A stretch of 64,000 nt of DNA, taken from Craspedostauros australis (taxonomy: Eukaryota; Bacillariophyta; Bacillariophyceae; Mastogloiales; Achnanthaceae). The notes under the pieces were generated by a model. It searched no databases and had not been told where the DNA came from. It saw only the letters and a list, made by a program, of their open reading frames with translations. A program made the position numbers and the translations under genes. Below are positions 1 through 64,000 of this stretch, piece by piece (position 1 is the stretch's first letter; each line of letters begins with the position of its first letter). The stretch lies in contig JAMXDE010000022.1 in assembly GCA_026770025.1 (NCBI GenBank), positions 434,001-498,000 on the forward strand, in the 5' to 3' direction.

Positions 1-294
1 AAGAACATCCAGGACCGCGATTTCGCGCACGTCCACACGGGTGATCCCATCTTCATCGACATGGAGGGCAACGTCATCACGTACAACGGATCGCATGGCT
101 CGCCCGTGCAGCTCATGTTCATCAATGAAGGTGGCTACTATTACAAGAGTTCCGGCACCGGCATTGGCGTCGCGGTGCAGGCCGAGTACGATCTCGTGAC
201 GGGCATGCTGATGGATGCGGCATCGGCGCACGGGGCAACGATGGGAGATTTGGTGACGGCTGGTGCGGCTGCGAGATCGATGCGGGAGCTGTAG
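1..294 (+). CDS. Aspartoacylase-like protein, C-terminal end (copy 1, 5' truncated by window)
   Basis: The frame is open from the first base to a TAG at 292-294 and encodes the last 97 residues of an aspartoacylase/AstE-type zinc amidohydrolase. It is almost base-for-base the same as the end of the complete paralogue at 11163-12497, from about 12205 on. No catalytic residue is in view because the zinc-binding half lies left of the window. The piece starts in KNIQDRDF and ends in RSMREL in both copies. Differences from copy 2 are a few substitutions, for example VTAGAAA against ATAGATA near the end. It is tail-to-tail with the ATPase gene at 645-4916, as in copy 2. The family removes acyl groups from N-acyl amino acids such as N-acetylaspartate. 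The substrate here is not known. Confidence 0.85.
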   Translation, partial: KNIQDRDFAHVHTGDPIFIDMEGNVITYNGSHGSPVQLMFINEGGYYYKSSGTGIGVAVQAEYDLVTGMLMDAASAHGATMGDLVTAGAAARSMREL

Positions 295-321
295 TATGAT
301 ATGATAATACGTATGCCTGCC

Positions 322-361
<40 letters not shown>

Positions 362-644
362 AGAAGAATCGTGAATCGCCGTGTGCGATGTTACATTCAT
401 TAATGTTATTATATGAGAATATTACACACTTCATCACAAAAGTCGAGAAGATTGCCCGTGGTACTCTGTCTTCGTTTACTTGCACACTTGCGGCACCGGA
501 GGCATTGGCCATCCATCTTTCCGTGCCCCGTGAGGGTACCAACGCCACTTTGCATCATCATCTCCGAATGTAATACATATTCCATTCTATGGTTGCGCTC
601 TCTATTGGTTTGTCGGAATACAATTGCAACCCTCGACCCTCTCT
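295..644. other. Convergent 3' intergenic space, copy 1
   Basis: This is the space between two tail-to-tail genes. It holds a TC microsatellite (about 325-359) and otherwise sequence shared with 12498-12823. I see no gene. Presumably it carries the two 3' UTRs. Confidence 0.6.
325..359. repeat. (TC)n microsatellite
   Basis: An almost pure TC run just after the aspartoacylase stop codon. The matching place in copy 2 (about 12522-12535) has a much shorter run, so the repeat changed length after the duplication. Confidence 0.9.
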
Positions 645-3600
645 CTAGCCCGACAAGTCCGTCAGTACGGACACGTCGTCATCGTCGTCGATGTCGTTGC
701 TTTGATGCTCGTCCTCTTTCACTCCATCGCTCTGTTCGCTGGAGATATGCGACAAGCCAGCGCCTTCTTGTTCATGCATGCTGCCTTTCGTGGAAGTCTG
801 CGTCCACTTCGTGTCGTGATCGTTCATGCTGCGACCAGCGATGGATTTCGGTGCAACGCTTCCCGTCATCAATGTTCCAGCGGTTACCTTGTTGTGATGA
901 TGACCTGCGAGATCCACCACTCTACCATCGTTGGCATCCTGTAACTGCATGCTGCCATCCAGCGTCAGATACTGCGATCGGCGCTTCTGGATGTCCTTCA
1001 CCTTGATGGAGCAGCCCCATTCGTTGTAGTATGCGACGGCACGCGTCATGTACTTGCAGATCGATTCCTGCAGCAATCTCTGCACATCGCGGTCGGTAGT
1101 GCTCAAATGTTTGCTGCGCGGAAGCTTCTTCATCGTTCGGATCAGGTCTTCGGCTGCGTTTTCGCATGCGATGGCGCAGTAATGCACCAGGGAGACCTTC
1201 TCTGCCACCATGATGGCCGTGTCGTACGCCTTCTCGGACCGGTAGATGTCGGCGAGGCTTGGCTTGACGCCGTTCACCGCGAGCCGCTTGGCCTTGAGCA
1301 GCTGCAAGATGCTGGTCGCGTTGCTTCCTTTCTTCGTTACGAACGTCCTGACAAGTCCAATCTGACGCTTCAGCTCTTTCTTGTGCTTTGCTTTGCCCGT
1401 GGATTTGTACAAGGCGAACGCTGAAAGTCCTTGCACGAGCATGGTCGTGGATTCGGAACCGAAGGTTGTAGCATTGCCCGGGAGCTGACGATACAGCGCG
1501 ATCATGCGTTGTGCAAGCTCGTACTTCCGGAACAGAAACGCCAGCAAAGGCAGGCCCGAGTAGGTGGTGATCAGTCGGTGCACTTCGTTACGAATCACAG
1601 CCTTGTCGTTGGCGTCGCGCTCCAGCTTGCGCTCTATGTCGCTCCAGTCGATTGGATCGAGACCAGCGAGGTACCTTGTCATCATCAGCACGGCGATCGT
1701 CGTTTCATTGTTGAATGTCACGTTGTAGACCTTGTGCTGCTGAATTGTGTGCTCAAGAGCCGCAACCAGCTGCTGGAGCTTGTAGCCAATGTAGAATGCC
1801 AAGACGTTGCGGAACCGGAGATTGGTCAACCCCAGCTCAAAGTCGCCAGACTCCATCCCGAAAGCGTAGCCTTTGTCCAAGGTCTTGATGCAGAAGGGAA
1901 ATGGCTCGCTGGATGGGAAGATCCAGCCCGCCGTGATGGAGTACACCGTGCTGGATTGCTGCCGAACTCTCGTCAGCAGCTTATGTGCGATACCCGCGCA
2001 CCGCAACACCAGCGCGTGATCGTCACCGGAGATATAGAAGATGCCGCCCAGCACTGCGAAAGCCGAGGCGGATTTCTTCCCGATTCCGTATTTGATTGTC
2101 ATGCGGACCTGCCTCAGCGCATGGACAAGCCACTGCAAGAACTTGCCAGAGAAGAACGATCGGAAGTCGGTTTCGCACACAAACTGCATGGCCATGACCG
2201 TGCGGAAATCCTTCTGGAAAGGGAGGTTCAGGATGTCTTCGTCCGTGTTGTTCTTCAGAAATGACTTGATCTTCATCAAATCCTTCATCGCGTGCATGAG
2301 ATAGAAGCGCTTCGGCGATTCACCGAGCCGCCTTGCGACGGATAGGCTCATGGAGAGAGACTCTTCCACCTTGCCTTCTCGTCCCAACGCGATTGCCATC
2401 GTGAGGTACGTCGGGAGCTTGTCGTCGAGCGTCCGCGCCCTTTGGAGAATTTCGTTTCCGATTGAGTGACCGACCTCGTAATTGCCCATTGACAGCTCCA
2501 CCTCAGACCGGCACTGGAATAACGTGAGGCAGGTTCCGTAGTGTTCCTGCCATGGACTGCGTATGCGTGGTAGCACATTGGCGGCCTTCTGCAGATAGAT
2601 AGCAGCCGACGATAACGCAGCCATTTGGAGTGCCTTCTGTCCAACTTCAAGGTTGAAGCGGAGGAGGAAGAGATGGTCCTTGGTGGGCGCGCTGTTGAGA
2701 TGATCAGCCGCAATGAAAAGCAAGCTGTCGACGTCTCTGATGGTGAGTTCGTGTTGCTGCTGCTGTTGTTGCTGTTGCTTTAGTTGGCGATGTTGGTCCT
2801 GGTCATCGTTTTCTGCTGACGTTTTGGGAGATTGGTCTTGAAGCTCGCTTTGGGCTGGCGGAGTTGTGGACATTCGGTACACCTCGAGCAGACTGCGACC
2901 GATCTGGAGCCGGAGTTTGCTGCGGACCTCACCGAATGGAATCAAGCCATGCGCTGCTTGTTGCACACGATCGTGGGCAAAGTGGTATCTGCTTTCGCCT
3001 ATGGAGTTGGTGACGAGACCCTCCAGAAGAGCCTTCTCCAGCACAGAATAGAGTCGATCAGTCGTCCATGCAGTCGTCGTGTTTGTTGGCGTTGAAGCCT
3101 CGTCAGCTTGCGAATAGATAACGTCGACGCCTCCATGATCATCAATGTATTGCAGCACCGCTTGTAGCACCTCCAAATCGAAGGATGCTCGGATGTAAGC
3201 CGCGATTGACAGCGCATGTTGAAGATCAGGCGGTTGATCCTTGAGCTGCATCTCGATGATGGCCACGATGTTGTCGCCGATGGGAAGACCATCGTTGACA
3301 GATGAGTCCAGATGCCATTCCCATCGATCGGCGGTGCGGTTGTGAATGACGATGTCCCGCCTCTTGAGCTCTTCGATGGCCTGCAGCGTGAAGTAGACGT
3401 TGCCGTGCGTCTTCGCATGGATTTTGGATGCCAGCAACTTGAGGTCGCTGTCGTGATGGGAGCGATGGAGAAGATGCGACAGCCACTGGGTGCAGTCCGG
3501 CAACGACAGATTACCGAGTGTGATCTGCTCAAGGAGTGTGCCGTCTCTGTCGTTGTTGCCGTTCCAGTTATTGTGGGCATCCCTGGCGTTGTCTTCGCAC

Positions 3601-4916
3601 AGCAACCGATCCAAGAACGACGTTTGCAGGGGTGCATACGGTGACAGCTCCATCGCTTGATGATTGTGAGGGTCCGTTTCCTGTCGGATCGCACCCAGCA
3701 ACAGGAAATTGTGAAGATCGGTATCCGTGAGAAGCGATGCCAGAAGCTCCAAGCCAGCGGCGGATGACCACTGCAGATCGTCAAGGAAGAGAAAGACCGG
3801 CCTTTGAGGAGTGGAGATGGCCTTCATGAACTGGATGAAGATGTAGCAGAGCCGGTTCCATGCGGTCTGTGAGTTAGCTGTGGTTGCGTTCTTGCCGGCG
3901 ACCCCGCCGAAGTCCATATCTGACATGGCATGGCTATTTGTGGAGACGGACCCGGCGTCCCTGGCGAGACCTGCAGCAGGGCGGCCGAAGTTGCTGTTGG
4001 ATGAGATTGTCTGCAGGGCACGTGCCGAGCGGGACGAGGCGCCCGTCACGACGCTGGAAGAGGACCCGGGGGAGTCGGAGAACAGAATGGACAGCGACGG
4101 GACGACTGTGATTAAAGCAGCCATGGCGTCATAGCTTTGCTTCATCATGCTGCCGTGCGTTTGGCTCGCGGAGTCATCTTGGGTGGGTTTGGAGGTGAGA
4201 TCGGATTCGCTGTCATCCGCATAGAACACGCTCTGTACTGATTTCTGAATGCGTTGAAGTTCCTCAGGAGGTCCGTGTTGGAGTTGGGTTGCGAAGTCAT
4301 CCAGTGCTTGGATGATGGCGGAAAAGGGATCGTTGTTGCCGGTGTACTCATCGTACTTGCCTCGCAACACGTAGCAACATGAGCACTGTCGGGTTGGTTG
4401 CTGCTGTTGTTGCTGCTGTTGTCGAAGACCTTCCGCTTGCGGATCTGATGATAGCAGTACCGCTCGCTTTGGATGATGTCTTTCCCCGCATGTGCAACAT
4501 GATTGATCCAGGAAATGGTCAATCAGCTGCGACTTTCCGGTTCCACTCGTTCCCCAAACCAACGCGGCCGGAAAGATGGGTTGGCCATCGTTGATGTGCC
4601 GCCAGATGTCACGGAGATGCTGCAGCTCTTTGTCTCGTCCAAAGAAGAAGTCCTTCGTGGGCGCCTTTGAAGATGGCATCGAGAACTCGGAGGATGGGAA
4701 CGCGGACTCGCATGTGTTCGACATGGTTGTGTTTGATGAACGTGATGCAGTGTCATCCAGGCTCGCACTCTGCAACGGCGCCAAGCCGTCCACGCGATCG
4801 AAGTGCACTGTTCGTTGGTCAACAGAGGGTGCTTTGATGTTGTTGCTGGTGGTGGTGGTGCTGGTGGTGCTGGTGCTCGCGTTGCTGATGTGCGGTTTGA
4901 TGGTGACAAACGGCAT
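645..4916 (-). CDS. STAND-like AAA/P-loop ATPase with long helical-repeat C-terminus (copy 1, intact)
   Basis: A 1423-residue protein. A Ser/Thr-rich N-terminus leads into a linker with FFGRDKEL, the usual entry to an Orc1-like/AAA_16 module. Walker A is WGTSGTGKS at about residues 121-129. Walker B is VFLFLDDLQW at about 372-381, followed by a sensor-like LLLGAIRQE. Polyglutamine tracts lie near residues 170 and 700. The rest, about 600 residues, is helical and TPR-like, with an acidic tail. The longer open frame reaches 5228, but I start at the ATG of MPF. Copy 2 has a one-base indel just upstream, so the leader is probably UTR, and the alternative ATG at 5153 is missing there. The layout fits a signal-responsive NTPase switch (inference). 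The ligand is unknown. The gene is convergent with the aspartoacylase. Confidence 0.8.
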   Translation of the reverse strand: MPFVTIKPHISNASTSTTSTTTTSNNIKAPSVDQRTVHFDRVDGLAPLQSASLDDTASRSSNTTMSNTCESAFPSSEFSMPSSKAPTKDFFFGRDKELQHLRDIWRHINDGQPIFPAALVWGTSGTGKSQLIDHFLDQSCCTCGERHHPKRAVLLSSDPQAEGLRQQQQQQQQPTRQCSCCYVLRGKYDEYTGNNDPFSAIIQALDDFATQLQHGPPEELQRIQKSVQSVFYADDSESDLTSKPTQDDSASQTHGSMMKQSYDAMAALITVVPSLSILFSDSPGSSSSVVTGASSRSARALQTISSNSNFGRPAAGLARDAGSVSTNSHAMSDMDFGGVAGKNATTANSQTAWNRLCYIFIQFMKAISTPQRPVFLFLDDLQWSSAAGLELLASLLTDTDLHNFLLLGAIRQETDPHNHQAMELSPYAPLQTSFLDRLLCEDNARDAHNNWNGNNDRDGTLLEQITLGNLSLPDCTQWLSHLLHRSHHDSDLKLLASKIHAKTHGNVYFTLQAIEELKRRDIVIHNRTADRWEWHLDSSVNDGLPIGDNIVAIIEMQLKDQPPDLQHALSIAAYIRASFDLEVLQAVLQYIDDHGGVDVIYSQADEASTPTNTTTAWTTDRLYSVLEKALLEGLVTNSIGESRYHFAHDRVQQAAHGLIPFGEVRSKLRLQIGRSLLEVYRMSTTPPAQSELQDQSPKTSAENDDQDQHRQLKQQQQQQQQHELTIRDVDSLLFIAADHLNSAPTKDHLFLLRFNLEVGQKALQMAALSSAAIYLQKAANVLPRIRSPWQEHYGTCLTLFQCRSEVELSMGNYEVGHSIGNEILQRARTLDDKLPTYLTMAIALGREGKVEESLSMSLSVARRLGESPKRFYLMHAMKDLMKIKSFLKNNTDEDILNLPFQKDFRTVMAMQFVCETDFRSFFSGKFLQWLVHALRQVRMTIKYGIGKKSASAFAVLGGIFYISGDDHALVLRCAGIAHKLLTRVRQQSSTVYSITAGWIFPSSEPFPFCIKTLDKGYAFGMESGDFELGLTNLRFRNVLAFYIGYKLQQLVAALEHTIQQHKVYNVTFNNETTIAVLMMTRYLAGLDPIDWSDIERKLERDANDKAVIRNEVHRLITTYSGLPLLAFLFRKYELAQRMIALYRQLPGNATTFGSESTTMLVQGLSAFALYKSTGKAKHKKELKRQIGLVRTFVTKKGSNATSILQLLKAKRLAVNGVKPSLADIYRSEKAYDTAIMVAEKVSLVHYCAIACENAAEDLIRTMKKLPRSKHLSTTDRDVQRLLQESICKYMTRAVAYYNEWGCSIKVKDIQKRRSQYLTLDGSMQLQDANDGRVVDLAGHHHNKVTAGTLMTGSVAPKSIAGRSMNDHDTKWTQTSTKGSMHEQEGAGLSHISSEQSDGVKEDEHQSNDIDDDDDVSVLTDLSG

Positions 4917-5558
4917 GATTGGTGATGGTGCGATTTGAGATGGAATGGTGTGAGATTGTGTGGCTTGTGATGATGATCCGCGTGTATGCTCACGTTTGCG
5001 GGTATCATGGCAAAGTGGGAAAGCAGGTGCCGGTTGTGGGCTTGTGGTGTGTGACGACGGAGTGGCTACGCATGGGTACGTATGCGTTGGCACGGATAGG
5101 GAGTATACTCCATGTGCGTCCTCGTATCTGTCACAGCCAAAAGAGCTGCTCATTTGTTGTTGCGGTTGGTGGGGGAGATCCAGCTTGGCGTTGGCTTCAA
5201 CAGAGCATAGCAGAGCACCCGCGAGCACCCGACAGGACGGATCAGACAGTATTATCGGTTATCGCTGGGCACGACGTCACTGTGGATGCAAACAAGTTGT
5301 GTATTCGCACCAGCAGCGACTCGGTCCGATGATAGCGCTGCCGGAGGATGGTGTTTGGCGACAGTGGAGGAGCTGATCGAGTCGAGACGCACAGTGGAGA
5401 GGCTTTTTGTGAGGTTTCCACCCTCACTTGTGACCAAGAGCGTCAGCAACTTGTCCGGAGGACAATCGAACAAACTGCCCTTGCTCGGTTAGGTTAAATC
5501 TTGGTTTGGAGCGATCATCACGGGGCGAAAACTCCCCCCCCCAAAGCGGCAAAGAGCA
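4917..5558. other. Upstream region of ATPase copy 1
   Basis: This stretch is shared with about 23139-23816 of unit 2, but with indels that are not multiples of three, which argues against coding. It likely holds the 5' UTR and promoter of the ATPase. I could not place a TATA box. Confidence 0.45.
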
Positions 5559-5966
5559 TCAGTCGTCACCGAAACGAGGCGAAGATGGGGTGGGAGAACC
5601 GCTGTGGTTTTGATTGGCGCCGCCGACCGAGGGATCGTGCGAAAAGGCAGCCGGTAAAGGATAGAAACACTCGTCCAGAGTTCCAACAACACGACGTCTG
5701 GGTGCAAAATAGTGGCAATCCTCGCTTTGTGGATACGTCTGCCAAGCGAAAGAATCGGCATATATTAAGCCTGTCCAACCATACGAAACTGTGACTGTCT
5801 GTTTGCAGGAGGTTGCAGACCACATTCCTGATATGTCTGTGTCAGAGTGTCCACCAAGAGCAAACTTCCATTCGACGTCAACAGACGACATTTCCTGGGA
5901 TACCTTCTGCCGCGACGCTTTGGAGTCGACCTCCAAGTCGGAGGTCGTCCTCGTCTCATCTTCCAT
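5559..5966 (-). other. Possible small ORF conserved between duplicated units (unit 1)
   Basis: A 135-codon frame from an ATG that begins MEDETRTTSDLEV. The unit 2 counterpart (23817-24224) starts MEDETRTASDLEM in the same frame. After about 25 residues the two proteins stop matching in frame because of indels. This could be a small gene decaying in one or both units, or the head of a longer leader RNA. I do not recognise a family. Confidence 0.25.
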
Positions 5967-6076
5967 GTGGCCACCATCATCCTTACACAACAAGAAGTAT
6001 GGGACTTAGTTGAAGTTCATCTACAGAACAGACTACTTTCCACTTAGTGCATCCTGTGTCGCACCATGAAATTGTT

Positions 6077-6100
6077 TTTGGCGCGTAAATTTTGGCGCGA
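6077..6100 (+). promoter_or_regulatory. Paired E2F/DP-like motifs
   Basis: TTTGGCGCG occurs twice, at 6077-6085 and 6091-6099, 14 bp apart in the same direction. It matches the E2F core TTTSGCGC known in plants and animals. No assigned gene starts just downstream, so function is an inference. Confidence 0.35.
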
Positions 6101-6442
6101 AACCTTCCACCTACAAATACGGAAAGCTCCTATTCTCCCTCCTTCTCCCACTCTCACTCACGAATCACTGCTGATTCAAAACTCACTTGAATCACCAAGA
6201 TCAATACACTCCGGGAACTATATGCTCCTCTGAAATATCGTGTTGCATCTAACTCCGATCCCACTGTCAGCCATGTCAACTGCCAACTTAACTCGACAAC
6301 AACAAGGAGATCTTCCCTGCTTCAACATGAACAGGGAATCTAACGCCAATTCCCGTTGCCTGACAACCTGTGTTCTCGAAACACAACCTCAACCAAGATG
6401 TCAAGCCTTTGTACTTGAGCATAGAATATCCGCCACAGATAG

Positions 6443-6480
6443 CAGAGAGAGAGAGACAGAGAGAGAGCAAGAGAGAAAGA
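6443..6480. repeat. (GA)n-rich microsatellite
   Basis: An interrupted GA run with AGAC and GCAA breaks, inside the segment specific to unit 1. Confidence 0.85.
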
Positions 6481-7030
6481 GATTGTCCGTTCTCAGCACT
6501 GAACCTTTTATGGTCAGTGCAGAGCCACACTATCCAACTGAGCATCGTTTCTTCATCCTACATCTCAAACTGATCAACTCACAATGCAGACTATCAAATA
6601 ACAAATAGCACAACTCAAGATCAGAACAACAACTCTAATCTACTCATTGTCAACAACTACAATCTTCCCAGACGGTCGTCCATAGCCAGCTGCAGCCCCA
6701 GCTTTGTTGAAACTGGCAGTCGGCTAGACTTTCCCTTCCGGATCGTGTCACAACGATACACAAAAATCCAACTGACTTGCATAATAATTCGTTCATGGAA
6801 TGCACTCTTCTTTGATGAGCTGGTTCTCTCTATTGAGACCACGTGAACAGATACTTTCTTGTGGCAAAGGGTAGAGTGGAGTACATACAACAAGTTGAGC
6901 TCTATTTACATTTCTACTCTGCAACTACCATACATGGTGCTGCTGTGTATCTTGTGCTTGCGGCGGCTTGGTTTGGGGAAAGGGAAAATTGGTTCGCCGA
7001 ACGAAACCGCAAACGATGCTGTGATCGAAT

Positions 7031-7834
7031 TCAAAACGGTGTTGCTCTTGTAACTGGGACAGAGACGGTTGGTGTCTGCGCAATATCGTGATGACGGTCA
7101 GATGCTCCCGCTGTGCTGGAGTTCGTCGCGGCCGTTTCGGTCTCGACTTGAGTCTGGCGTTGCAGCTGCTGGAATCGGTTCTGGAGTTTGTGGGAAACAT
7201 TACCGGCTCCGTAATGCTCCTCCACGGAATGTGCGACGCATGCGGTGCAGTGCTGCTGCATGTTGAACTCTTCGTCCAAGACTTCGTGCAGCTCGATCAA
7301 TGCTTCGATGCATCCATCGAGCATGTTCTCGTCGTTGTTGTTGGCGAGGATCTCACGTTCGAAGATGCGATCGACCATCTGCAGGAGGGTGCTGACTCCC
7401 ACGCGTCTGTCGCGCAGGCGGTTGAGAAGAGCATCATCCGGAGAGCAGCTGTCCGTGTATCGATCGATGCCGAAGAAGTAGGTTTCAATGAGCTCGTCGG
7501 TGGAGCGATCCTGCTGAATCTTCTTTTGCAGGCGCTGAGACTTGAGGTCGATGGAGGCCTGTTCTGCTTGCTGTCTCAGCATCTTGGCTTTTTGGAGCTG
7601 CTGCTGTGCGGAATCTTTGATGGTGCTAGTATCGGTGGCAATGGCAGTGGCAGTGACAGTGGCAGTCTGAACGAAGGCCGTGGCAAGCAGTTGTTGTTGT
7701 TGTTGTTGTTGTTGCTGCTGCTGATGGTGTTTGGATGTGATGAATGCGTGGGTTGGTGCGAAAGCTGTGACTGCCAATAAGTGCATCACGGCGACGAGCG
7801 CACATGCAAGGACTGTGGAGTTGATTGCGATCAT
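7031..7834 (-). CDS. Plastid-targeted-like precursor of unknown function (copy 1)
   Basis: A 267-residue protein from the only good ATG. Residues 1-24 form a hydrophobic signal peptide. They are followed by TAFAP at 23-27, very close to the ASAFAP signature that directs proteins through the four membranes of diatom plastids, with cleavage before the Phe. A glutamine run follows, then about 190 mostly helical, charged residues with a short HCTACVAH motif (two cysteines and two histidines) near the middle. I recognise no domain. The copy at 24525-25313 keeps the whole mature region, so the gene is under constraint. The glutamine run differs in length between copies. Plastid location is an inference from the presequence. 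Confidence 0.7.
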   Translation of the reverse strand: MIAINSTVLACALVAVMHLLAVTAFAPTHAFITSKHHQQQQQQQQQQQLLATAFVQTATVTATAIATDTSTIKDSAQQQLQKAKMLRQQAEQASIDLKSQRLQKKIQQDRSTDELIETYFFGIDRYTDSCSPDDALLNRLRDRRVGVSTLLQMVDRIFEREILANNNDENMLDGCIEALIELHEVLDEEFNMQQHCTACVAHSVEEHYGAGNVSHKLQNRFQQLQRQTQVETETAATNSSTAGASDRHHDIAQTPTVSVPVTRATPF

Positions 7835-7847
7835 GGTTGGGTGGTGG

Positions 7848-9343
7848 TGATGATATTTATTGGAAATCCGGGGTGGTGGTGATAGTAGAAAGCTAGTTGT
7901 TTGTTAGAATCTACTTCTCTGAACTGTGAGCTGTTCATTGCTCTCAACTTCCAAGTTTGATCTCCTCCCAAGATCTCCATGGGTCCCTCTGTTGGTCTAG
8001 CAGGCATCCATCTTGCATTCATCGCAAATTCATCATGGACATGCATGCACCACCAAGTGCCCCATGTCTGTGCACTCAAGCACGTTGTCCTCCACTGATA
8101 GTTTTGTTGGCTTAGACATCGCCAAGTTGTAGGCATCACACAGCTTGGTTCATTTGATCAGATCATGGTCTCCCATTTGTCACAGGAACACCTTGGATGA
8201 GGGCTCTCTCAGCTCCTCATCATCACACATCTCCGATCATCTCCGGTGCCTCTCCAATAATCTCCGATGCTTCTCCAATACCTCTCCAATCACTTCACCA
8301 ATCATTTCATCGGTTCTTCGCAGGTTTGTCATTGCTGATCCGTTCACAGGCCATCTCACTCTTCGTGACATCGGCCTTCCTCCAGTACTCTTTTCTCATT
8401 GGATGCGACATGGGGGCCGTAGTTGCGTGTATCGTGATGTTGGTCACGATTCCAACATCCCTGCCCCCTGCGACATACACGTGTGATTCGCATTCCTGCA
8501 TTGAGGTCACAGACACCATAGTCCGGTTCGCATTCGGCACGTGGCGTTCTCCATCACGAAAACACGTGCAGCTCACATTTCTCTGTCACAAAGATCCAAA
8601 GGTGGTAGTTGCGGTAATGTAGCATATCATGACATTCGACTCCTTTTTCGTGGGAGGTGCGGTAATGCGGTGTTTCAGAACACCCGATTCCTGACAGATA
8701 TTAGCGCACGCTAAATCTCTAACAACAGCGACACCCGTCGACCAATCAGAAACCTTCACATTTCTTACTTTTTCCGTTCCGAACTGAAATTTTTGGTCGA
8801 AAATCCGTTGTGTTAAATTTGTGTCACATTTTGCGTCGCAAGAACCGTTTTCCTGTCATTCACAGTTTCCAAAATGTCGCGGAAATGGATTTCTTGCCAA
8901 GATGAATCAATCTGCCCAATCAGGACAGACTTGGATCTTGGGTGCGACACGTGCGAATCTTACCACAACCTTCTCAAGTGAATACGATCAATTGTGTGAT
9001 CGTACAACTAGCAACATCATGAGAAGACGTAATTCACAACATGAGGTATCGTGGTGCTTTGTTCATTGACTTCTGCCAACTCTACTTCATGCAGCAACAC
9101 ACACATTTATCATGTTGTCTCCGTGCTAATTTTGCTTCCAATTGCATGAGACCATGTCATGTCTCTCTCATGCTCACAGTTCCAAGAATACAATCTTGTG
9201 AGCTTGACAGCATCCTACCTACTCATACGAACAACACAGTAAACAACACTTTCCTCACCAACAACAAAGATCTGATCACTCTATGTTCTCAGTGCGGTAT
9301 CCTCCAACCCATCTACGATTCCGTTCTAACAGATGATGATGAT
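7848..9343. other. About 1.5 kb present only in unit 1
   Basis: In unit 2 the sequence just upstream of the precursor gene passes directly to GATGATGACGTGTTTTGTG (about 25335). In unit 1 the matching point is about 9343, so about 1.5 kb is extra. It holds short irregular repeats of TCTCCAAT and CTCCGAT (about 8220-8310) and a GAT run at its right edge (about 9331-9351). I found no terminal repeats and no recognisable gene. Confidence 0.5.
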
Positions 9344-11162
9344 GATGATGATGTGTTTTGTGTCTTTTGCTTTGTGTTGTGTGAAGTTCAATTTTATGAG
9401 CTGGTTGGTTGCGAGATTAAATTGTGAGAGGATGGGGCGAGGTTGGTGCTTTGTTACGTTTCGACGACGTCATGTTGTGTTGCTCCATCTCTGCATCAAT
9501 CCGCTTTGCTTCGTGTTGCATCATGTCTTCGTGGCCTCGATTCATCCACAGTGAGTGTTGGGGAGCAAACATGGGAATGTGTCAGCTGTGCTGGAGCTTG
9601 TCGTGTTGGCTTCTCGCAAGATAGCGTGCATACAGAGTTTGATGTTGTGGGATTATTCCAGTGACTGACAACCTTAAGGCACGGGAATTTCCCGATCGTG
9701 TCAGGAGCGAATCTTCGATCACGGAGGATTGATCACGGAGACATCCACGAATCGAAGATATCACTGCGCGCCACATTTTTCAACAATGCCCATCGTGTGG
9801 GAGCCCAAAACTCGAAAACACAAAAACACGGAAAACGCATCCGAATCAACCGTGGATCCGGATGACAAGTACCAACCCTACCGAATACGATATCGGAGTA
9901 CAATCGCAATGCAAGACCAAGATCAGAATAACACAGGACAGTGCGAGAGATACAGACAGAAGGTCGAGGATGTTTCAGAGCCGAAACAAGGCACATCACG
10001 ACCGAAACAAACAGAATGTCGACGATGCTCATGGCCGATAACACGGCGCATCGCGACCGAATCAAACCGCATGTCGATGATGCTCATGGCGGATAACGCG
10101 GCGCATCACGACGAATGCAAAATGAATGAAGATGAAGATCACGGTCGTTCAGACGAGAGATGCTGCTGACCCTGCAAATTGCAATCAGTCCAGAACAACA
10201 TCTCATCCTCATCTCATAATTCGTGAGTTCAATCAAACTCACCAACCAACAGTCAAACCAACTAATCGACAACTACATTAACAATTACCTCCAAACCAGA
10301 GCCCACGATCTCACCACTGCCTACGCCGGTCTAATCAGTGCTGACATTTCGACACAATATCACAGATGTCTGATCTATTGAAACGTAGCGATGTGTGATG
10401 AGGTATGAAGTTGTTCTAATGATGGATTATGACCAAAGTCTGTGTTTGCTTTGGACGACCTCTTTTGTTGTTTGTTTTCTTTGCTGGTCTATTGGATACG
10501 GTTTCCGACTCGTTTGACCGCACTGCTGCTGCCGTGGCTCCGATAATTCACACAAAGCAAAAGATCCAAAATTCTGTCATGATTTCTGTTTTCTGGATTC
10601 GTTTTTAGTCACGAGACATTGGTGCGATCGAGTCACGGTTATCCTCGCTTCGCCTTTTGTAGTCGATTCAGTCGATCTTCTCCTCTCTTGTGAGAAGTTC
10701 GGAAGGGAACCGACATGATTGGCACAACAGATGACATGGAGCGAACTTCCGTGTTTGGCACACATTTGACACCAACATCTGTCGTGCCTTTCTCCTTCGT
10801 CGTTGATGGGCGACGACCACCATCGCGAGTCTCGTCGCGGAGAAGAGGGTGTTTGCTTCAAGCCGGCTCAACAATCTCTGCTCCAGAGAGAATCCTTCTC
10901 CACTCTTTCGCTGTTTGCATTCTCATGAATGGCACACCTCTTGTGTTCGAAGCGGCGGCACATTCAGACACACTGCCACGTATTATACTCCTCTATTGGG
11001 TCAGACTCTTCATGTGCCTGCTTCCCTCATTCATTCGGTCATCCATCCATCCATTCATCCATTGCAATAGTGCAGCACTGTGTCGGTGAAGCATCCCAAG
11101 TCACTCGATCCGTCATCTCAGCTGCAACCGCAACAGCTTGTACAGACACTGTCCGTCCATCC
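9344..11162. other. Right end of unit 1 and junction with unit 2
   Basis: Homology to unit 2 (25337-25640) continues to about 9650 and then stops, which marks the right end of the duplicated unit. From about 9660 to the aspartoacylase start I see no supported gene. There is a partial tandem duplication at about 10010-10112 (GATGCTCATGGC twice, about 60 bp apart). Confidence 0.45.
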
Positions 11163-12497
11163 ATGCAGCTCGGCTCAAGTCCAGGAATGACATCCCCTCC
11201 TTCATCTCCTTCATCTCCCTCAAGTGCCTCCATTCCAATTCGCAGCAGCGCCCGCCGCAGCACACGTATTCACTCCCACATCCACAACTTCATTTGCATG
11301 CCAATGCTTATGATGACCTTGCTCACAGCAGCAATGATGCCTCGGTGCGCGGCCTCACTTCTTCGCAACGTCGTTGTGGTGGGTGGCACGCACGGCAATG
11401 AGTACACGGGTGTGTGGGTCGTCAAGGCCATGGCCGCCGCGGCTTCCATCAACAGCAACAACCTCAGCCACAGCAAGCATCTCAGCAACCTCGTCAGCCT
11501 CGACCGCGGCAGCCTCAAGGACAACTACCCCTCGCTCAACATCGCCGTGCTGCTGGCAAACCCGGAAGCGCACAAGGCCAACAGACGCTTTGTGGAGACC
11601 GATCTCAATCGCCAGTTTGCGTCGGACGTCTGGAAGGATGCTGCCACAACGGTCGAATCCAAACGCGCCAAACAACTCAGCGACCTGCTGGGCCCCAAGT
11701 TCCTCGCCGACGGCGTCACGCTCAACGAGGATCCCGCCACGGACGTCGTCGTCGATCTGCACACCACGACGACCAACATGGGCGTCACGGTCATCGTGGC
11801 GCAGGGCGACACCGTCATGACGCAGGCGGCGGCGTACGTCATGCAGCATTTCGACGATGTGCGCTGTTTGATGCACACGCATCCCAACCGTTCCGTGCGG
11901 CCCAACCTCTCCTCGACGGGCAGGCACGGTTTCACCATCGAGGTGGGGCCCGTGCCGCAGGGCGTCATACGGCACGATATGGTCGAAAAGACGGAGGGCG
12001 TGCTGTACTGCCTGCTATCCTACCTCGAACAGCGCAACCGCGACGCCGACAGCGTCCTGCAGCAGCTCAAGCGACATTACGGTGGCATCGTCGTGCCGTG
12101 CTTCCGATCGGCGGCGGCGCAAAGAGAAGGCGAGATGAGCGGCAAGATTGTGTGGCCCACGGATGACGACGACAATCCGAACTTTCCCCAATGGATGATT
12201 CACAAGAACATCCAGGACCGCGATTTCGCGCACGTCCACACGGGTGATCCCATCTTCATCGACATGGAGGGCAACGTCATCACGTACAACGGATCGCATG
12301 GATCGCCGGTGCAGCTCATGTTCATCAATGAAGGTGGCTACTATTACAAGAGTTCCGGCACCGGCATTGGCGTCGCTGTGCAGGCCGAGTACGATCTCGT
12401 GACGGGCATGCTGATGGATGCTGCATCGGCGCACGGGGCAACGATGGGAGACTTGGCGACGGCTGGTGCGACGGCGAGATCGATGCGGGAGCTGTAG
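11163..12497 (+). CDS. Aspartoacylase-like zinc amidohydrolase (copy 2, complete)
   Basis: This encodes 444 residues from the chosen ATG. Family landmarks are visible: GGTHGNE supplies two zinc ligands (about His77 and Glu80), ETDLNRQF is the substrate-binding DLNR motif, DLHTTTTNMG supplies the third zinc ligand (about His200), and IEVGPVPQG carries the catalytic glutamate (about Glu260). Such enzymes release carboxylate from N-acyl amino acids, classically acetate from N-acetylaspartate. The substrate cannot be read from sequence. The catalytic domain begins near residue 70. An ATG at 11298 (MPMLMMTLLTAA, possibly a signal sequence) is a strong alternative, and the frame is also open to an ATG at 10929. 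The low-complexity Ser/His leader makes the longer starts doubtful. The 3' end is convergent with the ATPase, as in unit 1. Confidence 0.85.
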   Translation: MQLGSSPGMTSPPSSPSSPSSASIPIRSSARRSTRIHSHIHNFICMPMLMMTLLTAAMMPRCAASLLRNVVVVGGTHGNEYTGVWVVKAMAAAASINSNNLSHSKHLSNLVSLDRGSLKDNYPSLNIAVLLANPEAHKANRRFVETDLNRQFASDVWKDAATTVESKRAKQLSDLLGPKFLADGVTLNEDPATDVVVDLHTTTTNMGVTVIVAQGDTVMTQAAAYVMQHFDDVRCLMHTHPNRSVRPNLSSTGRHGFTIEVGPVPQGVIRHDMVEKTEGVLYCLLSYLEQRNRDADSVLQQLKRHYGGIVVPCFRSAAAQREGEMSGKIVWPTDDDDNPNFPQWMIHKNIQDRDFAHVHTGDPIFIDMEGNVITYNGSHGSPVQLMFINEGGYYYKSSGTGIGVAVQAEYDLVTGMLMDAASAHGATMGDLATAGATARSMREL

Positions 12498-12823
12498 TAT
12501 GATATGGCAATACGTATGCTTGCTCTCTCTCTCTCGAACGAAAGAATCGTGAATCGCCGTGTGCGATGTTACATTCATTAATGCGATTATAAGAGAATAT
12601 TGCACACTTAATCACAAAAGTCCAGAAGACTGTCCGTGGTACTCTGTCTTCGTTTACTTGCACACTTGCGGCAGCGGAGGCATTGACCATTCATCTTTCC
12701 GTGCCCCGTGAGGGTACCAACGCCACTTTGCATCATCATCATTATCTCCGAATGCAATACATATTCCATTCTATGATTGCGCTCTCTATTGGTTTGTCGG
12801 CATGCAATTGCAACCCTCTCTCT
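12498..12823. other. Convergent 3' intergenic space, copy 2
   Basis: Homologous to 295-644 with a much shorter TC run. No gene seen. Confidence 0.6.
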
Positions 12824-14290
12824 CTAGCCCGACAAGTCTGTCAGTACGGACACGTCGTCATCGTTGTGGATGGCGTTGCTTTGATGCTCGTCCTCTTTCA
12901 CCCCGTCGCTCTGTTCGCTGGAGATATGCGACAAGCCAGCGCCTTCTTGTTCATGCATGCTGCCTTTCATGGAAGTCTGCGTCCACTTCGTGTCGTGGTC
13001 GTTCGTGCTGTGACCAGCGATGGATTTCGGTGCGGCGCTTCCCGTCATCAATGTTCCAGCGGTTACCTTGTTGTGATGATGGCCCGTGAGATCCACCACT
13101 CTATTATCGTTGGCATCCTGTAACTGCATGCTGCCATCCAACGTCAGATACTCCGATCGGCGCTCCTGGATGTCCTTCACCTTGATGGAGCAGCCCCATT
13201 CGTTGTAGTATGCGACGGCACGCGTCATGTACTTGCAGATCGATTCCTGCAGCAATCTCTTCACACTGCGGTCGGTTGCGCTCAAATGTTTGCTGCGCGG
13301 AAGCCTCTTCATCGTTCGGATCAGGTCTTCGGCTGCATTTTCGCATGCGACGGCGCAGTAGTGCACCAGGGAGACCTTCTCTGCCACCATGATGGCTGTG
13401 TCGTACGCCTTCTCGGACCGGTAGATGTTGGCGAGGCTTGGCTTGACGCCGTTCACCGCGAGCCGCTTGGCCTTGAGCAGCTGCAAGATGCTGGTCGCGT
13501 TGCTTCCTTTCTTCGTCACGAACGTCCTGACAAGTCCAATCTGACGCTTCAGCTCTTTCTTGTGCTTCGCTTTGCCCGTGGATTTGTACAAGGCGAATGC
13601 TGAAAGTCCTTGCACGAGCATGGTCGTGGATTCGGAACCGAAGGTTGTGGCGTTGCCCGGGAGCTGACGATACAGTGCGATCATGCGTTGTGCAAGCTCG
13701 TACTTCCGGAACAGAAACGCCAGCAAAGGCAGGCCCGAGTAGGTGGTGATCAGTCGGTGCACTTCGTTGCGAATCACAGCCTTGTCGTTGGCGTCGCGCT
13801 CCAGCTTGCGTTCGATGTCGCTCCAGTCGATTGGATCGAGACCAGCGAGGTACCTTGTCATCATCAGCACGGCGATCGTCGTTTCATTGTTGAATGTCAC
13901 GTTGTAGACCTTGTGCTGCTGAATTGTGTGCTCAAGAGCCGCAACCAGCTGCCGGAGCTTGTAGCCAATGTAGAATGCCAAGACGTTGCGGAACCGGAGA
14001 TTGGTCAACCCCAGCTCAAAGTCGCCAGACTCCATCCCGAAAGCGTAGCCTTTGTCCAAGGTCTTGATGCACATGGGAAATGACTCGCTGAATGGAAAGA
14101 TCCAGCCCGCCGTGATGGAGTACACCGTACTGGATTGCTGCTGAACTCTCATCAGCAGCTTCTGTGCGATACCTGCGCACCGCAGCACCAGCGCGCGATC
14201 GTCACCGGAGATATCGAAGATGACGCCCAGCACTGCGAAAGCCGAGGCGGATTTCTTCCCGATTCCGTATTGGATCGTCATGCGGATCTG
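12824..14290 (-). pseudogene. STAND-like ATPase copy 2, C-terminal part cut off by transposon
   Basis: This matches the last 489 residues of the intact copy (645-4916), from RMTI to the shared end DVSVLTDLSG, with few substitutions. It contains only helical-repeat sequence. It is separated from its 5' part (20328-23138) by the transposon at 14291-20327. The frame runs on into the transposon to 14386 without a plausible start of its own, so this half is probably not expressed as a working protein. No internal stop is present, so the disruption looks recent. Confidence 0.85.
14288..14290. other. Target-site duplication, left (CTG)
   Basis: CTG flanks the left inverted repeat and is repeated at 20328-20330. 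The uninterrupted copy 1 site reads ACCTGCCTC. A 3-bp duplication is typical of PIF/Harbinger elements. Confidence 0.75.
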
Positions 14291-14313
14291 GGAGTTGTCG
14301 GAAAAGGAGAAAA
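14291..14313 (+). repeat. Left terminal inverted repeat of Harbinger element
   Basis: 23 bp starting GGAGTTGTCGGAAAAGGAG. It pairs with 20305-20327 with one mismatch. A second TGTCGGA lies just inside (about 14326). Confidence 0.9.
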
Positions 14314-14675
14314 GCTTACTTTTTATGTCGGAATTGGCAAGACTAGGTACTTGATTAGACATAAATATGTGATGTGCACCCATCATGGTACTTTGTTTGT
14401 TCCTACTACTATTGAGTACTTAGTTAGTGCTCTCCTTTGTGTTTCTGTTTCTGTTGTTTTCGTTGTTTTTTGGTGTTTGTTTTGGTTTTGTTCGTGCTGT
14501 TGTCGTTATTCTGTGTGATCTACTCTGGGGAGTAGCGCTCTCTGTCTGTGATGTCTGCCTGCTTTGCTGGTTCTCGTGTGATGTTCCTGTTGTTGACGCA
14601 TTCACGCTGATGCGGTGTTGTTGTTGTTGTTGTTGACGCATCCAGGCTGATGCGGTGTACTGCGTTGCGCTGCAC

Positions 14676-16802
14676 TTAGGCGTTCACAGTGTGCCCTGTT
14701 GCATCGGCAGACACAACACTGCCATTCACTCCATCAGGCATTCCTGCTGCAGCTCCGCCTGATACCTCATCCACTTTCAGGCGGAGCACATCATCACGAC
14801 GTGGGGCGTCCTCGCCATTGCGGGGGCGCACTGATCCTGTCAGAGGTGTCATCTCCATCTCGACAGTGGGGATGGAGCTCCCAGCACTGCTGGATTGAGA
14901 AGAGCTCCAGACTGGGTCGGGAACGCCACCACCAGGCAACCCGCTGGAGCTGTGGGCAGCCAGGGATGCGTTGGTGTGAGCTTGACGGAGCTGCGCCTCA
15001 AGCTCAGCCAACCGGGCCTGCGCATGCTGCTCGCGAGCATGAGCTTCGTTGCGCATGGCCTCGAACTGGGCCCGAGCTTCATGCTCAATTCGGGCCTTGG
15101 CCTGAGCATCCAGCTGGGAGCGCTCTTTTGCCGCACGCAAGAGAGCCTCGCATTCGGCCCGTTCCTTGCGAGCTAACTCTTGCGCTCGAGCAACTTGGGC
15201 CGCGGCCTCGCGCTCCATCTGCTGGCGGATCGCAGCAGTCTGCGCAGCAGTCTGGGCAGCATTCTGGGTGGCTGCTGCAGGGCTGGCAAACCTGCCACCA
15301 GGATTTGGAATCGGAGATTCGAACGGAGCAGGATGATGGTTGCCGCTGGCGCCGCCTGGCTGGGCTGGGGAAGGATGGCCAAAGGGGTGGGAGCTGAATC
15401 CTTGCGCGGTCGGGATGGCAGGCGCAGGCATGGTGGGATTGAAGGAGTACACCATCCCATCCAAGCCTCGGACGCCACGACGACCAGCCGTCCCGAACTG
15501 CTGCTGATTGAAGCTCTCTTGGAAAAAGCAGAAAGTCACCAGCGTGGTGGTTCCGAGGTAGTTCTCCACGATCTCGAAGTTGGGCTCCTCGAGGTCCTTG
15601 GTCTTGACGTTGCGGAAGAGACTGTCGATCTTCCTTGGGAGGCTGAACTGGCAGCTGACAACGAGCTCGCCTGCATCATCGGTGACCTTCCGGGCGAGGT
15701 CCTGGAAATAATTCTTAGCTGCCGCAAGGCTTGTAGAAAAACCCTTATCATAACCATAGACTCCGTAGATGCACTCTGCTGTGAAGTACATCTTTGGCAC
15801 TTTGTAGGTCAGCTTCAGTGTCCATCCTTCATCCTCCGTAGACAGCGCCACAGAATCCGGATCCACCTTTGCATCCAGGACCACGAACATGTGAATCCCC
15901 TCCCTGTAGCGCCCTGTTCCGTTTGCAGCTGTCAATGGATCAAAAGCACGTTCAGTGAATGATCCGAGCTTGACCATGTCCAGTGCAGGGCTCATGGCGC
16001 GATCTGCACTGCGGATTCCCATCTTGTTCATGGCATCCACGATGGTCTTGTCGTTGGGTGTGGCGTCGCGCTTGGGGGCAGGAGGAGGTGTTGGTTTGCT
16101 CACGTCTCGGACAGGGGGTCCACGAGGGCCTTGAACTCCACGACGAGGCATAATGAATGGTGGGGTAGCTTGAGAGAGATCGTCGTCAACGAATCCTGGG
16201 TCGAGCTCCAAGCTGTCTGAAGATACAGCAGAACCAAGACGATCAGAATGAACAGAAGGAAGGTAACTTTCGTCGTCGTCCGAAGAAGAACCGCGAGCAA
16301 GATCAGCAGCAGGAGGGTGATTGGCATTGGTGTTGTTGACAGCGCCTTGTGCTGGTCGGTAGTTGAGATTGATCCCGCGTTCTTGACGCAACTCTGCGAG
16401 GCGTTCTGTGGAATCCAGACCGCACCTCTTGCGAAAATCAGATCCAAATCCTGTGCACAGCGAAGCAAATCAGAGCTGTGTGAGAAGAGATTTGGTCCAC
16501 GAGCATGTCAGGACAGTCGGCGATCACAATAATAGTCACAACAGGCAACATCACAAAACGGACGCACCTTTTCCACTCTCAAGGAACTTCAGCAGACGGG
16601 CCCAACAATTGAGAAAATTCTTCTTCGTGTTCTTCTGGCTGTAGAGACTGTGCCACTCAACGTGCGACTCCCAGAAGTTCGAGAAGCCTTCCTTGGTTGG
16701 TTGGAAGCGAGGGGGATTGGAGATGAAACCTTTGATGATGTATGCAGCGTGATCTCCTGCGGGTGACCACCTTTGAGCTCGAGCAACTTGGATTTGTGCC
16801 AT
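14676..16802 (-). CDS. Transposon accessory protein: SANT/Myb-like head, coiled-coil tail
   Basis: Two exons, 16568-16802 and 14676-16450, with a 117-bp intron (GTGCGT donor, GCACAG acceptor, phase 1), give 669 residues. The first 80 residues (RWSPAGDHAAYIIKG, WESHVEW, NCWARLLKFLESG) look like the short tryptophan-rich DNA-binding domains of the Myb/SANT type found in the second gene of Harbinger elements. An acidic linker and a Pro-rich stretch follow. The central block (about 250-400) has alternating hydrophobic strands and could be a beta-sandwich. Then comes a Gly/Pro linker and a strongly charged Ala/Glu/Arg coiled coil (about 485-575). In known Harbinger elements the Myb-like protein brings the transposase to the nucleus and to the element ends. 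Here that role is inferred from position. The domain call on the head is moderate. Confidence 0.7.
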
Positions 16803-17878
16803 CTTGGAGGTAAGCTGAATTGTGGGATTGTGATGGACACCCCTGCTACAGCAGATACTGCGAGTGCAACGCTTCAAACAACTCGACCAATGCTGGGAGA
16901 TGGTATCATCGATCGATCAATCAGCTGTCTATTCAATTCAAGCACGCAGGTAGGAGCAACGCAGCCAGACTACGGCAAGCATCCAGGCTGTCACATCCGT
17001 CATTGCCTGTTTCAATCAGCAGTATTGCACAGATGAAGAGGATCGTGGTGCGTACATGAGGGCATGAGGTGCCATCATCCTGTTTGGTTCGGAATGCAAC
17101 TTCCTCGTGGGTCGAATTTGCTTTTTGTGGGAGCTCAGTTGGATTTGGTGAGCATACTCAGCTTCATGTGCTTTGGACGGCTCGCTTGGAACGATGTCTT
17201 CAAATCTGTATATTGACCCTCCGACAAGAAATTCTTAGGAACCGACGGTATTCGTTTTTGGGGGGACAAGTACCTGGTTTTCGCCGACAAGTCTCATGTG
17301 TGCTTTCCTACGCAACAGTCAGTAGTAGCTCACGTAGAAATCAAAAGATAGAATTTGTGGTTCGCCATTTCTACTCCGACGAGTCAAAAGTTCTAGTCCG
17401 ACGGTTACAAAAACGTTACTTTCCTTGCCTATTTAGTATCTGTCGGATGGAAATCGTGTACTTGTCGGATGCGGATTGCGTACTTGTCGGACGCCTTTTT
17501 GAAATGGTGTGGAGTAGAGTACTCGACTCTACTTGTCATTGGCTTGTGTCGAAGCCAGTCCCACCAAACAGCATGTTGACCCTGTCGCAGGACAGCTCAT
17601 CGCAGAGGTGCGCTTTGGCCGATCGGCCTGTTCTTCGATTTGCGTTGCCACATGCAACGGAAGCAGACACACGAACCAAGGGTGCTTCACAACGACGATC
17701 CAAGCCGAGCACCAACATCTCTTGCTCCTCTCTCCTGTGTTGAGTTCAGACGAAGGAAGAACACCATCCAACCCTTCCAAAGGTGATCTCTTGGTGGCGG
17801 ACATCATCAACTGGGGTACTCCAGTCACCACAGAACCATGCTCTTTGGTCTTCGCATCACCATCATCGCACAGCCAAA
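16803..17878. promoter_or_regulatory. Divergent intergenic region of the transposon with TGTCGGA motif cluster
   Basis: This space lies between the divergent accessory and transposase genes, so it probably holds both promoters. From about 17219 to 17492 the motif TGTCGGA, or its complement TCCGACA/CCGACAAG, recurs at least six times in both directions. The same heptamer is present in both terminal repeats (GTTGTCGGA), which suggests protein-binding sites. Confidence 0.45.
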
Positions 17879-19124
17879 ATGAATCAACGACTACGAAAAC
17901 AACGTGATGCTCTGTGTCCAACGATTCAAATGCAGAGGGGTGCGAATGGTTCCATGCCAGTGGGTGCACCTACTGGTGAGAGCCAGCAACCATGGGCAAA
18001 AGAAGGCAGATGAAGCAGACAGCCCCATCATCGGACACAGAATCTCCAGTTGGCCGATTCTACATGATTTGGAGAGGCAGGGACAGCCACTTCTTCAGCT
18101 CCAACTTCTTCCTTCGATCCAATCCCCCAACTGATGTTGAATGGCGCCTACGCTCATCGGTACTCCATCGGCAGCGTGCAAGACTTTCTTGATCTTGCAC
18201 GCTACATCCTTCTCACCCCTGGCCAGTGCATCACCAATCTACGATGCCGATCAAGTGCATTCGGGGAGGACTTTACCGTTGCATTTGGGATTTCGCCTCA
18301 TCTCTGCTCTGTGCTGTGGGCACTTGCAGCACGTCGTGGGGACCTGAAGCCAAAGCATCTCCTTTGGGCCCTGTACTACATGCGGCACTACCCATCCGTG
18401 CGCATGGCATGCGTCTTCCTTCGGACCACAGACAAGACTCTCAAGCTCCATATCTGGTCAGCAATCAAGGCTGTAGCAGATTTGAAAAATGATGTGGTAA
18501 GTCCAAGGGGAATGCATTTCACTCACAATTGCTTCAGCAACAAACAAGCTCACATCTTTTGCACTGCTTGTCTCTCTTCGACGTCGCCATGAAAAGATCC
18601 TGTGGGAGAACCGATACTCTGGGGATTTGAACAGATCGTGCCTGGTCACGGTTGATGGCACTGATTTCAAGATCAACGAGCCAACCCCATTCGATCGCAA
18701 GTGGTATTCGCACAAGTTCCGATCGGCTGGAATCAGATATGAGATCGCTGTGTCGATCCAAAAGGGAGATATCGTATGGATGAATGGTCCATTTGCTTGT
18801 GGGCGGCACCCAGACCTCAAGATCTTCCGCTCTTTGCTGAAACAGTACTTGGATGATGGTGAGATGGTGGAGGCTGATCGTGGATACCGCGGTGATGAAG
18901 CTGTCCGGACATCCGATGATTTTGTTACAGAAGCAGAGAAGCAAGCAAAAAGCCAAGCTCGTGCTCGCCATGAGACTGTGAATGGCCGCTTCAAGAATTG
19001 GAAGATCCTGGAGCATCGTTTCCGCCATGACCTGATGTTGCACAAGCATGTGATGAAAGCAATTGTCACTATAACCCAGCTTCAAATCGAACATGGCAAC
19101 TCTCTATTCCAAGTACAATACTAG
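17879..19124 (+). CDS. PIF/Harbinger transposase (DDE_Tnp_4 family)
   Basis: Proposed exons are 17879-17975, 18099-18496 and 18597-19124, giving 340 residues. The second intron (100 bp, GTAAGT donor) is required because stops lie between the two open frames. The first intron (GTGAGA donor, TTCTTCAG acceptor) joins frames in phase but is less certain. Motifs: VDGTDFKINEP with the first catalytic Asp (about D185), EADRGYRG with the second (about D259), and ARHETVNGRFKNW with the Glu (about E291). The block before them (LDLARYILLTPGQ, LLWALYYMRHYPSVR) matches the usual N-terminal region of such transposases in stramenopiles. The enzyme would cut and rejoin the element ends in the nucleus. All three catalytic residues are present and the frame has no stops, so it may be active. 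Confidence 0.85.
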
Positions 19125-20304
19125 ATTATACAAGTTTCAACAATACTGAGGGATTCGTGGTCTGGAACGCATCTTGCAACAGCAACCAGGAGAGTGAATC
19201 GCGTCGAATCCGGCAAATAGAAGAGCACTGCACCACCACTCATATACTATAATTGCATTAGATCCATTCTCAACTATTCTATTGACCAGATACACCACAC
19301 CTTGTCCTAAACTGTGAGACGATGCAGCAATTCTGGGATGGATAGGACGTCAACGAGCATGTAAGCGCAGCACGATGAGAAAGTACTGCACTACTCTGCG
19401 TGCGCAAAATTGTGTGAGCTCTTCAGACAGTCAACTCGAGAACAAAGCGCAGCGAAGGAGACCCAATCGAGGAACACCTTTCGCTTGAGTGTGTACAACA
19501 ATGCTTCGTATTCAACGATACGAGACTCAACAACGCGACCATGGAGGTACGATCTCTCTCTCTCTCTCCAGAGGGAGTATGCTGCGGTGTGCGTGCGCGG
19601 TCTGCACATGTTGCAACAAAATGTAGCGTGTTGGCGCGTGATCAGCTCTGATATCATTGCATGGGACAAGGATTCATACTCTATCAACATCGATTGGGCT
19701 GCTACTCCTTGAGTCTGCTGCTATCAATGTTGCACAAAGATGGATGAGAGTGACACCCAGTGCATAGTGATGTGGAGAGTGACGATTGGTGGTTGGTCAT
19801 CAGGCCACCTCGCATTGTGGTGATTTTTTGCCGTGCGATACTGCTGGTGGATTCCTTGCGCTCTACCCTGCAGGCAACTCTCACTGATGGGAATCAAACG
19901 CATCACATCGTCAAGAAGGTAAATGGCGTGGGGTCAGGAACGATACTCGATCGTCCCTGGTGGGCTTTTGATGAGTTCAATATAACAGTAGTACAAGCCA
20001 ACAAACCAGAAGACAAGGACTTGTTCTGCCAACCAAGAAGACGGTGCTTTTTCCGGACCACCGCAGCAAAGTGTGACGAGAATGAGCAACACCAAAACAA
20101 TGCCGCAGCGAGGAAATCCCATCTCCACACCCGCAACAATGCGGGACTCAGAAATGATCGTTTGCTCTCGTGAACCAACTCGGCATTCTTGTAGTAGTCG
20201 TATGAGTCGAACATCTCGAATCGAGTGCGCTCCATCACGTGTGGCGAACTGGCAACTGGCAGTTTCTTGTCATTTGCGAACAGACTCCGACACAAAAAAC
20301 GTGA
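19125..20304. other. Right non-coding arm of the transposon
   Basis: About 1.2 kb between the transposase stop and the right inverted repeat. A short TC run lies at about 19552-19569. A minus-strand frame (19903-20352) crosses the element end and has no support. I see nothing else. Confidence 0.5.
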
Positions 20305-20327
20305 TTTTCTCTTTTTCCGACAACTCC
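20305..20327 (-). repeat. Right terminal inverted repeat of Harbinger element
   Basis: Reads CCGACAACTCC at its outer end. It is the reverse complement of 14291-14313 with one mismatch. Another TCCGACA lies about 15 bp inside. Confidence 0.9.
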
Positions 20328-20330
20328 CTG
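20328..20330. other. Target-site duplication, right (CTG)
   Basis: Second copy of the CTG at 14288-14290. It directly precedes CCTCAGCG of the ATPase reading frame. Confidence 0.75.
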
Positions 20331-23138
20331 CCTCAGCGCGTGGACGAGCCACTGCAAGAACTTGCCAGAGAAGAAGGATCGGAAGTCGGTTTCGTACACG
20401 AACTGCATGGCCATGACCGTGCGGAAATCCTTCTGGAAAGGGAGATTCAGGATGTCTTCGTCTGTGTTGTTCTTCAGAAATGACTTGATCTTCATTAAAT
20501 CCTTCATCGTGTGCATGAGATAGAAGCGCTTTGGCGATTCGCCAAGCTGCCTTGCGACGGATAGGCTCATGGAGAGAGACTCTTCCACCTTGTCTTCTCG
20601 TCCCAACGCGATCGCCATCGTGAGGTACGTCGGGAGCTTGTCGTCGAGCGTTCGCGCCCTTTGGAGAATTTCGTTTCCGATTGAGTGACCGACCTCATAA
20701 TTGCCCATTGACAGTTCCACCTCAGACCGGCACTGGAATAACGTGAGGCAGGTTCCGTAGTGTTCCTGCCATGGACTGCGTATGCGTGGTAGCACATTGG
20801 CGGCCTTCTGCAGATAGATAGCAGCCGACGATAACGCAGCCATTTGGAGCGCCTTCTGTCCAACTTCAAGGTTGAAGCGGAGGAGGAAGAGATGGTCCTT
20901 GGTGGGCACGCTGTTGAGATGCTCAGCCGCAATGAAAAGCAAGCTGTCGACGTCTCTGATGGTGAGTTCGTGTTGCTGCTGTTGCTGCTGTTGCTTTTGT
21001 TGGCGATGTTGGTCCTGGTCATCACTCTCTGCTGACGTTTTGGAAGATTGGTCTTGAAGCTCGCTTTGAACCGGTGGAGATGTGGTCATTCGGTACACCT
21101 CGAGCAGACTGCGACCGATCTGGAGCCGGAGCTTGCTGCGGACCTCACCGAATGGAATCAAGCCATGCGCTGCTTGTTGCACGCGGTCGTGGGCAAAGTG
21201 GTATCTGCTTTCGCCGATGGAGTTGGTGACGAGACCCTCCAGAAGAGCCTTCTCCAGCACAGAATAGAGTCGATCAGTTGTCCATGCAATCGTCATGTTT
21301 GCTGGCGTCGAAGCCTCGTCAGGTTGCGAATAGATGACGTCGACGCCTCCATGATCATCAATGTACTGCAGCACCGCTTGTAGCACCTCCAAATCGAAGG
21401 ATGCTCGGATGTAAGCCGCGATTGACAGCGCATGTTGAAGATCAGGCGGTTGATCCTTGAGCTGCATCTCGATGATGGCCACGATGTTGTCGCCGATGGG
21501 AAGACCATCGTTGACAGATGAGTCCAGATCCCATTCCCATCGATCGGCGGTGCGGTTGTGAATGACGATGTCCCGTCTCTTGAGCTCTTCGATGGCCTGC
21601 AGCATGAAGTAGACGTTGCCGTGCGTCTTCGCATGGATTTTGGATGCCAGCAACTTGAGGTCGCTGTCGTGATGGGAGCGATGAAGAAGATGCGACAGCC
21701 ACTGGGCGCAGTCCGGCAACGACAGATTACCGAGTGTGATCTGCTCAAGGAGTTTGTCGTCTCTGTCGTTGTTGCCGTTCCAGTTATTGTGGGCATCCCT
21801 GGCGTTGTCTTCGCACAGCAACCGATCCAGGAATGACCTTTGCAGGGGTGCATTCGGTGACAGTTCCATCGCTTGATGATTGTGAGGATCCCTTTCCTGT
21901 CGGATCGCACCCAACAACAGGAAATTGTGAAGATCGGTATCCGTGAGAAGCGATGCCAGAAGCTCCAAGCCAGCGGCGGATGACCACTGCAGATCGTCAA
22001 GGAAGAGGAAGACCGGCCTTTGAGGAGTGGAGATGGCCTTCATGAACTGGATGAAGATGTAGCACAGCCGGTTCCATGCGGTCTGTGAGTTAGCTGTGGT
22101 TGCGTTGTTGCTGGTATCTCCGCCGAAGTCCATATCTGACATGGCATGGCTATTTGTGGAGACGGACCCGGCGTCCCTAGCGAGACCTGCAGCAGCACGG
22201 CCGAAGTTGCTGTTGGATGCGACTTTCTGCAGAGCTCGTGCCGAGCGGGACGAGGCGCCCGTCACGACGCTGGAAGAGGACCCGGGGGAGTCGGAGAATA
22301 GAATGGACAGCGACGGGACGACTGTGATTAAAGCAGTCATGGCGTCATAGCTTTGCTTCATCATGCTGCCGTGTGTTTGGCTCGCGGAGTCATCTTGGGT
22401 GGGTTTGGAGGTGAGATCGGATTCGCTGTCATCCGCATAGAACACGCTCTGTACTGATTTCTGAATGCGTTGAAGTTCCTCAGAAGGTCCGTGTTGGAGT
22501 TGGGTTGCGAAGTCATCCAGTGCTTGGATGATGGCGGAAAAGGGATCGTTGTTGCCGGTGTACTCATCGTACTTGCCTCGCAGCACGTAGCAACATGAGC
22601 ACTGTCGGGTTGGTTGGTGCTGCTCCTGCTGCTGCTGCTGCCGCTCCTGTTGTCGAAGACCTTCCGCTTGCGGATCTGATGATGACGGTACCACTCGCTT
22701 TGGACGATGTCTTTCCCCGCATGTGCAACATGATTGATCCAGGAAATGGTCAATCAGCTGCGACTTTCCGGTTCCACTCGTTCCCCAAACCAACGCGACC
22801 GGAAAGATGGGTTGGCCATCGTTGATGTGCCGCCAGATGTCACGGAGATGCTGCAGCTCTTTGTCTCGTCCAAAGAAGAAGTCCTTCATGGGCGCCTTTG
22901 GAGATGGCATCGAGAACTCGGAGGAGGGGAACGCGGACCCGAATGTGTTGGACATGGTTGTGTTTGATGAACGTGATGCGGTGTCATCCAGCCTCGCGCT
23001 CTGCAACGGTGTCAGACCATCCAAGTGCGCTGTTCGTTGGTCACCAGAGGGTGCTTTGATGTCGTTGCTGGTGGTGCTGGTGCTGGTGGTGCTGGTGCTC
23101 GCGTTGCTGATGTGCGGTTTGATGGCGGCAAACGGCAT
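20328..23138 (-). pseudogene. STAND-like ATPase copy 2, N-terminal part with complete ATPase module
   Basis: From ATG 23138 (MPFAAIKPH) this part follows copy 1 through FFGRDKEL, Walker A (WGTSGTGKS), Walker B (VFLFLDDLQW) and part of the helical region, and breaks at LRQ. Translation would continue about 30 codons into the transposon and stop at 20235-20237, giving a truncated protein of about 967 residues with an intact nucleotide-binding core. Whether this is made is unknown. Glutamine-tract lengths differ from copy 1, and small in-frame deletions occur near the N-terminus (for example HLDGLTPL against HFDRVDGLAPL). The remainder of the gene is at 12824-14290. Confidence 0.85.
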
Positions 23139-24524
23139 GATTGGTGATGGAGCGATTTGAGATGGAATGATGTGAGATTGTGTGCCATGTGATGATTCGC
23201 GTGTGTGCTCACGTTTGCGGTGAATCATGATAAATTGGGAAAGCCGGTGTCGGTTGTGGGCTTGTGGTGTGTGACGACGGAGTGGCTACGCATGGGTACG
23301 TATGTGTTGGCACGGATAGAGAGTGTATGCGCGCACTCGTAGTCGTATCTGTCGCAGCCAAAAGAGTTCCTTGTTTGTTGGTGCGGTTGATGGTGGAGAT
23401 CCAGCTTGGCGTTGGCTTCAACAGAGCATAGCAGAGCACTCGGCAGGATGGAACAGACAGTACTATCGGTTATCGGTGGGCGTGACACCACTGTGAATGC
23501 CATCAAGTGGCGTGCGACTATTCGCACCGACGGCGATCCGGTACGATGATAGCGCTGCGGCGGTTCGTGACAACCCTTGCTCGTGAACTTGGTGGATGGT
23601 GTTTGGTGCCAGCGGAGCAATTGTTCGGGTTGAGACGGACAGCAGAGAGGCTCCTTGTGATGGATTTTACCTTTACTTGTGAACGAGGGTGCCAGCAACT
23701 TGTTCGGACGACAATCGAACAAGCTGCCCCTGCGCGGTTCGGTTAAGTCTTGCGTTGGAAACAATCATCATGGGTGTAGACTATTCCTCCTTAAAGGAGG
23801 GAAAGAGCACCGGTTGTCACCGGAATGGGACGAAGAAGACGAGATGGAAGAACCACCGCGATTTGGTCTTCTTTGGTTTTGATTGGCACCCGGAGGATCG
23901 CCCGAAAAGGTAGTTGGTGGAGGAAAGAAACACTCGCGCAAAGTACCAGCAAGAGAGGAAAGACGTGCGAACACAACGTTTCGGTACGAAATTGTGGAAA
24001 TCCTTGTCGCGTGAACACGAATCAGTCCACAAAGCGCAATAATCGGAATATATTAGGTCTGTACAGCCATACGAAATTGGTGATTTTCTGTTTGGAGGAG
24101 GCTGCAGACTACATTCCTGACACGTCTGAAAGTCTGTGTCAGCGTGCATTTGCTGGGATACCTTCTGCCGCCACGCATTCGAGCCCATCTCCAAGTCGGA
24201 GGCCGTCCTCGTCTCATCTTCCATGTGGCCACCGCCACCATTGCACAACAAGAAGTATGGTATAATACGTGTAGTATAGTTCGTACATCCAATGTACTCT
24301 TCTTTAACGAGCTGCTATAGTTCTCTCTGTTGAGACGACTTGAACAGATGCTGTGATGTGGTAAAGGGTAGTGTGGAGTACATACAACAAGTCGAGCTCT
24401 ATTTACATTGCTACTCTGCAACTACCATACATGGTGCAGTGTATCTTGTGCTTGCGGCGTCTTGGTTTGGGGAAAGGGAAAATTGGTTCGCCGAACGAGA
24501 CCGCAAACGATGCTGTGATCGAAT
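23139..24524. other. Upstream region of ATPase copy 2
   Basis: Homologous to 4917-7030 of unit 1 but lacking the 770-bp segment. It includes the counterpart of the small conserved ORF. A one-base length difference near 23224 changes the frame relative to unit 1, consistent with non-coding leader sequence. Confidence 0.5.
23817..24224 (-). other. Possible small ORF conserved between duplicated units (unit 2)
   Basis: Counterpart of 5559-5966. The start MEDETRTASDLEM and about 25 residues are shared in frame. The rest differs through indels. Low support as a real gene. Confidence 0.25.
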
Positions 24525-25313
24525 TCAAAACGGTGTTGCTCTTGTGACAGGAACAGAGACGGTTGATGTCTGCGCAATATCGTGATGACGGTCAGATGCT
24601 CCCGCTGTGCTGGAGTTCGTCGCGGCCGTTTCGGTCTCGACTTGAGTCTGGCGTTGCAGCTGCTGGAATCGGTTCTGGAGTTTGTGGGAAACATTACCGG
24701 CTCCGTAATGCTCCTCCACGGAATGTGCGACGCATGCGGTGCAGTGCTGCTGCAGGTTGAACTCTTCGTCCAAGACTTCGTGCAGCTCAATCAATGCTTC
24801 GATGCATCCATCGAGCATGTTCTCGTCGTTGTTGTTGGCGAGGATCTCACGTTCGAAGATGCGATCGACCATCTGCAGGAGGGTGCTGACTCCCACGCGT
24901 CTGTCGCGCAGGCGGTTGAGAAGAGCGTCATCCGGAGAGCAGCTGTCCGTGTATCGATCGATGCCGAAGAAGTAGGTTTCAATGAGCTCGTCGGTGGAGC
25001 GATCCTGCTGCATCTTCTTCTGCAGGCGCTGGGACTTGAGATCGATGGAGGCCTGTTCTGCTTGCTGTCTCAGCATCTTGGCTTTTTGGAGCTGCTGCTG
25101 TGCGGCATCTTCGATGTTGCTAGTATCGGTGGCAATGGCAGTGGCAGTGACAGTGGCGGTCTGAACGAAGGCCGCGGCGAGCGGTTGCTGTTGTTGCTGC
25201 TGATGGTGTTTGGATGTGATGAATGCGTGGGTTGGCGCGAAAGCTGTGACTGCCGATGAGTGCATCACGGCGACGAACGCACACGCGAGGATTGTGGAGT
25301 TGATTGCGATCAT
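24525..25313 (-). CDS. Plastid-targeted-like precursor of unknown function (copy 2)
   Basis: 262 residues, paralogue of 7031-7834. The signal peptide (LACAFVAVMHSSA) and the following TAFAPTHAF are retained, and the glutamine run is shorter (about 5 against 11). From the AKMLRQQAEQ block to the end the two proteins are nearly identical (for example MQQ against IQQ, FNLQQ against FNMQQ), while their flanks have gained and lost long segments. No known domain is seen. The pattern implies both copies are functional or very recently duplicated. Targeting to a complex plastid is inferred from the presequence. Confidence 0.7.
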   Translation of the reverse strand: MIAINSTILACAFVAVMHSSAVTAFAPTHAFITSKHHQQQQQQPLAAAFVQTATVTATAIATDTSNIEDAAQQQLQKAKMLRQQAEQASIDLKSQRLQKKMQQDRSTDELIETYFFGIDRYTDSCSPDDALLNRLRDRRVGVSTLLQMVDRIFEREILANNNDENMLDGCIEALIELHEVLDEEFNLQQHCTACVAHSVEEHYGAGNVSHKLQNRFQQLQRQTQVETETAATNSSTAGASDRHHDIAQTSTVSVPVTRATPF

Positions 25314-26196
25314 GGTTGGACGGTGGTGGTGGGGATGATGACGTGTTTTGTGTCTTTTGCTTTGTGATGCGTGAAGTTTGAGTTAATGAGCTGATTAGTT
25401 GCGAGATCAAATTGTGAGAGGATGGGATGAGGTTGGTGCTTTGTTGGGTTTCGTCATGTTGTGTTGCTCCATCTCTGCGTCAACCCGTTTTGCTTCGTGG
25501 CGCATCCTGTCTGCGTTGGCTCGATTCATCCACAACGTGTGTGGTGGAGCAAACGCGGGAGTGTGTCTGCTGTGCTGTGTTGAAGCTTCTAGCTTGACTT
25601 CTCGTGAGATAGCGTGTATACAGAGTTTGATGTCTGGTCTGTGATCGTCTCCTCTGTCCCAACTTTCTTCTTCCTTCGCTAGTTGTTGTCGCGGATTGCT
25701 CTTCTGTGTCAGGTGGAGTCGCACCGCGGCGAAAGTCGTTCGGCAGATTTACCCGCAGACTTTATTCCTTGTGTCAACCATGATGCGTCACTTGACCTTC
25801 ATCGTTTCTGCGACACGAGCTTAATCCTCCTTGATCCAACTATGCTCGTTACGCGCGATGGACGGTGCAACTTCAACGAAAGCGACGTGGATGTCATAGT
25901 CGTTGCCTTGTGTCACGAAATAAACACAGTAGTGCCTCGTCTACGCAATATCACAGTATGACAAATGGCACGATAAATCCGTGATTCACGCAGAATCCTC
26001 ACAACGGACTTTCCCAACGTGTTTGTTCCCATTCGTGCAGATTCTGATCAAGGCGAAGCCACACCTATTCCACACGCTGTCTAGTGTCCACAAGCTGGAC
26101 ATCCCCAAGACATCCATTAACCAATCAGAAACAAGAAACAGAACAATGCATACAGAGTTCTGTCAGTCAACATCAAAGACGTTTCTCTTTGTTCCC
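25314..26196. other. Right end of unit 2
   Basis: Homology with 9343-9650 continues to about 25640, which ends the second unit. Between 25640 and the second transposon I see no supported gene. Confidence 0.45.
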
Positions 26197-26587
26197 GGAA
26201 CACCCAACATTTTGTCCGATTTTCACTTTTCTAGCTCGTGACTTACCTTAACGGGACTTAATACACTGCGTTGAGACAGAAAAGTGAATCAGCCGAAATC
26301 CCAAAAAGCATACCTAGGGTTACGCTATTTTACTTCAATTGTGGTTCGTTCACGCCCATCAAGAGAGACCGGACAAAACCGGAGAAACTAGGTCAGACCG
26401 GACAAAATGACCGGACAAAACGGACAGACCGGACAAAACGACCGGACAGACCGGACAGACCGGACAGACCGGACAAAACGACCGGACAAACCGGACAGAC
26501 CGGACAAAACGACCGGACAAACCGGACAAAATGACCGGACAGACCGGACAAAACGGCCGGACAGAATGTATAGACCGGACAAAATTA
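26197..26587 (+). repeat. Left long terminal inverted repeat with CCGGACA array
   Basis: The outer about 100 bp pairs with 29660-29762. From about 26368 to 26587 the sequence is mostly CCGGACAAAA and CCGGACAGA units in one direction, with varying order. Confidence 0.85.
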
Positions 26588-28377
26588 ACGAACTTAGCGG
26601 ACACTGTTAACGGACAGTGTACCCAAACCAGCACTGAAGGTCGGCACGGCGACGTGCGATGGATCAAATGGGAGCAACATTGCGAGTGTCTGGGTTGAGT
26701 GTGGAGGACTACCTCCGGCAAGTATTTTTGGTTGATGCGATTAGTATGTGGAAAGTAGATAGCAAAAGCTGTGAAGAGTGATGCTGGTTCTTACTGTTTC
26801 GTACTCCAGTCTGAGACACTCTGCTCAAGTTCAATACGCTCTGCTCAATTAAGGGTTGCCATGCTTGGTTTCAAGATAGAAAATAAGCTTGATTTGTCGC
26901 ACTTCCTGGTAGATGTGTTCTTTGAATTTGTGTTTTCCAAATTGCACATATATACTGGTCAGGGTTGCTGCAACTCTGATGGTGTCACCTCTGTTTGTTC
27001 AACTTCTTGGGTGTCTTGTTGGAGGAGCATACTTGCAGTGGACATGTTGAGCACCAAGCCTCCACAAGAATTCATTGCTTCTCTTGGATGTATGCATCTA
27101 TCATGTTCCAATGAGGCCAATTCCACCATGGGGTGCAACTCTTTCTTGCCCAACTGTTTCCAATGATCTTGAAGGTGAGCTTCAAACTGGCTGAGCACAA
27201 CATCAACAAATTCAGCCATGTGGAAGCAGCATGTGTCCCACACTTCTGCAGCAGATAACTCTTCTTCAGTCATTGGCAAGACACCATCTAGCAAGTCCTG
27301 TAGAATGATGAATTTTGCTTTGCTAGCCTTTCACTTGATACAACCCTCTCTTCTTGACATTGTGGGGATGTTTGGAGTATGCTGTGGTGTTTGTGCTATG
27401 TCTTGACCACTCCTTTCTTGTTGATTCTGTGGAACAATGATGATTTCACTCAGGATTTGGCTTCTGTGCAATTCTTTGAGCTTGGCATGATGCCTGGCTG
27501 TCTGAGTTCCTGAGAGATAAAACGAGAGAGCTTGCCCCAAATATTTGAGAAGAACGAACTGTTGCAAAAATGCAAGCTTGTCCATCGACGGATGCAGGAG
27601 CAGCAAGAAGCATTCTCTGATTAGACTGCTTGATGTGTTGTGCCAAGAATAGACAAAGAACAGACCGAGTTGCCAAGTACCTGCAGCAAACATAGAACAC
27701 AATGACAAGACAGTGATACAACCAAAGTGAGGACAACAGAATGCAGAGAGAGAAAGCTCACAAATCAAACTTCATTCGTTCTTGCCCTTTCTTGTCATGA
27801 TGACAGTGCCTGCCTCAAGGTAAGCAGCCACAGGAACAGCATCATCAATGTCTTGGACTTCTCTCACTATGGTGATCCACAACCATGATCCATCTACCCC
27901 ACTCGTGCTGCAAAATTCCACAGCACTTTGGCTATGACAGGACTTGCACTCCACATACTCTGATGTCTTCCTTGCATTGGATGACAATGATTGGAGTCCT
28001 GTGGAAAATGCCCTCAAGAATGAATATTTCTGACACAGACTTTCTATGTTGAAACTTCTTTTCTCTTGACTCAACGCTTGCACATTGCAACAGCATCAAT
28101 CTCACAACCAAGAACACAGCAATGATGTTGACAAATCCTCAAGTAGGGAAGATCAACCATAATGCACCAAACATATTGGCAATTTCACACCTAATGGAGA
28201 GAATACCAATGACAACAAAGCCAGCAGCATTGCCACCACATCACATCAACAGAAGCCATACATACCCTCTGTACAAATGCTCATTGCTTAACCATTGGGT
28301 GTCCTGGAACAAGGTTTTATTGCTGAACTGGTATTTGCCCTTTGTTTCTTGACATGACAATGGATCAAAGAAATACC
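26588..28377 (-). other. Interior of decayed element, possible second-gene remains
   Basis: Open frames on the minus strand at 26959-27294, 27331-27686 (after a CTGCAG acceptor-like site) and 27772-28083 could be exons of the accessory gene that Harbinger elements usually carry opposite the transposase. None shows a domain I recognise, and I cannot join them with confidence. Confidence 0.25.
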
Positions 28378-29189
28378 ATGTTCCGATCTCACTATGCATC
28401 TTGGCCAGAAACTATTTCAGGTATTTGGGATGACATGCACACAACCACTACTTCTGCAGCAAAAATATCACAATATGACAACACTGGAAGAGGCTTCTGA
28501 ATGTTCCTTGCAGTTCTCTGCTTTCTATGGACCTATCTAAAGAATGCCAACATCCTTGCTGCAGCATATGGGATATGTTGATCGTATGCAATATGGAATC
28601 ATCTATGGTACTGGATCAAAATGATTGCAGCAATGAAAGCTGACATGATTATTTGGCCAAGCTCATTGAATGATCCAGAGGGAACAGCTTTCATTGCCAC
28701 AGTTGATAGCACAGATTTTCATGCATGGAAGCAGAAACACTCAACACTCAACACAGATCTGGCATGGGGCTCAAAGAAGTTCAACCACAGTGTTCTCAAA
28801 TATGAGATCGCAATCACTGTGTACCACTTAAAGTGTGTTTGGATCCACGGGCTCCACCAAGGAGGTAAACATGACTTGACTATTTGTTGTGAAGGATTGT
28901 TGCATCAGATCACAGGTGGAAAAGTCATCATTGCTGATCGTGGGCACAGGACGAGTCGTATGAAAAAGAATATGATGTGAACACCAAATGAGATCGATGG
29001 GCCAGAACTTGAAAACTTCAAGAGCAGAGCACGGTTGCATCATGAGACCTTCAATGAGAGACTGGAGTTCTTCAGCGTGCTGGAGATCACTTTTTGCATG
29101 GCACAGAAAAGCAGAAGCATGTGTCTGAAGCCATTTGTGTCATTGTGCAATACCATCAGGATGATGGAGCAGAACTCTTCGAGATTTGA
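28378..29189 (+). pseudogene. Broken Harbinger-like transposase
   Basis: Reading across frames gives the usual order of blocks: an N-terminal FRSHYASWPETISGIWDDM, a middle MIAAMKADMIIWP, the first catalytic Asp in TVDSTDFHAW (canonically VDGTDF), a WIHGLHQGGKHD block, the second Asp in IIADRGHR, and the Glu in HHETFNERL. Breaks: a stop soon after the N-terminal block (near 28500), an in-frame TGA at 28978-28980 where relatives have a serine, and a frame change at the T run 29091-29095, after which the expected C-terminus (ICVIVQYHQDDGAELF) appears in another frame. The element cannot make its own enzyme from this copy. Confidence 0.75.
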
Positions 29190-29430
29190 TGTCATACCAC
29201 AAAACATTAATAAGAACAACACATGTATTGCAATAGAACCAGGCATTTGCATTGGCATGATGCCATACTTCAGTGCAAAGCTGGCTTGTTGTCTTGTTTC
29301 GCTGATCTGTTCTTGTGGTTTGGGTTGGCTTGCGTCACTCCGTGCGAAGTAGTTTTGTCTGTTTCTTCACGATCCAAATGTCCGTTATATTCGACCAAAA
29401 GTCCGTTAAATAGTTCGATAAATTCTTGAG

Positions 29431-29762
29431 TTTTGTCCGGTCTGTCCGGTTGATTTGTTTGTTTTGTCCGGTCTGTCCGGTCGTTTTGTCCGGTTTGTCC
29501 GGTCTGTCCGGTCGTTTTGTCCGGTCTGTCCAGTTTGTCCGGTCATTTTGTCCGGTCTGTCCGGTTTGACCTAGTTTCTCCGGTTTTGTCCGGTCTCTCT
29601 CGTGCCTGGACCAACGACAATTGAAGAGCAATAGCGTAACCCTATCCACGATTTTCAGGATTTCAGGCGATTCACTTTTCTGTCTCAACGCAGTGTATTA
29701 AGTCCCGGTAAATTAGGTCACGATCTAGAAAAGTGAAAATCGGACAAAATGTTGGGTGTTCC
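29431..29762 (-). repeat. Right long terminal inverted repeat with CCGGACA array
   Basis: Mirror image of 26197-26587. TTTTGTCCGGTCTGTCCGG units run from about 29431 to 29610. The outermost about 100 bp matches the left end. Confidence 0.85.
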
Positions 29763-30420
29763 CGAGTCTATGTCACGTTTCTGAAACGAATTCGTGACGA
29801 CGACATGTCTGAGTCGCTCTTTCGTGGCCATTGTTTGGAGTCGTTCGTCTGTCCGAACTTGTTGTCGTGGCTGTCTGGGAAGCGAGCTGCAACTCTTGAA
29901 CACCACACAAGCGTGTGATGCAGACGACACAGACTTACGAATCAAACACGAACACGGAGTAGCGGCAAATAGAAAATGTTGTGGACAAACAACACCTGTC
30001 ATCAAGCCAGAAGGCTACCTCTACACTCTAGACATACTCCACATGTACATTACCTACGTGAAACTCTTTGAGATCATAATGGCTTGCACGTAGAGTAGCA
30101 ACGAAAAAGGGGATGGCACAAGCGCAGCACCAAATAGAGTACACTCTGCAAATTCAGACCACTGTTCTCGCATTTGTATTCCGCAACAGTGAAAGCAGAG
30201 CACAATCAACGACCAAAACTCGCCCTGTCGGAGTCAGCCGCTGGCGAAGAGAGGACGGCGAGTTGTGACAGCCGAAAGACTGCCAATAATGCGACTACTT
30301 GTACCAGAGGAGGCATTATATCACATAATACTATTTTCAGGCACAGCGCTCATACGTGTACTCGCAGATGTGCCTGTGCCAATTCCTCTTCGTGTCATGC
30401 TCGCCCCATCTGGTTTATCT
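29763..30420. other. Intergenic
   Basis: Between the decayed element and the ankyrin gene. No supported gene or repeat seen. Confidence 0.4.
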
Positions 30421-32720
30421 TCATCGTGACTTTATTTTGTGTGTGTCATTGTCAGGTCGACCTCGGCGTTTGAATCGAAGTCTTTGCCGCACCCTTTGCC
30501 ACCATGTCACTTCCATGTCTCCACGAAATCTTCTGCCTGTGGGGAGGACAGCAGATACATTTGACCTGTGCAGCTTCGACATGCTCCCACGGAGGCTTTC
30601 CTTCTGCCTGTGTTCTGACGCCGTGTCGCCAGCCTTGTTTCGCACGGACGGGTCGGTCATCTCCAACGTCATCAGATACTCGAACAACTCCAAGCAGTTG
30701 CTTTTCACAACACAGTGAAGCGGTGTGTCTCCTTGAATGTTCCTCGTGTTCACATCCACCTTCACATTGCTCGATTCAATCAATAGCTTCATCTTCTCCA
30801 CACAGTCGTCCCTGTCGTTGGCGTGGCCATGACAAATGCAATGCAATGCGGTGTCACCATCCCTATTCTGAAGTGTTGCGTTCACTGAGTCATGCCCCAC
30901 CAAATCTCGAAGAGTGAGCATTCCACTTTCCCGGCTCACGCATGCAAGATGGAGAAGCGTGTCACCATTTCGATTCTGGATGTTTGCAATTGGTTTGGCC
31001 TCGTCTATCAATTGCTTCGTGATGTCCGTGGCTCCCACGCGATTGTTGAGATGGGAGAGATCGCTGAGGTTGGCGGTGGGGATGACTTGATGTTGGATGA
31101 AATTAAAGAGGTGGGTGAGCCTGGTGGTGTCGTTGAATGTGTCAAACAAGCTTGCGTTGAAGGCGATGTGGAAGGGTGTGTTGCCAGCATGATTTTGGAT
31201 GTTGAGACTGCTGTTGGTCTTGTATGACTGGAGCAGGTACCTGATGACGTCTTGTTTCTGATGGTTGCATGCAAGATGGAGAGGTGTATTTCCACAGCTG
31301 TTTTGAATCTTGAGTATTTCATCGATGTTCATCTCATTGCTGTCGCTGTCGCCATTGTCGTTGCCGAGTTGATACTCTTCCATCAATAACTTCAAGAAGG
31401 GCAAAGTGTTATAGCGCCCGCGAGAGCAAAGAAGATGCAATGGCGTGTCGCCATGGTTGTTCTGGGTGCGGATGTGACTCTCTGTATCGATCTTGTCACA
31501 CTGGACCAGACAAGAAATCACACTCCCAGCACCATGCCAGTCCATGCGACAAGCCATGTGGAGAAGTGAATCACCGCTGTTGTTACGGATGTTGGGATTG
31601 ATGAAAGCGCTGACATCATCTGATTCTAGCAGGCATCGAAGGCTGCTTATTCTCTCCCAACATACGACATGCACAGGCGTGTCACCTTCGTTGTTCTGTT
31701 TGTTGATGTAGCCCTCCACATCAACTTGACAAGATTGCACCAAGTACTTCAATACATCCGTCTGGCCTTGTTCGCAAGCATGGTGGAGTAAGCTGTTCCC
31801 ACTGTTGTCTTCCATGACGACATGGATTCGATCAGATTCCAGCAAGTACTCCACAAGATCTCTGTTTCCGTCCTTGCAAGCTAGATGGAGCAATGTCTGC
31901 CCTCTGTTGTTTTGGGCGTTGACGTCCACATCACTTCGATCAGACTGCATGAAGTACTCGGCAATATCTTTGTGTCCACGCATGCACGCACTGTGCAGTG
32001 GCATATTGCCGCAGTCGTCTCGAATGTTGACATCCACATGGAAGTGATCTGATTCCACCAGGTACTTCACGGTGCTTATGTTTCCACGATGGCAGGCATG
32101 ATGGAGCACTGTCACTCCACGATCATCCTGGAGATTGACATCCACCCTGATTCGATCAGACTCCAACAAGTACTTCACAATGGCTGTGTTTCCATTGTAA
32201 CAGGCAACATGCAGCGGTGTTGCAATAATACCATAGCAATCGGTGTTCACGATGCCACAATATGTACCCTCTTCGCATGATTCGACCAAGGCTTGCACCG
32301 TTGTCAAGTCGTTCCTGTTGCATGCTTTGTACAATTGCACTGGCCATGTATCGTTGGGGTCATCACTGTTATCAAATCAGTTTCATTTTTATTCCGACAT
32401 GATAGAATGTGCCCCAACAGACGCATGCAGAGTTGAATGGAAGAAGGAGGGAGAGGGATGCATCAACGCGAGTGTGAGCAGAAAGAGATTGCAGTGTCAT
32501 GTGCGCTCAGCTGTGCGCTTTGGATGGACGATTGTTTTTGTTCACTGGTGCGATCAAGAGGCAAGTGCAGCTGCTGGCACGCAGACAGGAAGATGGATGT
32601 CAAATCGTTCGTGCCAGAGAGAATTTCACCATCAACACACCCACTGCAGAAGGCATCAGCACAAGCGCAAACACAAATGTAACACAACCAAGCAACTCAC
32701 TGATACCAACCCATGGCCAT
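30421..32720 (-). CDS. Ankyrin-repeat protein
   Basis: The main exon 30421-32365 encodes about 14 ankyrin repeats of the form G-x-T-P-LH-x-AC-x-x-G-N, many linked by a conserved YLLESD-x-x-x-VDVN spacer, which points to recent internal duplication. The frame has no ATG at its 5' end. It joins in phase (2) across a 335-bp intron (CA|GTGAGT donor, AACAG acceptor) to a 20-nt exon at 32701-32720 that begins MAMGWYH, giving the N-terminus MAMGWYHDDPNDTWPVQLY. About 654 residues. No transmembrane segment or other domain is visible except a basic C-terminus (RRFRGDMEVTWWQRVRQRLR). Ankyrin stacks bind proteins. The partner is unknown. The short first exon is a proposal and the main exon is secure. 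Confidence 0.75.
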
Positions 32721-33821
32721 TCGGTTGCTCCTGTACGAATGCGAGGAGATCCTTGAACGGACAGATCGTTGGACGGAGGTAGCCTGTACTTGAACGTATG
32801 TTGCGTCGACGGCAATCTGCGCTTGAAACGAAACGATCCACTCTGCTTGTGAGAGGAAGGGTGCTGTGCTCTGCGTTGTTGGATCTTGAACAGCTGCAGT
32901 GAGGTGACAGAATGGTGTCGATAAGGTAGAGTCCTCTCTGCTCGTAGTCGTGTGCACGAAGATGAATGGGTTGTGAATTGGTCACAATCATTGTGGATTC
33001 GCTTGTGGTGCAGTGTCGTGATGTTGTTGGTCGTGGTGGATGATGTTGGTGTGTGTGTGTTTGTCATTTGCAGGTTTGGATTGCGATTTGTTCTCATTCA
33101 GACGGGAGGACCAATACGACTCAAATTGGTGACTGCGATGCGCTGAGTTTTCCATCGCGTTCTGTGTTTCGTGCAGTGTTGTGTGTTCGGTGTTGATACC
33201 CACCCAACGACAGATCCGTCTCAGCAACGCGACTCCTCATTGATGTGGATGTGGATGTGGATGTGGATGTGGATGTGGATGTGGATGTGGATGTGGAGAT
33301 GTTGCCATGGTACGACGGCTAACAACACATGTTCGAATGTGACGTAATGCTCGCAAACTGACATGATCGATCAGAGTACAATCATGGTGCACATAATATC
33401 ATTTTACATGATATAATAATATACACGAATACTATGCTGTTTTCGGTAGCTGCACCATGCGATGAACTTGCAAGCACGCCTATCGTCAGAGTGCCTACAA
33501 GTCCCAGGTGCAGTACTCGAATTCTGCAACAGACCAAACTGGAAAGTATAATATAATAGGTAAGTGTTGGTGGTAACAGTTGATCGAATTCGGATTATCC
33601 TGTGCGTGCACAATCACTCAAGCTTTGTGTCTTACACATCTCTGGACCATCGACGAACTCGAATCGCACAGCGGGTGCATACATCCATTTTTGTGTGTTT
33701 TGGTGTGTTCCATTCGGAGCCTTGTGTTGTACTGTGCTCTACGTACTGTGGCACACTACATCGGGCGTCAAGAGAAGACAAGAGAGAGAGACGACGACGA
33801 CGACGCCGCCTCTATTCCTCG
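32721..33821. other. Intergenic with hexamer tandem repeat
   Basis: Separates the ankyrin gene from the phosphate transporter. The only structure seen is a (GATGTG)n array at 33242-33297. Confidence 0.5.
33242..33297. repeat. (GATGTG)n minisatellite
   Basis: About nine perfect copies of a hexamer. Not in a supported reading frame. Confidence 0.9.
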
Positions 33822-35919
33822 CTAAGCTTCTCCGACAGATTCGGCGACCTCAGCGTCGGCTTCCTTCTCAGGCATCTCCGTGTCTTCGTCGTCAGCGACG
33901 AGCCCGGTGTGCTCGGCCAAGGCGGCAATGCGGGCCTTGAGGTACTCCATGTCTTCTGGGAGGGCCTGGATGGCTTCTTGGCGGTTCTGGCGGGCGACCA
34001 TGGTGTCGTAACAGGCCTCCTTACCGCCGTTGAACTGGCAGTAGTAGCCAACATAAACGACGATGAAGAAGACGGCGACGGTCAAGCACGCTCCAAGCGT
34101 GGTGAAGGACTTCTTGTCCTGGGTGAACAACCAGGAGAGGCCGAGGAAGAGGAGTGGGACGATCAAGAACATGACGATGATGTACACCAATGGGAATCCA
34201 CGCCAGAGGCGGGTACCCTTTCCAAGCTGACGGGCGGCCATGAGTGGGACGTTGCGCATGAACGGGACTGGGTACCAGATGAGGATTCCGGAGATGTTGA
34301 AGAACAAGTGGGCAAGGGCGACGCGGAGGGCGTTGGTTCCATCAGTGACGAAGGCGGAGAGGATGGCGGTACCGGTGGTTCCGATGTTGGCTCCAAGGGT
34401 CAGTGGAAGCATCTGTTCAAGACGGAGGACTCCCATACCGACGAGTGGTGTGAGGGCGGACGTAGTGATGGAGGAGGACTGGACGACCATGGTGATTCCT
34501 GCTCCGAGCATGATGGCGAGGTATCCGTTGATGTTGGTGGCCTTGTGGATGATGCGGGTGGAGGTTCCGAGGAGCATCTTCTGGAGGATAGTGACCATGG
34601 CGAAGAGGCAGACGAAGAGGATTCCGATGGCGATGATGAAGATGATGAATCCTGAGATCTGGTCGTCCCTCTTGCTGGCCTCTGCTTGGAAGAAGGCTGG
34701 GCAGTCTCCGGTCTTCTTGTCGCATTCAATGAGTCCGACCTTGGAGCAAGTCTTCTTGGTTGGATTGTTGTTGTCGGTGCAGTTGATTGGGTAGAAGTCG
34801 GAGCAGGATCCTCCCTTGGCGACGGCCTCGATGACTTTCTTGTTGGCGCTGATGATCTTCTTTCCAAGCGGAGACACGAGCTTCTTGACTGGTCCCTCCC
34901 ACTTGTCACCGCTCTCGGTGTCGGCGTTGGCGACGAGGGCCTTGGTCAAAGCGTTCAGGTATCCGGTGATGATCTCAAGTGGGAGAAGGATGCTGACAGA
35001 GAGAAAGTTGAACATATCATGGACGGTGGCACCGGCGAAGGCACGCTCGAGCTGGTCTCCATCTCCCAAATGGCCGATGGCGACGATGGTGTTGGTGACG
35101 GAGGTTCCGATGTTGGCGCCCATGATCATGTAGATTCCCTGGCGGACGGAGACGGCATCAGCACCGACAAGGGCGACGACGATGGAGGTGGTGGTGGAGG
35201 AAGACTGGAGAAGGACGGTGGCGAGGATGCCGACCATGAGCCCAGCGATTGGGTTCGTCTCATCACCGAACAAACTTCCGGCGGTGCAACCACCCATCAC
35301 CTTGGCCCCGGATCCGAGAAGCTCGAGTCCGACGAGGAAGAAGTAGAGGAAGAAAACGACGGTGCAGACTCCCAAGAACACGTACGCCCACTCCTCGGCA
35401 GTGTGAGAGCAGCAGGTCTGCAGAACCTCCCCCCAAGAGGCGTCTTCGATGTCCGCTGGGTTCTCAACCTCGAAGTCGACATCTCCAATGTGCATGGAGT
35501 TGGTTGGACGGTCCTTGCGGCTCTTGGCTTCCTCATTGACGAGCTGTGGATCTTTATCGGCCTGTGGTGAAGTGTATGGATGGATTGGGGAATTGGTTCG
35601 TTGGCGTGTATTGTATTATACATACGTATTATATACAAGCAATGACATTGGTGTGTGAGCGATGTCGCTTGTGGGGACAGTGCAGCACACCACACTTGTG
35701 TCGCAGAACATAGTTATGTGGTTTGCTGTCGAGCATGGCCGTACGAGGATACCATGATGAAAGAAAGCCGGTACATGCAAGGGACTGTATCCACACCGAA
35801 GCAAGACACCGCTCCATGCGGGGGTAGCCAGGTACTCTCTCTTCGCAGAGAGTTGCATGATGATTTCACATTGAAGAGTACCTTAATTCCAAGGCATACA
35901 TCGTGTTGTTACTCACCAT
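33822..35919 (-). CDS. Sodium-dependent phosphate cotransporter, SLC34/NaPi-II type
   Basis: A 580-residue membrane protein with two inverted halves, each carrying the QSSS signature that binds sodium and phosphate: VLLQSSSTTTS (about 120-126) and MVVQSSSITTS (about 362-368). GANIGTS and GANIGTT follow them. A cysteine-rich loop (CSDFYPINCT, TCSKVGLIECDKKTGDC) lies between the halves, as in the extracellular loop of animal NaPi-II. The C-terminus is acidic. The main exon is 33822-35561. It has no start of its own before MHIG, but joins in phase across a 355-bp intron (CACAG acceptor, ATG|GTGAGT donor) to an ATG at 35917-35919, giving MADKDPQLVNEE. It would import phosphate with sodium at the plasma membrane, as expected for a marine alga. 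Confidence 0.9.
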
Positions 35920-37604
35920 GTTGATGGTTGGGTTGCTTGACTTTGCTTTGCGGTTGGTGGTGGTGGTGGCTGTTGTTTGCTCGTCTGTTCCGTAGTTGCT
36001 TCCGAATTGTGCAAATCCGATTTTTGTGAGCAGATCGAGAAGGTGTCCAGATCAGATCAAGATGCCAAGCACACACTTGTCACAGCACACCGAGACACGA
36101 GGTGCTGGTGGCGAGGATCACAATGCTAGCACAAGAGAGTATCAGGGTACAGTGGTGATTGTGCCATACGTACGTGTGAGGGCCATGATGCGCTCACCAC
36201 CCCGCGCCACATCACATGACGCCCACCTATGCCTCTTGAATACCTCTCGGGGACCTGAATCTGAAATGGGTGGAGCCGACGCCACGGTCACCAATGGATC
36301 AATCCAACATCTCCGATAGACAGCGAAGAAGCCGCCTCCTTCATGTAGGGTGATCATGTTGTTGATTCATTGAAGATTCGTGTGGACCCAACGACGACGA
36401 CGATGATGATGATGATGATGATGCCATCATCTGGTTTTATACTCCGGCTTCCACACCTGATTGGGATGATCCCCCTGATGAAGAATTGCTGCCTGAGCAT
36501 TGTCGTGGGTACTGCAATCGATGCTATCGGTGTCGCAAACGTATCGTGGAATTTCCACCCGCCTGACGTTGTCAGACAGAGCAGAAAGACGGAGAAGCAA
36601 GATGATGCCAATTGAAAGCGGGGAACAACAAAATGTGAGCGGCACTCGAGCTGCCTGGTGAGCGTGGGCGTGTTCACCAAACCGGAGACGGAGAAGTTTG
36701 GCGACGATGACGTCAGCATATAATGGCGTTGTGGACGCGTGCCGATCCCATTTGATCGAAGAAGATCCAGACAAAGTGAAAGCCCAAATTTGACACGAAT
36801 GGAGATGCGGGTTTTGGAACCACGGTAATGTAGTTATAAGCAAGTAGTTTTGTTGTCCTATTCGTGGAAACACAAATCCACGATTTCATGTGCTCATTTT
36901 CATGTAGGAAGTCCCTTTTGCATTCTCTCAGGATTCGTCTTGCGGGATCTCGGTAATATGCGTGTAATCGGTAGTATTAAAATCAGAAAACCATTTGGTT
37001 GGTGATGGTTGCAAACCGAAGAGACGATACTCGCACCTCAACTGGCACCCAAACGAGCACTATGCTCGACAAGAATGAGCACACGCACAACCAAAATCCC
37101 CGCTCCCAGACACACCTGGGTTCAGACGCTGCGCCTGTTGGAGAAACAGGCCGCAGTGCTGCGGTTGCGTTCTTCTTGCGCTCTCGACTTCCAGCGTTCA
37201 CCTCAGCTAAAACCAACATGATGAAATTGGATGTTCAATGACTGGAGTGATGATTACGAATTTCCTCGTGTTGGTTAAGCTACGCCGTAGGCCTGGAAGA
37301 GGACGGTTTGAGGTCATTCCGGGTCGAGCATGCATGTGCACCGCCCTTCCTTGGAAGAGCAACAGCGGCAATGAATGGTCTGCTGCCATGCGCTACCGAG
37401 ATTGCCTTAGTTTGAGTGTTTTCGCTTCCGCCGGTCTTGTTCTGGATCCGCCTTCTCACGTGTTGGCCGCACCAGTACATGTGGTGTCATGCGCTTGACC
37501 GTGCCAATATCGAGTTCGGTGCTCCCAGGTTTGCTCGCGCTAGTCTATGCCCACGCCGACGACGAGCTCCGTTCCATCACCGTCGTGTCGCGTCTACCAA
37601 TACT
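35920..37604. other. Intergenic
   Basis: 5' side of the phosphate transporter and 3' side of the nitroreductase gene. A GAC/GAT run lies at about 36395-36422. Several short frames exist but none has recognisable content. Confidence 0.4.
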
Positions 37605-38534
37605 CTACGGCATACTCGAGAGAACATCTTCGACTGTCTTCTGGCGTTGTTTGCGATCCGTATTTTGCAACCCGCCGCGGGCGAAACCGTACCACACAAC
37701 GCCCACGACCACCTCCTTTGATTGGTCCACTCCGCAGAGCTTGGCGAACTCGGCCGTTTTCTGCACAGGACCAGATGTCCACTTGCTGCCAACGCCTTCC
37801 GACCACATGGAGAGCATGAAATTCTGGATGGCGCAGGAGACGCTCCTGAAGTCCTCAGGATGAGGCTCGTCAGATCCATCGTCCATGAGGGAGCAGGTGA
37901 CGACGCACCAACCCGGAATGTTGGTCCACCTCATGAAGGACCCTTCGGTTCCACCGAGTTCCCGATTGAGATCGGCTACCTTGGCCACAGTCTCAGCCCC
38001 CAGCTGGATGAATCTCCACGGCTCGCTTCCGCTGCGGTTGGGTGCGGATATGGCGCACTTGATGGCACGTCGCAGCACGTCGTCGGCGACGGGCGTTTTG
38101 TCGAACTTGCCCACGGTGCGGCGGTTGCAGATGATCGCTTGGAAGGCCTCCGCCGAGGAACGTGCGGCCTCCACAGCGCTGGAGTACCACGGGAGGAAGT
38201 CCTCGACGTCGACCTTGCCGCATTCGTCAACGTCCAAGTAGCGAAACAGCGCCTCGCACTCTTCGTTGTCGGCGGAGATGTCCAGCATGTCGAGGAGATC
38301 GCTGAGTTCGTATTGGTCGATGTCGTTCGTCTTGTCCTTGTCCACCATGGCGAATACCTCACGGGCGTGCTCCTCTTCGGCCTTCGACAGCACGTCATCC
38401 TGGCTGGACGAGGCCAGGGAAGACAACGGTGCTAGCCATGATGGCGATGTCGGCGATCTGGATGGAGTAACGAAGCCTGCTGTGAGTTCAGCCAGCACGC
38501 CAAGGAGGCAGAGCGCCGACAGTCCGATGTTCAT
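37605..38534 (-). CDS. EF-hand/nitroreductase fusion with organelle-type leader
   Basis: 309 residues from ATG 38534. A signal-peptide-like leader (LSALCLLGVLAELTAG) is followed by FVTPSR, resembling the Phe at the cleavage site of diatom plastid precursors. Two EF-hands follow: loop 1 DKDKTNDIDQYE (65-76) has all standard ligands, and loop 2 DVDECGKVDVED (101-112) ends in Asp instead of Glu. From about 137 a nitroreductase-family domain begins (NRRTVGKFDKTPV, then APNRSGSEPWRF at 164-175) and ends with VVVGVVWYGFARG. The family binds FMN and uses NAD(P)H to reduce nitro compounds, quinones or flavins. The EF-hands suggest calcium control (inference). Intronless and complete. Confidence 0.8.
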   Translation of the reverse strand: MNIGLSALCLLGVLAELTAGFVTPSRSPTSPSWLAPLSSLASSSQDDVLSKAEEEHAREVFAMVDKDKTNDIDQYELSDLLDMLDISADNEECEALFRYLDVDECGKVDVEDFLPWYSSAVEAARSSAEAFQAIICNRRTVGKFDKTPVADDVLRRAIKCAISAPNRSGSEPWRFIQLGAETVAKVADLNRELGGTEGSFMRWTNIPGWCVVTCSLMDDGSDEPHPEDFRSVSCAIQNFMLSMWSEGVGSKWTSGPVQKTAEFAKLCGVDQSKEVVVGVVWYGFARGGLQNTDRKQRQKTVEDVLSSMP

Positions 38535-41500
38535 AATTTGGGAATCGGTAGGATACACGATACAGGTGCAAATGAAGTGTTGTGGTGGATGAAGGAAGGA
38601 AGGGGTTGTGCGATTCTCCTGCTATACTATATGATGCGATGGTCTTACGGTGCCAGTGCGATGGTGCGATGTTGTGCCTGCTGCGACGATCTGTGGTTGT
38701 GGATGGATGGTGCTGCCATCACTGTCGTCTGTGTCGTTGGCGTCGGTCAGAATGGTTCGCGATCTTCCTCGTTTGTGGAAAAGCGAAGTCATCACAGTTC
38801 TCAGCTGTTGGTTCCGGGGAGAAAGATACCGATGTCACTTTGAGTCTAACCAAGTACTCTCAGCGAGCTCGCATGCCGCGGCGAAACTCCTCTCCCCAGA
38901 GAGAGACAAATCGCCTCCAGACATCCATGCCATCACCTTCATCCACCCAGATCCATCAGTCTCCCGACAACGTACCGCTATCTGCGCAGGTCCATCTCAA
39001 CCATCCGCTATGCGGAGGCCCTCCTCAGCAAGATTGCCACTCCTCTGCTCTGGGGCTCCCCAGGCGCGACAAGAGGCGACAGCCGTCTTGTGAGGTCGCA
39101 GGTGCACAACCTGCCACGCGCATGGCGTGCGTCAGGGGAGGCCTTGGGGCGACTTGTTGATGCCGTCCAGGGCTGGCGATTGCTGGCGGGACGAACGTAT
39201 GGAGGAATAGTGTATTTATTGTGCTCTCGAGCGCACCATCGTCAGCATCACGGAATCCGAACAAAGCTGGACGCTTGTGATGAGGTGTTCCTGACAATGG
39301 TGCGGCTTGTGCGGCTCTAATAATTGCGTTTCGATGACGACGCTCAACGAATAAACGTACGCAACAGCATGAATGGTGCCGCAGCTAGGTCCATGGCTTA
39401 CGAAAACACACTTATACGAGATAGATATAGAGAGAGGGAGAGAGTGTGTGTGTGAGCGTGTGTCTGCATTTAGCCAGCCCAACGAGTGGTCTCCTTCGCC
39501 GGAATGCGCACGAAGCGCGTCCTGTGGTTGCGGATAGCGGGTTGCGCGCACGTCCTTTCCTCTCCGACGATCAAGAGGAGAGGCGGGTCTGCGGCACGAC
39601 AAGCGAAGAAGCAGAGCTTCGGAAAGATGTGTCAGTCAAGATTCGCCACGAATTCCCAAAAGGTCAGAGACCGGGTTGGAATGTCTCACTCTGCGACACA
39701 CAACCACCCATGGGGCCAAAGCATGACCATCGATCCAACCTCACCGTATCATCTTCGTACAATGCTGCGTTGAGATTCGGGACGTCCGAAGCCTTTGCGA
39801 AATCGCGGCATCACGAAACCGGCGCTTCGCACGAAGGCGCGTTTCGTGTCCAAGATCGCATTTACCTCGTGGATCGCGGGTACGATCAGAGCGTTTTCAC
39901 AGGAACCGCCCAGATGCGTCATTCTCCCCCGGACGAAGTGCTGGGCGTCACCCTTGCGCGAAGAAGACAGAGGAGAGGGGTACAAAGAGAGGGCGGACAG
40001 AATCGTGAAATCCCTCAGTGGAGCACAGAACGTAGAATCGTTGGAGTAGGACAAACTGCTCGCTCCATAGATGCCGAGTGCGAACAAATGACGCAGACCG
40101 TGAACCTCTCGCATCGACGAACGTGTTTGCTAATGGTGTGTGAGTGTGATGCAGACCGTGAACCTCTCGTGTGTTTGTTGCTGGGTGATGGTCTGAGATT
40201 GTCGCTCCTCTTCGTTAGTTGTGCGCTGCGTGCCTGGTGCGGTAGCTTTCTCGGTGCCCGCTCCGACCGACTGCACCAGAATGTCCAACTTCACCGAGGG
40301 GCAAGAAGTCCTTCTTTGGTTCTTGGCTTTTGTGATGTCCGCTTCCACCGCTTTGGGTGGCGCGCACCACTGCCCCACCGTATCAAATCCGTCATGGTGG
40401 AAGTCGGCGATCTTGCTCCGTCTTGGCTGATCTTGGGCGGTTACCCAATTCTCCTCTCCGTTGGGGTTGCGAATCTCTGGACTTCCTCTTGTCGTGCAGA
40501 CATGCCATTCCCGCTGAAACTGGCATGGAGTTGAGCTTTCTCTTCGGCCCTCAGCTTCCAGAAAGCAGACGAAAGCAAACCAACCAGAAACGAAAAGACC
40601 ATCTCCCCTTTGTGAGACTTGGTGAGACATGGCGAGACATCTTCGTCCTCCCATCAGCTCTATCAGTCTTGTGCTGGCCCTCGCAGGCAACTGTCACCCG
40701 TAACGCGAGAAGCCAGCTGGTGGTCATCAGCTACCAACTACCAGCTGCCAACTCCCACCTGAGCGGCTATCACTTGCCAGGTACCGACTGCGTGGTGGTT
40801 CGCTTCCGGTTCCGACCTGGAAACATCATCGGCGCTACCCACACCCGCGGCTCGTCGACATGCAAGGAGCAACTCACTCCACCAGAGACGCTCGATCCCT
40901 CCCCTTACGTCATAACGCTCTCCAGAAGCACCTTCTCGCTCGCTGTGACGACTGTATGGCTTCAGCGTAGTCGTCATTGTGTGGCATGAGTATTCGCCGA
41001 AGAGCGTATGGTTAGCCAACATATATGTCGTCGCCTTGCACACCAGCACGAAGTGCTGTGACCTATTTGTCTCCAAGGCGAATAACGCGCTTTCGCCAAA
41101 CTCGCGAGCAGACGAGGTGCCCTGTATCCGTGTGGTAGCACGCACAGCAGGGTCAGAAGACCCGCCAGGGCGAAATCTGGCTCTCTGTTTGTCTGTGTCT
41201 GGGAAAGTCATTTGCCACGTTGGTGATCGTGTTTTTGTCCAAAGAGCGATGCATGACAAGTTGACAAATCGGGAGAAGATTTCTCAACGACAAGGATGCG
41301 CTTGTCATGTGCGTGTGGGTCGACGCCGTTTTATCTCACGATTGTGACTTATTGGTCCAATCCTATCTCGGCAGTGCGGTGGAATGAAACAATACGGCAT
41401 TTGTACCACGCAGCTCGGTGTTGGCTGGTGGTGGCCACAGCGCCATGACAAATGAGTGAAAAGCACGGATGTCTGCCTTGCACTCCGACTTGTGTTGGTG

Positions 41501-42157
41501 CTCGCGTGGGATGGCAGCCGGAGGTCCTCCCCCAACTGTGAAGCTTCACATCGACATGAACGGCGCCGCTGCCATTCCAGCCGCTGTTTCTGCGGTTCCG
41601 CTTCCTTGTCGAAACGCATTTCTGCCATCCACCACCGTGTTTGGTCGTGATCGTTCCCTCACAAATATGTCCACCTTCGTAGCAAGACCGTTTTGTCCGT
41701 GGGGCATTGGTCATGGAGAATTCGACGGACTCCATGTTCGCACTGTGCTTCTCAATTTGTCCTGCGAAGAAATGACAGTACCGACTCTTCTGCCGTCCTG
41801 TGATGGTGCCGCAAATACGAATAACACGTATGGTGCATTCCACTGCTTTCCCGTTTGCGGAGTTAATCCAGGACGCCCCGCTTCTCGCCCCACAAACCAC
41901 CACCATCACCACCATTCATCACTACCGCCACCACGCTGCACACCCGTATTCTCAGCTCCTACAAGCCATGGTAGCAGAGGCGCTAATTCGCAAAGAGCCG
42001 TTTCTCTTTCTACTCCCTCCTCTTTTGTCCAACCCCATTCTTCCTCATAAAATTAGCACTCGGACCAAATCAACGTACAATCTTCACTTAACTCCTCTCC
42101 GTCATTCCAAGCACATCAACAACATCACCAATTCAACGCCCGAAAACAGCAACAACA
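38535..42157. other. Long intergenic region
   Basis: About 3.6 kb without a gene I can support. The longest frame (39446-40534, +) has no ATG near its start and no family match. Minus-strand frames at 40130-40690 and 40738-41259 are equally unrecognised. A 19-bp sequence (GCAGACCGTGAACCTCTCG) occurs twice, at about 40096 and 40152. A TATA-like CATAAAATTAG at about 42047 lies about 110 bp before the next gene. Confidence 0.4.
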
Positions 42158-43087
42158 ATGAGCGCACACCGTACCACCGCAATGCCCTGCCAATCCAGCC
42201 GCACTCAACAGAGGCCTTGTCATGATGAGTTCTGCCACGATGAGTGCGGTTCCTCACCAGCAAACATGATCTGCGAAGCAGCCGCATTCATCACCATGTC
42301 GTCGACAATCGCCATGCTGAACAACCAAGGTCTCCTCCATCTGGAGCAAGGGCATTACCTCGAAGCCGTCCACCACCTCACAAACGCATTGACCTTGGTC
42401 AAGACAGCTCTGTACACGAACCCATCATGTGACGAACTGTCGTGTGGAATGGATGAATGGATGTGCGAGCCCATCCAACTACGATGCGGCACTCCATACA
42501 CAAGCGAATGCGCAGCGACTTCTCCTTCATCAGTACTAGCCGCAGCAACAAACGAAGGCACGAGCTACCTCAAAGATATGAGCTCGCATGTCCACGCCCC
42601 ACAGCACGCACCAACCATGTGCACTCGCGCGGTGGTCTTGCCCATCACCGATGATGATGCCATCATCTCCCAATGCGCATCCACCGGCCTCATCTACAAC
42701 CTCGCCCTCGCGAAGCACTTGCAGGCCATGCAGTACGAACACACCAACCGCAACCTGTGCGACGTGTACCTGCAAAAGGCAGTCTCTCTGTACAGACTCG
42801 CCAACGCGATCCAGATAGAGCAGGGCCTGAACGCGGATGACAACACTATCTTCGCCCTTGCCGTCGCCAACAACCTGGCTGTCATCTACAACAGCCGAGG
42901 CCACACGGAGGCCGCGCACCACCTGTACGAGCACATGCTCTCGATCTGCATATACACCATCGACTGCCGCCGAAGCAGGATGAGTCATTCCATGACATCA
43001 TCATCGAAGCTGGAAACGTTCTTCCTGGCTGCTCACAACGCCCTCTCTCGAACCAACGGCGAGGACCAATCCGCTCCAGCAGCATGA
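42158..43087 (+). CDS. TPR-like protein of a family expanded in diatoms
   Basis: 309 residues from ATG 42158. Three segments have TPR character: LLHLEQGHYLEAVHHLTNAL (about 54-73), LIYNLALAKHLQAM with KAVSLYRLANAIQ (about 178-215), and VANNLAVIYNSRGHTEAAHHLYEHML (about 234-259). Helix pairs of this type, with the NNLAVIY signature and a C-terminal block ending in an ICIYTIDC-like stretch, are common in diatom genomes as short uncharacterised proteins. It probably acts as a binding scaffold. No signal peptide or catalytic motif is seen. The gene is convergent with the dioxygenase gene downstream. Confidence 0.7.
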   Translation: MSAHRTTAMPCQSSRTQQRPCHDEFCHDECGSSPANMICEAAAFITMSSTIAMLNNQGLLHLEQGHYLEAVHHLTNALTLVKTALYTNPSCDELSCGMDEWMCEPIQLRCGTPYTSECAATSPSSVLAAATNEGTSYLKDMSSHVHAPQHAPTMCTRAVVLPITDDDAIISQCASTGLIYNLALAKHLQAMQYEHTNRNLCDVYLQKAVSLYRLANAIQIEQGLNADDNTIFALAVANNLAVIYNSRGHTEAAHHLYEHMLSICIYTIDCRRSRMSHSMTSSSKLETFFLAAHNALSRTNGEDQSAPAA

Positions 43088-43587
43088 AGGGCCTAATCGA
43101 TCGACTCGGAAAAGGCAACACAGTCATTTCGCCAAAACACAAGATTCGATTGCTAGGTGCTTACTCGCTCACGCGACTATTGGCATCATTCTGTGGTCCA
43201 TCCCACTCCACTCTAGTTCGTATTCCACTTTACGTACCGATTATTCCTATTCTGCCTTCAATAATCTACCCAATTATCAATACCAATGCCTATCCCTCTC
43301 TGCATTTCCCAAAGCAAGCAACGCCAAGCTCCATAGGACACTCCAATTCGCTCAGACATTCTGTTATTTTACGAGTAGGTCCCTTGCATCCTGACAGAGT
43401 GCTATCCCTTCATGGGACCATACACATGCAAATGAGCGACAGCGCGATCGTATGTACCATGGCCAGTACTCCATGCACCAGCAACATGTCTCCTCAATCG
43501 AACCTACTCGCTTGAACTAAACAGCTACTCTACGAGCCATGGCAGAGCTTTCTCGTTACTAGTAGTACTGGCGCATGAATGAATGCA
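43088..43587. other. Convergent intergenic space
   Basis: 500 bp between two gene ends. No feature seen beyond AT-richer stretches suited to 3' UTRs. Confidence 0.4.
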
Positions 43588-45384
43588 TCACCGGCGCATG
43601 GCCGACAGCTTGCGATAATTCTCCTCCCCAATCACGGACACAAACGTCTTCATCATCTCTTCGCGCGATGCGGCTCCGGTTGGATTCTCGGCTTGCAGCT
43701 TGGCCATTGCGACTCGGTACAGATTCTGCAATGCTTGCGACTCGTCATCGGATCTGTCTTGCGCCAGGTCGACAGCGCGTCGGAATTGATCGACCGCGGA
43801 ATCCCATTGTTTGTGCGATGCGTAAGCGCAGGCGAGGCTGTAGCAGGGCGGGAATGCGTCGGGATTGAGCTGCAACGACTTGCGATAGTACTCCACCTCC
43901 TTCATGGTGCCCTCGTTGAGGACGCCGAGGTTGCAGTAGGCCTTCGCGACTGTCTTGGACGCTGCGCCTGGCGCATCCACGACTCGCAGCAACCAAGCCG
44001 TCTCAGTCGCATCGTCCTGCTTCCTGGCGGCGGCCTGCGCGCACACCATCATAGCGTCGGCGTCGCAATCATCCGCCTCGAGGCAGACATCCATGCAACG
44101 CCTGGCCTCGTCGAATTTGCCTTGGTCGAGGTAGATCGTTCCCAGCGAGTACGCGACCTCGCCACTGTTGGGGTTGACGTGCTCCAGGCAATGCTCCAGC
44201 ACCTTCTGAGCCTTGGACGTCTCGCCCTTCTTCTGGAGGAGGTCCGCCAGATGGGAGTACGGCCCGTCAAAGTCCGGGTTCAACGCCACGGCGGCCTCCA
44301 GGGCTTGCTGCGCCTCATCCCAGCTGTCGCGTTGCACCTGCTCGCTGCCGTATCTCAGCAACATGCGCACCTTCTCGACCTTCTTGGAGTTCATGCAGAA
44401 GCCGCCGATGATGTACCTCGTTCCACCCGTCACTGCGTTGCCGCAATGTCGGACGCCGCCTGGCCGCACCGTGCACTGGCCGACGTCCATCTCCACGATG
44501 CTGCTATGGCTGTCGGCACTCCCGCCAGCGTTTTCGCCACGGTTCTTGGCTTGCAATCCTTCGAACCACGTGCCGCCGCCTTGGTACTCGTCGTTAGGAT
44601 TGAGCGCGATGGTGAAGGAGAGGCACCCGCTGTCGGTGTGGACATCTGTGCGACGGCCCGTCTCTTGAGTGTACTTGAAGAGGTAGGCGTTGTCCACCAC
44701 CAGATCTTCCATCGAGGACACGAAGTGGGGGAACTTGGCGCACAGAAGGGGAAAGAGCCGGTCCCGAACCATGTCATTGAACCATTGATGCACGGCCGGG
44801 ATGTCGCGGATCCAAAACCCGGCCACGTCGTACTGTCCGCTGGGCAGGGTCGTCCATTGTCCGTCGCTGGTGGCTGCGAAATGAGCCTCCGCATTCTTCA
44901 CGACGTCGGCGCATTCGTCCGCCGTGAACAACGGCGTCGTGGATTTCGTGACGAAGACATCGCGTTGCAATTCGTCGACGAAATCCGGTATCTGCCCATG
45001 AGCTTCGATGGTGTACTCATCGAACTCCAGCGCGGTCAGATCGAATGATGCGGCAGCTTCCGATGCTGACGCGGAATCAGATCCCGCAGAAAAGTAGGAT
45101 TCCTTGGCTTTCTGCACAGCTTCCTCATGTCGTTTGCGGCTGAGATCGATCCACTTGGGCATCGCCGTCGAGGCGGGACCCGCGAGCGACGGATCCAGCC
45201 ATCCAGGGAGCTTCTGCATTCCTGACGCACCCGATGATGATGACGATGACGACGATGTCGAGGCCGATGCTTCGACGAAGATGCCATCATTCTCATTTGC
45301 GACGCAGGCGAAAGCAGCCAACACCAACACAAACGCCGACGCCGACGCCGACGCTCGTGGCACGGCGATACTTCGAGTGAGCAT
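43588..45384 (-). CDS. Secreted 2-oxoglutarate/Fe(II) dioxygenase with TPR tail
   Basis: 598 residues from ATG 45384. Residues 1-29 form a signal peptide (ASAFVLVLAAFACVA). A serine run follows. The dioxygenase fold spans about 145-332, with iron ligands in DVHTDSG (H249, D251) and VRHCGN (H313), a 2-oxoglutarate arginine in GGTRYIIGGF (R323), and GGGTWF before the second histidine. This matches the prolyl-4-hydroxylase-like group. From about 345 to 550 there are at least five TPR-like repeats (YSHLADLLQKKGETSKAQKVLEH, VAYSLGTIYLDQGKFDEARR and others). A role in hydroxylating secreted or cell-wall proteins in the ER/Golgi is likely (inference). The open frame extends upstream to 45627, but that start would hide the signal peptide. 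Confidence 0.85.
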   Translation of the reverse strand: MLTRSIAVPRASASASAFVLVLAAFACVANENDGIFVEASASTSSSSSSSSGASGMQKLPGWLDPSLAGPASTAMPKWIDLSRKRHEEAVQKAKESYFSAGSDSASASEAAASFDLTALEFDEYTIEAHGQIPDFVDELQRDVFVTKSTTPLFTADECADVVKNAEAHFAATSDGQWTTLPSGQYDVAGFWIRDIPAVHQWFNDMVRDRLFPLLCAKFPHFVSSMEDLVVDNAYLFKYTQETGRRTDVHTDSGCLSFTIALNPNDEYQGGGTWFEGLQAKNRGENAGGSADSHSSIVEMDVGQCTVRPGGVRHCGNAVTGGTRYIIGGFCMNSKKVEKVRMLLRYGSEQVQRDSWDEAQQALEAAVALNPDFDGPYSHLADLLQKKGETSKAQKVLEHCLEHVNPNSGEVAYSLGTIYLDQGKFDEARRCMDVCLEADDCDADAMMVCAQAAARKQDDATETAWLLRVVDAPGAASKTVAKAYCNLGVLNEGTMKEVEYYRKSLQLNPDAFPPCYSLACAYASHKQWDSAVDQFRRAVDLAQDRSDDESQALQNLYRVAMAKLQAENPTGAASREEMMKTFVSVIGEENYRKLSAMRR

Positions 45385-48181
45385 GGTTGCAGCTTGTTGA
45401 TTGATATCGTGTGAACGCGGAGTGCGTAATGTGTGTGATGCAATACTTGAAAAATGGTGGATGCTCCGAGAGGGAGCGGAACGGGACGAGATGTGGCCCA
45501 ATCTTCGGAAGGATCGTATTGGATTGGTGACCTGTTGTTGTTGTTGTTGTCGATTCCGATGATCGATTGCGATGATTGGTTGCGATGATCGGCTGCGTTG
45601 TTTGTTTTGTGGCCAATCCAAGCCCAAACTTCAACTCCGACTCAATGAATCCCGCAAGACCAAGCCACGTTTTGATCAAACCGATCATATACGATGAGGG
45701 TGTCCGACTTTGTGTTGCCTTGATGAAGTTGTCGTTGAAGTCGTCCTGATCGAGCCTGATCCGGTCGGCGAACAGATAATTATGGCAAATATACCTACAC
45801 ACATCACCAACGGCGGCTCCGCCTCCACCCATGCCGACTTGTGGACTGTCAGCAACAACCAGCTGGCGAATCCCACGCTCATCCAAGCCGGTACTTTGGG
45901 AACCATCTGAAACACACCCAACCCACTCCATTAGTTTGCAAGCCGTCAAGGATGCCCATCAGCCATCGACTTGTACAGAGACGGAGAAGCACACAACGTG
46001 GCTTCCGATCGATCGATTCTCGTGTGCCGATCCACTTTCAGATATTCTTCAATGCAAGCACGTGTACTGAAGAGCAAGCGTATTACCGCATTAGTGACCT
46101 GCAATGTACTACTCGTGCGGTAGCCAAATTAGGGTTGAGAGACTCTCGCAGGGGGGCAGATGTGCCAGAAGGCGCATCCCAGGCGATTGTCTCTCTCGAG
46201 GGGGAAGACAGCGCTGCGTACTCTGCGCGAAAGACTACTCTGATCTCCTCAGCATGAATTGATTGTAGGCACTCCACGGCCATGCGATGAAGGATGATAC
46301 TAGCCGCAAACCTTGATAGTAATGGCACGATTGATGTGGTTTCCTTTGGTTTGTTCTGCGCATGTGGACTCTGTCGACTTTCCTTGAATTCTTCTCCTTT
46401 CTTCTGTGTAAGATCTGCAGGCACGAATATTCTGGTGTGTATGACACGTATGGTACGTACTTGTGCAAGATCGTTCCCAGCAGTTCGAGAACAACAACAA
46501 AGTTCAGACAAGGTCACCAAAGGATGATGCCTCTGCCATGCGATGAAGAGCTGTCGCTGCCCTTCCTTCATTTCGTTCGCAGTTCTTCTCATCACATCGT
46601 GAAGGATGGAATACATATGCGTCCAGACTGGTGCTCCTAGAGGAACAGAGCGACTGAGCAGATGATCACGATGTCGATATTGCAGCTCGACGGCTTAGCC
46701 TCCTGACGATAGAGATAGCCAAGATACCATACCATTGTGGAACGCCCAACCGTCTGCAGTTTGAAGTTGGATGACTCGTGCTGATCCCTCGTGTTCCACA
46801 ACATGCAAGTTAGATCAGCAAGAAGCATTTCGTGTGGGAATATACGCACGAGGGTCATTCTTGGTACCGTGTGTGCTCTCACCACACATGTTGTAGAAGA
46901 CGGAGAAAGCCGCTAGCGACGAAGCAATCGTACCATACCCGTAGTGGTGAGCGGCTGTTTGCCTCTGGGATCGAGCTGTCAACTTGTAGCTCGTACGCGT
47001 CGGATGGATCCCATGAAATGTGGAGGTTTCACCTTCTACTCTTGTTTCAATGTTACGCGGCGTTATGTTCGAGTCACACACGAAGATGGATCTTCCTGAA
47101 GATTCTCGGGCATGGCTTCGCACACCAAGATGTCGTTGCTTTTCTGATGGAGATAAAAGTCGCGGCTGTGGTAGTATCCGCATACTCTACCAACATAGGT
47201 ACCCACGCTGCTATTGACTTGTATTCGTGGAGTACGCGAGCACAAAGCACGCATTCTCATTGTTTTTGCCCTGGTTGGCGTTCTTCTTGCGTGTTCTTGA
47301 GCGGCGAATTGGGCGAACAGCGATGAAGACGCTCTCTTGGAACAATTCCAAAACTCTGTCACACACCAAAGAGGGCGTAAACAACACGGTGAACAAACAA
47401 CCGCATGGGCTTGGACTATTGTGCACACGCACGTGTCGCATGTGTTTGTGTGACATTTGTACTATACGGCCCATGGACAGAAATCACACCGAAGACCATC
47501 CAATGCCCATGGGGCTGATTGAAGGACGAATGGGGTTCCCCAAGGATATCCTTTCTACCTGTCCCATGTTCGCGATGAATAATTATGGGTGGTCGTTCTC
47601 GAGAACAGCGAAATGCAGAGGTACCCGACCGAACCAAAAGGACAAAGGTCACCGATCCTGAGCCGTCACGAATCAGCCACAGGAAAATGGCCGCGTGACC
47701 GGAAAATAGAAACGCATCTCCACCATGTTCCTGCGAAATCGCGGAGAGCCAAGGCTCTCTTTCGTTCTCTGTGGTGTGGCTCCTCCATCACTCTGCCATC
47801 CGCCCCTGGTGGACACGCGGCGCCCCCACTCTCGGCTAATACTACAAGTAGTCGTATGCTTGCGTCAGCAAGAAGAGCTTGTCCACACCACATCAAAACC
47901 ATCCAAATCGCAACGACAAGCACTCATACTTCACGAGGACGAGTACGTACATTCACTGCTCCGCACATCCAGCAGGCATCAACCGCGAAAGCCAACACCG
48001 AAACAACAACAACGAGCACATCACCAACGGCATAAACAGGAACAACCGGATCAGCCACATCGACATCGACATCGACATCGACCGCAAGCACAACAGCAGC
48101 AGCACTGGGTACATCGATCAGATTCTTGGAAAGCAAACGAGAGGATCACAAATCTGAAAGGGCCCCAAAGAGGACAACAGC
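45385..48181. other. Long intergenic region with one possible tiny ORF
   Basis: About 2.8 kb. An ATG at 45782 opens a 42-codon frame (MANIPTHITNGGSASTHADL and on, to 45910) with protein-like composition but no match I know. Frames at 46083-46616 and 46832-47326 are unconvincing. An ACATCG hexamer run lies at 48055-48082, just before the next gene. Confidence 0.35.
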
Positions 48182-50524
48182 ATGAATCATAATCAGAGCA
48201 CAAGCAACACCAAAAAACAACTCGCAACTTCCGCACAAACAGCACAAACAACACACACAACACACACATCGCGACCATCCGCAGCACAAGGAACACAAAC
48301 CGAACAATCGCAAGCCGAGCAGCCGCAACCTCAACAACCTCAACAACAACAGGCGCAACAACTCCCAACGCCTTCCTCCACCATGAAATGTCCGTTCACA
48401 GATGATGCCGAACAAGTGCCCACCACGCGAAATCAAGGGTATGGTCATCATACTCGCACGTCAACCATAGTACCACTCCCGACGCACGAAATCTCCGTCA
48501 ATGTCAACAAGAACGACAGCTACAAAAGTTACAATAGCACCAACAGCGGTCATCTGAGCAAGACCAAGTCATTGTCAGGCTTGCAACACGCTGCGATTCG
48601 AGAAGTGTCCACCTCTTCGTCACACGCATCAACGGTGCTATCATCAACGCCACGACACCAATACCCAGTGTCAGTCGTTCCAGGTGGTTGCGCAATGGCT
48701 CCGAAGGATGGACATGACGGCAAGGTGGTGGACATGATTGACACCTCCGTGATCATAGGTAACGACATGAACTCGATGAACTTGCAGGAGAGAGGCCGCG
48801 TCTGGGAGGACATACATGGCGTCCACCCCGTGATGGAAGAGACAGAGGCATTCATCAGCGCCAAGCTGGATGACATGGAGGTGGAACTCACCATGGGTGA
48901 CAACAGGCGTGCCTACGATCTGGCAAGGCAGCTAGACGCGCAGTACGTGCGAGGCAGGAGACTTCGCCTGGCGTTCCTGCGATCCGAGAGCTACAATCCA
49001 CACAAGGCGATGACGAGACTCATGAGCTGGTTCGAACACAAGCTGGAACTGTTTGGCTCCGATTCCCTGGCACGGGATCTTGCCCTTTCCGATCTGTGCG
49101 CCGAATCTCGGCAACTCCTCAACGATGGGGCCTTTCAGGTTGCACCAGCGAAAGACGTCGCCGGCCGCACGATCCTAGTGTCGATGAAGTTCAGCTACCG
49201 CCACTTCTCAAGCACGGCCATCTCCAAGGCGATGCTGTACGTGTGCTCGCAGCTCATGAACGATCAGGCCGCACAGCGGCAGGGTTTGGTGTGGATCCAC
49301 GCCCTCCACGAGTTCTCCTTCGGCATGACCACCACGCAACGACAGCACTTCGTGTCGTTCGCGCAGATGGTCAGGGCCTTGCCAATCAAGCTACGCGCAG
49401 TGCATTACTTGGCTGACGCATCGAACGCATCACGGCTCATTGCCTCAGTGCTGCATCTGTCGCTACCACGATACGCCGGACACCGCATGCGTATCTACCG
49501 CCACGCAGCCATGTCTCAGAACCAGAGAGAGCTCATTTCATTGGGCATTCCTGTTTGCGTTTTGCCATTCGATGCCAACGGAAGAGCTGACCTATCTAAT
49601 CACCGCGTATGGCTTGAACGCCAGCAATCGTCAACAACAGCAGCAACACCGTCGTCACGATCAATGAACACGGCATCGGCATCGCCTAACCATGCGTCCA
49701 TCATTGGCATCGGTGCCGCTGGCTCTGCATCATTGAACATGGCATCTCGGATGCACGGAATGGCACAGGTTGACTCTGTCTCAAGACACGACGATCCACA
49801 CATGGCGATCTTCGGACACAATGACGGTTTTTTGGACCTCTTCAATGAAGTGCCAGAAACAGCCACAGCAGCAACGCCCACAGCAGATCATGCAGGTTCC
49901 AGCGAACGGTTGCAAGATGCAGCTGGCTTCTACGATGGGGATTCGTCGTCAAGTACCAGTGCATCCAAGAACGACGATAAGGTCGACTCCGAAAGCGAGG
50001 CAAGCCCACGGCATGCAGCCAACCACGGTCAACTGCGATCAGGCAAGCGAAACGGAGAGCGCCATCAGTCCCAGGCTACGAGCGGTGATGACGCAGCAGG
50101 CGAAGTTCGTCTTTCTTTGGTGGAATCGCCGACAAAGTTCGACATCCTGATGGGTCGAGGCCGTCCCTACCAGGATCACGAAGGCAACAGGTTCCTCAAG
50201 TCACTGATCGCCACTCAGTACGATGAGTACGACCAGTCACCTCGCTGGGGCAAGCTTGCTGTCGCCGAGAAGGTGACGCAGATGATCAAGAACAGATCTG
50301 GCCGGTTCTTGCAAAAGGACAAGCCTACCGGTCGCTGGGCCGAAGTGAGCTGGACGAGGGCCCGAGAAAAGGTTGCCCACGGCTTCCGCAAGAAGAGGGA
50401 GATGGATCTGGTCAATGCAAGATCCAGGAAGCGAACAACCACACGAAGACGATTGACTGTGCGCAAATCCACAAGCGGCAAACCGAAGAGGGATGACCGC
50501 AGCGGCTCGGTGGCATCTGTTTAA
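48182..50524 (+). CDS. CRAL-TRIO (Sec14-like) protein with C-terminal DUF6824
   Basis: 780 residues from ATG 48182. The first 200 are Gln/Thr/Ser-rich. An ATG at 48383 (MKCPFTDD) is an alternative start. A CRAL-TRIO N-terminal segment (about 220-285, ARQLDAQYVRGRRLRLAFLR) leads into a Sec14-like lipid-binding fold (about 300-470; VAGRTILVSMKF, LVWIHALHEFSF, LPIKLRAVHYLAD, ISLGIPVCVLPF). After a disordered stretch comes DUF6824 (about 653-739): DILMGRGRPYQDHEGN, RWGKLAVAEKV, GRFLQK and WTRAREKVAHGFRKKRE. DUF6824 is a stramenopile domain thought to act in gene regulation. Joined to a lipid-binding domain it could link membrane lipids to transcription, which is an inference. A basic tail (RSRKRTTTRRR) could serve as a nuclear signal. 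Confidence 0.8.
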   Translation: MNHNQSTSNTKKQLATSAQTAQTTHTTHTSRPSAAQGTQTEQSQAEQPQPQQPQQQQAQQLPTPSSTMKCPFTDDAEQVPTTRNQGYGHHTRTSTIVPLPTHEISVNVNKNDSYKSYNSTNSGHLSKTKSLSGLQHAAIREVSTSSSHASTVLSSTPRHQYPVSVVPGGCAMAPKDGHDGKVVDMIDTSVIIGNDMNSMNLQERGRVWEDIHGVHPVMEETEAFISAKLDDMEVELTMGDNRRAYDLARQLDAQYVRGRRLRLAFLRSESYNPHKAMTRLMSWFEHKLELFGSDSLARDLALSDLCAESRQLLNDGAFQVAPAKDVAGRTILVSMKFSYRHFSSTAISKAMLYVCSQLMNDQAAQRQGLVWIHALHEFSFGMTTTQRQHFVSFAQMVRALPIKLRAVHYLADASNASRLIASVLHLSLPRYAGHRMRIYRHAAMSQNQRELISLGIPVCVLPFDANGRADLSNHRVWLERQQSSTTAATPSSRSMNTASASPNHASIIGIGAAGSASLNMASRMHGMAQVDSVSRHDDPHMAIFGHNDGFLDLFNEVPETATAATPTADHAGSSERLQDAAGFYDGDSSSSTSASKNDDKVDSESEASPRHAANHGQLRSGKRNGERHQSQATSGDDAAGEVRLSLVESPTKFDILMGRGRPYQDHEGNRFLKSLIATQYDEYDQSPRWGKLAVAEKVTQMIKNRSGRFLQKDKPTGRWAEVSWTRAREKVAHGFRKKREMDLVNARSRKRTTTRRRLTVRKSTSGKPKRDDRSGSVASV

Positions 50525-51769
50525 GTTACCGTCAAGCGGACAAGCTAGCAATAATCCATCTCCTCTCCCCATTAGCAAAGTTAGGGACAATGCAGTTGCT
50601 CAAGATGCTGAGTCTACGACCAAAGTCATAGAATATCTTGTGGAGTATGTACCGTACGCGCACATGATTTAAGTGAACACACTTCACGAACAGAATCAAG
50701 TGCAATTGTACTTGCGGGTACACGTATCGTGCAAGAACCTATTATACGACCTATCGGTGTGACATATGCGTTGCGACCTGCATCGCCAAAGAGTAGATCA
50801 TGTCCAGTTACTTGTGTCCCACGATGGCTTGGACATGGACACGCCAATGCCACCCATACTTGCCTCATCGGTCCACGCATGCAGACTGCTCTTTCTCTCC
50901 AGTCTCGTATGCAGTTCGTATTGCACACGATTGCGATTGGTCTGGGTTTCTTGGGGGCGTGCGCGACATTCAACACTTCATCCGGCACAACTTCCCCAAG
51001 GCCGAGCAGGCCAATCGGTGACACTTGATGCCATGCTTGCGGTAGCAGATAGGATCATCACGTCGCCGAAGAAGGTGATAGAATCGGTAATAACCAAAGA
51101 ACAAACTCCGGCGACATCCGAAACCAACTGCGCGAATTGTGCACCACAAGAAGAACCGCCCCCTGGAATTCACTGTATCAATGGAAGTAGGACTGCTTGT
51201 CCGATGACAACCGAACCAGAACGAACATTTTCGTCAGCGGTTTTGTTCACTTCTGCGATCGCGCGGTCTGTTTGTCCCCCAAAATTCAGCCCCCGAAATC
51301 GTACAACCAACATTGATTGACTCGATTCAAACACGACCAACACGATGAATCGAGTCTTGTGATTCTTCAGTGCAGCAGGCTAGTTTGGAAAGTAGGTTAT
51401 GCGATGACAACGACGTTCGCCACAATACAACTCTACGACTCTGTGAGCAGAGAGAGAGAGAGAGAGGCTGATGAACAAACCCTATGTCAACAGCGTTCCC
51501 CTGTTCACTCAAAATCAACACGTCCACACCAAAGAACAACAAGGGAACATGCCCCCTTCCAGAAGAACATTGTGCAAACTAGAGAGAATGGGTCCTGGCA
51601 TAGGGAGTCGTACATACAAATACACGCTGTTCTTTACTTTCTGTTCGTGAGTAGATGAGGTGAGATGAAATGAGATCCCACCATCGTGCATCGGTGAAGT
51701 GTCAACCGATACTGATACTCTACATTGCTCCTGCTTCCGCTCCAAAATTCTGACTCGTCACTGCCCTCC
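50525..51769. other. Convergent intergenic region
   Basis: 1.2 kb between two gene ends. A short GA run lies at about 51449-51464. No supported gene. Confidence 0.4.
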
Positions 51770-52609
51770 CTATTCGAGCTGTGGCTTTGCCGGAAGCCCC
51801 TGACTCTTGGCCCACATTGGCAGATTGTCGGTGTCGTTCAACCAATCGATCTCGTCCTGCGTGCTGTCGCGCTTGAGCTTGTCGTTGCGATGCGGATACC
51901 GTCCGAAGCGGTCGATGACCTTCGTATGATCGATCATGAAATCCTTGGTCATGGCGAATTGCTTCTCGAACAGCTCCGACGAGCCGTACTTTTGCTGGAT
52001 GCACCAGTCCAGCACGGCGTTGCCGTATTCGTGACTTGTGGCAGATTCGGAATGCATCAACGGCATGATGGACATGATGACGTACGGCGGGTACATCTCG
52101 CCTTCCAATTCCTCCGCGGGCGGTGCGTCGTTGGAATGCGCGATCTCTTTCAGCTGGTTTTGCAGCACCTGCAACGCCAGCTTCTCCGAAAGATCGTCGT
52201 ACGCGAAGGCTTCGTCTTGCCCACGGAACGCGTTGCGCGCGAGCTGATCGAACAAGAGGAGCTGTCCGACCTTGCCGTCCACTGTGATTTGCCATCTTGG
52301 GTCGGACGTGATCATCTCGCTGTTGGCGTTGGATGCCTGTCGGATCGTGGGGATGAATTGCTTGCACAGGTCATCGTACTCCGCACCGCCCATGTACCAC
52401 AGCTTCTCCATGGTACGCTGTGGGACGCCTTCGCGCATGTCCTTGGCGTACAGGTCCTTGTCTTCGAAGTCGACGCCGAAGAAGAAGCTGAGGACGGATT
52501 CCAGCTTCGATGGCGTCTTGATGGCGCGCTGCACGAAGGGTTTGGCGGCGAATTCGGAGACGGACAGCATTGTGAGGGTAAAGAGAGGGAGGGCAGAAAG
52601 GATGATCAT
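51770..52609 (-). CDS. DUF924 family protein
   Basis: 279 residues. The family landmarks are clear: a central FDQLARNAFRGQDEAFAYD, then IMPLMHSESATSHEYG, and near the C-terminus HTKVIDRFGRYPHRNDKLKR followed by STQDEIDWL. DUF924 proteins are mostly helical, found in bacteria and eukaryotes, and of unknown biochemical role. The first 20 residues are hydrophobic (MIILSALPLFTLTML), so the protein may carry a signal or anchor. ATG 52571 (MLSVSEF) would remove part of this. No intron. The central module matches the family's length. Confidence 0.85.
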   Translation of the reverse strand: MIILSALPLFTLTMLSVSEFAAKPFVQRAIKTPSKLESVLSFFFGVDFEDKDLYAKDMREGVPQRTMEKLWYMGGAEYDDLCKQFIPTIRQASNANSEMITSDPRWQITVDGKVGQLLLFDQLARNAFRGQDEAFAYDDLSEKLALQVLQNQLKEIAHSNDAPPAEELEGEMYPPYVIMSIMPLMHSESATSHEYGNAVLDWCIQQKYGSSELFEKQFAMTKDFMIDHTKVIDRFGRYPHRNDKLKRDSTQDEIDWLNDTDNLPMWAKSQGLPAKPQLE

Positions 52610-53349
52610 CTGCGTGGTCGGCTCAATTTATGGTATCGCAACGTGTGTTTGTTCTTGATGTTGTTGCTCTTGACAAAGTGAGTTTCTTGGTGAGCGCTCC
52701 AACGTGTCGTTTTGCGGGCGTAATGACGTTGCTGTTGCTGATGAGAAGCCAAGCGAACAACAGAGAATTCATGGAGGAACGAGTGGGAACAGCAACACCC
52801 TCAGGAGAGAGAGAGAACAGAGCAACCCAGAAGCAGAACGATTGCAAGGGTATCATCCCAAACTAAAATACCTCCCTCTCTATACCATTCTACAATCGCA
52901 AAGAGCTACGCAAACTGTTCCTCTTTGGAATCCATCGACAGAGAGCGCAAAGAGCTGCGCCTTGCTTACCTTTCTCAGGCACACACGCACACATGTAAGC
53001 ACAAATTCATTGGCATACGCCATCCTTTCTCTCTATCTTGAATTCATTATAGTAGTTTACACCGTCTGCTCTCCTGGTTGCTCGGACGGGTAGATGGCTG
53101 CGTGGTTTTCACTTTCTCAAACAAGAGCGCACTGCTTTACTCCGCGCCGATTCTCTCTTTCTCTCTCCTTCACATTCGTTGTGTGTTGTGTATGCAGATC
53201 GTGCCTGCTTGACTGCCGAACTGAATGTGTGCTCTTCTGCATCCCTCCGTTTCGGCTTCGTCTCGACCCGTTCTCTGTAACGTACGTACGTTTTTGAATC
53301 ATGTGCAATCATGTTTTGCAACTACTCGTGGAGCCCGACCACATCATAC
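52610..53349. other. Intergenic
   Basis: Promoter side of the DUF924 gene and 3' side of the cyclophilin-like gene. No feature recognised. Confidence 0.4.
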
Positions 53350-55626
53350 TTACACATCCCCTCGCATGGCCACGTGCGTGGCCGTCACCAACTTGATGTG
53401 GATGCCGGAGTCGGAAATGTCGTAGTTCTGGCTCCTCGATATCTCCAGCACGCGCTGCAACGTCTCGAAACCGCTGATGACCTTGCCGACGCACGTTTCG
53501 CGCTTGTGATAGTGCTTGTTGTCCTGCAGGTTGATGTACATCGCCAACCCGCCCGACTGCTGCCCTCTCAGACCGACGGTCCAGATCTGATGCTCCGACT
53601 TGCCCTTCTCGATGAATTCGATCTTCGATCCTGCCGGATCGTTGTGCGATGGCACGACGTCGACGACGTGGGCCTGGGACCATGCGATTTCGGCGCCGTC
53701 CCAGACGTGTCGTCCTATCTGCTCCAACCACGTCCAGGCGGCATGCGGCGTGTCGTGGAACAGGAGGATGGATATCAGCTGCGGCTTGATCTGACCCTTC
53801 GTCTTGTCATCGCCCTGCAGCTGATCGATTTTGGAAAAGTCGAGCTCGAGGTTGACCTGCACGGGGCCTTCGCCGAATTCCTGGATGATGTGCGCGCGCG
53901 CGGATTGCTGGATGCGCTTCTCCAGGGCATTCACCTTGTGATTGATCTCCTCCTCCATGCGGTAGAGCTGCTTCTTCTGCTTCTCGATGAGATCGACGTC
54001 GATGTCGGCCCTGTCGCCGTCGATTGGTTGCCTGTCCGAAAAGAAGTCGATATTGCCTTCTCCGTCCTCCTGCAGCTCCTTGGCCGCCTGCGCCCACCGC
54101 GACAAATTCTCATGCAGCTGGATGGACTGACGTTCGATTTCCTGCAGATGCAGCAGCACGAAGGACTCTTCCTCCTTGAACTGGTCTAACTGCTGCGCGG
54201 CGAACAGGGCCTTGTGGTGCGACTCCCAGACCAGCAGACCGACGGCAAGTACGATGCACAGCTGCAGGACGTGGCCAAGTCGACAGTTGGAGAGTCGAAA
54301 GACGGATATCCGCCGTGCCCTGGCTCTGGACAGTCTGTACGGAGAGATGCGGCTGGTGATGCCACCACCGCCGCCGCCGCTGTTGCCTCCGATACTGCGC
54401 GTGCTCCTTCCGCTGGCGGACGTGCCCCAGCCATCTTCGTCGTCATCGGACGATGTGCCGGCCGTACCGGCGCGCCGCCGCAGGATGGCGGTTTTGCTGT
54501 TTCCATTCTGCGATTGCTTGGTCGCTTTGAGATCGTTGAGAATGTGATGCGTTGGCAGCACGGGCGAATGCGGTCCATTGCCGTTGTTGTTGGCCGTTCC
54601 GATGTTGCCGGTGGACATGCTGCCATTCATGCCTCCCATGCTGATTCCAGAAGCCAAGGATGAGGATGATTTGCTGGGCCTCGGCGCTTCACGACGTGCA
54701 TCCGCCCTCCTCCTCGTGGTTCGTCTGCCACCGTTGCTGTTGCCGCTGTTGGTGCCCATGCCAGAGATGTTGTCGCTGCTGCCACGGCTGTAAAAGTCCG
54801 GCAGCAGGGTGCCCTTGCCCGGCTCTGATGCCTTGACGACTCTGGATGGCTTTTTGGGTGCCTGATCTGGCACACCAACGAGCGGCGTTGATGATGGGAG
54901 GACCAGCTGCTGCGTTGGCTGGGCTGCCCGCATGCCGCCGAAGTCCATCGAACTTGCGGTTTGACGCATTGGCACGCGTGGTGACAAGGCCCCGGCAGAT
55001 GTGTTGCGATTGAGAAGCATGGAGTGGCTGTTCTTGAGAGGCGTGTGCGTCCGCGGCTGATTCATCGGCTGTTGATGTGCCTGGTGCTGTGATTGGTGCT
55101 GCTGTGATTGATGTTGATGTTGTTGGTGTGACTGTTGCTGCTGTTGCGAATGGGATTGTGAGTAGGTATGGGTGCCAATTCCATTGTGGGCGTATGTTCC
55201 GATGGTTGAGTGGGTTTGGCTTGGTGGCACAGGCGAAGAGGAATGTCGGATCATGACAGTATTCCGTGCCGGAAAAGCCGGGATGCTCGGTATGGTGACC
55301 TTAGGCTTGGACCTTTTGGAGGAGATGGTGGACGTGATGCTGTGTTCTGGCGACAAGGCCGGATTGTCGTTGCGACTATGGGCGCTGGTGGATGCTGTGG
55401 TGGCAGTGTTGGTCGTGATAATGCTGTTGTTGCCAGAACTGGCTCGCCTGCGGTCGGTTTGCGTGCTGTTGGTGTTGATTGTGCTGTTGGTATTGCCGAT
55501 GCTGCCGGTACTATCGGTATTGCTGATCGTGCCGGTGCTTGAGATGATGCTTGTGTCGCCCTCCAGACTTCCAGATGAACTCACGAGGTAGGCCTGTCCT
55601 AGGTTCTTACGACCCATTCGGGGCAT
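53350..55626 (-). CDS. Membrane-anchored cyclophilin-like protein
   Basis: 758 residues from ATG 55626 (MPRMGRKNL; 55617 is an equally good second ATG). The first 440 are low complexity: Ser/Thr/Asn repeats, a Gln/His tract near 165-195, and Gly runs. A single transmembrane segment (LGHVLQLCIVLAVGLLVW, about 450-470) is followed by a coiled coil (QLDQFKEEESFVLLHLQEIE onward, about 480-595). The C-terminal about 160 residues resemble the divergent cyclophilin-type domain common in diatoms: VNLELDF, PHAAWTWLEQIGRHVWDGAEIAW, GGLAMYINLQDN, ETCVGKVISGFETLQRV. Standard cyclophilin catalytic residues are not evident, so isomerase activity is doubtful. The layout suggests a type II protein with the domain in the ER/Golgi lumen. 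Confidence 0.7.
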   Translation of the reverse strand: MPRMGRKNLGQAYLVSSSGSLEGDTSIISSTGTISNTDSTGSIGNTNSTINTNSTQTDRRRASSGNNSIITTNTATTASTSAHSRNDNPALSPEHSITSTISSKRSKPKVTIPSIPAFPARNTVMIRHSSSPVPPSQTHSTIGTYAHNGIGTHTYSQSHSQQQQQSHQQHQHQSQQHQSQHQAHQQPMNQPRTHTPLKNSHSMLLNRNTSAGALSPRVPMRQTASSMDFGGMRAAQPTQQLVLPSSTPLVGVPDQAPKKPSRVVKASEPGKGTLLPDFYSRGSSDNISGMGTNSGNSNGGRRTTRRRADARREAPRPSKSSSSLASGISMGGMNGSMSTGNIGTANNNGNGPHSPVLPTHHILNDLKATKQSQNGNSKTAILRRRAGTAGTSSDDDEDGWGTSASGRSTRSIGGNSGGGGGGITSRISPYRLSRARARRISVFRLSNCRLGHVLQLCIVLAVGLLVWESHHKALFAAQQLDQFKEEESFVLLHLQEIERQSIQLHENLSRWAQAAKELQEDGEGNIDFFSDRQPIDGDRADIDVDLIEKQKKQLYRMEEEINHKVNALEKRIQQSARAHIIQEFGEGPVQVNLELDFSKIDQLQGDDKTKGQIKPQLISILLFHDTPHAAWTWLEQIGRHVWDGAEIAWSQAHVVDVVPSHNDPAGSKIEFIEKGKSEHQIWTVGLRGQQSGGLAMYINLQDNKHYHKRETCVGKVISGFETLQRVLEISRSQNYDISDSGIHIKLVTATHVAMRGDV

Positions 55627-55690
55627 GTCAGCCAGGCAGTCGGTGAGTGAATTGCACGTTGGAGTACCTGATTGCAATTGATGATTGCAG

Positions 55691-55725
55691 GTATGATATG
55701 ATATGGTATGATATGATATGATGTG
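55691..55725. repeat. (TATGA)n-like repeat
   Basis: About seven pentamer units with small variation, upstream of the cyclophilin-like gene. Confidence 0.8.
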
Positions 55726-55747
55726 ATAGCCGGAGAAATAGAAGCTG

Positions 55748-55778
55748 ATCAATCAATCAATCAATCAATGAATGAATC
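55748..55778. repeat. (AATC)n repeat
   Basis: About eight tetramers, the last ones AATG. Confidence 0.85.
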
Positions 55779-56358
55779 GGAGGATGAGTTGGAGGATGAA
55801 TCAGTGGATGGACCGATTTGGCTGTCACACAACACACAACCGGCTCACTTTTGTATTCTATGATATGCCGGATGCCTTCTGTTGCCTCTGGTGAACAGAC
55901 GGTTGAGTGATTGCGATGCGGTGTGATGCGATACGTTGTGCAGTCCAGAAATGCCTTTGCTGCCTCCTGCGATGGAAATGGGTTGATGGGCAATGAGTTT
56001 GCAACGAGGTCCTTGTAATGTGATCAATGACCTTCGTTGCCTTCTTTGTATTGAGGTTGAGCTGAATTGGATTGATTTGCGCCGCCGCTGCTTGATGGAT
56101 GGGATAATCGGTGGATTGTCACTCCTTCTGACGTTGACTCTCTGGGTTCAGATTGATGATGAACAATGAAGCTGCTGCTGCGGAGGATGCGATCCAAAAG
56201 ACCCACGTTGTTTTTCACCTTTCTTTTCTCTGGAGTGAGAGGTCGTTTGTGACTTGCTCTCTCAACGAACGCTTCCGATGGAGTCAACGCTGGTGTCTTG
56301 TGTTCCACTTCTTGATGATGTCTGAGAGTGCTCTTTGATGTTGTTGCAGAGCGATTTG

Positions 56359-56394
56359 CAATGTAGGCAATGTATGCAATGTATGCAATGTATG
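56359..56394. repeat. TGTATGCAA tandem repeat
   Basis: Four copies of a 9-mer (first copy TGTAGGCAA). Confidence 0.85.
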
Positions 56395-57260
56395 CTCTCT
56401 TTGAGTGATGTGGTGCTACCGCAAAGGACTATATTAATCGGTACTTGTTGCTTGTGTTTGCACAAGTGAAACGCAACACGTAGCGATGTGGCACAGCGAT
56501 AGGTTGTAGCCGAGAGGAGTGGTGGCAGAGAGTGTCGGTGCAACCGTTTCCAAGGAGGAGGTATCGTTTCTCCCGTGTTGTGGTTTCTCCTCTCCTTTCC
56601 TCTTCTTGTTGTCGTTGCCGTTGTCGCTGTCGTTGCCGTTGATGTTACCGTGGATGTTGGTGTCGGTGTTGGCATCGATGTTGGTGTTGTTGTGCCTCTG
56701 AGGCTCAAGTATCACATCATCGCGGTGTCGCACCAAGACAAAGGAAAGAAAAAGACACACCAAAACCACCACGGAATGACTCTGTCGTCTGTACGTCTAT
56801 CCATTGACATCAGCACAAGCAAACGCGCCGTGTTCTTTCTCTCCTATTTTGGCCCAGCAGGTCATTGCAGATCTGTCGGGATTCTGTCGCGTCGTCCAGA
56901 ATGGCATCTAGCCAGACTAAGAAACAGCGCTTGAAGTCAACTGTTAGCCGAATTAAGCTCATTTTAATTCGAATTTCATAATTTGCACGAAACCTAATAT
57001 CTTCAACAAACAACAACAGAGCTTCTCTCACAAACATGGTCTCCGTATCCAAATGGGCGCTGCCTCAATGATACTCGTATTATACGATCCACTCGTTCTA
57101 TACATGCCATCCCAAAAGGAAAGCAACGATCGCATTACACTCGATGACACAATCTCATCTTCCTTCATCTTGGGCACCGCTCGTGGAAAGACCAAGATAG
57201 CACACCATTCTCGGACTCGGATCATACGTGTACTCTCGTCGCAGACGCATCGTCGCAGCA

Positions 57261-58505
57261 ATGCATCTGTGGTGCTGTACTCGAATGATGATGCCCCTGA
57301 CAAGGTCGATGTGGATGCAGACCGTGGTGTTGCCCCAGCCGCAATCAGCATCGACGTCAACGGCATCGCCAATGCCGCCACCACCACCACAGAAACGAAG
57401 GATCAGCATCCTGCAATGCGCCTTGCTCATCGTCGTGCCTCTTGTCACCATGGCCGGCCAAGTAAGGATCGCTGCCTTCGCATCACAAGTCATGCAAGAC
57501 GATACTGCCACGGAGACGCCGACACAACAACAACAGCCGCGCGTCGATGCAATTTCCGAAGAACTGCGTGTCATCGTACCGGCCAAGGACGATCACTGGA
57601 ACATCTGCACCACAAAGATCGACGTCATTGACAAGGTCAGCTTCGCGCGGCTCTACCAATGCACCGGATCCAAGTACGAGCGCTTCGGCGAGAAGTTTCA
57701 GGCGCTGATTCGTGCCCGCGGGCAACGCGATAGCGATTGGGGCCGGCGCAAGTTGCCCATCGGCAAACCCAACGCGACGGTCGTCGTGCTGGGCAATTCG
57801 CATATGCGGCAGGTCCTCGTGCAGCTCGTGGGGCAGTATGCGCAGAGCCGTATCTCCGCCAAGACCTTGCCGCCGCCACCGGACTGCAAGTCCAGCAAAC
57901 CGATGCCGTGTGGACAGTATGCGGAGATCACATTTCGGGACAACGGCAGCCGCATCGTGGCCATCATCAATTCGCCCATCGTCTATGCCAGCGATTGGCA
58001 AGCGCGGTTGCGGCAGTGGGTGCCGAGTTGGCAGGATGTGGATGCCATCGTGTTGGGGCGCTTCAACACGGTGGGCGAGAGCAAGGGCACCAGCTTTGAA
58101 CGCGCCATGCTGGAGTTATCGCAGCACATGGACGGCGTCGATTTTACGAGGATACCTCCGCCGCGGTTGGAGCATTTCGTCAGGCTGTACGATGGACCCA
58201 TTCTCTTCCTGTCCATGTTCTCGCGATATAACCAGCGTGGATTTCTGCGGCAGATGAAGGGCATGCAGACCCAGCTGCAGCAGTCTCCTGCGGATCAGCG
58301 ACGGTCGAACATCGCTTTCCTCAATGCCAGACGGTACATGGAGGAGCTGGGCGAGTGCAGTTCCATCGACCGTTTGGGGGAACGGCAACTGCCAAGCACG
58401 TGCGGCACGGCACCGAAGGGACACACCTGCACAGGGACGTTGGGGAGTCATGCGGATCTGGCGGTGTGGGATGTGGTGGAAGAGCTGTATCGGTTGCTGC
58501 GGTGA
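57261..58505 (+). CDS. SGNH/PC-esterase-like type II membrane protein (tentative)
   Basis: 414 residues from the first ATG in frame. ATGs from 57285 are alternatives. A single hydrophobic segment (ISILQCALLIVVPLVTMAG, about 48-66) follows a short basic stretch, giving a type II topology. The lumenal part has VVVLGNSHMRQVL (about 174-186), which matches the first block of SGNH/GDSL-like acyltransferases and esterases (Gly-Asn-Ser-His around the nucleophile). Near the end are CGTAPKGHTCTG and GSHADLAVWDVVEELY, which could supply the catalytic histidine. Such enzymes often add or remove acetyl groups on glycans in the Golgi. The assignment rests mainly on the first motif and is moderate. Confidence 0.6.
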   Translation: MHLWCCTRMMMPLTRSMWMQTVVLPQPQSASTSTASPMPPPPPQKRRISILQCALLIVVPLVTMAGQVRIAAFASQVMQDDTATETPTQQQQPRVDAISEELRVIVPAKDDHWNICTTKIDVIDKVSFARLYQCTGSKYERFGEKFQALIRARGQRDSDWGRRKLPIGKPNATVVVLGNSHMRQVLVQLVGQYAQSRISAKTLPPPPDCKSSKPMPCGQYAEITFRDNGSRIVAIINSPIVYASDWQARLRQWVPSWQDVDAIVLGRFNTVGESKGTSFERAMLELSQHMDGVDFTRIPPPRLEHFVRLYDGPILFLSMFSRYNQRGFLRQMKGMQTQLQQSPADQRRSNIAFLNARRYMEELGECSSIDRLGERQLPSTCGTAPKGHTCTGTLGSHADLAVWDVVEELYRLLR

Positions 58506-59011
58506 TACCTATTGCCCATGTGGAAACGTTGTTGTTGGGAAACTCAGTAGGTATCGCAACGAACCATACTTCCTCGTGCAATCGCACACTGGCAATGCAT
58601 CGGAGGCAATGGCTCAACACTTAATCAAATGTCTGGTACAAACGTGGATGTAAACCAAAGATGCAATCTGCGAACAGGAATCGTAGTTCCATACTATGCT
58701 CTTCAAGCCTCATAGAGTAGAACTTTTCGAGATGGCTGCAATGGCATCGCTGGGTGACACAACCCACCATTCATTCACTGATTGACATCATGCATACGAG
58801 TCAAGGAGATGGAGTGTAGAGTGCGTACTGCTGTAAAAACAACTGGTATGATATTCTACTTGGGGACATGAATGTGTATGGCACGGCACTACGTATGCTA
58901 TCAAAAAAGCTCGATCCGGGTCACTGTGCTTGTTTTTCTCGCAAAAAACTAGACTAAGGAAACGGGGGAGCACAAGCCACCAATCAATCGATCGATCAAC
59001 TCGCCTCGCAT
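58506..59011. other. Convergent intergenic space
   Basis: About 500 bp between two gene ends. Nothing recognised. Confidence 0.4.
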
Positions 59012-61730
59012 TTACTCGATATCGAATCCGGTGGCAACCATCGTCACAGCAATGTTCAGCTTCTCCTTCAGCGCTTCTTTGGACTCGTACAGCGGCAAGT
59101 CAATTCGGTTGAAGCAAGTGCTGTGGATACGAGGAGCGTGGAAGTGGTAGCAACCAAATAAAAAATGGATTCGCGGAAGCAGATGGCAAGAATTGATTTT
59201 GTGTGAGAGAGGGAACGTGAAAGCAAATGCAGATGTATGTGCATGTCTTTGTATCTGCCCTGTTTTCGCATCACAGCGAGAGTGCAATACTTACTGTGCT
59301 CGCGGATACAGACAGACTCCGAGCCCGACACCGTGAATGGTGAATTTACGGATGTTTCCATCATTTCCTTGGAGGACACCGAAGCCACGTGACGGAACGC
59401 CGGATGTTCCCGTGACGAACTGCAGTAATCGCGCCTTCATCTCCTGATCAAAATCGGACACAACTTCCCAGAACCATCGGCAGGATGGGTGGTCGCCACC
59501 GATATCATCGTACTCGCCGGAGTACTCGGTGTGCTCCTGCCAATCATCCATGTCAATTTCGGGCAGACCGCACATGAGCAATTCTAGTTCCTGGAAGTCA
59601 AAGACTGTGAGGAGCGGCTCTGGGATGACGTCAAAGAATCCGAGCAGCAGTTCGTTGAGTTGGAATTTGACGCGGTCCAGGAGCTTGTACTTGAGACATG
59701 CCTCGAGGTATTCCGGGAAGTTTGTGTTGTCGACCTCGATGTCCGCTCCGCCCTCGACGAGCTGGACCTCCTCCTTCTGTCCCAGTATCTCCTGCGAGAC
59801 GGTGAAGTCTAGACAGAGCATGGATAGGTCATCGCCGTTGTCCGCCATCTGCTTGAGCTGCTTGAGACTGTTGTAGTATTCCTCATCAATCGTTTCCAGA
59901 TCCCTGAACTGGATTGGCCATCCGAGGATGTGCTTGTACAAGTGCTGCACCATGTGACCTGCGACGAGCTGTCTGTCGAAGAGCGCCTTGCCCATGACAC
60001 GGCCAAGGAATCGGTAGTACACCAAGTGGTCCTCGCAGCAGTACTCTGTTGATTGCGAGAGGAGGGAGAATGGCACGGGAGCGTGGACGCAGAATGGAAT
60101 GTGGTGTGATGGAACATGTAGGCATCATGAAGGTGCGTGTGTATATATGTGTGTATGTGTGTATGTGTGTATGTGTGTGAGTGATGAATATTAACAACAT
60201 TGACGTTGACGATGTCAATGACAATACCATGACAACGATACCACTACTGCCAACCACACGAAGAATGCCTTCTCCACTGCACAAGCACAAATGCAATTGA
60301 GAAACGAACGACGTACCGGATGCTGGATTGATCTGCATGCACATTTGATTGACGGCGGACGACTGCCACAGTCCCATATCGGGATCGAATATCTCATGCG
60401 TGACGAGCTGGAACCATTCACGCGCCAGGCCACCGGCATCGATCCCCATCTCGCCGATGAATTCAAATCGCCATAGCTTGCGCAGATCCTTTCGCGACAG
60501 CGACATGACGGCGTCGACGCTGTCTCCTAGGAGGTACTGGCGACGCACGTTCATTCGCATGTGGCCTTCGTTCCATTCCACGCAGAGTCTGGCGCAGGTA
60601 TCCTGGAACCATTGCGCCTTCTCTGAGAAGTCCTTGTCCTGCGCCTCCGCGATCTGACGGTAGGTGACGAGGTCCGTGTTGTCGGTGCTCTTGATCTTCG
60701 AATCCACGACGGCCTCCGTGGCAGGCACGAGCGAGAGGACGCCGGTGCGGATTCTGGGATCGTCGCCAGGGCGGAACTCCAGCCTTCTGACGTAGGCGGA
60801 CTTATCCGTGTCAAATCTTTTGTTCATGTCCACGTCTCCCTTGTCGTCCATGCGGATCCATTGGAATTTCATGTCGGTGACGCGGACGGTTCTGGTCCAT
60901 CCGTCCTTGTCGTACTTGAGCTTGATCTGCGCCGCCTCGTTCTTCGGCTGCTGCTTCTGCTCCGTGAGCGCCTTTGGCAGCTTGAAACGGATGCGCTGGC
61001 CAGGTCCGGCGTTGGCAGGACACGTGACGAGGACGCGCACGCCACCGGCCAGCAGAGCGAAGGGGGCGCCGGGCTTGACGCCGCCGGGCACCTGCACCTC
61101 GAAGAGCTGCGTGTCGTCGTCCTTCTTCTTTGGGGCGGGTTTGGGCGGTGCGGCAGTGCCATTGGTGGCCGAGCCGTTGGATTGCTCCGATCGCATGGAG
61201 TCGGTGCGCAGAGAGGAGGGGGGCTCCGGTGGGCGCGTGATGTTGGTGGGCGCCGGCGGAGGCACGATGCGGACGCTGAGACCGGGCCGCGCACCGGGAG
61301 GACAGGTGACCATGAGCTGCTGGCCGCGGATGGTGACGGGGAACTGCTCGTTGTCGCCGACGCCTTCCGGGATGGTGACCATGTAGGCGCCGGAGTTGTC
61401 GTCTAGCTTCCTGACGTTGTCAGAGTCAGGGGGCATGTTCTGGCCGGCAGGGGCGCCGCCCGCAGGAGGACCGGGATCATTGGGCACGGTGATCTGCAGG
61501 GACTGGCCGGGCCTGGAGTCCATGGGACATCGGACCCTGACAATTCGGTTGCCGGCGTAGACCTGGAACTCCTCTCCTGGCTTGACGCTCTCTGGCACCG
61601 TCACACGGAAGACGGTGGAGCCGCCTGGCACGGAAGTCGCGCCTGGGCCGCCGGTGCTCTTGGTCTTCTTTGGCTTTTCGTCGCTTCCGCCATTGCTGCT
61701 CTTCTTGCTCTTGAAGAATTTCTTCAACAT
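59012..61730 (-). CDS. HECT-type E3 ubiquitin ligase
   Basis: Three exons (60317-61730, 59295-60045, 59012-59120) with introns of 271 and 174 bp give 757 residues in one frame. The N-terminus has a lysine-rich start, then three copies of an about 45-residue motif of the form V-x-V-P-x-G-V-x-P-G ... V-x-C-P ... P-G (about 40-85, 120-165, 215-255). A short WW-like or linker region (DKDGWTRTVRV, FQWIRMDDKGD) follows. The HECT domain starts near 405 (RKDLRKLWRFEFIGEMGIDAGG, then DHLVYYRFLGRVMGKALFD). The catalytic cysteine is in HTCFNRIDLP (Cys724), about 33 residues from the end, as usual. The enzyme accepts ubiquitin from an E2 on this cysteine and passes it to targets. The last intron splits the His-Thr-Cys motif, which supports the splice choice. 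Confidence 0.9.
60135..60179. repeat. (TGTGTGTA)n repeat in HECT gene intron
   Basis: TGTGTGTA units within the intron 60046-60316. Confidence 0.85.
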
Positions 61731-63264
61731 GGTTGCCGTCGTTTGTTGCTGTTGTGTCTGCTGCTTCTGCTGTTGTCTCTGCTAGTGCTATTGCTAGTGC
61801 TGATACAAGGGCTGATACAAGGGCCGATACAAGGGCTGAGACTAGTGATGCTGAGTAGTGACGGCCTTCGCCCAATACTCGTGTTTGTACTATACGGTAC
61901 TGTGATGATGCACAATTCACTCCAAGCCGCACAACGACAACGCGCCTCCAGTCCTTCGCGAATCAAGTCAATGACCTTGCCGCGGTTGCTCCTGCGTTGG
62001 TGGTGGTATGAGACCTGCGCTCTCTCGGGATCGCACGATCAAGCACGAATAACGTCCACAATGCAAGAGCAAGAATACGAGCTGAGTGCGCACAAAGCGG
62101 TGCTGTGCGAGTAGCGATGGCCTTCGTTTGTGTCCTCTTGCAAGATGTATCGTTGGATGGATGTACGCGCAGGTATGCAGACTACCAACTGTCCAATGTG
62201 GTTGCTGTCGCTCTGCCCTTGCTTTGCTTTGCTTTGCTTCACTCTCCTCTGCGTTATTGTGATGAACTGCTGCAATGAAAATGTTCAGATCCCTGTCTCT
62301 CGCTTGTTGATGGTGCGACTTTTGGTTTGGCTTTGCCTCTTCGTCTTCTTGTCGCACGCTTTGCACTCCTCCGTGCCTGTGCGGTCTTCCGCGTTGTGCT
62401 GTCTGACAAATTTGGCGGTGTCTTCTCTTCGTCTTTTCTGGCGGAGCTCGTATTGCGCACAAATTGTACTCGCGTGTTCGTAAGAGGTCTGCGAAGTTGC
62501 CCGAACGGCTTCCGCGACACACACACAAATGAACAATCTGAAACAAAGAGTGAGCAAACAAACAGACACCGCAACAAGGAAGGCAAAGACAAGGAGACAA
62601 CGGTGGTGCTCTTGTTGACTGTCTCTTCGGTCGGTGTTGTCGTCGTGTTCGAATGAAGCAGATCCAGACCAGTCTGGATGTATGGTAATTGTGGTTTGGC
62701 CTAAAGTAGCTGTCGTTGGTGTGGATGCAGAGTGATAGTGATACGCGTGTTGTTCGAGCTATCAACGGAAGAGGCGGCGGGCACAGCTGTTGGTGGTGAT
62801 GATGTGACGATGTTCTGCACCCTTGGCTGACTTTTGTCGCCGAAACAGATCGCCGCCGAACGCCAAGAGTCATCGCATCACCCAGGAATGGCCACACCGA
62901 AGCGACGAAGGTTGTTCCTCTCTCATTCCCGTATGACTCAATAATGTCAAAGGTCACTCAGACAACTTCTCAAGGTCATTCACACAGTGCCATGACCGTG
63001 TCCAGTCGACAAATCGAACTCCACGAACTCAACACAACAATCTAAGAAACGAGTCTAGAGAGTGAAGGCGCAAGGCGAAGCCAAATGAGGCAAGCACCTC
63101 CATCTCCACAAACCTGGCCTCTGTCACCTATTATATTATACTCCCCTCGAATCTACAATAGCATGGATCTCCGCCATACCTACACCATCCATGCATATAC
63201 CATCCATGCATCTATCTCTATCTCTATCTCAATACCTGTGTGTCCCTGACTGCATCTATTCTGT
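61731..63264. other. Intergenic upstream of the HECT gene
   Basis: 1.5 kb. It contains a repeat of GGGC(T/C)GATACAA units (about 61799-61840) and a TCTATC run (about 63209-63231). The minus-strand frame 61968-62957 has no ATG-led or family support. Confidence 0.4.
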
Positions 63265-64000
63265 TCAAGATATTGAGTTGTGACGATCGCGTTGCTGCTG
63301 ACGACACAGCTTCACCACCTGATCATGGATGCGGACCATCGACTCCATGTACTGCCGCTGGTGAGGAGGCACGACTTCATCCGTGGTGCTCCAATCAAAC
63401 GGCGCCGGAGGATGGAAGATGGAGTCGTAGTACTTCTGGAATTCATCGTCGCCGTCATAGTCCAGCAGCTTCCCGATGACGCTCCTATCTCGACCTCCTT
63501 GCAACACGCCCGACGCATCCGAGTCAAAGAAGTTGATGCATCCCAACGTGCGATCCCCATGCTGCAGCAGCTGCGAGAACAGCACATGCAGCAGGGTCGT
63601 GTAGACGTGGATGCCCATCAGAGCGTCCTCATTGAGATGCCGCTTCACGCTCGTGGATTTGATGATCTCGTACGGATTGCGGTACAGGTACACGTGCGAG
63701 CAGTCCACCTGTGCGCGTTCACAGATCGTGTTGTACCAGACATCCAGATTGGGATAAGTGAGGGGACGGCATGGTCCCAGGAAGCTGGGGTACGACAGCA
63801 ACCCCGAACTCGGGGTGTTGAACAGCGTGTTGACTGGCAATGCCAACTGCTTGCTCGTCCCACCATGCCGCACGTCCTGCCACCCGCTCTGCGCCTTGCT
63901 CTCCATGTTCTGCATGGCATGAACAAGCCGTTCCTCGATGCGCGTGATATTGGGTTCCTTGATGTTGGACATCCAGTGATTCGACAGCGATCTGCGGCAT
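63265..64000 (-). CDS. Sulfotransferase-like protein, 5' end outside the window
   Basis: The frame is open to the right edge, so the N-terminus is missing. An ATG at 63972 exists, but the codons before it are also open. About 244 residues are visible. The motif VYLYRNPYEIIKSTSVKR with LTYPNLDVWYNTICERA before it resembles the 3'-phosphate-binding segment (Arg ... Ser) of PAPS-dependent sulfotransferases, as seen in many uncharacterised diatom proteins. The C-terminal part (PPHQRQYMESMVRIHDQVVKL) is helical. The PAPS-binding P-loop would lie outside the window, so the call is tentative. Family members move sulfate to sugars, proteins or small molecules in the Golgi or cytosol. Confidence 0.5.
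   Translation of the reverse strand, partial: CRRSLSNHWMSNIKEPNITRIEERLVHAMQNMESKAQSGWQDVRHGGTSKQLALPVNTLFNTPSSGLLSYPSFLGPCRPLTYPNLDVWYNTICERAQVDCSHVYLYRNPYEIIKSTSVKRHLNEDALMGIHVYTTLLHVLFSQLLQHGDRTLGCINFFDSDASGVLQGGRDRSVIGKLLDYDGDDEFQKYYDSIFHPPAPFDWSTTDEVVPPHQRQYMESMVRIHDQVVKLCRQQQRDRHNSIS

Follow-up and report, generated by a model that had tools for sequence, protein, structure and literature searches.

A PIF/Harbinger-like transposon in one of two tandem ATPase genes of the diatom Craspedostauros australis, with an empty site in the twin gene

Two copies of an AAA ATPase gene lie in tandem on one contig of the diatom Craspedostauros australis, and one of them is divided by 6 kb of DNA. The locus raises the questions of what this intervening DNA is, whether it arrived before or after the gene was duplicated, and what became of the gene that received it. 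No proof of where a transposon begins and ends is cleaner than a paralogous empty site, and the same 64 kb contains one. We analysed the window, meaning the whole stretch of 64,000 nucleotides (C20:434001-498000), and searched the assembly to which it belongs (74.8 Mb, 90 contigs). We hold with high confidence that a segment carrying an aspartoacylase-like gene, the ATPase gene and a small ORF would have been duplicated in tandem, and that a PHIS-superfamily (PIF/Harbinger-like) transposon would have been pasted into ATPase copy 2 much later, leaving copy 1 as the paralogous empty site. The jump itself is ordinary; what it documents is that a diatom harbours a young lineage of transposons that target CNG.

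The divided gene and its uninterrupted twin

The original prediction described a 6,037-bp element in copy 2 with CTG on both sides, and its limits and flanking triplets were recovered exactly (Table 1). In self-BLAST, positions 1-2111 align with 12204-14290 at 94.0% identity and 2108-5341 with 20327-23558 at 93.8%, the two alignments meeting at the insertion. Copy 1, which had been said to preserve the uninterrupted sequence, does so, with one CTG only, at 2109-2111. Read in the sense of the gene, copy 1 runs CTG AGG CAG GTC CGC ATG across the empty site, and copy 2 runs CTG AGG CAG, then the element, then CAG ATC CGC ATG. The insertion point falls between codons, and the 3-bp duplication, CTG on the forward strand, is CAG in gene sense. 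The earlier placement of the insert between codons after Leu-Arg-Gln therefore stands, while the residues given as following it, Val-Arg-Met (GTC), belong to copy 1; copy 2 continues with Ile-Arg-Met (ATC).

Table 1. Positions in the window of the ATPase copies, the element and neighbouring duplicated genes
Feature	Position	Strand	Basis or remark
ATPase copy 1, uninterrupted, 1,527-aa ORF	645..5228	-	AAA_16 E 5.4e-22; self-BLAST
Aspartoacylase-like gene (AstE_AspA), duplicated unit	10929..12497	+	Pfam match; 93% protein identity to twin
ATPase copy 2, 3' half	12824..14290	-	488 codons compared, internal stops 0
Target-site duplication CTG, left	14288..14290	+	sequence
Whole element, 6,037 bp	14291..20327	+	terminal inverted repeats and flanking CTG duplication
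Left terminal inverted repeat, begins GGAGTTGTCGGAAAA	14291..14332	+	alignment of ends
Accessory gene, predicted, 669 aa	exons 16802-16568 and 16450-14676	-	divergent from transposase gene
Six GTCGGA motifs (core of the terminal repeat) between the divergent genes	17220..17491	.	motif count
Transposase gene, predicted, 296 aa, DDE_Tnp_4	exons 18134-18496 and 18597-19124	+	Pfam; GTAAGT donor
Right terminal inverted repeat	20286..20327	-	alignment of ends
Target-site duplication CTG, right	20328..20330	+	sequence
ATPase copy 2, 5' half, with AAA_16 core	20331..23228	-	reads through duplicated CAG and 30 element codons
262-aa ORF, duplicated unit	24525..25313	-	twin at 7031-7834 (self-BLAST, codon comparison)

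The open reading frame translations bear out the claim that neither half of copy 2 contains an internal stop. The 5' half also retains the nucleotide-binding core attributed to it, with an AAA_16 match over residues 118-438 that spans profile positions 2-166 of 167 (E 1.9e-22); a weak nSTAND1 match in the same half lies under its cut-off. Readthrough into the element ends at a stop at 20235, for a total of 997 aa. Copy 2 has most likely been broken by the insertion, and may at most yield a truncated 997-aa product without the C-terminal third. The element also supplies an ATG, at 14386, that shares the reading frame of the 3' half, which may be coincidence.

The element, its genes and its relatives

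A genome DNA search placed the element in a family (A) of at least 26 copies that are 95-100% identical across the left 2.6 kb. Family B is 72% identical to the window element in the left 2.6 kb and 76-77% in the transposase part; the transposase of family D is about 56-58% identical, and three copies of family C were seen. In all, 150 transposase relatives were scored among 361 candidates in the assembly. The terminal inverted repeats of the window element are about 42 nt long and 84% complementary over 43 nt, one flanking base being counted in. The exon-2 ORF of the predicted transposase matches DDE_Tnp_4 (PF13359) at E 5.6e-12, with 46 bits against a cut-off of 24.8. We take its VDGTDF, EADRGYRG and RHETVNGRF motifs to be the DDE triad, and DDE_Tnp_4 to be a marker of the PHIS superfamily. 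The GTAAGT donor recurs at the equivalent position of the transposase in one family B copy and one family C copy. The GTCGGA motifs between the two genes are possible binding sites.

The accessory protein consists of a helical N-terminal exon, a conserved central domain and an Ala/Glu-rich C-terminal part. Its first exon is 84% identical to that of family B and 53% to that of family C, and its central domain 83% in family B and 34-36% in seven more distant relatives. The window protein matched no Pfam family; the only Pfam hit, to Phage_int_SAM_5 (E 0.024), came from two of three members, the window protein not among them, and Pfam searches up to E 10 revealed no Myb/SANT domain. A PDB sequence search returned six matches (best E 0.32), none of them Myb/SANT by name, and a fold search with the helical model (pLDDT 72) gave two matches at E <= 10 and none in PDB at E <= 0.001. 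None of nine members had a Pfam match in the central domain, for which there was a single PDB sequence match (E 0.97); a likeness to the small heat-shock core (Foldseek E 0.045, model pLDDT 55.6) was set aside as too weak. We infer a role in DNA binding for this protein. The DDE transposase, probably together with it, would have cut a CNG site with a 3-bp stagger; here the site is a Gln codon, CAG in gene sense, which gap repair would have duplicated.

Could the element be spliced out as an intron, so that copy 2 still functions? We consider this very unlikely. In gene sense the 3' end of the element is a run rich in pyrimidines that abuts the duplicated CAG (CTTTTCTCCTTTTCCGACAACTCCCAG/ATC), a GT lies three bases inside its 5' end (CAGGGA/GTTGTC), where splicing would insert a single in-frame Gly codon, and the available text of PMC9860276 describes introners that borrow splice sites from target-site duplications. 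However, the donor is weak by eye, family D is without the GT, and 6 kb is very long for an intron beside the 100 and 117 nt of those predicted for the transposase and accessory genes. Of the five other sites that are open for at least 590 nt across the empty site, CAG stands in frame sense at one (L027), but not at the other four (L015, L017, L024, L026). Among 63 exact matches of the 15-nt core of the terminal repeat there are no intron-sized copies, the closest pair lying 6,016 bases apart, and this count lends no support to the idea of a MITE or introner. With up to two mismatches the core occurs 118 times forward and 101 times reverse, barely above a reversed-pattern control (109 and 96), so that degenerate short copies might go unnoticed at this level.

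Ages of the duplication and the insertion

The tandem repeat unit that holds both ATPase copies is larger than the ATPase gene, with approximately C20:432355-443645 aligning, with gaps, to window positions 10580-25633. Unit 1 ends near C20:443645 (window position 9645), and 1.5 kb of it (window 7850-9343) is without counterpart in unit 2 by self-BLAST. The duplicated contents are the aspartoacylase-like gene, the AAA ATPase gene and the small ORF, and the segments differ by about 6%. Between the two copies, dS is 0.104 and dN/dS 0.27 for the ATPase 5' half (958 codons), 0.082 and 0.35 for the 3' half (488 codons), and 0.096 and 0.21 for the small ORF (262 codons). These dN/dS ratios argue that the duplicate pair was under selection during most of its history. 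No signal of relaxed selection was detected on the cut-off 3' half when its ratio was compared with that of the 5' half (0.35 against 0.27, Fisher p 0.43).

An assembly artefact that placed two haplotypes, one carrying the element and one lacking it, side by side might resemble this arrangement, and in its favour the assembly shows no second haplotype for this region. We regard it as highly improbable, given that the copies share one contig but have different neighbours and a synonymous divergence of 8-10%. The original prediction had named a collapsed assembly of two haplotypes as grounds for refutation; this too is unlikely, because a single contig carries both copies, some 12 kb apart, and a search of the assembly with the ATPase 3' half gave two matches of at least 95% and no more, its own locus and its copy 1 twin.

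With the locus taken as a true tandem duplication, the age of the insertion can be approached through its sister copies. Base-by-base identity was measured over the left 4.1 kb only, the right 2.4 kb being compared as rounded percentages. Against L001, L002, L004 and L005 the window copy shows 1, 1, 0 and 1 mismatches in 4,100 columns, and seven further copies (L009-L015) are identical to one another over 4,091 columns. For the remaining copies, mismatches to the window copy range from 26 (L006) to 621 (L024, the ends of which lie 13 kb apart). Like the ends, the duplication, the empty site and the open frames, this recent multiplication into near-identical copies can be read from the DNA itself. 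Set against a gene dS of 0.08-0.10, 0-1 differences in 4,100 argue that the insertion is very probably far younger than the duplication, in agreement with the earlier view that it is the younger event and looks recent. As a rough estimate, and with similar rates assumed, the last transposition among the sisters of the window copy would be some hundreds of times nearer to us than the duplication; sister-copy near-identity dates that last transposition, and the window copy, if it was a founder, could be somewhat older, its age being underestimated. An element older than the duplication and lost from copy 1 by precise excision would also have left the clean CTG found there, but this history is barely credible, as an old yet unchanged element would be needed to reconcile 0-1 differences in 4,100 from copies elsewhere with about 6% between the duplicated segments.

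The central domain of the accessory protein is whole and stop-free in 25 of the 26 family-A copies, and 24 of them have transposase exon 2 complete and open. With two sets of identical or near-identical copies whose genes are open, the family is a candidate natively active diatom transposon.

Target sites and affiliation

Matching 3-bp duplications flank the element or a close relative at every one of the 30 sites with both ends read, the window included; this exceeds chance and supports the original reading of a transposon with an empty site in the paralogous twin. These sites are 25 of the 26 family-A loci (window included; the right end of L023 was not found) and five family-B loci. The duplications are CTG (11), CAG (10), CGG (4), CCG (2), CAC (1), CAA (1) and AAG (1); CNG thus accounts for 27 of 30, against 5.9% of 41,403 flank trinucleotides (binomial 2.7e-30). 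Since three duplications are not CNG (CAC, CAA, AAG), we describe a strong preference and no rule. Family A has CWG at 18 of 25 sites, CSG at six (binomial 3e-5 against background) and CAC at one, and family B has CWG at three of five; TWA, ANT and AT duplications each number 0 of 30. In family C the two copies read, of the three seen, show TTG and CTG, in each case the same at either end. In family D, 20 exact of 27 places with the terminal repeat were read, each at one end only, the seven one-mismatch places being left out, and 19 of these 20 junctions are CNG (18 CWG) and one is CCT. A further family (L082/L083, about 54% transposase identity) was excluded from the target-site counts, its ends not being fixable. 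The CNG preference is common to several related families in this genome. Two of the 30 sites (the window and L026) are open for more than 1 kb on the left, a count made on left flanks of 158-1,501 bases, from which we claim no preference for insertion into genes. A G+C-rich CNG target can fall in coding DNA, as here, and so bears on gene mutation in diatoms.

The inverted ends, the DDE_Tnp_4 transposase and the divergent accessory gene mark the element, on these sequence features, as a DNA transposon of the PHIS superfamily (PIF/Harbinger-like), which takes in PIF/Harbinger, ISL2EU, Spy, Pangu and Nuwa; the 3-bp duplication lies within the PHIS range of 0-3 bp. In the available text of PMC4482050, PHIS groups are distinguished by their duplications, TWA for Harbinger, AT for ISL2EU, ANT for Pangu and CWG for NuwaI, with TNA inside CTNAG for NuwaII. 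The NuwaI elements described there come from 16 animal genomes only, average about 4.5 kb, carry a second ORF with Myb/SANT and have terminal repeats that usually begin GGG.

Our element resembles NuwaI in its DDE transposase and second ORF, in a terminal repeat starting with GG, and in its CWG duplications, seen at 18 of 25 sites in family A and at 18 of 20 junctions in family D. It differs in that CCG and CGG are also used (6 of 25, where NuwaI has CWG), no Myb/SANT was detected in the second ORF, the genes are divergent, the terminal repeat begins GGAG and not GGG, a border fixed by the CAC that flanks copy L006, the length is 6.0 kb where NuwaI averages about 4.5 kb, and the host is a diatom, whereas the survey in PMC4482050, in its available part, has animals only. 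Apart from length, these features lead us to call the element NuwaI-like and not to file it under NuwaI. A target preference near one that the same part of that survey reported only from animals is thereby extended to a diatom.

Other groups stand further off. PIF/Harbinger elements proper share the DDE_Tnp_4 transposase, the two-gene layout and terminal repeats of a few tens of bp, but duplicate TWA, seen at none of our 30 sites, where CNG prevails. Pangu, which includes one heterokont, likewise combines a DDE transposase with a second ORF, described in PMC4482050 as without known motif in the Results and as Myb/SANT in the Discussion of the available text, but it targets ANT (0 of 30 here). 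ISL2EU differs in its AT duplication (0 of 30) and its YqaJ partner, no YqaJ being among our Pfam matches. In the brown alga Ectocarpus, also a stramenopile, the Harbinger and Pangu elements are two-gene autonomous elements of the shared superfamily, but according to the available text of PMC12477816 they have tail-to-tail genes and ANT or TNA duplications, in contrast to the divergent genes and CNG of our element. A literature search, with Repbase reports and most subscription journals outside its scope, found no printed CNG-targeting PHIS group. We suggest, tentatively and with more doubt than conviction, that diatoms might carry a separate PHIS group that targets CNG rather than CWG, has expanded and is still moving, has broken one ATPase paralogue, and has a partner protein of another kind than Myb/SANT, which combines the helical N-terminal exon with a new conserved central domain.

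As a separate observation, the gene content of the same assembly points to a diatom host: PF03842 (silicic acid transporter) has 88 matches, of which 32 span 480 or more of the 513 profile positions, whereas one of 14 control genomes gave any match and none a match above cut-off.

Motifs and reading frames within the element

Between its two divergent genes, predicted to encode a DDE_Tnp_4 transposase and an accessory protein, the PHIS transposon carries six copies of GTCGGA, the core of its own inverted ends, and these are possible candidate sites for self-regulation of the element, through either the transposase or the accessory protein. An ATG internal to the element is in the reading frame of the interrupted ATPase's 3' half, and the open reading frame from this ATG is 520 aa long.

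Positions of minor features in the window
Feature	Position	Spacing	Description	Source
Element-internal ATG	14386			
GTCGGA motifs (six)	17220-17491			
Imperfect inverted repeats	26197-26584 and 29431-29762	~3 kb apart	internal repeated structure	window self-BLAST

Copies and relatives of the element in the genome

A further copy of the element, L026 (C10:1272520), is sited in a frame that stays open over 1,498 nt to one side of it and 267 nt or more to the other, perhaps representing a second gene interrupted by the element. Related DDE transposases form a very large set in the C. australis assembly (361 candidates), and the 150 that were scored include several groups of equal score, which look like sets of near-identical copies.

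Silicic acid transporters

The silicic acid transporter family (PF03842) has a strikingly high number of matches across the whole genome (88), some lying in clustered groups (for example, C2:977655-1028778). Partial pieces are included and stops occur in some; of the 88, 32 span 480 or more of the 513 positions, and 28 of those 32 are free of stops.
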